This document shows positions 1 to 64,000 of a stretch of 64,000 nucleotides of DNA, piece by piece. How positions within the stretch are numbered: the first letter of the stretch is position 1; every line of letters begins with the position of its first letter. The DNA comes from Bryoerythrophyllum caledonicum (lineage: Eukaryota; Streptophyta; Bryopsida; Pottiales; Pottiaceae): the NCBI GenBank assembly GCA_963971425.1, contig OZ020522.1, positions 3,136,168-3,200,167 of the forward strand. Direction: 5' to 3'. Position numbers and translations under genes: made by a program. The notes beneath the pieces were generated by a model. That model was not told where the DNA came from and did no database searches. It saw only the letters and a program-made list of their open reading frames with translations.

Positions 1-1112
1 ATCCGGGAAAGACACGCCATGATCATGGCCGTCCTAGAGGCAGTGGGATTGGAGGATTCCGCTGACCTCATTCCACTACTAAGACGGATGAAAGCGAACC
101 AATTTTCAATCACCAGGTTGGAGCAGGAGAACGCCACCATCACCCTGATCAACACTCGGCTCTGGGCATAGGTGCGGCAGGCGGAGGCTGTACGGGATGC
201 AACACAACATGTGGGAGTGGTGGCGGAAGCGAAGGTCCGGGCGACCTCTCAGACCTTAACGGAGATCCGCACAGCGCTGGACTTTCCGGTGGATACAGTC
301 AACCGGGCTCTCCTTTACACCAAGAGTCTTGAAAGGAATAAGAAGCTCAACATGGGGCAGGTCATCCGGTTCCTCATGGATCACAGCCGGAAGATGGAGA
401 GCACTTGGACAAAGATGCAGGAGCTGGCAAGGAATCTCACGGCGGCAGCCTCAACAGTCCCAGAAGCTCCACCTCCGCCCGCAGCACCTCCGGCCCCAGA
501 CACAACAGGACCATCTGGAATCGCTGTAGGTCTATCCGGAACTGATACAGTCCTATCCGGATCTCCACTCGGACCAGCAGCGGCATCCCCGCCCCAACCT
601 ACAGCTAGCTCTTCACCCAGGCCCGCAGCAGGATCACCAAAGATCCCTACCGAAAGTTTCAACAATCTAGTGGGAACACCGGACTTCAACTCACCGATGA
701 GCTGGAATGGTGCGACCTTCCCAAGCACGGGGAGTATGCGAGAATGGGAGGATATGCCGGGAAACCCATTAACGGTACCTCCTTTACCCTTCCGGATTCC
801 CTCATAGTCTCCCTCTCTGGTGCCACCAGTGACGGGCCCTTTACCCGGAAGCTCTGCAGCGACACCCATGGTGGTCAGCCCCAGTGGTAGCTTCCGGGAC
901 CTTCCAAGCCTCGAAGACCGGACAAACACACCATCAGCCCGGATCGCAACAGCAGAGGATCCGGATACACCTTCCGGACCAAGATTGCAGGTACCGACCT
1001 CTGTATCTGATCCACAAGCAACCATTCCGGCGCAAACAGAGACCGGCGCCGCACCAGCAGAGGTTACCCCTACGCGCCGTAGCAGTAGGAGGAGGAACCA
1101 GGTTACTCCGTA
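1..1112 (+). other. Unclassified coding remnant, truncated by the window edge
   Basis: A mostly open reading frame runs from the window edge to about 807. It begins with a charged, coiled-coil-like part and then becomes rich in Pro, Ala and Ser. A second open stretch in another frame (820-1112) ends in an Arg-rich tail with RRSSRRRNQ. I do not recognise a family domain. Composition differs from the genes downstream: GC-rich, with CCGGAT or ATCCGG recurring through the DNA. The layout (helical region, Pro/Ser-rich linker, basic tail) would fit a fossil mobile-element protein, possibly of retroelement kin, but no integrase, reverse transcriptase or protease motif is in the window. It looks broken. 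Confidence 0.3.
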
Positions 1113-2370
1113 GATAGGGACCTTAGTGCTTAAGTGTGATAGCGATTAACGATGGGGCTCAGGGTTGCACCCGGCTATCGCTCAGTAGACTAAGGAAAAT
1201 CCTAATTACGTTTTGATTTAGATCCGTGAAAACCGGATCTGTGATCCGGAATTTCCGGATCTGAGTTTTGAATTCCAGATTCCTAGGGATAAGATCCCTT
1301 TCGCTTTTAGGATAGACTTTCCGGATTTTCAGCTGATAGGATAAGGTTTTAGGATTAGTTGTAGTGTTACTTAATACCTGAGTCTTAGCCGGTTCTGGAT
1401 CTTGTTTTTTTCTCTTTCACGAAGGGTATTTTCTGTTAGTGTATTTTCTCTTCTTGAAGTTATGGTGATGGAGCACAGTTTCGTGAATGAAGGATAAGGC
1501 CCATTGTGGTTGATGTTTAGTGAACTAGTTCTGGGAGGTGAAGTGGTAAGCGGATTGCATCTAGGACAACCGGTTGGGACTTGCTTTGGGAGAGCGCCTG
1601 GAACAGCTGAAGGATAGGTTAGATAGAGTCTGACGATCTACAGTGACAAGAAGATGGAGGGGGGAGGGAGGGTACTGTAGGTGGTGAGCCTGGTAGCTCC
1701 TAGGGCATGGAGAATCCGTGTTAACCCGGATTCCGGTTGCGGCCGGAATTTCCCCTTACGATAGATGGAAAAGCCTGAGGTGTATGTCCGGAAGGAAATC
1801 TAGGAGTAAATCTACCATATACGTCTCACAGAACCACTACGTATTAACTGGAATGTCGTTGTAGTCCGGACGAGACTATGAGTGACCGTATCCGGAAGGC
1901 CTTCCGGATAATGTGAGAGATTGGATCCGGAAGCATCAAACCAACTACCGGTTAGCACAAGTAGAAAGAGTGGGTGTCCAGCCACTATAAAGTCCAAGGC
2001 AGTGGGTGTCTAGCCACTTTAAATCACAAGGCAGTGGGGAATCCGGCCACTTTCACAATATAGGATCAGTGGTACCCGGCCACTCGGTTAAAAACTCCGG
2101 AAGAAAACTCCGTCTGACACTATCTGGAATCCAGAAGGATCCGGTGGTTGGAAGAAGGGACATCCGGAATCCGGTAGGATCCGGATGAGTAGATCAAGGG
2201 ATGAATAGGAACTCTAAGTGGTAAATGATAGGAGGATAGTTATTACTTTACTTATCATTTCAGAAAGAAACAATAGGTCTCTGTGGGAACGAATTTAGAG
2301 CGGATATTCCGGATACATTTAGCTCCAATTAAGTGTTATCCGGAGGAATACTGACTCTACGAACTGCATC
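1113..2370. repeat. CCGGAT-rich non-coding repeat with short GTGG...CCAC units
   Basis: No gene is visible. The hexamer CCGGAT and its complement recur many times, continuing the composition of the remnant to the left, so both are probably parts of one repeat. At about 1968-2090 four imperfect units of roughly 35 bp follow each other. Each has GTGG then GCCACT and can fold on itself. The CCGGAT bias stops near 2350, where the sequence becomes ordinary AT-rich plant DNA. Confidence 0.45.
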
Positions 2371-3482
2371 AGGTTGCATGACTGCTCAAGGCATAGGCCA
2401 CCTCACCAAGATTACATGAAAGATGGACTTAGACTTGTACTGCAAGATTCTATGTAACAAATTCATGCGCCCCTTCCTTGATCGATACAATTTGGATGTT
2501 GCTCATGTTACATTCTAGTAAAACGATGACCCAAAGCACACTTCCTAAATTACATTACTTGCATGCCAAATACTGATTGTGAGGGCCAAAATTGTTTCAA
2601 TGTTTTGTCTCTAACGGAAGCCACTTTTCTTATTCTTTTTGGATCCAATAGTCGCAAATCTTGCACCATGTCTTCCAAAACATACAACAATCCTTTATTC
2701 CAAGATTTAGCTTTATTGACCCATTATTACATGGTACAAAAGAAAAAGAGTGACATCATTTGAAACATTGAAACCCTTTTGTCCATCACTGTAGTTGAAA
2801 GTTAGTGAAAGTGTTGTGGTGAGTAGAAGTACGGGGTGGAGGAGTTGCTCGCGGAGATTGTCATGGTTTTGCACGCCTGGCTCGTAGATCGGCATGCGGG
2901 GACAAAGGAATGGTGATAAGATAAAATAAAAAATAAAAAACTCAAAATCAAGTCATGTACAATGCTCCAAAAATCTCCATGAATTGCATTACGATTCGGC
3001 CATGGCCTACAATATAACAGTATGTCTTATGTGACCCGACGCACTCATTGACCATGGTTTTGTTCAAATCGATCACAATCTTGTCACTGAGGCACACTTT
3101 ATTCTATATTAGCGAATGGGGGGCGATAACCATCTTCCTAGTACTGTAGTGCTATGGGATATGTTGTGTAGCAACATTCAATAATGTACCCAACAAATAG
3201 GTCATATGTGTCTCACATCACTTTCCTAAAACCCTAAACCCTGAATCCTATATCCGAAACCTAACCTTCCATCATAAAAAAAAACAACAAAAGACTCACG
3301 AAAAGAGAGCGGAATGAGCGATATTGTGATGTATCAATTCCCAGTGTTTGAGATACCCTTATCCAAGATGGATCCGCGGTTCAAACCATTTTCGCCTACA
3401 AATGCAATAAACATTTCTGCCTAAAATCCTGAATCCTAAACCATTTTTTCCTATGAATTAGAAGCAAATTCTACTTCAAACA
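2371..3482. other. Intergenic, nothing recognised
   Basis: AT-rich DNA without a convincing reading frame, RNA gene or repeat boundary. Only a few isolated CCCTAAA motifs near 3230 stand out. Confidence 0.6.
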
Positions 3483-3850
3483 TTCAATAGATACATGGTT
3501 TTAGGGTTTTAGGGTTTAGGGCTCAAGGGGTTTTTGGATTTTAGGGTTTAAGGGTTTTTAGGGGGTTTAAAGTGTTTATAATTTAAGGGTTTAGGAGCTT
3601 TTATGAGTTCCGGATTTTACTGTTTATGAGGTTTTAGGTTCTTAGGGGTTTCAGGGGTTTAGGGGTTTTAAGGTGTTGTGAGGTTTTTGAGATGTAGGGT
3701 TTTTAGGATGTAAAGGGTTTTAGGTTTTTAGGTTTTAGGTTTTTAGGTTTTTGGGGTTTTAGGGTTATTGGGTTTGTAGGGTATTAGGTTTTTAGGTTTT
3801 TGGATTTTTAGGGTTTGTAGGGTTTTAGTGTGTAGGGTTTAGGGTTTTGT
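3483..3850 (+). repeat. Degenerate interstitial telomere-like (TTTAGGG) tract
   Basis: About 370 bp of variant TTTAGGG, TTTTAGGG and TTTAGGGTTTT units with many interruptions. TTTAGGG is the usual plant telomere repeat. The tract ends some 280 bp before the first ATG of DHFR-TS, so it lies in or next to that promoter. It is too degenerate to be a chromosome end; an old telomeric insertion or an expanded promoter telo-box are both possible. Confidence 0.7.
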
Positions 3851-4125
3851 TCCCTGTGTTTGACAGTGTGGCAGGTGTTGCAGAATATCCGGATTCCTGT
3901 GAAGTTGTTGTATGAACCTGCGGGTGTGAATGCCGCTGGAGTCCCGCGCTTTTTGCACGACAAGAGGAGAAAGAGGTGACAAGCTCCAGTGTCGCGTGAG
4001 AGTGGTCGCAGGCGCCGCAACTCACACGAACGCTGTACAGTTTTTTCGATGCATGCGATTGGCCTGGCATGTAGTGCATCACAGATTGTGGGTTGTTGAG
4101 GAGGGAATCCGAGCAGCACTGACTT

Positions 4126-7349
<3,224 letters not shown>

Positions 7350-7594
7350 GGTGATATTTTATACCATCATATTATATGTAGGTATAAAGGATGGAAAATA
7401 TTCGTTTGAATCGTAATGGTATACATGATTTGTAAATGATCATATTATGAGATGTATCATTTGACGGGATATATTCGAGGCATCTGTAAACTCTTCCAAA
7501 GTCTTAACAAGATAACCCTTTTTGATTCATAATACTATTTCTTTTCTCACTCTTCATAGATGACTAGAAGAGCTTGGTGGTCTCAGCGAAAAGT
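7350..7594. other. DHFR-TS 3' flank
   Basis: AT-rich 3' untranslated and intergenic sequence after the DHFR-TS stop codon, up to the start of duplicated unit 1. A partial R1 repeat (GAAGAGCTTGGTGGTCTC) lies at about 7567. Confidence 0.6.
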
Positions 7595-10500
7595 ACTTTT
7601 AGTTTCCTAAGTCTCTTGGTATATGTGCCTCACTTTACAAATAACTCTATTGACTAAACATTCCGCTTGTTGTGCAGATCTATGGAGATACATTTATGCA
7701 GAGCTACGGAATAAACATAGACATTGTCAATCTTTACCTCTTTTTATTTTATTTGAAATGGTTAAAAATAGCCCTAAGTAGCTGTCAGTTAATCTATAAT
7801 TTTGAATCAGTTCATGGCTAAGGTTCATGGTACAACATGACCTCTTCATTCTTAGAAAGTGGGCAAAACTAAAGACTTGAGTTTAGAGACCACATAGCAC
7901 ATCTGAGGTAACCAACTGAATTCCATAAGTGACCTATAAAATTGGGGTATATCCAATCCACTTCCATCCCATTACCACCCATTTAGCTTCAAATGGAGGT
8001 TTATTGTTGGTCAAGACCCCTTACTTTTGGTTGGTGCTATTGGAGGTATGTATTGATGGCCACTAGCTAAACATGGTACCACACTTTGAAAATTCATAAC
8101 AAAGTTACATTTCATTAAAAAAATATGAAATCACTTCGGTTGAAATTGTAATCTTTATCAGCTATCACTTTTAAGAATGTATATAAATATTTGTTTTCTC
8201 CATATATGCACATTGCTTAACCCTCAAGCATCAGAAATTGCCACTGTTGGCCATAGTAATCTACATGTATAGTGTTGTATTTGAACATGATAAGCTTCAT
8301 ATATTGGAATGACCTCCACATAACAGATGCTTGTTGAAGAATCTTTAATTGAAACATGTAAGTCTTGCTGTACTTTGTTACATTTTTTGTATCCTACAAA
8401 GTAAAATATGTGCCTGTGTATATGGTTCCCAATTAATGTTTAAAGGGTTAACTTCTCCTTAATAGGGGGTTTAGCTTACAAGTTATAAAGACTACCCTAC
8501 ATTGCTCAAAATGATTGTTAGATTAATGGATGAGCTTGGTGGTCTTTATGCTCCAGTTAAAGTAGTTTTGTTGTCTTTAAGAGTGAATAAATAATGTATA
8601 TAACTTTGAATTTGATGAATAATTCTTGAGCCTCTCTCCATCTTGCATGTGAGTTGGTAGAATTGTCCGGTAGTGATTTTTGTTCATCTCAATTTTTTAA
8701 TTTTAAAGATATACTATTCAAATTTTGCTACTTCTATGGTTTAAAAATGATGAATAAATGATATTTTGAAAAGAAATATAATGGAATGTACAAATCCTTC
8801 CTTCTCCAAATTGGTAAATGTGTGATTCTCTTGAAAGTTGAACCACGTGATACTTATTACTTCATGCGAAATCCATCATTACTCAACCTTTTACCACCTA
8901 AGTGGACCAGAAGGCACTAAGAGAATCTACAAGGGTAGTAGATTAGGCGGAATATCATCTTCACAACGACCTCACTTCAGATAAAACATTGTAGTTTGTC
9001 ACTGCGTGCATTAATTGGAGACCCAAGAGATACGTTGGATAGCTCTCTCAGAGCTGCAAATGCACTGATCACTTCATCTTTTAAGTGTAGTGATTGCAAT
9101 ATTACTATAGAAATTATAAATGCGGATGAGTCTTTGAGGTCAGTGTACATTTCCAGTTAGCTTTTGATTATGGTAAAGCCAAAATATGGCAGTTGATGAC
9201 AGGCTGTAGTTTTATGTATAATGTAGTAGGATTCACCACAACATTCAGTTAGCTGCACCATTTCAATAGTGGTGTATGGATTGTTCTTGAGATTTGATTT
9301 ATTATGTAGAGTGATTTTTAGTTATGTGTACTTCCATGGTACTCTAAATTTTATGTGTAGTGTAGGTACACTATATGATTTATATATGCTATAAGTTTTG
9401 ACTATTTATGAATATTTTCACCAACCATGTTAACAATGATCCCCTTCTTTATTTAGTATTGATGGTTGTACTTTTAGTAAAAATCTTCATCAAAAATAAA
9501 AAGTTATAGCGCATTCAAATCATAAATTACCACTACACTAAACAAGAAATTTCACCTTTAGTGTTACAATTTCAACTCAATTGATGGTGTATTATACCAA
9601 TTCGAAGTATGAATTAGTTATGAATTTTCAAAGTGGTATGCAATGTTGAGCCCATTTGTGCCATGAGGCACCTTTCATAAGCATAGGCAAAAAGCAAGGC
9701 GTCATGATCAATGCTAAACCTAAATTTTGCAGTTGTGAATGAGTGAATGGGGTAGAAATGGGATCATTTCTAAAGCGGTCGAGATAGGAAAGTGGTAGTG
9801 TGCATCATCACCTAAATACATCAAATTCCATATCATTATGTTCAAATCCTTTTGAAAATAGTAGTAAAAATAGTAGTAGATTATAACTTCTATAATATTC
9901 CAAAAATGGAGCTAAGGTAGTCTTCTATTAACCCTTTCATGCCTAGGTGGACCACGAGGCCTCCAAGAATCTACAAGAATAATAGATCATGTAGAACATC
10001 ACCTACACAACAAATACATCTCATCGCGGCTCCATTTCACGTAAATCATTGTAGTTTCCCAATGCCTAGTACATCAATTGAGGACCAAAGAGATTTGGGC
10101 CCCTAATGGTCTTTCAACATATAGATCTCTAAATATATATAAATGTCAACCTAACTACTTAGATGTGATTAAAATTATCCTTTAATATTGTTAAGTTTCT
10201 CTCATCAACTCCAAGACAATTATATGGCGCAAAGATTCATGTCTTTTTTGTAACTTCTTACCCAACCACATCACCATCATTAATACAAAGTTATTTAGAT
10301 TTATTACAAAATTTGAAAATTTTCTACATCAATAACTTGACTGATGTATTATGGAATTTATAACAAGAAGCACATATGTTGGCATCATTGTAGATCTCGC
10401 AATTTCTTATACAAAATCCCATCCATGAGGGCCCCTAGATCTCCCTCAAGGGCCCCTAGATCTCCCATCAAGGGTCCAAGTATGATCATACAATGTAGTA

Positions 10501-10866
10501 TACAACATGAATCTCACTATTTAGGGAGCAAGGAATAACCTAGGCGTCAATTATGATGCGGATGAGCATAATATGGAAAATATAGAACACCTCTAAAATG
10601 TTGAAAGGATGAAAAACATAAGAAAAACCTTGAGTAGCAAAGGTGGGGAAAATACCAAATCTCCTATGGAACATCAAATGTAAATGACTCAATCAGAAAG
10701 AAAAAAAAGGAAATCCAGTAAGCACAAAAGTAAGTCAATGGATTGATCATCATACAAATTCATGGTCCCTTTCACCAATTTGCCAACTACGAATTTTTCA
10801 ACTTATCATTGTTTACAAATACATGTTGAACCTTGAAGGCTCAAAAGAGGCACCTACTTAGAATTC

Positions 10867-12165
10867 TCACCCTACCAATATTGGTTCTATTAAACCTCCT
10901 TGCAATAATTTCTCTTCAAGAAACTTTTCATTTAAGTACTTGTCATATTTTTGAATATCGAAATCAATTTTTCTAACAATAGCAGAATTACTTAAGAGGA
11001 TTTCCATTATCTCTGGAAACAAAGGTCTCTTTGAACAATCCACATCCCAACATCTATTCAACAACTCCTTTATCCAACTATCAACATATTTTGGAATTCT
11101 AGGCCTTGCTCCATGGATTACTAGATCATAATCATTTCTACGATGACCTTCAAAAGGAAGTTTTCCTGTCAAGACCTCATAACATGTCATGCCGTAGCTA
11201 TACACATCTGCTTCTTTGGAAAACACCTTCATATCCTTGCTTGGAACCTTATTCTTCAAAGCTTGTAATATTTCTGGTGCCATGAAGAATCCAGTTCCAA
11301 CAACTCCAATGGAGCACTCAAAGTCCGCCACATAATAGTTTGGTAAGGATCCATCCTCAAATTCACAAACCAACACATTCGATGCTTTGAGGTCCCTATG
11401 AAGAATGTTATGGTTGTGCAACCAATTCATCCCAAGTGCAATCTCAAAAAAGATGCATTCAACTTCATCTTTTGAAAATGGTCCATGGTCATTTCCAATG
11501 TCCGACATCACACGATCAATCCGGCTTCGCAAATCTTCATGCTCTTTCTGCATTACAAATGCAAACCTTCCATCTTGTAACAATGTCCCCAAACTTACAT
11601 CACAACAAACTTGTGCTGGTGCAGGTAGACCACGCATCATAAGATCCTTACGCTCCGCAAAGCGTTGCAAGTACCCAAGGGGCCATGGAGCTTGTAGTTC
11701 CCGCAAGCGGGTGCCCTCCTTGAACACTTTCACAACCCACTGGCGTTCCTCCTTCAAGTCATCCTCATTCTTCTTTGGATTCCTCCAAATGACCTTGGCA
11801 TGAAAGAGCTCAGCTTGTCCCCCCTCCGCAAACTTCTCTCCCATCTCTAACTCACCAACCCTCAACCACCTCTTCGTGTCATAACCAAATGTCGCAAAGA
11901 ATTCACCCCAACTGGAATGCGACTGCAATTCCTCAAACACTTGCCTATTCTCTTGCGCCACTTCCTCATCATCAAGGTCCGACTCCCACTCCGAGAGTTG
12001 GCTCCAATGCGCCTTGGAACGCTCAATTCGGTCCTCAACATCACTCCCTGCCTTCCCGCTCCCTAAGCTCTCCCTGTCCTCATATCTGCCATGGGCATGA
12101 TCAGAGCTACTTTCGTGATCAACTCCTGAAGCGGGAGGAGCCGTCTCATCGTGCCCGGACTCCAT
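10867..12165 (-). CDS. Protein kinase, array copy 1 (432 aa, N-terminal lipid signal lost)
   Basis: Single-exon Ser/Thr-type kinase with a TKL-like catalytic loop. An acidic Ser/Glu-rich N-terminal region (about 1-100) precedes the kinase domain. Visible motifs are the Gly-rich loop FAEGGQAELFHAK, the VAIK-type lysine in WVVKVF, HRDLKASN, DFE where most kinases have DFG, GTGFFMAPE, DVYSYGM and a C-terminal RCWDVDCSKRP. Only about 12 residues separate DFE from APE, so the activation segment is very short. Copies 2 and 3 start with MGNxCSC; here that ATG survives at 12230, but one base is missing before codon 20 (TTTCCTTCAC against TTTCCCTTCAC in copy 3), so the first in-frame ATG is 12165. The kinase domain is open throughout. 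Substrate and pathway are unknown. Confidence 0.85.
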   Translation of the reverse strand: MESGHDETAPPASGVDHESSSDHAHGRYEDRESLGSGKAGSDVEDRIERSKAHWSQLSEWESDLDDEEVAQENRQVFEELQSHSSWGEFFATFGYDTKRWLRVGELEMGEKFAEGGQAELFHAKVIWRNPKKNEDDLKEERQWVVKVFKEGTRLRELQAPWPLGYLQRFAERKDLMMRGLPAPAQVCCDVSLGTLLQDGRFAFVMQKEHEDLRSRIDRVMSDIGNDHGPFSKDEVECIFFEIALGMNWLHNHNILHRDLKASNVLVCEFEDGSLPNYYVADFECSIGVVGTGFFMAPEILQALKNKVPSKDMKVFSKEADVYSYGMTCYEVLTGKLPFEGHRRNDYDLVIHGARPRIPKYVDSWIKELLNRCWDVDCSKRPLFPEIMEILLSNSAIVRKIDFDIQKYDKYLNEKFLEEKLLQGGLIEPILVG

Positions 12166-12230
12166 CGAGCCACCCCTCAAGTGAAGGAAACATCACCCGA
12201 GTGGCGGACGCATGAGCATATATTCCCCAT

Positions 12231-13529
12231 CACTCCCCAACCAAATGTAGCCCTTCTGCAACCCCAACCTCAGATCGATGCACGTCCCCACGACCTGCGC
12301 ATCCCAGCCAAAGAGCGACCAGGGTTTCAGCAACCAGAAGCAACAGATCCGTAACAGAAGACGATGCACGACAGAGGAGAAACACCGAACCTCACCCGCC
12401 ACCAGACGCGGAACCAGCTTCCTGAGCTCCTTCCTGAGCTCCCGAGTAAGACGACAGCAACGCCGGAGCACCAGTCCAGGGGAAGCGCGAAGCGTGAGTC
12501 GAAGGAGGCGAGGTGAGGGTTCGGAGAGCTCGAGCTGGTAATTTATTTCTCGACTCGACGGAGCACTCTGGATGAAGACACTGTAGACGGGAGCCTCTCG
12601 AACCCTGAAAGGCTAGCTGGAAGATTCCTAGTGTCCCTTCCCCGACTTAGTGAACCCAGCCATCTTCCTCTCCCACTCTCAAGTCTGCACAGCTTGATCA
12701 CGAGAGCACCTTCATCTTTGATGGAAGTCGGCATTTGGTCTCAGTGTGCATCGATCTTTCTGTGCTCAACATCCTGTGCAGATGTTCTTACAGGTCACTG
12801 GAGAGGTATAGATCATGGGATTGGAAGCTGGATTCGGCAGCTGCTGAAGCAAAATAGTCTACGAGCATGTTATACAAGTCCCGTCCCTTATCAATCCCTT
12901 GCGTGGGATGTGACATCAGTTATTCATGAGCGATATACTTCCAGTTTTACTAGATTCTTGGAGCAACATATATATATATATATTCCTACACGTAATTGTT
13001 TTTGATTTACAGAACGTTCCGCTACTGACACTTGAAAAAAAATATTTGTTTTGCACTTTGGTGCTCCTTGCTTACCCGGACCCACTAGAGTACTGTAATC
13101 ACGGAGCATGCAATTACTGCGTAATTGCATATGGTGGGTGCTTTCAAGGTCTCGTCGCTTCGGTGAATCACTTCAGCCCCGATACATTTTCGGTGCCATG
13201 AAGCTAGACCAGTGAGCTATTACGCTTTCTTCAAAGGATGGCTGCTCTTTAGGGGAAAAAGGGCGGGAAAAAAAACGTAATTTTTTCTCTGGGGTTTCTT
13301 AGACAGAGAAGAAAACGAAAATAAAAGGCTGAAAAAAAAAAAAAAAAATTCTCTTCGACCAAGTTTATTATCTTTATTTTCGAGGTTCTCAATACTATTG
13401 AGATTTTCATTCATTTTCATCACATGTGATATTTTCATTCATTTTCATCACATTTTCATCAGGATATCTTGGAGCGTCTTGAAGAAGTTGTGCGCAGACT
13501 TGTACCGATTAGCTTGATTATCTGGTTGT
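12231..13529. promoter_or_regulatory. Shared 5' region between kinase copy 1 and protease pseudogene 1
   Basis: The first 400 bp (GC-rich, about 12231-12560) matches the 5' regions of kinase copies 2 and 3 and probably holds the kinase promoter and 5' leader. The stretch 12640-13000 is also present in unit 3 but missing from unit 2, which joins straight to the TTTTCAAATGTATT region. No gene is supported. Short TATATA and poly-A runs occur at 12968 and 13331. Confidence 0.5.
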
Positions 13530-15424
13530 GATTTTGGAGAGCATCGGCTGTGAATTTGGAGCTTGCAGTAACGCCTACACTTCCTCCGATGAGACTGTAC
13601 GAGATATTTGTTCCCATTGATAAGCCTGAAATAATGGCAAAGGCGCTCCACGTTCTGGCGGAGTTTAGCTCAGAGGTGTGCTAGCTCATTTCCTAAACCC
13701 TAATTCCCGGCAGCGATCGAACTCCATAGGAGCTCCTCAAGAAATAGTTAGGTTCTTTCTGCAGGTGCGAGCATCCGATGAGGATTTGGAGAAGGAGCGG
13801 GGTGTTGTGCTGGAGGAATGGAGGAAAGACATAAATTCGTTCGGCTGGCTTCATAAGTTGTATTGGAAGCTCTTGATGGAGGGCTCTAAGGTATACAATT
13901 ATTTTCATATTGAAAATTATATGCACAGCAATGTACATCTAGTTTGTCATGGCGCATTACCCTGATTTTGCCTTAGTCAGTTGTTTCTGTTTCTCTATCA
14001 TGGTGAAGAAGTACTTGAGCTCACAGCGTGAGTGCAACTGTATGCTGATTTGGATATGAGAAAGTTATAAGAAACATATCTGCTCAGCAAGTGCGATATT
14101 TCTATCGCCGTTGGTATCGACCAGAGAATATTGCAGTTGTTGCTGTAGGAGACTTTCCCGATACTGAGGCAAGTTCCTTCACGTCTAGCCTGTAAAACAT
14201 GAAATCCCTCATTGCTAAAATTTGACATAATTTGTAGACATTCTAGAGCTGAATTTATGATGAGACGCACCTTCAATCAAACTCGCATCTGTAGGGTACT
14301 GTTACTTCTCAGCATTAAACATACCTGAATGATTTTTTTGTTTCAGGATGTTCTCAAGCTCATCAAGCTTCATTTCGAGGTGCAGCATCGGGAGTCAAGC
14401 CCGTGCTCAAAACCTACATTTCGAGTGCCACGGTTTTCATGTGATGTGGACAGAGAAGCAAGAAGGGTAAGTGGTTAAGCTCGGGCCTTGAGCATTCTAC
14501 TATTGAGAGGGTTCATTTCTTTTGGAAGCTAACAGAAAGTGGTCATAGGCATGTTTCAAGTGATCATTGATTTCGGTCTTTGGCAAAAGATTCTAACATT
14601 CAAAATTTTGACGATCAGAGGTGGACATAACTTGCGAAACACCTTGCAAACAAAAGACTACAGTAAAGGACAGGCGGCTCTTCCTCGTCAAAAATATGTT
14701 TTATATTGCGTTGAATGATAGGTTCCACAGGGTTTTGAGGATCCTGTGGAACCTATTATTCAACGCAATATAAAACATATTTCTAAAACATATATGAACA
14801 ATATAGAACATAGAAGCAAGAGGATCCTCCCTTCTGTTCCTGCTTCTCCTACAACAGCTCCCTCAATTCGCATTGAATTATTATTTACCAATTTAATTCG
14901 CTTCTTAGATGAGACATACTCTTGAACTATCATTACTCATTTCTTCTTGTTCCGTTTTTGGTTCTCAGATCCTCGTGCGTGGTTTTGCATTCAGAGGCCT
15001 TTCCGAAGTCGATGAAAGCAACTATTTTTCTTGCAGATTGGGAACTTTATTTTCTCATGAAGCCAGAAGACATGGCCTTAAACCAACTGTACTAGAAGAT
15101 ATGCTTTGGGGAGAAGGATCTCTATGGCTTACACTCGCAATTTTGATGGAAAGTGTTTACCATCCGACTTGGAAACAACTCTACAGGTAAAACCCGATGG
15201 CTTACCTTTACATGAGAAATTTGTGCTACTATCCTTGTCATTTGCAGAGGTACTATTTTGTCTAGGTTGACATTACATTGGATGAAATTAGGCGCCTGCA
15301 AGAAGAAGAGACATATTCAACGAGTGGCGATGTATCCAGTAAGGAAATGCGGCAACCTTAACAAGACAATTCTCAAGATAAGTTGTGTCATGAGTGCAAA
15401 AGTTGTGATCGATGCATTAAAAGT
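13530..15424 (+). pseudogene. M16 zinc-protease (PQQL-like) pseudogene, unit 1
   Basis: Exon-like pieces match, from memory, the plant insulinase-family protein often called zinc protease PQQL-like (Arabidopsis At5g56730 type). They are FGACSNAYTSSDETVYE, FVPIDKPE and VLAEFSSE; then DEDLEKERGVVLEEWR and LLMEGSK; VSAQQV-type sequence with RPENIAVVAVGDFPDTE; DVLKLIKLHFE; HGLKPTVLEDMLWGE; and, in another frame, YTRNFDGKCLPSDLETT. The catalytic HxxEH exon is not found upstream. Frames shift between and within exons. About 565 bp present in unit 2 (near 22150-22720) is deleted at 14870, with CTC at the joint. A snap-back hairpin interrupts one exon. It cannot encode a working protease. Confidence 0.8.
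14692..14782. repeat. Near-perfect hairpin inside protease exon, unit 1
   Basis: Arms of about 41 bp with a loop of about 8 bp (GTTTTGAG). The left arm includes TATATTGCGTTGAAT and GGTTCCACAGG; the right arm is its reverse complement with about one mismatch. The left arm is ordinary protease coding sequence (MFYIALNDRFHR), so the right arm is an inverted copy of that coding sequence rather than a transposon end. Confidence 0.8.
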
Positions 15425-18400
15425 ACTTTTAGTTTCCTTTGAGAAGGAAGGAGTTCCATGAATCTGAGCTGCCTTTTTCCCTAAGGGCTGATTACGTTAA
15501 TTGAAAATTAAAAAAAAATTCAAGTCTCTTCGTATATGTGCCTCACTTTACAAATAACTCTATTGACTAAACATTCCGCTTGTCGTGCAGATCTACAGAG
15601 ATACATTTATGCAGAGCTACGGAATAGACATAGAGAGTGTCAATCTTTACCTCTTTTTATTTTATTTGAAATGGTTAAAATTAGCCATGAGTAGGTGTCA
15701 GTTAATCTACAATCTTGAATTAGTTTATGGCTAAGGTTCATGGTACAACATGACTTCATTCTTAAAAAGTGGGCAAAACTAAAGACTTGAGTTTAGAGAC
15801 CACATAGCACATCTGAGGTAACCAATCAAATCCCATAAGTGACCTATAAAATTGAGGTATACCCAAACCACTTCAATTGGAGGTTTATTGTTGGTCAAGA
15901 CCCCTTACTTTTGGTTGGCACTAATGGGGGTACATATTGGTGGCCACTAGCTAAACATGGTAGCACACTTTGAAAATCCATAACAAATTTACATTTCATC
16001 AGAAAAATATGAAATCACTTGGGTTGAAATTGTAATTTTTATTGGCTATCACTTTTAAGAATGTATATTATTATTTGTTCTCTCCATATATGCACATTGC
16101 TTAACCCTCAAGCGTCACAAATTGCCACTGTTGGCCATAGTAATCTACATGTATAGTGTTGTATTTGAACATGATAAGCTTCACATATTGGAATGACCTC
16201 CACATAAAAGATTGTTGAAGAATCTTTAATCCAGAGGTGTAAGTCTTACTATATTTTGTTACATTTTTTGTAACCTACAAAGTAAGATATGTATTTGTGT
16301 ATATGGTTCCCAACTAATGTATTGAGGGTTAACTTGTCCTTAATAGGGGGTTTACCTTACAAGTAGTAAAGACTACCCTGCATTGCTCAAAATGATTGTT
16401 AAATTAGTGGAAGAGCTTGGTGGTCTTTGTGCTCCAATTAAAGTAGTTTTGTTGTCTTTAAGAGTGAATAAATAATGTATATAACTTTGAATTTGATGAA
16501 TAATTCTTGAGCCTCTCTACATCTTGCATGTGAGTTGATAGAATTATCCGGTGGTGGTTTTGGTTCATCTCAATTTTTTTATTTGAAAGATATACTATTC
16601 AGATTTTGCTAATTCAATGGTTTAAAAATGATGGATAAATATTTTGAAAAGAAATACAATGGAATGTACAAATCCTACCTTCTCCAAATTGGTAAATGCG
16701 TGATTCTCTTGAAAGTCAAACCACGTGATACTTATTACTTCATGCAAAATCCATCATTACTCAACCCTTTACCACCTAAGTGGACCAGAAGGCACATAGA
16801 GAATCTACAAGGGTAGTAGATTAGGCGGAATATCATCTTCACAACGACCTCTCTTCATATAAATCATTGTAGTTTGTCACTGCGTGCATTGATTGGAGAT
16901 CCAAGAGATGCATTGGACAACTCTCATAGAGCTCCAAGTGCCCACTGATCACTTCATCTTTTAGTGCGCAGGTCCGTGTACATTTCCAGTTAGCTTTTGA
17001 TTATAGTAAAGCCAAGATGTGGTAGTTGATGACAGGTTGTAGTTTTATGTATCATATAGTAGGATTCACCACAACATTCAGTTAGTTGCACCATTTTAAT
17101 AGTGGTGTACGGATTGTTCTTAAGATTTGATTTATTTTGTAGAGTGATTTCTAATTATATGTACTTCCATGGTACTCTAAATTTTATGTGTAGTGTAGGT
17201 ACACTATATGATTTATATATGCTATAAGTTTTGACTATTGATGAATATTTTCACCAACCATATTAACAATGATCCCCTTCTTTATTTAGTATTGATGGTT
17301 GTACTTTTTGTAAAAAACTTCATCAAAAATAAAAAGTTATAGCGCATTCAAATCATAAAGTACCACTACACTAAACAAGAAATTTCACCTTTAGTGTTAC
17401 AATTTCAACTCGATTGATGGTGTATTATACCAATTAAAAGTATGAATTAGTTATGAATTTTCAAAGTGGTATGCAATGTTGAGCCCATTTGTGCCATGAG
17501 GTACCCTTCATAATCATATGCGAAAAGCAAGGGATCATGATCAATGCTAAACCTAAATTTTGCAATTGTGAATGAGTAAATGGGGTAGAATTTAGAAATG
17601 GGATCATTTCTAAAGCGGTGGAGATAGGAAAGTGGTAGTGAGCATCATCACCTAAATACATTAAATTCCATATCATTATGTTCAAATCCTTTTTTAAATC
17701 TAGACAAAACAATAGTGGATTAAAACTTCTATAATATTCCAAAGATGGACCTAAGGGAGTCTTCTATTAACCCTATCATGCCTAGGTGGACCACTAGGCC
17801 TCCAGGAATCTACAAGAATAATAGATCATGTAGAACATCACCTACACAACAAATACATTTCATCGCGACTCCATTTCACGTAAATCATTGTAATTCCCCA
17901 ATGCCTAGTACATCAATTGAGGACCAAATAGATTTGAGCCCTTAATGGTCTTTCAACATATAGATCTCTAAATATATATAAATGACAACCTAACTACTTA
18001 GATGTGATTAAAGTTATCCTTCAATATTGTTAAGTTTCTCTCATCAACTCCAAGACAATTATATGGGGCAAAATTTAATGTCTTGTTTGTAACTTCTTAA
18101 CCAACCACATCACCATCATACATACAAAGTTATTTAGATTTATTACAAAATTTGAAAACTTTCTTCATCAACTTGATTGATGTATTATGGAATTTATAAC
18201 AAGAAGCATATATGTTGGCATCATTGTAGATCTCGTAAATCATTGTAGATGTCTTATACAAAATCCCATCCATGAGGGCCCCTAGATCTCCCTCTTGCAC
18301 TTTATCAAGGGTCCAAGTATGATCACACAGTGTAATATTCAACATGACTCACTATTTAGGGAGCAAGGAATAACCTAGGCATCAATTATGATGCGGATGA

Positions 18401-18719
18401 GCATATGGAAAATATAGAACACTTCTAAAATGCTTAAAGGGTGAAATACATAAGTAAAACCTTGAGTAGCAAACGAGGGGAGAATTCCAAACCTCCTATG
18501 GAACATCAAATGTAAATGACTCATTGAGAAAGAAAAAAAAGGAAAACCAATAAGCACAAAAGTAAGCCAATGGACTGATCATCATGCAAATACATGGTCT
18601 TTCCACCAATTTGTCAACTACGAATATTTCAACTTACCATTGTTTACAAATACATGTTGATCCTTAAGGGCTCAGAAAGGCATCTACTTAGAATTCTCAC
18701 CCTACCAATATTGGTTCTA

Positions 18720-20072
18720 TCAAACCTCCTTACAATCATTTCTCTCTAAAAACTTTTTATCTAAGTACTTGTCATACTTTTGAAAATCAAGTTCCATTAT
18801 TCTAACAATAGCAGAATTACTTAAGAGGATTTCCATTATCTCTGGAAACAAAGGTCTCTTTAACCAATCCACATCCCAACATCTATTCAACAATTCTTCT
18901 ATCCAACTATCAACATATTTTGGAATTCTACGCCTTGCTCCATGGATTACTAGATCATAATCATTTCTACGATAACCTTCAAAAGGCAATTTTCCTGTCA
19001 AGACCTCATAACATGTCATTCCGTAGCTATACACGTCTGCTTCTTTGGAAAACACCTTCATATCCTTGCTTGGAACCTTATTCTTCCAAGCTTGTAATAT
19101 TTCCGGTGCCATGAAGAATCCAGTTCCAACAACTCCAATGGAGCACTCAAAGTCTGCCACATAATAGCTTGGTAGGAATCCATCCTTAAATAAAGAAACC
19201 AACACATTCGATGCTTTGAGGTCCCTATGAAGAATGTTATGGTTGTGCAACCAATTCATCTCTAGCGCAATTTGAAATAAGATTGTTTCAGCTTCATCTT
19301 TTAAAAATGGTCCGTGGTCATTTCCAATGTCCAACATCACACGATCAATCCGGCTTCGCAAATCCTCATGCTCTTTCTCCATTACAAATGCAAACCTTCC
19401 ATCTTGTAACAATATCCCCAAAATTACATCACAACAAAATCGTGCTGGTGGAGGTAGACCATGCATCGTAAGATCCTTGGGCACTGCATAGGATTGGAAG
19501 TACCCAAGGGGCCATTGAGCTTGTAGTTCCCACAAGCGGGTGCCCACCTTGAACACTTTCACCACTCACTCCTTTCCCTCCTCCGATATTTCCTCATTCA
19601 TCCTTGGATTCCTCCAAATGATTTTGGCATGAAAGAGCTCAGCTTGTCCCCCCTCCGCAAACTTCTCCCCCATCTCCAACTCACCAACCCTCAACCACCT
19701 CTTTGTGTCATAACCAAATGTTAGAAAGAATTCACCCCAAGTGGAATGCAACTGCAATTTCTCAAACACTTGCCTATTCTCTTGCGCCACTTCCTCATAA
19801 TCAAGGTCCGACTCCCACTCCGAGAGTTGGCTCCAATGCACCTTGGAACGCTCAATTCGGTCCTCAACATCACTCCCCTCCTTCCCACTCCTTATGGCCG
19901 GCTCCAAGCTCTCCCTGTCCTCGTATCTGCCATGGGCATGACCGGAGCTACTTCCGCGATCAACTCCTGAAGCGGGAGGAGCCGTCTCATCGTGCCCGGA
20001 CTCCATCGAGCCACCCCTCAAAACAAGGAAAACATCACCCAAGTGGCGGACGCATGAGCATAAATTCCCCAT
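18720..20072 (-). pseudogene. Protein kinase, array copy 2, interrupted by one nonsense codon
   Basis: Same gene as copies 1 and 3. It starts at the ATG at 20072 with MGNLCSC, keeps the acidic N-terminal region, FAEGGQAELFHAK, HRDLKASN, DFE, GTGFFMAPE and DVYSYGM, and ends with DCKEV. A TGA at 19566-19568 replaces the TGG codon of copy 3 just before the VVKVF lysine motif. The frame is otherwise intact on both sides. Full translation would give a product of about 450 aa like copy 3. Either this is a very young pseudogene or the stop marks a truncated N-terminal product of about 168 aa. Non-conservative changes (GFLPSYY, DVDWLKRP) also suggest relaxed constraint. Confidence 0.8.
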
Positions 20073-20960
20073 CACTCCCCAACCAAATGCAGCCCTTCTG
20101 CAACCCCAACCTCAGATCGATGCACGCCCCCACGAGCTGCACACAGAAACGATTCTCAATCTAAGGCTGCAAACGATGGCCAAACCACAGACACCACCGC
20201 ATCCCAGCCAAAGAGCGACCAGGGTTTCAGCAACCAGAAGCAACAGATCCGTAACAGGAGACGATGCTAGGTTTAGGGTTTAGGATTGAGGAGAAACACC
20301 GAACCTCACCCGCCACCAGACGCGGAACCAGATTCCTGCGCTCCCGAGTAAGACGACAGCAACGCCGGCGATGGAAGAGCACCAGTCCAGGGGAAGCGCG
20401 AACCGTGAGTCGAAAGAAGGCGAGGTGAGAGTTCGGAGAGCTCAAGCTGGTAATTTATTTCTCGCCTCCACGGAGCACTCTGGATGAAGACACTGTAGAC
20501 GGGAGCCTCTCGAACCCTGTTAGGGCCGGCTGGAGGATTCCTCGTGTGCCTTCCCCGACTTAGTAAACCCAGCCATCTTCCTCTCCCACTCTCAAGTCTG
20601 CAGAGCTCGATCACGAGAGCACCTTCATTTGTTTTCAAATGTATTATCTTATTTTCGAGGTTCTTAATACTATTGAGATTTTCATTCATTTTCATCACAT
20701 GTGATATTTTCATTCATTTTCATCACATTTTCATCAGGTTATCTTGGAGCGTCTTGAAGAAGTTGTGCGCAGACTTGTACCGATTAGCTAGGTTATCTGG
20801 TTGTGATTTTGGAGAGTGAATTTGGAGCTTGCAATAACGCCTACACTTCCTCCGATGAGACTGTGTACGAGATACTTGTTCCCATTGATAAGCCTGAAAT
20901 CCTGACAAAGGCGCTCCAGGTTCTGGCGGAGTTTAGCTCAGAGGTGTGCTAGCTCATTCT

Positions 20961-20992
20961 CTAAACCCTAAACCCTAAACCCTAAACCCTAA
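20961..20992 (+). repeat. Four tandem CCCTAAA telomere-type units
   Basis: CTAAACCC is repeated four times within the first intron of the unit 2 protease remnant. Units 1 and 3 have a single unit at the same place (CCTAAACCCTAAT), so the tract expanded locally after duplication. Confidence 0.85.
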
Positions 20993-21977
20993 TTCCCGGC
21001 AGCGATCGAATTCCATAGGAGCTCCTCAAGAAATAGTTAGGTTCTTTCTGCAGGTGCGAGCATCCGATGAGGATTTGGAGAAGGAGCGGGGTGTTGTGCT
21101 GGAGGAATGGAGGAAAGACAGAAATTCGTTCGGCTGGCTTCATAAGTCGTATTGGAAGCTCTTGATGGAGGGCTCTAAGGTGTACAGATATTTTCATATT
21201 GAAAATTATATGCACAACAATGTACATCTAGTTTGTCATGGCGCATTACCCTGATTTTGGCTTAGTCAGTTGTTTATGTTTCTCTATCATGGTGAAGAAG
21301 TACTTGAGCTCACAGTGTGAGTAATGCAGTATGCTGATCATCGGCCGATTGGATATGAGAAAGTTATAAGAAACGTATCTGCTCAGCAAGTGCGAGATTT
21401 CTATGGCCGTTGGTATCGACCAGAGAATATTGCAGTTGTTGCTGTAGGAGACTTTCCCGATACTGAGGCAAGTTCCTTCACGTCTAGCCTGTAAAACATG
21501 AAATCCCTCATTGCTAAAATTTGACATAATTTGTTGACATTCTAGAGCTGAATTTATGATGAGACGCACCTTCAATCAATTTCGCATCTGTTACTTCTCA
21601 GCATTAACCATACCGGAATGATTTATTGTTTCAGGATGTTCTCAAGCTCATCAAGCTTCATTTCGAGGTGCAGCATCTTGAGTCAAGCCCGTGCTCGAAA
21701 CGTACATTTCGAGTGCCACGGTTTTCATGTGATGTGGACAGAGAAGCAAGAAGGGTTAGTGGTTTAGCTTGGGCCTTGAGCATTCTACTATTGAGAGGGT
21801 TCATTTCTTTTGGAAGCTAACAGAAAGTGGTCATAGGTATGTTTCAAGTGATCATTGATTTCGGTCTTTGGTAAACGATTCTAACATTCTAAATTTTGAC
21901 AATCAGAGGTGGACATAACTTGCGAAACACCTTGCAAACAAAAGACTACAGTAAAGGACAGGCGGCTCTTCCTCGTC

Positions 21978-22069
21978 AAAAATATGTTTTATATTGCGTT
22001 GAATGATAGGTTCCACAGGGTTTTGAGGATCCTGTGGAACCTATTATTCAACGCAATATAAAACATATT
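21978..22069. repeat. Near-perfect hairpin inside protease exon, unit 2
   Basis: The same inverted repeat as at 14692-14782, in the same exon position, so it arose before units 1 and 2 separated. Confidence 0.8.
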
Positions 22070-24825
22070 TCTAAAACATATATGAACAATATAGAACATA
22101 GAAGCAAGAGGATCCTCCCTTCTGTTCCTGCTTCTCCTACAGCAGCTCCCTGACTCGGCTAGCAACAGGGTATAACATTGTGTCGACATGCCCTGAAGGA
22201 GGAACATTGCAAGCACTAGAGCAGATGCTCATAGAGGTGAGGTTCTATATTTCATGTTCGCCGTACATGATTATGATGAAGTGCACAATGGGCGAAATTT
22301 TGTGGTGGGCACAGATGAGCATTGTTTTGATATTAATGGTTAGTGTGAAATTTATCCGAAGGTTGCTCAAATTCGATTATATGGTTTTTCTGAGCGGGAA
22401 GTAGCAACTGTTCGTGCAGAGGAGATGATGACCTTGAAATCTTGGTATTTACGGAGAGACAAACTGGAGTTCACAGAGTGGCGAGACACATATGTTAAGG
22501 TGACGCTGCCCAGCTGTTCTACATAGCTAAATTTGCTCTGGTCCCATTCTCGTGAATTTCTATTGTTGTTCATTGTAGTTAAATTATTACTGTGTAGTTT
22601 TTCTCAAGCTAGAACTTCAAAGATGCTTAATCTAACTATATAATGACTCTAAGTAATGGACTCCGCGTGTGCTACAAATGCACCGACTTTCTTGATGACG
22701 AGGTTCTCCACGCTACATGCCTCAATTCGCATTGAATTATTTTTTACCAATTTAATTCGCTTCTTAGATGAGACATACTCTTGAACTATCATTACTCATT
22801 TCTTCTTGTTCCGTTTTTGGTTCTCAGATCCTCGTGCGTGGTTTTGCATTCAGAGGCCTTTCCGAAGTCGATGAAAGAAACTATTTTTCATGCAGATTGG
22901 GAACTTTATTTTCTCATGAAGCCAGAAGACATGGCCTTAAACCAACTGTACTAGAAGATATGCTTTGGGGAGAAGGATCTCTATGGCTTACACTCGCAAT
23001 TTTGATGGAAAGTGTTTACCATCCGACTTGGAAACAACTCTACAGGTAAAACCCGATGGCTTACCTTTACATGAGAAATTTGTGCTACTATCCTTGTCAT
23101 TTGCAGAGGTACTATTTTGTCTAGGTTGACATTACATTGGATGAAATTAGGCGCCTGCAAGAAGAAGAGACATATTCAACGAGTGGCGATGTATCCAGTA
23201 AGGAAATGCGGCAACCTTAACAAGACAATTCTCAAGATAAGTTGTGTCATGAGTGCAAAAGTTGTGATCGATGCATTAATTTCCATTTGGTTGTTTGGTA
23301 ATGCCATGTTCAAGATCATTATATCTAGATCATTATATCAATTATCAAGGATCATTCACTTTTTGATGTTACACTTCTCTGTTCCTTTGAAACTTGGTGT
23401 AGAATGAACTGACATTATTTACATCATAGTGGTAGTAAATTTAGATCATACCCAAATTTTGGATTGTAAAAAGCTTTCATGTAAAATTTTTGATATTTTT
23501 TGTCCTAAGAATTTAAATTTTTATTTGAACTTTCCTCTAACTGTATGCTACCAAATTAAATTATTATTTGAATTTTTCTATAATCGTATTCTTTTTCACA
23601 TAATATGTTACTAACTAGGTTGCAATGTAGCTATAACATTTCATCAGTTTTTTGCAAATAAGAAGCATAAAAATTTATGAACTTAATCTTAAATCAATCT
23701 AAATATATCAAATAATACAATAAAGTTTATGGCAATAACTCTCGGATATGAATGGTTTAAATTAAAATTTAATGATAAATATTTCAAATTTCAAATTTGA
23801 AATCAAATTATGAATCGAACTAGATGGAATTAAATTATGGTTTGAGCTCAAACCATAATTTTTCAAGAAGACAATCTTCACCATTAACCCTTTAGTGCCG
23901 AGGAGACCCAAAATGGGACTCTGAAGGTGTTAAAACTCAATTTGCATGAAATCCATGAGGAATTAGGTTGTGAAATTGGAAGTTTAAATTTGCACACATT
24001 ACATGAACACTCTTCAAAAATGAGATCATGATTTGGAGTTATATAACTCATGGAACACCTAGGAATACAACACAAAATACACCAAATACCTTAAAATACA
24101 ATGAATACCATGCCGCTTACTATGTCATATTTCATTCACATACAAAATTATTTTGGTCTTAAATTTTGATTGAAATTTGTCTTTGAGGGCTTCTTCATTT
24201 TTTGTGATTGTCAATCTCTCTCATCGTATACAAAACTTTTGTTCTAATTTGTATAATTTTGGAACCTTTTCGTATATAATCAAATAGACAAAAGTCAAAA
24301 AATCATCAATAATCATGTATTAATGTTTTCTTGACCTACGATATGTCAGTGCAAAGCTATCGAACTCTTTCATTCAAAATACAAAAATTCTTGCAAGAAT
24401 CTATTGATGGATAAAGTAGTATACCCTCCAAAGTCCACAATTTTTATAACCAGTATACGGTAGTTTCAAACACTATAATCTATTCCATCAACCATTGGAT
24501 GTTGTGCAAATTTTCCCCGAAGTTCAGGTCATGGATTGAGTTCAATTTTGTGAAGTTGGATATTGAAATTAGGCATTCTATCTCCATCAAAGTAAAAAAA
24601 TCAGCACATATCTTGGTTTTGGAGACACATGATTTTGGCACTAAAGGGTTAAAAGAAATCTTGTTTTTTTTTTTAAAACTAATAAAATGACATGATTTAT
24701 GGATAAGAGCAAGTACAGTTAGAGATTAATTTATCATACCATGCTGAGATGTCTTGTGATGATTCGGTAAATCTTGTAGCATGCATGAAAGTACTAGAAA
24801 AATACACCTACACAAGCAGTCATGA

Positions 24826-25104
24826 GGCTAGGGCGAATTGACCCCCTCGCTAGGACTTATCCGTGGTGGGCCCCGTCTTAATTGCATGGGGTCATTTATC
24901 TGTCCCTCTTATTTTCGGGGATCCAGAGGTTTTTTTTGGATTTTTTTTGACAAATTTGGGGCCTACGGCTATTGATTCCCAAAGAACACCCTCCCTTGTT
25001 ATAAATAGGGCCCCATCCAAAAACAAAATAGGGATCAAGTTTGGCACCACCACCTCATGGCCCCCTCGGGTAACTCCCAGCAAGGGGGTCAATTTGCCTT
25101 AGCC
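24826..25104. mobile_element. Non-autonomous TIR transposon (hAT-like), recent insertion in unit 2
   Basis: 279 bp with terminal inverted repeats. The left end begins GGCTAGGGCGAATTGACCCC; the right end, reversed, begins GGCTAAGGCAAATTGACCCC (two mismatches in 20). It is flanked by 8-bp near-duplicates AGTCATGA (24818-24825) and ACTCATGA (25105-25112). Unit 3 has the empty site near 35840 (CAAGCACTCATGAATGG), so the insertion followed the split of units 2 and 3. The 8-bp duplication points to hAT. It carries no transposase. Confidence 0.8.
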
Positions 25105-25215
25105 ACTCATGAATGGACTATGGACGTCTCTTTACAGCATGCATGAATGTAATAGAAAAATATACCCACGAGTACACTCAAGAGTGGACTATGAATGTCA
25201 CTTTTGACATGAGTT

Positions 25216-28200
25216 ATAACTTTCTGCTAATAAAAAGTTTCCGCTTAAAGCTCTAGTATTACCATCTGATGATCTTTCAAATATATATATATATTTAAAA
25301 AATTTTAAAAAGTGAAATACTTAATTTCTATGCACTTTTAAGTAAAACCAATGAAGGTTGCTAAGAACTTTCCTCCATTGCTATCCGGCACAAAAACATA
25401 CACAATTCAGCTCTACAATGGTGCTATACATGCTTTGCAGCACCCTAGCCGCCCTACCCTCACTCCCCGTGGGCCGTTTCAAACGTTGAACCTCAAACAA
25501 CTTTAGTTTTCTGTATTTGTTTAAAGAATTTTTTTTCCCCGCGAAGCTATTACTTATATGCATCTATGATAAAAATTTCAAAAATTTATGATCTATATTG
25601 ACACCGATGTAAGCTACCCAAAATCACTAGAAGCCCACCTCGGGACTTAGTGCATTTAGGGGTTATCACCAATTTCCAAATCGTAGTTATCAAGAGGAAT
25701 TCACATAAATTCAAAGATTTGAGTATATACCAAGATGGTAATTGATAAGAATTTTTTTGTTCTTTATTATTTCAAAAACATTACATAATTTGAAATAGCT
25801 CATAATATGCTAAAAATGAACCAATAATATAAAATATGAGGAACAAACTAATATTAAATCATGTATGCATGTCAATCGTTTTTCTTTAAGAAATATACTT
25901 TAGAGTATAATCCCTAAAGACCCAAGTGTACCTCTGGGGTACAAAAATGTACACTTTGACCACAATAATTGTTCAATCGGTGTGGTCAAAATTCACATCA
26001 AACGTAAAACATATGCATGGGTGGCAAAAACGCACCACATCTAGCATGCACCACTTTAAAGCAGATTACAACTTTCTGCAGCAGATTGCAACTTTGTAAA
26101 GCAGATCCCCAATTTATAAAGCATCCATCGTCTACAGTAAAAACCCTACTGGTTTAACGAACCAGAAACTGACACGTGGCCGGAAACCGTAGGATCTCAT
26201 CAGGGCGTACATATGAATGTTGTCGCGGTTATTGATACTCTGTTGGTTACTGGTCCTCTTCTTTGCAGCATGAGATTTTAGGAAGTGACATCATTCTGAT
26301 TCCGTGGCGAGAGGACCTCACCAATTTCCACCTTGACTCGACATGCGCTCTGATGGTTTGGCAGATGCTAGTGTCGTCGTTTGGTGAAGTGCTGAGTCCG
26401 AGGTATTGAAGTTTCCCGGATTGGTTGGGTTGGGGCGGTGGCAGTAGCAGCGTCGTTGCTGGTAAAGGGGTCGATCGGAGGGAAGGGTTTGGTCAGAGCC
26501 GTGACGTTGGTCGTTCAGTTGGGGAGCTGTGGAGGACGGCTCTGTGAATATAGGCTGGGGGTCGCAATTGTCTGGAGACTCGTCTTGCTTGCTTGAAGTT
26601 CAGGTATGTGTATGATCGTTGTAAGTAGAGTTTGGTGCTTGATCTAAAGGTGGTACCTGCGCATGAGGAATGAAGGGTGGAATCGTGACCTGTGTTGCCT
26701 GGGGTTCCCGACAGAAACCTGCTTCATCACTTGTTCACAGCGGCGGCGATTATCAGCAACACAAGTGAGCAACGGCGGAAACCCTCTTGGTTGCTTGCTC
26801 ACAGCGGCAATTATTTGCAGCACAAGTGAGCAACGGCGTTGCAATGAAAGAGTCTCATCCGTGCATCGCCGATGATGCTTAGTAGGGTTAGATCAGGAAG
26901 CTCTTAGTTACTTGTGACAAGTGAGGGTGTTGCGTTGATCGATCAGTCTAGTGTATTCCAGGTGAAGCTCTCTTGCGGGATGAGTAGTAGCTGGTGTTGA
27001 AGTTCACCAATACAGGATCATCTTGATGTTGCAGCCGTCGATGGTAGATCTGGCTCCTCGTGGTACTGTCTTCGTCTCGTCTGGGATTAAAATTTGTCGG
27101 GATGTGTATTTCGTTCTTGTGCTGTTTCTTTAGAGGTATTGTCGTTTTATCTTTTTGGAACCTGAGGCATTTGTTGCCCATGATGACCTCTTCTTCCGAA
27201 CTTCGAAAGTTACACAAAGGCACTATTCATAGGGCAACTTAAGTTGCCCTGCATGAATAGTGTCACTGCTTGAATAGTGCCACAACACTATTCATAGGGG
27301 CAACTTAAGTTGCCTTGTGTGAATAGTGCCACAACACTTTTCACAAGAGCAACTTAAGTTGCCCTGCATGAATAGTGTCACTCCTTGAATAATGCCACAG
27401 CACTTCACACATGATAAGTTAACCCTAGAATGCCTAAGCAAATGAAAAATTGAATTTTTGGATGACATTTCAAAGATGATAATTGATGTAATACATCACT
27501 TGTCATCCAATTTTTTCTAGAGAGTTCATTGAATTTATAAGCATCAGATGATGATGAAAGTTGCCTCATTGAAGAAAACATGTTTTATCCAAAGAAGAAA
27601 AGGTTTGGGACATGTACCTCAATGTAGTGAATTTGAGAAACTTCTAGCTTTAGCTCTAAATCTGAATTTGAGCCACTAAAATGGTATTTTTTGAATTTTG
27701 AATTTTATGATGTCTAGTTTCCATTCCAATTTGAAAATTCAAAAAATACATAAAATTGAATAAGTTATTGCAATTTGAACTTTGGACCCATAAGCATGGT
27801 TCATAGATTTCCTAATTTTAGCTAAACACGGATGTTTCATTTATACCACAAGTTCTAGCACTATAATGTATACCTTTGGTGAAATTATCAGAATATTTTA
27901 GCATGATTTGTATATCATAAGAATTTTCTTCATGTATTCTTCACAAATTCACAATAATTTCAAATTTTCACAAAAAACCGTGATTTTTGTGACAAAAACA
28001 AGACATGTGATCTCATCTCTAAAACATGAAATAAAAAATTCCTTAGTAGAGTTAAGTTGTCATGTTGTGGCCTTATTCATGCAATGGCACTACTCATCCC
28101 GTACTACATCATCCTCCTATGTCCTTCACAATTTCACACCAATATGCTTCTTGGACACAAAGCGCTTCTTCAAGCACCAAAATGGTGACCCATCAAGGGC

Positions 28201-29044
28201 ATTCCATGGAAAAGAAGATCGATGTTCTTTTGCATGAAGAAGCGCTCATTTGGAGAGCCATCTATTACTTTTGCACAATATAGGATCAAATGTTGGCCAT
28301 GTGGATTAGAACAATATGTACAACTATTATAGCTAGTATAAATGTTATAGGTGGAAATTTTTGTTTCCAATAGGAGAGAAGCAACATACGTTTAGTATAG
28401 ATGATATATCATATTGGTTATCACATATCATTCAAATGGTGCATTCATTGACTTCATATATAATGTGAAGCTTGATGCATTTATGTAAGTCCGTAAAAGT
28501 TTTTAATAAACATTTTTCCTATATATGGAGTTGTATTATTGGAGAAGGGATGCACTTTGACCAGAAGAGAGAGAAATATCAAAATGCCTATGATTTCAAT
28601 TATTGATTTCAATGTATTAAACTTACAGAGTGAGCATCATATTGTACATTTGTTTAGTATATTTATATACCTTTATATGAAATGTGACGGGGTTATACTC
28701 GGATGACACATATGGTTCATTCATGGTGTCATGTGGTGTACGGGGCAATATTTTATACTTCCATTTTAACTTTTTCTTGTTAGACCTATGCATAAAATGA
28801 GAAAACGCATATCTATATCTTCTACGTTGCAGGTTAAAAAAGAATTGAGTTGGCGTGCAATTTAAACATTACCTACACATGTGAATTCTTCACAAATACT
28901 ATGTTTTACTAGGAAAATTTTGTGAAGGATTTGTTAAATCAAAATATGCATATTAACAACTCATGTTTTGCACATGAGGTCAAATCCAGTTGGCCTGCCC
29001 TAAAAAACGTCACATGCGTATGTGACGTTTTCACGAATACTGTG
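25216..29044. other. Spacer between units 2 and 3; no gene recognised
   Basis: Contains AT-rich DNA to about 26150, a more GC-rich stretch at 26220-27210 with a short repeated motif (AAGTGAGCAACGGCG twice, near 26764 and 26824), then the palindromic repeats at 27221-27377 and AT-rich DNA to 29044. No reading frame resembles a known protein and I see no tRNA or rRNA gene. Confidence 0.55.
27221..27377. repeat. Three tandem palindromes around GCAACTTAAGTTGC
   Basis: Three imperfect palindromes of 42-43 bp at 27221-27262, 27286-27328 and 27335-27377. Each opens with CACTATTCA or a variant, has the core GCAACTTAAGTTGC, and closes with GAATAGTG, so each strand can fold into a stem. Short TGAATAGTGCCACAA spacers separate them. 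They could be stacked ends of a small transposon or a satellite seed. Confidence 0.8.
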
Positions 29045-30764
29045 TTATTTCCAGTTAGTTTTTGATTATGGTAAAGCCAAGATGTGGTAGTTGATGACAG
29101 GCTGGAGTTTTATGTATAATGTAGTAGGATTCACCACAACATTCAGTTAGCTGCACCATTTTAATAGTGGTGTATTGATTGTTCTTGAGATTTGATTTGT
29201 TATGTAGAGTGATTTTTAGTTATGTGTATTTCCATGGTACTCTAAATTTTATGTGTAGTGTAGGTACACTATATGATTTATATATGCTATAAGTTTTGAC
29301 TATTCATGAATATTTTCACCAATCATGTTAACAATGATCCCCCTATTTATTTAGTATTGATGGGTGTACTTTTAGTAAAAAAAAATTCATCAAAAATAAT
29401 AAGTTATAGCGCATTCAAATTATAAATTACCACTACACTAAACAAGAAATTTCACCTCTAGTGTTACAATTTCAACTCAATTGATGGCATATTATGCCAA
29501 TTCAAAGTATGAATTAGTTATGAATTTTCAAAGTGGTATGCAATGTTGAGCCCATTTGTGCCATGAGGCACCCTTCATAAGCATAGGCAAAAAGCATGGA
29601 CTCATGATCAATGCTAAACCTATATTTTGCAGTTGTGAATGAGTAAATGGGGTAGAAATGGGATCATTGCTAAAGCGGTCGAGATAGGAAAGTGGTAGTG
29701 AGCATCATCACCTAAATACATCAAATTCCATATCATTATGTTCAAATCTTTTTTAAAATCTAGAGAAAATAGTAGTAGATTAAAACTTCTATAATATTCC
29801 AAAAATGGAGCTAAGGCAGTCTTCTATTAACCCTTTCATGTCTAAGTGGACCACGAGGCCTCCAAGAATCTGTGAGAATAATAGATCATGTAAAACATCA
29901 CCTACACAACAAATAATTTCATTGCGACTCAATTTCACGTAAATGATTGTAGTTCCCCAATGCCTAGTACATCAATTGAGGACCAAAGAGATTTGGGTCC
30001 TTAATGGTCTTTCAACATATAGATCTCTAAATATATATAAATGTCAACCTAACTACTTAGATGTCATTAAAATGATCCTTTAATATTGTTAAGTTTCTCT
30101 CATCAACTCCAAGACAATTCTATGCCGCAAAATTTAATATCTTTTTTGTAACTTCTTACCCAACCACATCACCATCATGCATACAAAGTTATTTAGATTT
30201 ATTACAAAATTTGAAAATTTTCTACATCAACTTGACTAATGTATTATGGAATTTATAACAAGAAGCACATATGTTGGCATCATTGTAGATCTCGCAACTT
30301 CTTATACAAAATCCCATCCATGAGGGCACCTAGATCTCCCTCTTGCACTTTATAGAATGATCACACAGTGCAGTACACAACATGACTCTCACTGTTTAGG
30401 GAGCAAGGAATAACCTAGGCATCAAGTATGATGCGGATGAGCATAATATGGAAAATATAGAACACCTCTAAAATGCATAAAAGGTGAAAAACATAAGAAA
30501 AACCTTGAGTAGCAAACGAGGGGAAAATACCAAACCTCCTATGGAACATCAAATGTAAATGACTCAATCAGAAAGAAAAAAAAGGAAATCCAATAAGCAC
30601 AAAAGTAAGTCAATGGATTGATCATCATACAAATTCATGGTCCCTTTCACCAATTTGCCAACTACGAATTTTTCAGCTTATCATTGTTTACAAATACATG
30701 TTCAACCTTGAAGGCTCAGAAAAGGCACCTACTTTGATTTCTCACCCTACCAATATTGGTTCTA

Positions 30765-32114
30765 TCAAACCTCCTTGCAATCTTTTCTCTTCAAAATATT
30801 TTCAATTTGATACTTGTCATATTTTTTAATGTCTAATTGATATTTTCTAACAACAGCAGAATTACTTGAGAGGATTTCCATTATCTCTGGAAACAAAGGT
30901 CTCTTTGAACAATCCACATCCCAACATCTATTCAACAACTCCTTTATCCAACTGTCTACATATTTTGGAATTCTAGGCCTTGCTCCATGGATTACTAGAT
31001 CATAATCATTTCTACGATGACCTTCAAAAGGAAGTTTTCCTGCCAAGACCTCATAACATGTCATGCCGTAGCTATACACGTCTGATTCTTTGGAAAACAC
31101 CTTCATATCCTTGCTTGGAACCTTATTCTTCAAAGCTTGTAATATTTCTGGTGCCATGAAGAATCCAGTTCCAACAACTCCAATGGAGCACTCAAAGTCC
31201 GCCACATAATAGTTTGGTAAGGATCCATCCTCAAATTCACAAACCAACACATTCGATGCTTTGAGGTCCCTATGAAGAATGTTATGGTTGTGCAACCAAT
31301 TCATCCCAAGTGCAATCTCAAAAAAGATGCTTTCAACTTCATCTTTTGAAAATGGTCCGTGGTCATTTCCAATGTCCAACATCAGACGATCAATCCGGCT
31401 TCGCAAATCCTCATGCTCTTTCTCCATTACAAATGCAAACCTTCCATCTTGTAACAATGTCCCCAAAAATACATCACAATGAAACCGTGCTGGTGCAGGT
31501 AGACCACGCATCTGACGATCCTTACGCTTTGCACAGGATTGCAAGTATCCAAGGGGCCATTGACCTCGTAGTTCTCGCAAGCGGGTGCCCTCCTTGAACA
31601 CTTTCACAACCCACTCGCGTCCCTCCTCCAAATCATCCTCATTCTTCTTTGGATTCCTCCAAATGAACTTGGCGTGAAAGAGCTCAGCTTGTCCCCCCTC
31701 CGCAAACTTCTCCCCCATCTCCAACTCACCAACCCTCAACCACCTTGTGTCATAACCAAATGTCACAAAGAAATGACCCCAACTGGGATGCGACTGCAAT
31801 TCCTCAAACACTTGCCTATTCTCTTGCACCACTTCCTCATTGTCAAGGTCCGACTCCCACTCCGAGAGTTGGCTCCAATGTTCCTTGGAACGCTCAATTC
31901 GGTCTACAACATCACTCCCCTCCTTCCCACTCCTTATGGCCGGCTCCAAGCGCTCCCTGTCCTCATATCTACCATGGGCATGATCGGAGCTACTTCCGCG
32001 ATCAACTCCTGAAGCGGGAGGTGCCGTCTCATCCTGCCCGGACTCCATCGAGCCACCCCTCAAGTGAAGGGAAACATCACCCGAGTGGCGGACGCATGAG
32101 CATATATTCCCCAT
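30765..32114 (-). CDS. Protein kinase, array copy 3 (449 aa, apparently intact)
   Basis: The only fully open copy with its N terminus. The ATG at 32114 gives MGNICSCVRH: Gly2 with Cys5 and Cys7 fits N-myristoylation followed by palmitoylation, so a membrane location is likely. Residues about 20-110 are acidic and low-complexity, with SQLSEWESDLD. The kinase domain covers about 115-410: FAEGGQAELFHAK, WVVKVF, a long insert before the aC region (GTRLRELRGQWPLGYLQ), HRDLKASN, DFE, GTGFFMAPE, DVYSYGM and RCWDVDCSKRP. HRD and the VAIK-type Lys are present, so catalysis is possible despite DFE, but activity is unproven. Single exon, with telo-box motifs (AAACCCTAAA) in the 5' region near 32135. Divergent from the protease remnant. 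A TKL-type assignment rests on HRDLKASN and the RCW motif. Confidence 0.9.
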   Translation of the reverse strand: MGNICSCVRHSGDVSLHLRGGSMESGQDETAPPASGVDRGSSSDHAHGRYEDRERLEPAIRSGKEGSDVVDRIERSKEHWSQLSEWESDLDNEEVVQENRQVFEELQSHPSWGHFFVTFGYDTRWLRVGELEMGEKFAEGGQAELFHAKFIWRNPKKNEDDLEEGREWVVKVFKEGTRLRELRGQWPLGYLQSCAKRKDRQMRGLPAPARFHCDVFLGTLLQDGRFAFVMEKEHEDLRSRIDRLMLDIGNDHGPFSKDEVESIFFEIALGMNWLHNHNILHRDLKASNVLVCEFEDGSLPNYYVADFECSIGVVGTGFFMAPEILQALKNKVPSKDMKVFSKESDVYSYGMTCYEVLAGKLPFEGHRRNDYDLVIHGARPRIPKYVDSWIKELLNRCWDVDCSKRPLFPEIMEILSSNSAVVRKYQLDIKKYDKYQIENILKRKDCKEV

Positions 32115-33079
32115 CACTCCCCAACCAAATGCAGCCCTAAACCCTAAAACCCAACCTCAGATCGATGCACGTCCCCACGACCTGCACACGGAAACGATTC
32201 TCAATCTAAGGCCGCAAACGATGGCCTAACCACAAACACCACCGCATCCCAGCCAAACAGCGACCAGGGTTTCAGCAACCAGAAGCAACAGATCCGTAAC
32301 AGAAGACGATGCTAGGTTTAGGGTTTAGGGTTGAGGAGAAACACCGTACCTCACCCGCCACCAGACGCGGAACCAGCTTCCTGCGCTACCGAGTAAGACG
32401 ACAGCAACGCCGGCGATGGAAGAGCACCAGTCCAGGGGAAGCGCGAACCGTGAGTCGAAGAAGGCGAGCTGAGGGTTTGGAGAGCTCAACCTGGTTATTT
32501 ATTCCTCGACTCGACGGCGCACTCCGGATGAAGACACTGTAGACGGGAGCCTCTCGAACCCTGTTAGGGGCGGCTGAAAGATTCCTAGTGTCCCTTCCCC
32601 GACTAAGTCAACCCAGCCACCTTCCTCTCCCACTCTCAAGTCTTTCATCTTTTATGGAAGTCGGCATTTGGTCTCAGTGTGCATCGATCTTTCTGTGCTC
32701 AACATCCTGTGCAGATGTTCTTACAGGTCACTGGAGAGGTGTAGATCATGGGATTGGAAGCTGGATTTGGCAGGTGCTGAAGCAAGACAGTCTACGAGCA
32801 TGTTATGCAAGTCCCGTCCCTTATCAATCCCTTGCGTGGGATGTGACATCAGTTATTCATGAGCGATGTGCTTCCAGTTTTACTAGATTCTTGGAGCAAC
32901 ATCTATATATATATCTTCCTATACGTAATTGTTTTCAAATGTATTATCTTATTTTCGAGGTTCTTAATACTATTGAGATTTTCATTCATTTTCATGACAT
33001 TTAAAATCAGGATATCTTGGAGCGTCTTGAAGAAGTTGTGCGCAGACTTGTACCGATTACCTAGGTTATCTGGTTGTGA

Positions 33080-34225
33080 TTTTGGAGAGTGAATTTGGAG
33101 CTTGCAAGAACGCCTACACTTCCTCCGATGAGACTGTGTACGAGATACTTGTTCCCATTGATAAGCCTGAAATCCTGACAGAGGCGCTCCAGGTTCTGGC
33201 GGAGTTTAGCTCAGAGGTGTGCTAGCTCATTACCTAAACCCTAATCCCCGGCAGCGATCGAATTCCGTAGGAGCTCCTCAAGAAATAGTTAGGTTCTTTC
33301 TGCAGGTGCGAGCATCCGATGAGGATTTGGAGAAGGAGCGGGGTGTTGTGCTGGAGGAATGGAGGAAAGACAGAAATTCGTTCGGCTGGCTTCATAAGTT
33401 GTATTGGAAGCTCTTGATGGAGGGCTCTAAGGTATACAATTATTTTCATATTGAAAATTATATGCACAGCAATGTACATCTAGTTTGTCATGGCGCATTG
33501 CCCTGATTTTGCCGTAGTCAGTTGTTTCTGTTTCTCTATCATGGTGAAGAAGTACTTGAGCTCACAGCGTGAGTAATGCAGTATGCTGATTTGGATATGA
33601 GAAAGTTATAAGAAACGTATCTGCTCAGCAAGTGCGAGATTTCTATCGCCGTTGGTATCGACCAGAGAATATTGCAGTTGTTGCTGAAGGAGACTACAGG
33701 TAAAACCAATGGCTTACCTTTACATGAGAAATTTGTGCTACTATCCTTGTCATTTGCAGAGGTACTATTTTGTCTATGTCCACCATGCTAGTTTCAATGG
33801 TTCCGTGGAGAAAGTGAATATATGCACGTTTTATATACAGTTGCATAACAAGTGGGAAGCTAGTGCACATACTTGACAAGGTGATGGGCATTGGTATTTG
33901 ACAGATGACCTTTCTAAGGTGCATGTGGAGTACCCCTGATTTTTTTTCCCCAATCAATGAGATCGTAATTTACACTTATACATATTCCAAATGTGTATCT
34001 CCACTCTTTTGTAGAGATCGTGTTTGTCTTGTTTCTCATCAAATGTTGTGGTCTTGTAGCCTTGGACAAAGAAAGCGATTACCAGTGTAGATGCAATGAA
34101 AGCCTAATATCAATACTTCAATGATTGTTTCACAGACCCTTCCACTTATACAGTGATGATGGTTGGAGGCATCAACGCCAAGGAGGCATTGCCACTTACA
34201 GTGCAATATCTGGTAGTACACTGCC
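33080..34225 (+). pseudogene. M16 zinc-protease (PQQL-like) pseudogene, unit 3
   Basis: Begins as in the other units (YTSSDETVYEILVP, DEDLEKERGVVLEEWR, RPENIAVVA), then jumps at about 33690 from GGAGACT to CTACAGGTAAAACC. This deletes the middle of the gene, with a 4-bp overlap CTAC at the joint. Further on it carries an exon not seen in units 1 and 2: YFNDCFTDPSTYTVMMVGG followed by INAKEALPLTVQYL (about 34110-34215). That matches the later family region (DPTTYTVVMVGNIDP type). No HxxEH. It is non-functional. Confidence 0.8.
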
Positions 34226-34365
34226 CACATCTACGCATGCCCATAAAAAATTGATATTTAAAAAAAAGTAGTGTATTCTAAACAATGGACTACACTATCC
34301 AGTCGATGTTGTTATATCCATAGAGAACACTTTCCAGTCAAGTTCTTCCAATGTAATGTCAACCT

Positions 34366-34510
34366 AGATATTTCGACCATACACATGAAAGATATCTCAA
34401 CCATACACATAAAAGATATTTCGACCATACACATGAAAGATATCTCAACCATACACATAAAAGATATTTCGACCATACACATAAAAGATATTTCGACCAT
34501 ACACATAAAT
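34366..34510 (+). repeat. 24-bp minisatellite, about six units
   Basis: Six head-to-tail 24-bp units alternating GATATTTCGACCATACACAT and GATATCTCAACCATACACAT starts. Because 24 is a multiple of three, the array is open and would encode DISTIHMK or DISTIHIK repeats, but there is no sign of a gene around it. Confidence 0.85.
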
Positions 34511-36410
34511 GCACTAAGAATTTAATTATTATTTGAACTTTCCTCTAACTGTATGCTACCAAATTTAATTATTAATTGAAGTTTTCTATAACCGTATTCT
34601 TTTTCACATAATATGTTACTAACTTATTATGAAACTTATTTGCAATCGAGCAAAAACATTTCATCAGTTTTGTGCAAGTAAGAAGCATAAAAATTTATGA
34701 ACTTAATCTTACATCAATCTAAATATATCAAATAATAAAATAAATTTTATGACAAGAATTGTTGGATATATATGGTTTAAATTAAAATTTAATAATAAAT
34801 ATTTCAAATTTGGAATTTGGAATCAAATTATGAATCGAATTAGATGAAATCAAATTATGTCCCTTGGATGGAATTGAGCTCAAACCATAATTTTTCAAGA
34901 AGACACCCCTCACCATTAACCCTTCAATGCCCACAAGACCCAAAATGGGACTCTGGGGGTGTTAAATCTCAATTTGCATGAAATTCATGAGGAATGAGGT
35001 TGTGAAATTGGAAGTTCAGATTTGCGCACACATTACATGAACACTCTCCAAAATTGGAGTTATATAACTCATGGAACAGCTAGGAATACAACACACAATA
35101 CACCAAATACCTTAAAATACAAGGAATACCATGCCGCTTACTATGTCATATTTCATTCACATACAAAATGATTTTGGTCTTAAATTTTGATTGAAATTTG
35201 TCTTTGGGAGCTTCTTCATTTTTTGTGATTGTCAGCCTCTCTCATCGCATACCAAATTTTTGTTTTAATTTGTATAAGTTTGGAACCTTTTTGTATACAA
35301 TCAAATAGACAAAAGTCAAAAAATCATCAATAATCATGTATTAATGTTTTCTTGACCTACAATATGTCAATGCAAAGCTATCGACCTCTTTTATTCAAAA
35401 TACAAAAATTCTTGCAAGAATCTATTGATGCATAAAGTAGTATACCCTCCAAAGTCCACAATTTTTATTACCAATATATGGAAGTTTCAAACACTATAAT
35501 CTATTCCATCAACCATTGGATGTTGTGCAAATTTTCCCCAAAGTTTAGGTCATGGGTTGAGTTCAATTTTGTAAAGTTGGATACTGAAATTAGCCGTTCT
35601 ATCTCCATCAAAGTTTTAAGAAATCAGCACATATTTTGGTTTTGGAGACACATGACTTGGGCACTAAAGAGTTAAAAGAATTTTTTTTATTTTTTTTAAA
35701 CTAATAAAATGACATGATTTATGGATAAGAGCAAGTACAGTTAGAGATTAATTTATCATACCATGCTGAGATGTCTTGTGATGATTCGGTAAATCTTGTA
35801 GCATGCATGAAAGTACTAAAAAAATACACCTACACAAGCACTCATGAATGGACTATGGACGTCTCTTTATGGCATGCATGAATGTAATAGAAAAACACAC
35901 CCACACGTACACTTAAGAGTGGACTATGAATGTCACTTTTATGAAATATATATATATAGATATAGATATATATAATTTCAAACGCAAGGGAAATATCAAT
36001 GTCAATATGGACCAAAAAGTCAACTATCTAGAAAGATCAATTAGTTAAAATTAAAATCACAAGTAATTTTCAAATAAACCATATCATCTATGCAATTCAA
36101 TAGTTTAGGACATGCAAAATACTTGAAATAAGGATCTCTACCCAAAAAAAAAATCCTTACTCTAAACTCTAAATGGAAGGTTTTTCAATTCTATTTTTAA
36201 TTTTTTAGATTCAGATATGAATCTTTGTAGACCCATTGTTAGTAGACTCATTCATTCTTGTATTCATATCATCCACCCATCACTTGCTGCTAGCATTTCA
36301 GTAGTGCTTTAATTGCTAATCAAGTACAAGGTAATTGAAACTAACGAGTGAGACAAGGTGCATCAAACACATGAGACCATAATATGTCATGTATGGAAAT
36401 GATATTTACG

Positions 36411-36580
36411 GTACCAAAGGGTCGGATTTGGCACTGTACTGCCAAATATTTATCTAATCATAAAAATAGACGTATCAATATTTGTATTCTCTCCAAGTAA
36501 AAAACATATTTTTTTGAAAAATAATTTCCGACATTTTGGCATCCATTTTTATATTTATTTCCAAATCCGACCCTCGGTAC
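36411..36580. mobile_element. Small TIR element (MITE), 170 bp
   Basis: The left end starts GTACCAAAGGGTCGGATTTG; the right end, reversed, starts GTACCGAGGGTCGGATTTGG, one small indel apart. The interior is AT-rich and non-coding. I cannot define the target duplication. It lies about 120 bp before the first recognised exon of the unassigned gene. Confidence 0.65.
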
Positions 36581-36698
36581 AGAATTAGTTGGTTATGTTG
36601 TTCAAGAGAAAAGATTGAATAGAACTTTGTTGTTGAAGTTACCATTGGTAAGCGGGTAACATGTTTCTTGGCTTGCACCCATAAAAAGGGTTTTTCAG

Positions 36699-39600
36699 AA
36701 GCAAAATGTTGTGGTAAAGTACAACATCTTACCAGCTGAAGATGCAACTTTCTCAATTAAAACTGATATCTTTGAAATTCAAGCAGCAATGAAGGTCAGT
36801 CAATTAACACTTGTTCGTACTTTAAGTATTGATTTGTCACTGTTTTCTTTTCAGTACATGGATGTGAAATCAAATTACGTAGTTGCGTTCAATGTGCTGC
36901 AGCAATCGCGAGCTAAAAGCCGTGATCCAAAACTGGTCACGGATGAGTACAAGGACAATGCGGAGAACGTCTTCAAACACTATGACAATAAATTCTTCGA
37001 CATGGACGAGTTTCCGAAGAACAACTCCTTTGAGCAATCCATTCCAGTTCCAAACGCGGAAATACAGGTGGAAAAAAGGAAGATAAAAAGGGGGTTTTGC
37101 GTATTAGAGCTAATTGCGTATGTTTTTAATAAGATCTTAATTTTTTTGATATATAATATGCTTACGTGTTTTCTCTAAATAGTTATCAGATGTGGAAGAG
37201 GTAAACTAGTTTTAGTCGCCTTTGAAAAGGAAGAAGGAGAGAGGCCATGATCTCAGCCGCCTTTTTCCTCTTTAAGCTGATTACAAACTTTAGGTTAATT
37301 GAGGTTGATTTTAATAATTAAAATGATGAAGGAGGTCAAAACCTTGTTTCACTCCTTTGTGGCTTGATGTTTGCCTTGAGGTGTTTTTGAGTCTTGGGCC
37401 CATAACCGGTTTTGCGTCGCATTGTAAGTTCGGTTTGTGTTTAATTCCCTAGATCGGGTCTTTAAGAAAAAACTTTATTTCACTGAATGAAAGGTTTTGT
37501 GTTACACGTCGAGAACCGGGAGTTTGGCAAACTATAGGCTTCTGAATTTTGGATTATTGCGTTATCCGAGACAGGAATTATGGCAGTACTTTACCGAGTT
37601 GTACGAAAACTTCAACGAATTCAAGAGGTCCATAACAAGCCAGCTCCACAATCTGCAGGTAAGAAATGCAAGACATCGAATGAGGTTATGTGATTAGTTA
37701 CAGTTTCCTCGGGAATGGACGTGAAAATGCGTAATTTTGTCGTGGAAAGTGCACAGGAAGAAGTGCACGCACTGTCCTTCCACAATGGTAGCAAGAATGG
37801 TGGGATTTTCCCGCAGGCCGTTAAAGAGTCATTGCCATCCCAGGCTTACAATGACAATATTCAAGGTTCCATTACTATATTTCTTTCTAAATAACAATAC
37901 TACTTTGGGAAGAAATCTAAAATGAAGTTAAGAAAGTGGGTGAATGATCCACAATGGTGTGATGTTTGGATGTAATTATAGGGATTTTCATAGTTCTTGA
38001 CCTATTGTGATGGCATCCAACAACTGGGTGAAAGCACACTAGGATGTACCACTTTTGGTGTCGTAGTGTCACAAAATTGGAAAAAAACATTGTTTATTCA
38101 CTAGGGTTAATCGCCATTTGTAATCAATATTTGGTTTTATTCACTAAAATCACTAAAAAAAAACCGGGGAATTCCATCCCCAAAAAAAATTAAAAATTTC
38201 ACTTCTGTTGATTAGAAGGTTAAATCAACGAGATTGTACATGTGGGTATAATTTTTAAAATTTATTTTGATGTTGAAATAATTATAAATTCAAAATTAGG
38301 AATTTTTAGTGTCACAATGTCCCTCTTCTCAAGTTTAGCCTACCTATGAGATTCCTTGTAGAAGGAATTAAATAACAAAAAAAATTAGGCCTAAGTGTAG
38401 AATCAAGTTAACTTCTACCACCAACCAACCAAGATGTAGAAACTTTTTTTTCAAATTTTTGTTGAATTCTTTGTTTTTGCCCAAAAGTGTGCCGAAATTT
38501 TTGTTGTTGATATGGAACCATTGGATTTGTGGAAAACTCTTAAATTTTCAAGGGAAGCATGCTTTGCAATATGAACGCCACTTTGGATGGTCTTATAAGG
38601 ATCTATAGATTGGATTTGGGGTAAAGTGGACATTTATGAACTTTATAATTTTCATCATTAGAGTAAAATTCTCACAAATCACATTATATTGAAACCTTAT
38701 TTCTTCACAAGTAAATATTTTTCTATAATTAGCTGCTAAAGTTTCTATGTTATCCCTTAAGTTGGTGGTTATAAGCATTCTAAGCTGCTAAAATGTGTTA
38801 TAACATTGAGGATAAAAAATGAATCATGTTGTCTTACATGATTTTTTTCTAATTTGTTAAAATCAAGCATTGCAATGACATTAATGATTGATTGCTTGAT
38901 GACAGGTAAAAAAGAAACATGGGGTACAAACAAATCACAAGAGTTTGAGAAGGTGATTTTATCCGTTAATGCCCAAGCATCCACATATTGGACTATGAAC
39001 AAAATCTTTCTTTATAAATAATATTGTTCATGCGCAATGAACAAATCAAGAAGTCTTTCATCAACAATAATTACTTCCATCCATCCATTCTCTTAAAAGT
39101 ATTTTCATCTTTTTGCAACTTGAACATGGAGATGATTCAAATATTTTTTGCATTTTTCTACAACTAGATATTGAATCTCAAAGTGGGCATTTAGAATTTT
39201 TGTAGAATATGCAATTCCATAGAAGATCCTTGCCAATCCTGGTATGAGAAATGGATTTCAAGAAGCTGAGTGGAAGTCTAGATAATATAAGTATTTATAC
39301 AGTCTTTCAAAGCTACAATAAGATTACCTTGCTTTTGATTTTTAATACCACTATGTCCTCACTCTCGATAGCTAGTAGAACAATGGAAAAGTTTGGTGGT
39401 CTCTAAACTCAGGTTAAAAGTAGTATAAGTTGACTTTGAGAAGGAACTCTAACAAAAGGTCATGTTGTATAGTCTGCCTTTACATGAGTATTTGGTACAA
39501 CAACCATTCCATTATTACAGTCAAATTGCCCTCTTCACATTACACATTCCTAGACCAAAGCTATTTCATAATAACAAACAAGGTTGTTGTAGAGGGAGCT

Positions 39601-41982
39601 TATTGGACCATGAACCTTCTTAGAATCGATTGTTGAATGATTAAGAGCTACTTAGAATACATCTTATTTGTTAAAAATGATAAAAGAGGTCAAAACTCTT
39701 GGTAAATTTGACTCACTTTACAAATAACTCTAAAATTTTCTCACATCTTGCAACAGGATGCAACACAATTTCATCATGAGTCAAGGATACAACAACACAT
39801 AGGTATTAAAAAGTACTTACACATTTTACCTAATTTAGTAAAACAATTTTAAGGATTTAGAATCCTTTTGATTTTTTCATTTTGATTTCACAAATACATA
39901 GTGTTGTAAATAAGCTCAAAGAAGAGATTTTTTACATTCTCAAAAAGCTCATCTTGGAAATTTAAATTAATGGAGTAGAGATTCTTTTAAAATGCCTTGG
40001 GAATTTAAGGGTTAAAATTACTTCAAAATAGTACTCAATACCTATAATTAGCTGAAAAAGGAAAAAGACAACTAAAATTCATGACCCCTTCTTCATTCTC
40101 AAACGCATGTAAAGCTACTTCTAATTAGAGCTTTAAAACTATCAAGCTCTTTTGGTTGAGGAAAGTCTAGTAGTATTGTAAGTTAAAAGAGGGGCATCTT
40201 ATTGCATGACCATAGAAAATACTCAATAATAAATCAAGACTTATATTAAATCGGACTCTTGTATCTCCATAGAAAGTCGAAGTCAGGTACAAAGCAATGA
40301 ACCATGCCCTAAGAAGAAACCTACGTACCACCTTGCAAGGGATGAAGAGGAACAATTGATAGAACACATCCCCGCGGGCGCATGGTCATCATCAAGCCAT
40401 CGAGCCGCATCATTGATCCAAAAGCATCCAACCAAATCCGCACTAGAAAAGAGGCAAGATCCAACATATCTTTCTCGCCAACTCCACGGATCACAACCTC
40501 CTCCACGAAAGGGCAATGAATCATGGCAAGAGATGGAAACAAAGGAGTATAACGCCACAGCCGAACAAGAGAATGAACAAGCGATTGAGAGGATGGTGTC
40601 CGAGTACAACAACCGGAAGAAAAGCAACACTAGCGTGGAGATGGGAGGCACTGGGCGAGACCGATTTACATTGCACGGGTGGGCTGCCTCATTCCTTCAA
40701 CAAACAGCCATGGACAGGCAATTGGCAAACGGTATCCTAACAAAAAACGTCACAAAATTACATGAATCTATGTGATCATGTCTAAAAGATGACATTCACA
40801 TGGGTACACAAACATCACATCTAATTAATTAATGTGATAATCATATTCTAGAGATATTCGGAGAGTGCCAGAAAAGATACCATGAGTTTTGACCTCTTTT
40901 TTCAATCAACCCTAAACAACGCTAATCAATTCAAAGAGGAAATGTGTGGTACAACATGACCTCTCCTTCCTTTTTCCGAAGGCAACCAACTTCCAACTTG
41001 AGTTTACATACCATCAAGCTCTTCCAATAAGTACTATCATTATAAAGAAAGAAAGGGTTATCAGCTTTACAAATACTAATGTGATAAAAGTGATCAAAAT
41101 AGTAGTGGTCTCACATGAAAAAGGTTGCAATAATTCATACAAATAGCATGTAGTTTAACATCATGTCAAAACTACATCAAATTCACATAGAATACCATAC
41201 AACATCATATGATTTGATACATCATATCATATCATTGGTCGAAATCTGTAGCACTTACATGTGACCTCCTGTTCCACAGAAAACAAGCAAGAAACAACCA
41301 ACAATGACAAGGAAAGGCTCAGCTCCCAACATGTTAAGATCCAGGAGCTTACAGTGGCTGAAATGGAAATCACAACCAAACGACCCAGTAAAGGTAAAAT
41401 CACAAACACAAATCATCTAATTCAGTACAAGACATACTAACTTTCTCAAGGCAAAACTTTTTATAGCAAAAAAAACTAGTGCATCCTGCAATATCAGCAT
41501 CAAAAGATTTCCCACAAGCAATGGAATTCCCATAAGAAATAAAATTGTCATAAAAGTTATTAGTAACCCAAAGTTCTAATAGGATATCACCTCTTATGGT
41601 TTATGATATTGCTCTTTCTTCACTCTTAATAGCCATAAAAGAGTTTGGTGGTCTACTTTTAGTCGTCTTTGAGAAGGAGAGGTCATGTACCATGAATATG
41701 AGGCACATTTTTCACAAGAAACGAGGGATTCATTAATTACCATTGGTTGTAGGTAGTAGCAGTTGTCAAGATTTGAAGCAGGCCAGGCACACTACAAATA
41801 ATACGTACCTGAACAACTCCATAAAACCTGAAGGAAAACGCCAGCAGCAGCAGCAGCAGCAGCCGCTCACCAAAAGCATAACAAATGTGGCCAAGTTCCC
41901 TGGCAAAAAGTGCAGAGGCGGCATAGCTTGGGCTGTGGATGAGTTAGCGGAACAGAACAAGCAGAGGGCTCAGGTCACCTGA
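36699..41982 (+). CDS. Unrecognised multi-exon gene (at least 434 aa, 5' end not found)
   Basis: Seven exons can be joined in one frame with AG and GT borders: 36699-36794, 36855-37067, 37575-37658, 37757-37865, 40273-40731, 41280-41393, 41753-41982 (stop). They sum to 1305 nt, a multiple of three. The start of the 40273 exon was chosen to match phase; 40287 is an alternative acceptor. The protein has KYNILPAEDATF and FEIQAAM near the start, faintly like the YNILPLD...EIQAA stretch before the callose-synthase Vta1-like region, but the sequence after it does not follow that family. Later parts are hydrophilic: SNYVVAFNVLQQSRAK, ELWQYFTELYENFNEFKRS, YHLARDEEEQLIEHIPAGAW, a seven-Gln run, KKCRGGIAWAVDEL at the end. 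The introns hold R1 repeats, and the fourth intron is 2.4 kb. Function unknown; it could also be a decaying gene. Confidence 0.5.
37190..37350 (+). repeat. R1 dispersed repeat copy
   Basis: GGAAGAGGTAAACTAG, TTTTAGTCGCCTTTGAAAAG, CTCAGCCGCCTTTTTCCTC, then AGGAGGTCAAAACC. Same block order as the R1 copy at 6681-6830, here on the plus strand and inside the second intron of the unrecognised gene. Confidence 0.55.
37866..40272. other. Long AT-rich intron or intergenic stretch
   Basis: No exon with good borders is visible. R1-like fragments occur at about 39380-39480 and, reversed, at 40075-40165. If the exon join proposed here is right, this is intron 4 of the unrecognised gene; otherwise it separates two gene fragments. 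Confidence 0.4.
40880..41035 (-). repeat. R1 dispersed repeat copy
   Basis: Read on the minus strand: GGAAGAGCTTGATGGTATG, AAGGAGAGGTCATGTTGTAC, TTTCCTCTTTGAATTGATTA, AAAAAGAGGTCAAAACTCAT. It is followed on the left (about 40765-40838) by a motif with CACATGGGTACACAAACATC, also present in reverse in PurU intron 7 near 47195. Confidence 0.55.
41842..41862 (+). repeat. (CAG)7 trinucleotide run
   Basis: Seven CAG units encode a poly-Gln run in the last exon of the unrecognised gene. Confidence 0.9.
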
Positions 41983-42539
41983 CAAAAACACAGGCTCACC
42001 TTTTCATGTCCAACAAAAATAAATATCATGTACCAAAAGGGCATCATAAACACCCTAAATGCTTTGTTAACATGTCGCAAACCTAGAAAACACCAAACCT
42101 GAGCTACCCTAGTCTTTGTTGACAAAAGCAGCAATTAGGTACCAAAGATAAACTCTAGGCTTTGTTCACAACCACAACCTCCACGTCCTAAACCTGAAAA
42201 TATCAACATCAACAACAATCATGTGACAAATCCAAAATCCTTAGAACGCCATATCTTTAACAATCAGATGCCAAACCTACTTAAAAACACCAACGTCAAC
42301 AACAATCATGATTCAAAAAAAAAACACCATAGAAAAAGCATGACGTCTTTGTTAAAAACGAGTACCAAACCTAAACCCTAGGAAACACACCAAATCTTCC
42401 TCGCCGAACCTAAACCTGAACAAAAACATCAAATCTTCAACAATCACTCACCAAAAAAAAGCATCATGAGTAAAACATAATGTCTTAGTTAACAGCAACA
42501 CACATGCACCTCAACCTAAACCCTAAAACAAAACACCAA

Positions 42540-42945
42540 TCATGCACCAGAGTGTTAAAGCCACATCAACACTGATGCCAAAGCAACCACAGAAGAACAC
42601 AGAGATGGTAAAGGAGAGCATAAGAAACATCATAAGAAAAACATCATGTCAACAATCATGCACCAAACGTAAACCCTAAAGAAACACCAATCGTGCACCG
42701 AAGTGTTTGATCCTAAAAACGCCACATCAACACTGATGCCAAAGCAGCCACAGAAGAACACAGAGATGGTAAAAGAGAGCATAAGAAACATCATAAGAAA
42801 AACATCATGTCAACAATCATGCACCAAACGTAAACCCTAAAGAATCACCAATCATGCACCGAAGTGTTTGATCCTAAAAACTCCTCATCAACACTGATGC
42901 CAAAGCAACCACAGAAGAACACAGAGATGGTAAAAGAGAGTGTTT
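42540..42945. repeat. 161-bp tandem repeat, about 2.4 units
   Basis: Matching points are spaced 161 bp apart: CAGAAGAACACAGAGATGG at about 42590, 42751 and 42912. The units also contain ATCATGCACC and CATCATAAGAAAAACATCAT. Non-coding, just beyond the 3' end of the complex I gene. 41983-42539 is AT-rich with no gene seen. Confidence 0.8.
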
Positions 42946-43020
42946 ATTACTAAAATTTTGAGGAGATACTCCAGCTGGAAGTTCACAATCATTCTAAGAA
43001 CTTAGGAGAGAGAGAGAGAA

Positions 43021-44193
43021 TCAGGTGTTGCCTCGGTAGAAGGTCCTGAGAAAGTCCGACTCGCCCTTGAAGGCCTCGCCGAGCTTGAGCACGTCGCCCG
43101 TCAACCCGTCCCTCCCAATGATGTACTGCGACAGCAGGTGGTGCCGCTGCTTCGAGTGGTCGATGCAGTACTGCAGCTCCTCGCGCCCCTTGAACACCAG
43201 CATGTCAATCACCTGCAGGACAAGAAAAAAGAAAGGAAACAACATCGGGAACGATTCAATAAAACAGTGAAAGTTCACCCCAAATCTCTTCCCAAAGCCT
43301 AAAAAAACTTGTCTCTCTCCTTCAACACAATGCAGCATATCCTTTCTATAACATGAAATCCTCAGCAAAGAAAACTATGGGAAAGCAAACCAAAATCCAA
43401 CTCTAAATTCAGCCACATTTCTCGCAAACCCTAAAAACCTCGTCTCTCTCCTTCAACAGAATGCGACATTTTTGTCAACGTGATGCATATTCATAAGCAA
43501 AGAAAACCGAAATTCAATCCTTATTCAGCTTAAGTTCTTCCAAAAACCCCTCAAACCGTAGAAAACTTGTCTCTCTCCTCCAAAAATTTCCCTCGAACCC
43601 TAAAAATCTCGTCTCTCTCCTTCAACAGAATGCGACATTTCTGATCAACATAACGCAAAATTCTAAGCAAAGAAAAACCGACAAAGAGAAGCCAAAATCC
43701 AACCCTAAATTCAGCCACATTCCTCCCAAAAATTTCCCTCAAACCCTAGAAACCTCGTCTCTCTCCTTGAAAACAATGCGACATCTCCTTCAACACAATC
43801 CAGCCTCTCCTTCACAGAATGCGAGGTGTCCTTTTCACAAAGACAACATATCCTTTCGGCGAGGAGAAACCAGAATGCACCACAAAACTTAACCTAAAAT
43901 CTTCGTCTCTCTCCTGGAACATAATGCACCATCTGCTGCCACAATGACGAGGTCGTCGTCCTCACCTTGGGGTTGGTGTTATGGTGGTGCTTGCGGAACT
44001 CGAAGGCGATCTTGGATCGCAGCTCGGAGAGGGTGATGACCTCGTACAGGTAGTAGCGATCCATGATGGACGGCAGCGCGCGGCACGCCTCCCGGAAGAA
44101 GTTCGTCGCGCGCTGCTGCGCCTCCGCCAGCGACCCAGACCCGGGCCCCGTCTTCGTCACCCGCAAATTCTTTATCAACCCCGCCGCCGCCAT
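43021..44193 (-). CDS. Complex I accessory subunit B14 (NDUFA6), LYR family
   Basis: Accessory subunit of mitochondrial NADH dehydrogenase; in other species B14 sits with the acyl carrier protein on the matrix arm. Two exons, 43966-44193 and 43021-43212, phase 0, 139 aa, close to the plant family length. MAAAGLIKNLRV starts the protein. ATNFFREACRALPSIMDRYY corresponds to the LYR helix, with FFR in place of LYR as I recall for the Arabidopsis protein. Exon 2 has VIDMLVFKGREELQ, HSKQRHHLLSQYI and a C-terminal ESDFLRTFYRGNT. The 753-bp intron is built from irregular repeats. The start is the only ATG that gives the family N terminus. It is divergent from PurU, another mitochondrial protein gene. 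Confidence 0.93.
43213..43965. repeat. Irregular tandem repeats filling the B14 intron
   Basis: The phrase CTCGTCTCTCTCCTTCAACA or close variants, preceded by AACCCTAAA and followed by AATGCGACAT, recurs about five times at intervals of roughly 60-170 bp. The repeats lie wholly inside the intron and no coding exon is hidden there. Confidence 0.7.
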
Positions 44194-44652
44194 CTCACAA
44201 ACTCGCCAAATCAAAGCCCCCCCCAAAAAAAACACGTCCAAAACCAAAAAACCTCGCGCAAAACACACGAAACCCTCGAAAAACACACAGACACGAAAAA
44301 CCCGCCACCAAATACACCACGATTCGCGATACCCGTGACGATATCGCGCTGATGTTGATGATCGTGTTGAGGTCTGGGCCAATTGTCTTGCGCTCCTTAT
44401 CTTTTCGGGCTCCTCGCGATTCGGCTCAGACGGTGCGCATTCAAATGAGCTCATGATCGCGGAATCGGAAACCGAATCATCGAAACGAGCTCATGAATTT
44501 CGCGTCCTCGGGTGAAGAATTGTTCGGGAGAATAACCAACAGTGGCCTGTGTTGAATGCGTCGTGGAAATTGAGATTTCTGTGGTGTTTAAGGGGTTGGT
44601 GTTTGTTGGGTTTAGTAGATACATGTGGGTGTGATTGTGGCGAGGGACAATA
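44194..44652. promoter_or_regulatory. Bidirectional promoter region, B14 / PurU
   Basis: 459 bp between the start codons of two divergent genes, both for mitochondrial proteins. No TATA box is obvious in either direction. It includes an A/C-rich stretch near 44216-44300 next to B14. Shared control is an inference from spacing alone. Confidence 0.5.
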
Positions 44653-47475
44653 ATGCTGCAGCGATGGAGGGCGATGCGCGAATTGCTGCAGCAGCAGCGG
44701 CGCAGTTTTGGGTGCAGCGCCATCGGGCCGCACGAGTCGAAGCGCGCGCTCTACTACGAGGGCAAGTCGGGCGAGTCGAGCGAGGGCCCGTCGAGCAGTG
44801 AGGTCCACGGCGTGCACGTCTTCCAGTGTCGAGTACGCTTCTTCTTCTTCTCGATCTCTCACCAGCCTCGCATTGCACCTCTAGAAGAAATCCTGTTAAG
44901 AAACACCCGCGTGAGATTCTGGAAACCTTTGCCGAGTGCGAGCGAGCTCCTCTTTTTGTGGGCTCGGTCTCTCACATTCTCAACCTCGAAACCTGCAAGT
45001 GACCTTGTGTTTCTCCCTGTTTTGTTGCAGGACCAGCTTGGGATCATCGCTAGAATCTCGCAGGTCATTGCGTCGCGCGGCGCCAACGTCTTGAACGTGG
45101 ATCTCTACATCGACTTTGATGGCCGGAGACAGTCGCCAGTGTTTTATGCACGAAGGTAGGTATCTAGAGACTGATCTTTCTACTGTTTTCTCCATGAAGA
45201 AGAAGCTCTTGAGATTTTGCTAGTTGCTCTTATGCACCATTCGATGTCGCCGCATTTTCTAGCATCATGTGAGATGTTGAATTCTGATGCGATTTTTGCC
45301 AGTGGTTTAGGCACAAAGGTAGTACTAGGCAGAGACACTCTTTTTCTTAGGTTTTTTCCCCTGGCATCATGTGTTGTGTGTGCAGTGAGTTTGCGTTCGA
45401 TCCGTTGCAGTGGCCTCGGGCGGTGATGGACGAGGACTTTGCAGAGCTCTCCCACCATTTCAAGGCCGACAAGTCCGTTGTGCGCGTGCTGGGCAGCGAC
45501 CCGGACTTTAAGCTCGCCGTGCTCGCTTCTTGGCAGGTACTATCAAGCAGTGAATTTTCCTCCTACATCTTCATCTCATTTTCCCTCATTTTCCTGAAGC
45601 TCATGGTACAGTTGTGTTTGATTGTGGTGTGTGTTCTAGGACCATTGCTTGATTGATTTGTTGCATCGGTGGCAAGAAGGAGAGCTCCCGGTCAATTTAA
45701 GCTGCGTTATCAGGTTTGTCCTTTGTTCGGTGAATGTTCTATCCTTAGTTTTGTAACATGAATTTTCTGTAAGATGCATTCTCTGTACCATGAACATGAA
45801 TATCTGTAAGCTTAAATCTCATCTGTACCATGAACACGAATATATTCACTGTCTGCTTGAATGATCGATCCAGTGTCTGTTGAAGCTAATTATCAGTGAT
45901 TGGATTTCTTTTTAGCCTGCATATTTTTGAGATAACTTGCAGTGTTTCTTCACCTTGATGAACTTTCGCTGATGTTCTTCTGCAGCAATCACAACCGTGG
46001 ACAAAACACTCACGTTCTTCGGTTCCTGGAGCGGCATGGAATTCCATACCACTATCTTCCCACAAGCAGAGGAAACAAGCGCGAAGCGGAGATCCTTGAT
46101 CTCGTCTCAGGCACTGACTTTCTAGTACTTGCTCGCTACATGCAGGTTAATCACTAACCTTTTTCTATCGAAGAAATAGCTATTAGAGTGAGAAAAGAGT
46201 GGCTACTATTTTCTAGGATAACATCACTGATATTGTCTTCTTTTCTCTTTGCGCTGCAGGTGTTGTCACCGTCTTTTCTGAGGGGTTACAAGAAGGATAT
46301 CATCAACATCCATCATGGGCTATTGCCTTCATTCAAAGGAGCGAACCCATACCGACAGGTTTGGAGGCTATTAAACTTTGTTTTTCCAGGCTCTTTTCAC
46401 TCATGCTTGGTGACTTAGCAGTTTCTAGTTGATTGTTCTCCAGAGCTCAATCAATTGTTTTGTTTCCAAGAGCAGGCTTATGAAGCTGGAGTGAAGTTAA
46501 TAGGTGCCACAAGCCACTTCGTCACCGAGGAGCTTGATGATGGTCCCATCATCGAACAAATGGTAAGCTTCCCTCATAAAAAGCCCATATCCAAATGAAT
46601 GCTCATTCTAAAGTATTGAAGAGCCTCCAAACTCAGATTAAAAGTAAGGTGGAGGCACCCAATTCCTATCACAAAAACATTTATGTAGAAAGATGCAGAA
46701 TTTGGAATGAAACTCTACAAATATTTTTTCAAATTTAATCTCAAAGATTTGGAATTGAAATAGAATTTACGAGCCCATAATCAAACTGTAGAGTAGGTGA
46801 GATTTGGTGCCCTCCTCTGCCCAATGCCAATAAGTGAGAGTGAGTGAAAAGAGAGAAGACATGCCATGGAGGGTACCCAATGCCAATCGGCCTTGTTTGA
46901 CTTTCGAGGCAAGGCCACCAATGAAAGCTCAATTGAGGTGGAGCAACCCGAAATTGCACACTTCATGACCCAATGCTGATAATGACTGGAGTTTTCAGAT
47001 TTTGAGTTATCAGTTTTGGGTTGCTTCATGCACCATTTCGTGCATACTCTACTAATCGGAATTGGGTGCCTCTACCTTAGAAGGAGAGGTCAAAGTAGGG
47101 CTGATTTTCATAATCACAAATGAGAAAAGAGGTCCAAACTCATGATATTTTTGCAAACTGTAGCATATGGTTAACACAGTAATTATTAGATGTGATGTTT
47201 CTGTACCCATGTGAAAGTTGTGACATCTTTTAGTCATGCTCACATAGGACTTGATGTATGATGTGATTAATGGTTTTCATGTGATTTTCGACGTTGTTTT
47301 TTACTAAACTTGTGGGGAGGGTCAGGTGGACCGGGTTTCACACAGGGACAGTCTACATGCGTTTGCCACAAGGTCTGAGAATCTGGAGAAGCAATGTCTT
47401 GCCAATGCAATCAAATATTACTGTGAGCAGCGAATATTACGGTACAGCACCAACAAGACCATTGTCTTTGGTTAG
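44653..47475 (+). CDS. PurU: Formyltetrahydrofolate deformylase, mitochondrial
   Basis: Hydrolyses 10-formyl-THF to formate and THF; in plants it acts in mitochondria to keep 5-formyl-THF low during photorespiration. Eight exons: 44653-44832, 45031-45155, 45386-45536, 45640-45713, 45986-46145, 46260-46358, 46476-46562, 47326-47475; 341 aa. The N-terminal part ([20 protein letters not shown]) is Arg-rich without acids, fitting a mitochondrial presequence. An ACT domain follows ([27 protein letters not shown]-type sequence). Then comes the formyl-transfer fold: [30 protein letters not shown] with the catalytic His, [19 protein letters not shown] with the catalytic Asp. It ends NKTIVFG. Intron 7 (763 bp) carries nested transposon insertions. 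The first in-frame ATG is used. Confidence 0.95.
46610..47145 (+). repeat. R1 dispersed repeat in PurU intron 7, split by a TIR element
   Basis: The left half (GAAGAGCCTCCAAACTCAG, ATTAAAAG) and right half (GAAGGAGAGGTCAAAGTAGG, GAAAAGAGGTCCAAACTCAT) match neighbouring parts of other R1 copies. The two halves are separated by the element at 46647-47077. Confidence 0.55.
46647..47077. mobile_element. Non-autonomous TIR element with TA target duplication (Tc1/mariner-like)
   Basis: Left end AGGTGGAGGCACCCAATTCC; right end, reversed, AGGTAGAGGCACCCAATTCC, one mismatch in 20, each flanked by TA. About 430 bp, no transposase. TA duplication is typical of Tc1/mariner and Stowaway-type elements. 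It lies inside an R1 repeat inside PurU intron 7. Confidence 0.75.
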
Positions 47476-48186
47476 TTTTTTTATCCATTTCAGATATTGT
47501 GCATATTGTGTGCAGCTCTTCGGTAACTGCTAGCACCTTAGATTTATCATAATGGCAGGAAGAAGAAATCATTTTCCTACCTCATTTCCTGTATAGTTTC
47601 ATTAGTCGTATCAGTCAGACATGCAAAGTTGTAGCAACTTCAGATTGAATCGATTCCAACCAGAATACTTCAACTGCTCCAAGGAATTTGAGTTCTTTCT
47701 AAAGTCTCCCGAAGATACCGTTATGTTTTATTTATGATACTCTTTTTTTCTTCTCTTATAGCTTGTAAACAGTCTTGGATTCCTGCAAGAGCGCCTTCCA
47801 ATCTCATCATTATTCACGTTCGCTAGAGGATAGAGAGAGTAGAAAACATGTAACAATACATGATGAAATCTCACAAGGATAGCAAAGTTCATCTTCACTT
47901 CTTTTTATGGTGGCTTCAAATCTTTTTATGGTGCACTTTTTAGCAAGTTACAGTTACCTCCTTTTATAAGAGCAGCCAGCTCCCTCTACAAACAACAGTC
48001 AGCTCCTTCTACAAATAGTTAGCTCCCTTCTACAAACAGTTAGCTCCGTCTTACAACAGATGTTTTAACAAACAGGGCTGTTGTGGAGAGGGAGCTGAGT
48101 GTACTGGTTAGATACCTCTATTGTAGAGAGGTTAGTGCTGTACCTTTAGACAGGTGAAGGAATGGTGGATGTGGACGTTGATTCCT
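47476..48186. other. Tail-to-tail intergenic region with short TAGCTCC repeats
   Basis: 3' flanks of PurU (+) and the phosphatase (-). At about 47970-48060, units of about 20-25 bp such as AGTTAGCTCCCTTCTACAAA recur four times. Nothing else is recognised. Confidence 0.6.
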
Positions 48187-49758
48187 TCACAGGAGCAGCA
48201 ATTGGGAGACCACAGTCCCATCCTCCAGCGCCACAAAGGTGCTGATCCGCAGCGTCGGCTGCTGCCAAATCTCCACAACCCGTGCTCCGCGCTTCCAATG
48301 CCCGTAGCCGCCATAGCCGCTGTGGCGGGCAAAGCAGAGGTGCAAATGGCCAAGCGGACAACACCAGTCCAACCCATGGTTGTGCCCCACAAACACAGCC
48401 TGTAGTAATCCAAAGTCACAAGATTAGTGACCAAACAAGGGAGCTGGTTTCTGATAGTACTCTTTTGGTGACTCAGGCGAGTAGAACAGGTGATGTTGTA
48501 CCATGAACTTGACTGCTACTAGGAAATGAGAGGAGTCGTTGCCTCACTTTATAGTTTAATCAAATTAAAGACAGGAATTGCTTCAGAATAAATACTTGAG
48601 CAAAAGCCAAGTACCTTGACGGAGGTGCGGTTGGTGAGAACAGACATGAAGCCGGATTCGGTGGCCTGCGCAGCAACACACTCATCGTTGATAGACCCCA
48701 CACACGGCGCCCGGATCGGTTCATGAGCTTCAACACCGGCTACTTCCGTGAACGCAATACTTGGGATGTGCCAAAACACAAGCTCCGGGATCCTGCCACA
48801 ACAAAAACCGAAACAAGTCTCATTGTTCTCAACCAAAAACAGAGAAGAAACAATTCCAGGTTGAGGTGCAAAACAACAAACAAGGTGCGGAATCCTGCCA
48901 CAACTCAACCAAGCAAGTCTCATTGTTCTGAACCAAACAAGCAAAGAAACGAGTCCAGGTTGAGGATCATAGATGTGCCAAACAACACAAGCTCCGGAAT
49001 CCTGCCACAACTCAAGCACGTCTCAAGCGAAGAGACGATTCTAGGTGTTAGGAGCATTACGACGCATCGACGTTGAGCTCGGAAGCAGTGGATGTGAACC
49101 ACGCGGCTTGATGTGGAGAGATTCCCTCCGCCATGGATCCGCCGCCTGAGTCCAGGAAGTAGAGGAGGGCGACGATTGTCTCGCCGTCGGGAGAGGCGAT
49201 GGGGATGACGAAGTTGGAGACGCTGGGGAGGAGAGCCGGTGGGCCTGGGGAGGAGAAGGAGGAGGGTAAGCTCGCGTCGAAGTTGATGAGCTCGAGTCGG
49301 GAGGTCGTCTGAAGCGGCGCGTCAGGCGACACACCTGCGTGTGCGTCCCACTCGAAGGACGCGTCGTCGTGGTTTCCGAACACCGAGGCGAACGGGAGTT
49401 TCCGGTCCAGGGCCGGCGCTACTGCTTGCAACCAGTGCCGCGACGCGTCGTGGTGAGGCAAGTTGTTCGCCGTGATCAAATCACCGAGGTAGACGACCAT
49501 ATCTGGCGTTTCGCGGTCGAGGAGGAAGCTCTGCACCGCTGTGGAATTCACGTCCTGTTGCGGTCCCCACGCCTCCCACGCGTTCTCGCCGTAGTGCAGG
49601 TCCGCGAAGAGGGCGATCTTGAAGGAGGCCAGGTCGTTTTCGAAGCGGAGAACGCCGGATCCTGGCAAGTGCATCACCATTCCCGCTGCGAAATAGATGT
49701 TCACCATGATCGTAGCGGCTACCCAAACCCAACGTGACATCCTGTGCATGTTCGGCAT
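48187..49758 (-). CDS. Calcineurin-like metallophosphatase, purple acid phosphatase 29/16 type
   Basis: Dinuclear-metal phosphoesterase, probably secreted or endomembrane. Three exons: 49061-49758, 48615-48792, 48187-48399; 362 aa. The N terminus ([20 protein letters not shown]) is a hydrophobic signal or anchor. Metal-binding blocks appear in order: [52 protein letters not shown]. The C-terminal [18 protein letters not shown] fits the small single-domain plant PAP group. The start is the first ATG in frame; MHRM at 49746 is an alternative. The intron 1 acceptor region is present three times in tandem, and using the middle acceptor would insert 34 in-frame residues. Divergent from the RDM4-like gene. 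Natural substrate unknown. Confidence 0.9.
48781..49020 (-). repeat. Triplicated splice-acceptor region in the phosphatase intron
   Basis: Three tandem units of about 102-107 bp, each containing GTTGTGGCAG followed by GATYCCG and CTTGT. Acceptor AGs fall at 48793-48794, 48895-48896 and 49002-49003 on the minus strand. The 48793 one gives the family-like sequence ([11 protein letters not shown]). The other two copies start similarly and then diverge. Confidence 0.85.
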
Positions 49759-50210
49759 AATCAACCCACCTCATGATCATGAAACTTGACTCCCGGCAAA
49801 CTATACCTTCGCTTCCACCAGAGATCAAGTGACAAAAGCTCAGTGCGGGGATCTGTCATCACAGCGAGAATACACCTTAGAATATCCGGAATGTTCTCCA
49901 GCATCAATTATGAAACGGACATGCTCTTGCTCTAGACCATCATGTTCATGGATGAATAGAGCTGTTGAGGGTTTTCAGTGTTGGCGGTCCAGCTTCAGGA
50001 AAGAAATTTCCAAAGTGGGGTCCAGAGTGAAGATGATTGACAGGCATTCGTCTCTTGAGCCTGGTAAGTTTTGATTGAGAGGAGGATTTTGGGTTTGAGA
50101 GAAGGAAGATTTTGGGTTTAGCAGGAGGATTTGTGAGGAGGATTACAGGCTTGCGAGGAGGGGTTTGTTTCGTTTGAGTGGGAGGAGGGAGTTTAGGGTG
50201 TTTTGAGGCG
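49759..50210. promoter_or_regulatory. Bidirectional intergenic region, phosphatase / RDM4-like
   Basis: 452 bp between divergent start codons. A purine-rich stretch at 50080-50200 precedes the RDM4-like ATG. No specific motif is assigned. Confidence 0.4.
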
Positions 50211-52045
50211 ATGGAGCGAGCAGACGGCGTGGGTGGTAGCAGCAGCAGCAGCAGCAACGTTGTGGAGAAGGCGAGGAATGGGGAGGAGAAGGTGACGAAG
50301 CTCAAGGTCGTGAGGGTGAAGCGCAAGCGCGAGCAGGCGCCCATCGAGAGTCTCTGTAAGCTGCTTCACTCCGATCAGTTTCCTCCTGAGATAGCTTTCA
50401 GTGTTGCTGCTGTTGGTCTCTTCTCCGATCGTATGCTTTCGCCAGTGATGCTTTCTTTGTTGTGAACCCTAACTCAAGCTTAATAATTTCCTCGGTTCGG
50501 TTTCATCTGAATCAGATGATTGTTTGAATCGCCTCCCTCTCGAGGCCTGGTTTGTCGTAAATTCTAAACCCTAGTTGGCTTCAGTGGCTTCAATGTGGTT
50601 TTCGTGGTTGCGCAGGGCTCGAGGTCAGTGATCCTCCAAGTAAACGGCACGAACCGGACATCAGCAGCCTCACTCTGTCATCTCAATCAACTCCTTTGCC
50701 TCCAACAAGTATGTAAACCTTGATCGTTCGCCTCATATTCCGTTCGCTTGTGTGGAGTTCAGGGTTTAGATGGTTTTAACGATGGCATGGGACAGACGCA
50801 GATATTGCCACCACGACACCATCGAAGGTGCTGTTCCGGAGACTGGAGACCGTGAGCCCAGGCTCCAGCAACACCGAGGCGTCGCTGTTCGAGTCCCTGC
50901 TGCAGAAGGTGAACGACCGGAAGCACGCGTACGAGAAGAAGCGCAAGGAGCAGGCCAAGAGCTCCAAGGTGCAGGAGAAGCAGCAGGCCGCCGCCAAGGA
51001 CCGGCACGAAGCGCTCGCCAAGAGAGCCCGCTTCGAACAGGTCTGGAAGAGCCGCAGCCGAGATCACCATACCAATCCATCTCCAGCGGAAGCGGACGCC
51101 AACCCCATGCGTGACCTCTTCCATCTCTACGACGTGGTGCGAGTGGACGAAGAGTCACCAGAAGTCCTGGCGAACCGAGAAAAGGCCAAACGGTATGGAT
51201 CACCTGCTGCTACTGCTGCTTTTCAATGGCATTTCATCGTCACCTGAGGCGTGGACTGTGGTCACAGGGAAGCGGAGCAAGCTCAAGCAGCTATATTGCG
51301 CAACTATCTGCCTCTGTTGCGGGATTGCTTACCTGAAGCAGCTGCAGATCTCGAGCAGGACTTGACCTCCAGAAATGTTGCGGTTGAGACAGGTACATGA
51401 ATTCAGCGGTTGGAGATAAATACTCTTGAGAGGAATGCCAGAGTTTGCAGATGATTTCTACCAACTGTTGTGTGTGCAGATGACTATGTGTATGATGTGT
51501 ACGCGATGGACGAGGGCTTCAGCGATCGTGAAGATGACGACGAAGAGTTTTACCCCACGTAAGTTGAAACCAGCAACGTGTTGAGTTTGTAGATTGGGAG
51601 AGTAGTTGAACCTTGACTGATTGGCACCAATGGCTCTCTCTAAACAGGGTACAAATAGTCGAAACCGAAGGCTTCGATTGGCGAGAGCCGGTTGATTCAG
51701 AGTACGACAGCGAGGATTCCAACGGTAAGTTCTCTCTCACCCATTTTCTCATTCTTGGTACACTTGTTCCGAAACTTGTTCTTTCAAGGCTGTGCTACTC
51801 ATATTATTGAATGGTTCAGCTCCACTCTGTTTAAGCTTTCGCATCGATGTATGGATGCTGCAGATGAGAACAATCCTCTGAATGACTACCCGGATGAAGA
51901 CGACTTTGGGGGCTTCGGAGACGAGAAGAGCAGCGGTGACAGCGACGAGTCGGGGGATGTGGACCCGTATGGCTCGGACGACGAGGAATATGACACCGTT
52001 GCGTATGACAATGAAGAGGAGTTGCGTTGGAGCCGCCGCCAATGA
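50211..52045 (+). CDS. RDM4: RDM4/IWR1-like RNA polymerase II import and transcription factor
   Basis: Homologue of yeast Iwr1 and Arabidopsis RDM4/DMS4, which carries Pol II into the nucleus and, in plants, also supports RNA-directed DNA methylation with Pol IV/V. Seven exons: 50211-50355, 50616-50708, 50796-51192, 51268-51392, 51480-51558, 51648-51724, 51864-52045; 365 aa. KVVRVKRKREQAPIESLW near residue 35 is the conserved N-terminal motif. A charged Lys/Glu/Gln coiled stretch (ESLLQKVNDRKHAYEKKRKE) follows. DYVYDVYAMDE is the Iwr1 core, and FDWREPVDSEYDSEDSN continues it. The C terminus is strongly acidic. All exon phases agree. The ATG was chosen as the first AUG in frame. Confidence 0.9.
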
Positions 52046-52520
52046 TAATAAACGTCTACATTGACAAGTGCTTGCCTTCAAGGCTCTTATGGTTTCTCTT
52101 CTGTTGAACATGACTTCTTGTTGCTTTCAAGGCAGGGATAAGCGGTACTTTTAGCGGTGTTTAAACGTCCTGCATGATAATCTCTTTATTGATAATAAAG
52201 AAGCTTTAATCAAAACATAGTTTTGTATGTAACGAGATAAGTGGATAATGTCGGCATCAGATTCGACACCATGTATAGAAGTTCACCTCCAGTTTTTTAT
52301 GTACTTGGATTACTGATTGGCCGAACAAGAAGCCGCATTTAGTTGCGGCTTCGACAGACACGACCTACTGCAACTTTTCAACGTGCCCATAGTATAGGGC
52401 GGTACGAGTCCTATACTCTTCTGCTTTCCAATAGACAGCATGCATACTAACGACCACACAATCAGCTTCCGCGACAATCGCAGGTGGTGAAATCAACAGC
52501 AGCGATTGTCACTCTATCAG
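52046..52520. other. RDM4-like 3' flank
   Basis: 3' untranslated and intergenic sequence. AATAAAG occurs at 52194 and could serve in polyadenylation. No gene seen. Confidence 0.5.
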
Positions 52521-52524
52521 GAAT

Positions 52525-52740
52525 CTAGATCTCAGCGTGGTGCCACTGATGCACAACCAGCAGCTCCCATCTTCCCAAGTAGACCTCGTGGTTTATCACC
52601 CTCCCATCCCACCCGAACGCCCACCAGCACTCGTCCAACGTGACGACTTCCTCCGACCGCTTGGTACAGGGTCTTGCTGGGGAGGCGGTTCAGCACTGCG
52701 GTCTGGAGCTCCCTCGGCAGCAGCTTTGTCCACAAACAGG
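52525..52740 (-). pseudogene. F-box-like gene fragment, frameshifted
   Basis: Minus strand reads LPRELQTAVLNRLPSKTLYQ, which resembles an F-box helix (LPxEL...LxRLPxKxL). After a frame change it reads TLDECWWAFGWDGRVINHEV and ELLVVHQWHHAEI to a stop. Both halves look like coding sequence of one protein. No intron border fits between them, so it is probably a broken fragment. The assignment rests on one short motif. Confidence 0.4.
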
Positions 52741-53599
52741 CCGCCTCTGCATCTCTTGCTCATCCGGTCGAGTCTAAAGCGTACCACGGATAACAGTCCC
52801 AAGCACTCTATCAATGATTACCGTTCAGAGGGTCAAGTTTTCAGGCGCTACCGACCTGTCTCCTCTAGTTGAAGTTATGTTCAGAAAGGTTAGTATCCTG
52901 CAACGCGCAAATATTCCACTTACCACATAGTTAAGACATGTCAGCGATACCATCAATTGGTAAAATCATGTAGAGTACTAGAGAATACAGTAGGCGGTAT
53001 TCTTTAAAAAAAAAACATCAAATTTAGTCAAATGTGCTACTCTAGACAATAATTTTACTGCAGAGCCTTCAGCGCAAGGGGAAACGTGAGCCTACAAGGG
53101 CTGAGGTTTCAACCGCGGATACCGCTACAGAATGAAGGCCAAGTCTCTCTACTCAAAAGAAAAGGCTGCTGCAACATTCACTAGCCTACCTATGTGCAGT
53201 AAAATCCACGCAAGAAAATGAACATGGATACGAATATGATCTGACCTACCCTTCTCGCTTATCAGCCAAATAACAATAATTTCCACAAAAGCCCTGGGCA
53301 CCACCCTCAGGTACATCATGAGGCAGGATGATACCAATGTAGCCACTGCTGGGCCCCCCCTCCTGTTCAGCTGTATATTACGCTACTAACCCGACTAGAG
53401 TCTACAAAAGAATTGATGCATTCAACACCCTTATTATACGACATGCAGTGACCGGGAGGCATGCTCCAGCAATCAAAGGATGTGCAACAAATGACTCAGC
53501 TCTCTCAAAACCAAACGGCTCGCTCAACATTCTTGGTCCTCCACCAAGGCCGATATAGAACTCTCAGTGCGTGCATAAGCACAGCTTCTAAGCAGCAGT
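52741..53599. other. Clathrin 3' flank and intergenic
   Basis: No further gene is visible. The right part should contain the 3' untranslated region of the clathrin heavy chain gene. Confidence 0.5.
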
Positions 53600-56500
53600 T
53601 TAAAACCCACTCATAGAGGGCATGCCATAGCCTGACATACCTGGCATACCACCATAAGCTGCCATCCCTGGCATTGGCATGCCCCCGCCCATGTCTGGCA
53701 TACCGCCTCCCATGCCTGGCATGCCAGCAACAGGAGGGGCAGGTAGAGCCAGAGGCAAGAGCTGAGCATACATGTTCTGCCAAAAACACATGTCACACTA
53801 GTCAGTGTCAAATCGATACATCATACAAATGAATTCATGACAGTAGATCAGCGGAATACCAGATCTGAAGAACAGAGTACAAGCAGTAGAACTGTCTTAG
53901 ACAGTAAAGGGCAGAACATTACCGAATTTGCAACGACTTCTTTCTCTTCTTGCTCCTTCGACTTCTTCTCCTCATTGGCTTCCAATTTGTCCTTGACCAA
54001 GTCATCGACCTTTGTGGAATACTCACGCAAGAACTGCAGGACTCGATTTTAGAGAATGTTAGAGACATCAAGCACTAAACGAGTCATACTTAAAACTAAA
54101 TATTCATTTGGATTGAACATGATCAGGAACAAAATGCTTCCGACTATTACGGCATAATAAAATAAAAAGGTTCGCACCTGCAGCAAATATGGTACAGCAA
54201 AGTCCATGATGCCGTGCATCCATGCCAACTCTACCGCAACATCAGCACGGATGAGGTCGTAGCAAGTGTATAAGCAAGCAGCGAAGCACTCTTTTTTGCC
54301 CTGCGACCACAGAATCAAAATACGTTAGTACTCCGAAACATTTCGAGACATAGCTTTATCACTTGTAAGGATATTAAGAACCCCGTTTTTACCTTGTCCA
54401 CAAAGAATGTGAGCAGTTCCTCAGCAAGGTCACGATCCCCTGACTGCGAGCAAGTCTCCATAGCATCCTTGTATAGATTATCTTTCTTAGACAAAGCCAC
54501 AGACTGTTTCCATCTGCCAGCTCTCTTGTAGATGTAGGCTCCAACACGGCGCATTTCCAAAAGCTCATGCTTCTCAATCTACAAAAGCAAATGCGATGGT
54601 TAATGTATGCTTGTTCCAAGTAATGCAGCGAAAGGCAGACTGTGAGGATTGTGATGCAGAAAAGACTGTCTTAATGAGAGAATCGAATGAAAGGTGAAAG
54701 CACTCACCCTTTGTGCCATTGAAATCTGATCGAAGTTATCATACATATCAATTGACTCCCTGAGCCTCTCATAATCTTCCTCTTCAATGTAGAGGTTGTT
54801 CAGAGCTTCATTGACTGCAGCATTGTTGGCACTTTGAACTGCTACCATGTATGGTTTCACCAGCGGAAGGTGTCCAGCCTGCAGAATATTCAACCAGCAA
54901 CAGTTAGCGAGTTCTTACTCGACTATGATTACACAGTCACTTTGGTGGCTGTATTGAGCACAGTAAGTGAAAAAAACTGCAATACAAACAGCTACACAAT
55001 CCTGCGACACCAGTCCAAGTACCTTTCGCATGATATCCACAACACGTGTGTGGTCAACACGTGAAGCCAAGACATTGAGCAAGTCGTTGATCAGCTCGGG
55101 ATACTCCTCGAGGTAGAAATACACTGCCTTGTAGTAGAGCTCCACGTTTGCAACCTTAACAGCAACATCCTTGAACTGCATGTGTTCCCATGCTTCTGGA
55201 GAGTGGCTCATCATGGTTGATGCAGCGTTATCATACTCGTCATAGGCAATGTACAAGTACGTGAGTTCCTTCCAGTGTTGTTGCTCGTCGCATACACGAA
55301 TAAGTTTGGGAATGTTGATGCGAGTGACAAACAGCTTGAGATGCTCCATAAGCTTCTCTGGGCGGTATCTGGCATACAATGTGCCAAGCTCCGTGAAGAT
55401 ACCCATGTGAGCACGCTCCAAACCGAGCCCACTTTCCATAAGTGAGATAAGCTCATCGAAGCGGCCCCTGTTCTGGTAGTATTCACTGACCTCTTCCAGA
55501 TCGTCAACCTGCAAACAAGTTGGAAAAAAAGGTAAGGAGTTTGCTTCTTATGTTGACAATTCAAAACAGCCACTGCAGATGTTGCATTCAGAGATCTACT
55601 AGTAGAGCAATTAAAAGGGATAATCGGATGATGCAGTAATTGAAGCAAACCCATACCTGGACAATAACATTGAGACCACAAATTTGAGCCAGGCGGAATT
55701 CCTCGGCATCCACGCAAGCAAAACAGACTTCCTTCCATGTCCGTGCGCTGTTAGCCTTCCTGGCTGCATCCACGGCTGCTTGGAACTGATCAAGCTTGAC
55801 TAGAGTACTGGCAAGTCTAGCCCAGTTGGAAATGTGCGTGAAAATGATTTTGGCGGCTTCATATAGCTTCTCGTCAAACAGACGATCTCCAACAGTTTGC
55901 AAGTTGGCAAGGTTGGGAGTAACAATAAACTCCTCAATGTCATCCAATCGGTTGAGCTTGGCATAAGCAAAAATCAACTCAGAGTCCACCTTCGCCTCCT
56001 TGACCTTCTTGCGTACCATGTTCAAGTATCTCACCAGATCCTCGTATGCCCTTACACCAGATGCCACGTCGATAACCTCATTGTACTGAGTGGCATCATT
56101 GGCCTTAATGAAGGACTCAATAGCGTCGCTCACCAGTCCGTCTCTCAACTGCGCCTTACCAACCTGACTCCAGACCTCATCCTCTTCAACACGGGCTGCA
56201 AACTCCACAGCGCGGTCAATGTCGCGAATGTTGTCCAAAAGGACATTAACTGCTTGGACATTGAGGTTAAATTTCTTGAAAATGGCAAATGCCTCCTCAA
56301 AAAGCTCGGCAGTAACTGCAATCTCTCCTACTGCCGGACCATCGAAGTTATCCAAACGATTGATGTAGTCCATGACGCGAGTTGTGTCAGCCTTGATTGC
56401 TGTGAGAATGAGGAGGTTCTGAAGGTTGGGGTTGCCACTGAAGGCTGAGTTCTGAAGAACGATCTTTTCTAGAAGCTCAATCAGCTCATGCGGCAGATCT

Positions 56501-59500
56501 GCGGTCATGAAAGCCTTGACTGTGGCTGACACCTGCTCTGGGCTCTTGCTCTCTGGCAAGGCAGTAGACACCACCTGATCAATGAGCTGCCTGCGACAGG
56601 GGTTCTCCGGATCCAAAACCCTCAACCACAGATCAGGCTCCATCCGCTCCACCACATACCTGGGCAGAATAAAAGGAGAAAAATTAGTGGCATGTCCAAT
56701 AGCAGCAGACAGAAAATTGAGATTTCCATCCTTAACTGACCTCCCACACAGTAAGGACAAGGAGCACTAACATATAGAAGTCTGTAAAAGCTCCTCAAAG
56801 AAGCTGCTTCACCGATACAAAGCAAATTACATGACTTGTCAGGAGGAACAATTCGACAAACAAATCTAGTGTACCTGGCCTGAAGTTTGAAAAGAGAATT
56901 CTTGTTCGTGACGTTAACAAGCTCCTCATCACAAAGGCCACGCCGATACGCAACCACAGCAAGTGTTGGATCGCGCTTCTCACAGTACTTGCCAACGACC
57001 TTGGAGTCATAGTAGGGGTTTGTAGTGAGAAAATGCTCAGGGTTGTTGTTTGTGTCGATGATGATTTTTCCCAGGGCATTGTGCACATGCACATCTTGAC
57101 TACCTTCGCTCACAAGGTGCTCTAAGAACTGGGTCAACAGTCTCAGACGATTTCTCTTCTCACACTCAAGAACTAATGGTTCCACTGGAAGCAGAGAGCG
57201 TACAGAAAGAATCAAACCCTTGATGAAATCTTCTGGACAGTCATCATCCAGCAATTGCCCCACCACCAAGGGTGCATTTTGAGGATTGACCTTCTGCACA
57301 TAACCTTCGATATAACGAAGCATGTTGTTGACGTAAAGATAATGAGTGAGATCAGGCACGAACCCATGACGGTCACAAACATTAATAAGAGGCCTAGCAT
57401 CCGGGAGCTTAGATTCCATCAAGAAATTCTTAGTTCTCTCCGGAGGGTAGAAATTCGACTCCCTTGTAACACGCTCAACTTCTTTGATTTGGCCAGTCTT
57501 TGCTGCAGCTTCGATGTATTTGTAGTGAATTTCAGGTTCCTCAGTTGACGTCAAGTAAGCCCCAAGGAAAAAGTACAGGCCCTCGAAAGATTTAAAATTC
57601 TCAAACAGCTTCACACATGAATCGACGCCCAACTGCTCTGCATATTCCTTGGCCACCTGCACTATGATTTGAAGATTTCCACGCATGTTCACTTGCAGCA
57701 GCTCCTTCATGCAGTCTAATGCCCATTCCTTGGACAGTTGGCCAAAAAATTCGACCAGGGACTGTGGCTCTATCGCATGGGTGTTGACAACAATGCGCTT
57801 GATGTCATTTAACTCCGTGTAGTGCTGAAGGGCACGCATGTAAAGACCAGCTTTCTCACAAAGCTGAGCAACACGAGGACGGTCGTAATGACTAAACATG
57901 CCATTGGCCAAAATTGCATCGGCCACATTCGGAAACGTTACCAAATTGATTTCCAAGACCTTCGTCTGGAGGAGCGCATGCTCGGGAAGATTTGGTTTCA
58001 ACACGTCCAGAAGGAAAGCAGTTGCTTCCCTAATCATGTTCCTCTGAAGGAACAAGTCAGTGATAGTATTGTAGTCAACCGGGCAGCCACCTTCCAATTG
58101 TGACATCATGAGAGCAAAATTTACAGCACCTTGAGGATCTGCTCGCAGGATCGATTGGAGCAAGAAAAGGTAATCCGGAGTGTATCCAACTTGCTTGGAG
58201 TAGATCAAAATCTTGTCGAACTCACCACGCTCAGCAAAAGCTGCCACCACCTTCGGTGTAGCTCTGGCCTTAATAAATATCTTCAGTGCCATGTCGTTGT
58301 CCACAGTCTTAACAAGATCTCCCAATTCTTCACTGCATTCCAGCTTGTCCTCTGCTAACCAGTTCTCAAGTAGATTCTTCTTGTTTTGGTTAACCACTAG
58401 TCGTGAAAGCTCCAAAGACTCGAACCTATTCAACTTTCCCTTCGTCAATAAAGTCCCGAAGTACTGCAAGAGTGGTGATGTTTGTCCAGGTTGCACTGGA
58501 ACACTCTGAAACTTGGCGATTGTATCAGGGGTGCGAAGAATTCCTTGGGGTGACTCTGCTGCAAGATCTGCAGCTTCTTTGTACTTCATTTGGGTGAACA
58601 ACTCATGAAAACGTTGGACAACCTGGAATCCGAACACAAAATAATACCAAGTGAAAACCCTGTGTGCTGAAATAGAGCTATATCACAGAATCGCTAATTT
58701 AACATTCACCAAAATACGAGCAAAATATTTAGAAGGTTCAAACAGACTGACTGGACTAAATGGATTAACAGAAATAAATAAATCCAGTATACCTAAAACA
58801 TTAACTATAGTCACGCGCACTAGGATAGAAGGCACCAAGGCATGCTACAGTAGAAATACAACTCGTCTTTGTGTGTAACATAATACAGTTCAGAATCTCA
58901 AGGACAACCGGAGAATGTTAGCGAACAGTACCAGGCCCTCCGCTCCGGGCAAGTTCCCCCGTCTTGCAAGATTCACTGCAAGCTCCAAATTATTCAGCTG
59001 CAAGCAACAGAATAATCTCACAACGTTAGAGAAAGCTTTGATCAAAGAAAACATCCTGTCCAAAAGTAACATCGTCATGTCAACTACAACTTCGAAGAAC
59101 CACTCCTACGCAGAAATACTCCGGTCCATGCTGAGATAAGAAAAGTAAGTTGGAAGAGACAGGTTTTGACAATACTCACCTGGTTACTAACAAACGGGAC
59201 AATCGTAGCCTCATTAACCGCAGCAAGTAGTACTTGGCCTCGCCGATTGACAGCATAAAACCCGCCACCATTAGGATTATCAGCTGTTAAGAAAATAGGA
59301 TCAGTGCTGATCCGTTGTCTGTACACCGCCGTTGCTGTTTCCAGGTCGTAAACGAATAGAAGACCAAGTTTCGTAATTACATAAATGAGGCCATACTTGG
59401 AGGAGATCTGATTGTCAAAGTCGAAAAGGGTTTAATATAATAACACATATCACACATGTCCAAGTTTTCAGCATCTTAAGTCTTGAACAAAATTGGGTCA

Positions 59501-62500
59501 AGGTGAAAAGTCCACCAAATCGGCAAAACATGCTCCATCAAGAATACCACTCACAAACAGCTACACTACGAAACAAATCAAGAGGAGCCTCGAATGTGAT
59601 GCCAAAGTAAAAAGAAGCAAAATTGTGAATTCAAGGATGCAGGACAAGAACCAGCAGGTGGGCTTCACCATCAGAAGCCAAAAAAAACACAAAAATGCAG
59701 TAGAGGTATACCTGCATTGCAACGGGAAAATCGTCGGCAAAATCTGGGGGGAAAAAAAGATCAGCTACCTTCTTCGAGAAACCAGGTCTACCTGCAAAAA
59801 CAAGTACAAAAATCTATTTTAGGAGAGGATCAAAAACCCAGTAGGATAGTAGAGGTCCACATGTCGCCATCTGATCTAATGGTGAGTTCGAAAGGGTAAT
59901 CCAGTAGAAAGACGCAAGGTTTGCAAAGTGGAGACTTAAAAAGGCACCACTGTCACACGTCTTGTCCATCTGAAAAGATAGACATCAAAAAGGTGCCACA
60001 CAGAAGATGAGCACCAGACGAAGTATGAGCCAGTGTCAAGTGCAGGGAATTTCTAAGGTGAAAGGGTAGATCTGTCCAGGTCGAACCAACCTGGCTGAGC
60101 ACCAAGCTCAATAACATGCAGCTTAGATGTAAGCTGTCCAGCTGTAATAGTTTTGGTGGAGAATGCAATCAGAAGAGATGGAGAATCGTTTCCGGCCACC
60201 TGAGTTCATCAACAATTACAAGTTCACTAGTATGAGATCCAAGAAGAGACACAGACCTGGCCGAGCCCCCAGCTCAATCACATACAACTTTGAAACCAGT
60301 TGACCGCCAATCAAAGTCTTTGTAGCAAAAGAAATGAGAAGAAAGGGTCCATCGTTTCCTGAAACCTGCAGAACTCAAGAAACAGTTCGAAAAAATGATT
60401 GCTGGACAATTCAGAAGAAAAGATCGCTAACTAGCATGCCAGTAGTACTTCACACGGTGAAAACTACGCCAGCTCAACCTTTCAGCAGCTATAAAGTCAC
60501 CTGGTGAGAAGCAAATGACGCAGCATGTGCTTCTAGCGCTTGACTCCTCTGCTGTTCCACTGAAAACAACTGCATGTTTCCCTTCACAAGTTGGGGTCTC
60601 TGAAAATCACAAATGATGAAAAAAAATATTAAACAAGTGAACGAACATCAAAGCAAGATCACTAAAGAAACATTTCCATAATAGAAGGGACAGGGATGAC
60701 TAAAGACGAAGTGAAGGAAGATTAATTAGGAATCATTTCATAATGATCAGCCTTGTATGAAGGAAAAACGTACTCCTATCCTTTAAAAGGATGGGAATAA
60801 GCCGCAGGTGACTTTTACCTCTGGTGCTCCGGGGGCGATACCAATCAACACAAGCCACTTCTCTGCAGGATCACATCTATAGTTGATGATCTGGTTGCCA
60901 CTCAGATTTGCTGTCCTCTCGAACATCTTCAAAGGTTCGGATTCACCTGAAACAGGGATGAGCAAGGAAAGATTCAACATATGAATTCCAAAGGTGATGA
61001 AAAAGTGAAACACAAGACTCACTTCTGCAAAATACACTCACTTCTTGTTCCCCCAGACAGCTCCATACAACTTGACACTCGGATACAAAGCGAGCAACGT
61101 TCTACAGGTTACCGACACTAAAAAGATACGTACCTTCGATAGTCCAGTGATAAACTGAAGTTTGTGTCACGAGTCCAAGTAATCTTGGTGTAATCCACTT
61201 CCAGAAAACCACCTGGTAGCATGTGCAACAATCAGATACAGCTCGTATCTAGGGAACACCTGAGTACACTCTCGAAGTTGCTTCAAACCTCTGTAGCCTT
61301 GCATGCTGAATATTAGCAGAGCCGAAAGTAGAACGGCAGGGCTATTCTCTTACCTGCTCTGGCATCTGGTAAGACTTCATCTTGGCCTTCAATTCGATGT
61401 TAAAAATCTGGAGATGGTCTTGTGTCGTTCCAGGTATTAGAGCTGTTTCAGATAGACGGAGAACAGTTAATTAATGCTTCCGTCAACGACATTTGCCAAC
61501 CCCGTAACCATACACCATCCTGAACTAGGCTACATTTGGCTTGCCCTATTTGATTGAGCAGATTCTACAAACGGTTAGAGACAAGGTTACTCGATTAAAA
61601 ATTTGAAACGCCGTTGAACATATCTCCGCCATCTTTACATTGACTACTCCCTAAAAAGTTTCCCACCTATCCGGAAATTTATCAATCGGTTCCATCCCTT
61701 GAACACCCTTAGTGACTACTGAACTTATACTCCTTAAACCAAAAAATGAGCTCACTTCTTTCGCAACAAGATCCGGTGCTAGGGCGAGCATTATAACTAA
61801 AACAAATGATAATACACGCTTCTGACCAACACGTTCTAATGATACTCCTGTACTTTAAGTCCAGGTTTAAACAGCGCTCGCAACCAACATTGTCGCTCCG
61901 ACTATCACCCAGTAATATTATTAGGTCTATTTAATCGAACTACGGAGTATCAATTGCAACAGCGTCCAGAACCTGATCTCAGCACGGCCAGAAAATCGTC
62001 CATGCGACTGCGAATCAGTCGGCAACCACAAATGTCGCCACTAACGCGAAGATCGCGACCCGTAGATCTACGAGCAACGCTATTTGCCACTGCCTCTCAC
62101 ATCAAAAAAGAAAAAATAGCCGCCCTTGCACCATTCGCGGTCGCTCTCTACCGTCCTCCAGATCAATCAACCGGATCGCGGACAATTGCACTTCCAAAGC
62201 CAAGCGCGAAACAGAGCGTACCTTTGAGCGCCAGCACCTTGCTGTCCGGATTCATCAACGCCGAGTCCGCCGTGATCGGGCGCCGCAGCGGCTGGTTCGG
62301 CATGCTCATATCAATAATCACCACGCTGTTCTGCGGCGACGTCTCCCGCACGCAAATGTACTTCTCCGATTCCATCGTCACGTGCGTGAACGTGACGAAT
62401 TGCTGGTTTATCCCGAGGCTCGTCAGCTGCAGCATTACACCAGAACAACAACAACATCAGCATCAACAACTCACAGATCTGAAACCCTAGCGCCAGATCC

Positions 62501-62554
62501 CGTCCTCACCGATAGCGCATCCTTCATGGTGATAGGCGCGTTGGCGGCCGCCAT
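53600..62554 (-). CDS. CHC: Clathrin heavy chain with a duplicated exon 7
   Basis: Triskelion leg of the clathrin coat for endocytosis and trans-Golgi traffic. Exons 5' to 3': 62510-62554, 62222-62426, 61354-61442, 61134-61212, 60819-60946, 60501-60599, either 60257-60365 or 60091-60199, 59712-59791, 59180-59407, 58932-58997, 56875-58622, 55657-56659, 55023-55508, 54708-54878, 54393-54578, 54178-54300, 53923-54033, 53600-53776. With one exon 7 the sum is 5133 nt, 1710 aa; Arabidopsis CHC1 is about 1705. [14 protein letters not shown] begins the N-terminal beta-propeller (about 1-330), which binds adaptors. The alpha-helical leg repeats and the trimerisation region follow. The tail is rich in Gly, Met and Pro ([13 protein letters not shown]). 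The gene looks intact. Both exon 7 copies are in frame and well conserved, so two isoforms are likely. Confidence 0.97.
60091..60199 (-). other. Clathrin alternative exon 7, downstream copy (7b)
   Basis: 109 nt, acceptor AACTCAG, donor CCAG/GTTGGT. Encodes [17 protein letters not shown] and then [20 protein letters not shown], closer to Arabidopsis than 7a ([13 protein letters not shown] identical). Only 57 nt of intron lie between 7a and 7b; 299 nt lie between 7b and exon 8. Confidence 0.92.
60257..60365 (-). other. Clathrin alternative exon 7, upstream copy (7a)
   Basis: 109 nt, acceptor TTCTGCAG, donor CCAG/GTCTGT. Encodes [17 protein letters not shown] and then [20 protein letters not shown]. 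It aligns without gaps to the downstream copy and to the same stretch of Arabidopsis clathrin (VPGNENPSILISF...). Phase 0 in, phase 1 out. Confidence 0.9.
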
Positions 62555-62651
62555 GGCTGGGAGCTGGTGCGACAGAGGCCGCGCCTGCTTCCCGGAGCGC
62601 GAGCAAACCCTCGGCTCCCCTCCTCGCTCTCGTCGAGCGACGCGCTCTCGA

Positions 62652-62700
62652 TCCCTCTCTCTCTCTCTCTCTCCCTCTCTCTCGCGCTCCTTCAGCTCAT
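62652..62700. promoter_or_regulatory. CT-rich microsatellite in the clathrin 5' region
   Basis: TCTCTCTC runs about 100-150 bp upstream of the clathrin ATG (GA-rich on the gene strand), probably in the 5' leader or core promoter, as is common for plant housekeeping genes. A run of about 17 C lies at 62815-62832. Confidence 0.6.
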
Positions 62701-62939
62701 CAAGCTACAAATGCGAGGTTGCCGCGGCCTGCTACGAGGAAGAAGACCCCTCGCGCGCGTTCAGTATAAGTTGCCCTTCCTCTGTAAGTCTAATAATTCA
62801 GCTCCCCTTCAAGACCCCCCCCCCCCCCCCCTCTAATGCGGCTGGGTCTTCGACTCCGTCCCTGCCTTATTGTCAGATCATGGAGTCTTGGGGTCTTGAC
62901 TTCCGGTGGTGAGCGTATCTACCATATATTTTCAGTGGG

Positions 62940-63200
62940 ACCTTGGTGGGTCTTCGGAGGTTGGGCAGGGGTCTTCGGGGGCTGGTCTTGAGAGATCATA
63001 TCGTGAATGGGTGGGCAGGGGTCTTTGGGGGTTGGTCTTGCGAGATGGGAGGGCAGGGATCTTCGGGGGCGGGTCTTGAGAGATCATGTAGTGAATGGGT
63101 GGGCAGGGGTCTTTGGGGGTTGAGATGGGTGGGCAGGGGTCTTCGGGGATGGGTCTTGAGAGATGGGAGGGCAGGGGTCTTGGGTTTGGTAGGTCGCGGG
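62940..63200 (+). repeat. GC-rich minisatellite upstream of clathrin
   Basis: Five or so irregular units of about 30-65 bp built from GGGTGGGCAGGGGTCTTYGG, TGGTCTTGAGAGATC and similar phrases. The plus strand has many GGG runs and could form G-quadruplexes. Open in several frames but clearly repeat-derived. Confidence 0.8.
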
Positions 63201-64000
63201 ATTGGGGTCAGCTGCTGGGACTTCTCTTTACAGCTGTCGTGGTAATAAGGCACTGTGACTTGGTACGGGACCCACAACCGAGAGGGTTCTTTTACCGTGA
63301 GTTGGTTGTTTTCTTGCTATTAATTGACTGACGGTTGATCACTGCAAATAACGAATTTGGGTTTATTATAAATATGTTTCTCTGTATATAATATTCAACA
63401 AGTGTAAAGTGGACTTCCTTTAATTTAGTTATGAAGTTACAACAAGATTTGATTCTAATTACTATGTGGGAATTTGGGTATTTAACTCCTGAAATTCTTT
63501 GATAATTTCACTTCAAATTTGTTGATTGTAGTGCGATAAGTAAGGAAGGAACCAAAGAGTTTTATTTTTATTTTTAACCGTAGGATCTCAATTACTATGT
63601 ACTACGTAATACTCACAAAATTTCATAGACTTTGACCGCACAAAGTAAAAGATTATAGTGTTTAAAAAAGAGGAAAGGGTTCATTATCTTCACTGCTTTG
63701 AGTGGGTCAGCTGACTTTGACTTCACTCGGTGTCAATTTTTTGCTCCACACAAGGTCTAAATCTATTACCATCATGTTGAGCAAGATATTGGTTGCTTGT
63801 ATAGTCAGGTACAACAATAATTCGAATTTTTTTGCTTCTGTGCGTTTCCACTACACTACTGCCAACTTTGGCGCCCTCCTGAGGGCTGAAAATTTGTCAA
63901 TTTACCATGAAATTTGTGGCACAAGATCACTTATATTTTGAAAACATGTGCGCCAAATTTCAGGGCCAAGAGATTTATACAAAAAAAGATATCCAAGATT
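63201..64000. other. AT-rich sequence, nothing recognised
   Basis: No supported gene, RNA or repeat boundary to the window end. Confidence 0.6.

What the first reader, a model, noticed from the sequence alone, without database searches (positions are those of the whole stretch)
60091..60365. Clathrin heavy chain gene with a pair of mutually exclusive exons in the adaptor-binding propeller
Seen: two 109-nt exons in tandem, each with good AG and GT borders, open, and encoding the same 37-residue stretch with 26 identities. The differences are mostly conservative (A/S, S/G, S/F, A/S, S/A, I/L, T/I, A/G, T/V, H/Y, Q/R), while the DNA has diverged widely at third positions, so both copies appear to be under protein-level selection. 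Each exon enters in phase 0 and leaves in phase 1, so using both, or neither, breaks the frame. The 57-nt spacer may be too short to splice, a known way to enforce exclusivity. Inference: two clathrin isoforms that differ in one propeller blade and so perhaps in cargo-adaptor preference. I know of no description of this in plants.
Basis: partly seen in the sequence, partly recalled or inferred. Interest (0 to 1): 0.9.

Follow-up and report, generated by a model that had tools for sequence, protein, structure and literature searches.

The report
Clathrin gene with swappable exon pair
A plant-type gene for clathrin, the protein that shapes transport vesicles, carries two alternative versions of one small exon of which only one at a time gives a full-length protein, so one gene probably makes two clathrins that differ slightly where cargo adaptors bind.

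Summary
A complete clathrin heavy chain gene lies on the minus strand (62554..53600). It has two tandem 109-nt versions of exon 7: 7a (60365..60257) and 7b (60199..60091), 57 nt apart, sharing 74/109 nt and 26/37 residues. Either alone gives an open 1710-residue protein; both, neither, or both plus the spacer gives an early stop. dS is about 2.2, dN 0.20; simulated neutral decay of one copy almost never reproduces this (2 of 5000). So 7a was held as a coding exon. Best reading: a mutually exclusive pair. Single use is enforced by frame and probably by the short spacer, where any branch point is under 50 nt from the 7a donor. The exon encodes one wall of the 'arrestin box' between propeller blades 4 and 5. 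Four of five published contact residues are the same in both versions; the fifth (His229 in mammals) is His in 7b and Tyr in 7a. Expression, regulation, conservation in relatives and any effect on adaptors are untested: no RNA reads, host genome or plant relatives were available. The mechanism is known; I found no report of it in clathrin heavy chain.

The parts
53600..62554 (-). clathrin heavy chain gene, coding part from ATG to TAA, 18 exons (with either version of exon 7), 1710 aa
   Evidence: spliced alignment guided by a recalled Arabidopsis CHC, open with 7a or with 7b, TAA directly after the last aligned codon; Pfam Clathrin_propel and Clathrin-link in both isoforms, Clathrin repeat in one leg ORF
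60501..60599 (-). exon 6 (upstream partner of both versions), leaves in phase 0
60366..60500 (-). intron between exon 6 and 7a, 135 nt
60257..60365 (-). exon 7a: [36 protein letters not shown](G); the more derived version, Tyr at the His229 position
60200..60256 (-). 57-nt spacer, intron-like in composition (T 0.40, GC 0.39); candidate branch adenines 9 nt or more from its 3' end are at most 48 nt from the 7a donor
60091..60199 (-). exon 7b: [36 protein letters not shown](G); closer to the recalled Arabidopsis sequence, His at the His229 position
59792..60090 (-). intron between 7b and exon 8, 299 nt; no third copy of the exon seen
59712..59791 (-). exon 8 (downstream partner of both versions), enters in phase 1

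Best explanation
Exons 7a and 7b are a tandem-duplicated, mutually exclusive coding pair. Each productive CHC mRNA carries one of them, giving two full-length clathrin heavy chains that differ at 11 of 37 residues on the blade 4-5 side of the N-terminal propeller. Shown from sequence: homology, openness, interchangeable phases, frame break if both or neither is used, and a divergence pattern that means constraint on the protein sequence of both copies. Inferred: (i) 7a is not joined to 7b because their 57-nt spacer leaves under about 50 nt between the 7a donor and any branch point in it, as in OGDH-type pairs; (ii) leaks are removed by nonsense-mediated decay; (iii) the choice is tuned by trans-acting factors acting on unequal splice sites (7a has the stronger ones; both donors have a pyrimidine at +3, unlike the other 16); (iv) the swap alters the arrestin-box rim (His to Tyr at position 229, and a nearby loop) and so may shift preference among adaptor motifs.
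For: Complete gene, open with either version. Skipping both gives a stop after residue 223, using both after 276, both plus spacer after 264. dN 0.204 against dS 2.23; codon-position identity 28/30/15 of 36. Neutral decay of one copy reaches the observed residue identity with both copies open in 1, 0 and 1 of 2000 runs for three levels of constraint on the other copy, and with splice dinucleotides kept as well in 2 of 5000. 7a is the outstanding candidate among 53 open intron stretches. Spacer 57 nt against 83-779 nt for the 15 introns that do not abut exon 7; its only YTRAY is 9 nt from the 3' end, and the other TNA adenines more than 9 nt from the 3' end lie 24, 33 and 41 nt from the 7a donor. 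In 629 human clusters, under 50 bp is taken as potential steric interference and found in 57 (9%), and 377 (60%) hold exons not divisible by three (PMC5740500, passages). OGDH: branch points 25-41 nt from the donor enforce exclusivity (PMC7969005, abstract and passages). The exon covers human 206-237 by alignment (numbering checked with recalled human sequence), including arrestin-box residues F216, F218, H229, I231 and V233 (PMC5182127, abstract and passages); the yeast residue at the 229 position, R235, makes a salt bridge to the motif's Asp at +3 (PMC11543927, passages).
Against: No RNA evidence at all; no relatives in which to see both copies kept. A half-relaxed copy is only weakly excluded (nonsynonymous acceptance 0.5 in one copy, 0.05 in the other: P 0.0425). 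7b, whose protein is the more conserved, has the weakest donor of the gene, and 86 of 596 GT sites and 105 of 592 AG sites in the gene outscore its sites. Of 11 differences only 1 falls among the 5 exon-encoded pocket residues, no more than expected by chance (11 x 5/37, about 1.5), so the pocket core is preserved rather than remodelled. Predicted pairing between the introns and the spacer is no stronger than in shuffles, so there is no sign of docking/selector RNA structure. Introns of 56 bp have been validated (PMC6310983 citing a human study, passage), so the steric argument is not proof. In maize, RT-PCR of both CHC genes showed no coding alternative splicing (PMC3742294, passages).
Confidence: 0.72

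Rival explanations
1. 7a is a relic: a once-used or never-used duplicate that is now skipped, all clathrin being made with 7b.
For: 7a is the faster-changed copy (23/37 identical to recalled Arabidopsis CHC against 26/37 for 7b); no transcript evidence exists here.
Against: Open frame, intact splice sites, the second-highest acceptor score of the 18 scored, saturated synonymous but low nonsynonymous divergence; neutral decay reproduces this in 2 of 5000 simulations. The 5 (7a) against 2 (7b) changes relative to recalled Arabidopsis are too few to show relaxation.
Confidence: 0.12
2. The second copy arrived recently from a diverged CHC paralogue by unequal crossing over, so the protein-level constraint reflects its earlier life in another gene and not use as an alternative exon here.
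For: Pairwise dN/dS cannot tell where the copies were when they diverged. The window's own genome is not held, so paralogues could not be searched.
Against: Needs two strongly diverged CHC genes and a fusion that keeps both exons intact. The spacer shows no significant likeness to the adjoining intron ends (P 0.112 and 0.076, 500 shuffles each), which fits an old event in place but does not exclude this.
Confidence: 0.08
3. The pair works as a switch for unproductive splicing: joint use or joint skipping makes a transcript with an early stop and so sets the amount of clathrin, the protein difference being incidental.
For: Both joint use and joint skipping give early stops; the 7b splice sites are weak.
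Against: Does not call for residue-level constraint on both copies; the 57-nt spacer disfavours joint use. It could operate in addition to the best explanation.
Confidence: 0.08

Closest known systems
Mutually exclusive homologous exons from tandem exon duplication (animal OGDH 4a/4b, alpha-tropomyosin, Dscam and others)
   Same: Adjacent homologous exons of equal length and phases that swap one stretch of a folded domain; short intervening intron with branch point near the donor as in OGDH (PMC7969005); frame break on joint use, possible in 60% of human clusters (PMC5740500).
   Different: In a plant-type clathrin heavy chain; exclusivity and expression not observed; no sign of competing RNA structures.
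Arabidopsis FLM/MAF1 mutually exclusive exons
   Same: A plant gene in which one of two neighbouring exons is chosen, changing an interaction motif (PMC3266260, passages).
   Different: A MADS transcription factor; there the 3' exon is called cryptic, with remnants only in MAF2 and MAF3; here the copies are clear homologues of equal length in a coat protein.
Plant clathrin heavy chain genes (maize CHC1/CHC2, Arabidopsis CHC1/CHC2)
   Same: Same protein (83% identical to the recalled Arabidopsis sequence), many-exon gene.
   Different: Maize RT-PCR clones gave a single coding transcript per gene and the authors concluded there was no alternative splicing in the coding sequence (PMC3742294, abstract and passages); those four genes have 24-30 exons against 18 here.
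Alternative splicing of mammalian Cltc
   Same: A clathrin heavy chain gene with regulated splicing: a shift from adult to embryonic pattern in muscle is mentioned (PMC5840707, one passage).
   Different: The passage does not say which exon; no homologous exon pair is mentioned.
Mammalian arrestin-2 long isoform and clathrin arrestin box
   Same: The same binding site on the propeller, bound by a loop of the long arrestin-2 isoform (PMC5182127).
   Different: Here the splice variation would be on the clathrin side.

Membership tests
Clathrin heavy chain | Full-length homologue with N-terminal propeller, linker and leg repeats | tested here: met
   1710 aa open with either version; Pfam Clathrin_propel and Clathrin-link in both isoforms' N-terminal 379 aa, Clathrin repeat in one leg ORF; PDB clathrin NTD matches at E 3.4e-105
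Mutually exclusive exons (sequence criteria of WebScipio, PMC3228551) | Neighbouring internal exons of about the same length | tested here: met
   109 and 109 nt
Mutually exclusive exons (sequence criteria of WebScipio, PMC3228551) | Same splice-site type and reading frame, no in-frame stop | tested here: met
   AG..GT both, phase 0 in and 1 out, both open
Mutually exclusive exons (sequence criteria of WebScipio, PMC3228551) | Sequence homology | tested here: met
   26/37 residues, score 0.74 of self
Mutually exclusive exons (RNA criteria, PMC5740500) | Junction reads from each exon to the flanking exons bridging the other | not testable with these tools
   no reads held
Mutually exclusive exons (RNA criteria, PMC5740500) | No joint inclusion, unless it shifts the frame | tested here: inconclusive
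   joint inclusion would shift the frame and stop early, so the exception applies; absence of joint reads not testable
Sterically enforced exclusivity | Branch point under about 50 nt from the upstream exon's donor | tested here: inconclusive
   spacer is 57 nt; TNA adenines 9 nt or more from its 3' end are at most 48 nt from the donor; the branch point actually used for 7b is not mapped and could lie upstream of the spacer
RNA-structure (docking/selector) exclusivity | Competing pairings between introns stronger than chance | tested here: not met
   duplex energies within 200 shuffles each: fractions at or below observed 0.915, 0.650, 0.755; single sequence only

The most novel reading that the evidence does not exclude
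One clathrin heavy chain gene of a plant makes two regulated triskelion types by swapping a blade 4-5 exon, so that arrestin-box selectivity (His or Tyr at the position where yeast uses Arg to read the adaptor motif) is chosen by splicing, giving a plant cell or tissue two coats with different adaptor preference from one gene.
Probability: 0.25. Interest if true: 0.8.

Novelty: new member of a known kind. Interest (0 to 1): 0.56.

Why it matters
Clathrin heavy chain is usually treated as a common scaffold whose specificity comes from adaptors. A splice-selected propeller blade would put some specificity into the scaffold itself, and would do so in plants, where mutually exclusive coding exons are sparsely documented (one study predicts 99 candidate exons in Arabidopsis). 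It makes a direct test possible: the same triskelion with one wall of one peptide-binding box exchanged by nature.

Tried and rejected
Third copy of the exon in the window: none seen. Competing RNA pairings between the introns and the spacer: not above shuffles. Traces of duplicated intron flanks (spacer against neighbouring intron ends): not significant, P 0.112 and 0.076. Relatives of the CHC gene in public collections, searched with exon 11 only: viral contigs, no pattern match; genome contigs, 19 pattern matches of which none encodes a relative; these collections hold viruses and prokaryotes, so this says nothing about plants. Known RNA families and tRNAs in the window: none. Enrichment of differences in the arrestin-box pocket: considered and rejected (1 of 11 differences against about 1.5 expected). 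PMC6829547 (VHA-H, crop plants) was looked at as a plant precedent (passages); it classifies annotated transcripts and does not describe homologous exon pairs in the passages seen. Passages of PMC6581706, PMC5694535, PMC9013439 and PMC2674458 added nothing decisive.

Literature searches behind 'no report found' (open-licence PMC library only; only listings with titles and starts of abstracts were seen, and most listings are capped): clathrin heavy chain + mutually exclusive exon (6 of 6 listed, none on clathrin exons by title and abstract start); mutually exclusive exons/plants/tandem exon duplication (20 of 494); clathrin heavy chain/alternative splicing/plant/exon duplication (20 of 116); mutually exclusive/duplicated exon/Arabidopsis/steric (20 of 212); clathrin/N-terminal domain/arrestin box/blades 4 and 5 (10 of 10); mutually exclusive spliced exons/Arabidopsis/exon duplication/Kollmar (12 of 505); intron length and steric hindrance (12 of 36, and 47, 8 of 8); clathrin heavy chain with early land plants (12 of 67); clathrin heavy chain/splice variant/CLTC (12 of 359). 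Subscription papers were not searchable.

Full report
What is there. The minus strand from 62554 to 53600 holds a complete clathrin heavy chain (CHC) gene. It is 83% identical to that guide (1418 of 1701 aligned residues with 7b, 1415 with 7a). Pfam finds Clathrin_propel and Clathrin-link in the N-terminal part of both isoforms and the Clathrin repeat in one ORF of the leg. PDB clathrin terminal domains match at E 3.4e-105. No genome is held for the window, and the species is unknown to me. A plant origin is supported by the protein, and by CTAAACC repeats at 20961-20992, which I recall as the plant telomere unit.

The exon pair. Masking one copy and aligning again gives the same gene with the other copy in its place: 7a at 60365..60257 or 7b at 60199..60091, each 109 nt, entering in phase 0 and leaving in phase 1. 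They share 74 of 109 bases and 26 of 37 residues, counting the split Gly completed by exon 8. No third copy is seen in the window. Under the usual sequence rules for such pairs (PMC3228551, abstract and passages) I tested 317 AG..GT stretches in the gene's introns next to exons of 45-600 nt. Of these, 53 were open. 7a scored 0.74 of a self-match, a 6-nt-longer form of 7a 0.67, and the best unrelated stretch 0.07.

Are both copies held by selection? Synonymous sites are saturated (pS 0.71, dS 2.23) while dN is 0.204. Identity by codon position is 28, 30 and 15 of 36. If one copy had decayed neutrally to the observed nucleotide identity, the mean residue identity would be about 18 of 36 instead of 25. 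The observed identity with both copies open arose in 1, 0 and 1 of 2000 runs for three levels of constraint on the other copy. With splice dinucleotides also kept it arose in 2 of 5000. Strong constraint on both fits well (P 0.61 with nonsynonymous acceptance 0.1 in each copy). A copy at half constraint is only weakly excluded (P 0.0425). This argument assumes that the copies diverged in place. If one copy came recently from a paralogue, the constraint could be older than the pair, and that could not be checked.

Which copy is older in character? Against the recalled Arabidopsis sequence, 7b keeps 26 of 37 residues and 7a 23. By eye, five positions match Arabidopsis in 7b only and two in 7a only, too few to conclude more than that 7a is somewhat more derived.

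How single use is enforced. The frame alone suffices for the protein. Exon 6 joined to exon 8 gives a stop after residue 223, both copies together after residue 276, both with the spacer after residue 264; either copy alone is open to the end. The spacer adds a probable physical bar. It is 57 nt, against 83-779 nt for the 15 introns that do not abut exon 7 and 135 and 299 nt for the introns on either side of the pair. Its only YTRAY branch motif (a consensus I recall) sits 9 nt from the 3' end, and the other TNA adenines more than 9 nt from the 3' end lie 24, 33 and 41 nt from the 7a donor. Eleven of those 15 introns have a YTRAY 19-48 nt from the 3' end; the other four have none between 10 and 60 nt. 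Under about 50 nt is the published steric limit (PMC5740500; PMC7969005; passages). Against this, validated introns of 56 bp are cited in a passage (PMC6310983), so splicing of the spacer is unlikely rather than impossible. I found no sign of competing RNA pairings.

How the choice might be made. Scored with a matrix from the gene's other sites, 7a has a strong acceptor (9.89) and a middling donor (5.5), while 7b has a lowish acceptor (2.66) and the weakest donor of the gene (3.18). All 16 other donors have a purine at +3; 7a has C and 7b has T. On sites alone 7a should win, so the more conserved protein version would need help. That is a prediction of regulation, not evidence of it.

What the swap changes. 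By the alignment the exon corresponds to human residues 206-237. Published contacts of the arrestin box, between blades 4 and 5, include F216, F218, H229, I231 and V233 (PMC5182127, passages). In this gene they read Ile, Phe, His or Tyr, Ile, Leu: four are the same in both versions, and position 229 is His in 7b and Tyr in 7a. At that position yeast has Arg235, which pairs with the Asp at +3 of its adaptor motif, and mammals have His229 (PMC11543927, passages). So the swap touches a residue where lineages differ in motif reading. But only 1 of 11 differences falls in the 5 pocket residues, about chance. Three differences lie in a four-residue insertion relative to mammals and one soon after it (Thr/Val). 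A shift in adaptor preference is therefore possible, not shown.

Known or new. Mutually exclusive homologous exons are a well-known kind. In plants they are sparsely described: FLM/MAF1 (PMC3266260, passages), a Picea MADS gene (PMC6243048, listing only), and 99 predicted Arabidopsis candidates left after initial and terminal exons are set aside, from which the authors infer wide use in plants (PMC3923563, passages). For maize CHC1 and CHC2 the authors concluded that coding alternative splicing does not occur (PMC3742294, passages). Mammalian Cltc is alternatively spliced in muscle, exon not named in the passage (PMC5840707). My searches showed no CHC exon pair in the listings; the listings are mostly capped and cover open-licence papers only. 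I file it as a new member of a known kind, in a striking gene.

Verdict.

Noticed in passing
9137-12298, 16970-20140, 29047-32185: Three copies (about 91-93% identical) of a block of about 3.2 kb carrying a single-ORF protein kinase gene on the minus strand (10867-12180 and 30765-32117 match Pfam Pkinase). The middle copy (18720-20075, not scanned with Pfam) is interrupted by an in-frame stop (two adjoining ORFs).
   Followed up: partly
14861-15420 and 22720-23279: A 560-nt direct repeat at 99.5% identity next to duplicated blocks that are otherwise 87-93% identical, suggesting recent conversion or a young insertion.
   Followed up: no
3497-3848 and 20961-20992: Telomere-like repeats inside the window: a degenerate GGTTTTAG array (65% matches) and a perfect CTAAACC array of 4.6 copies.
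   Followed up: no
4126-4845: Dihydrofolate reductase domain (Pfam DHFR_1) from residue 107 of the ORF, matching profile positions 4-113 of 159, so probably part of a longer multi-exon gene.
   Followed up: no
42560-42940: 161-nt tandem repeat, 2.4 copies, 96% matches.
   Followed up: no
62962-63181: Imperfect tandem array (units of 38-50 nt, 66-69% matches) about 0.4 kb upstream of the CHC start codon.
   Followed up: no
60249-60256: A second GT donor 6 nt downstream of the 7a donor would give a 115-nt version of 7a with two extra codons and the same phase.
   Followed up: no
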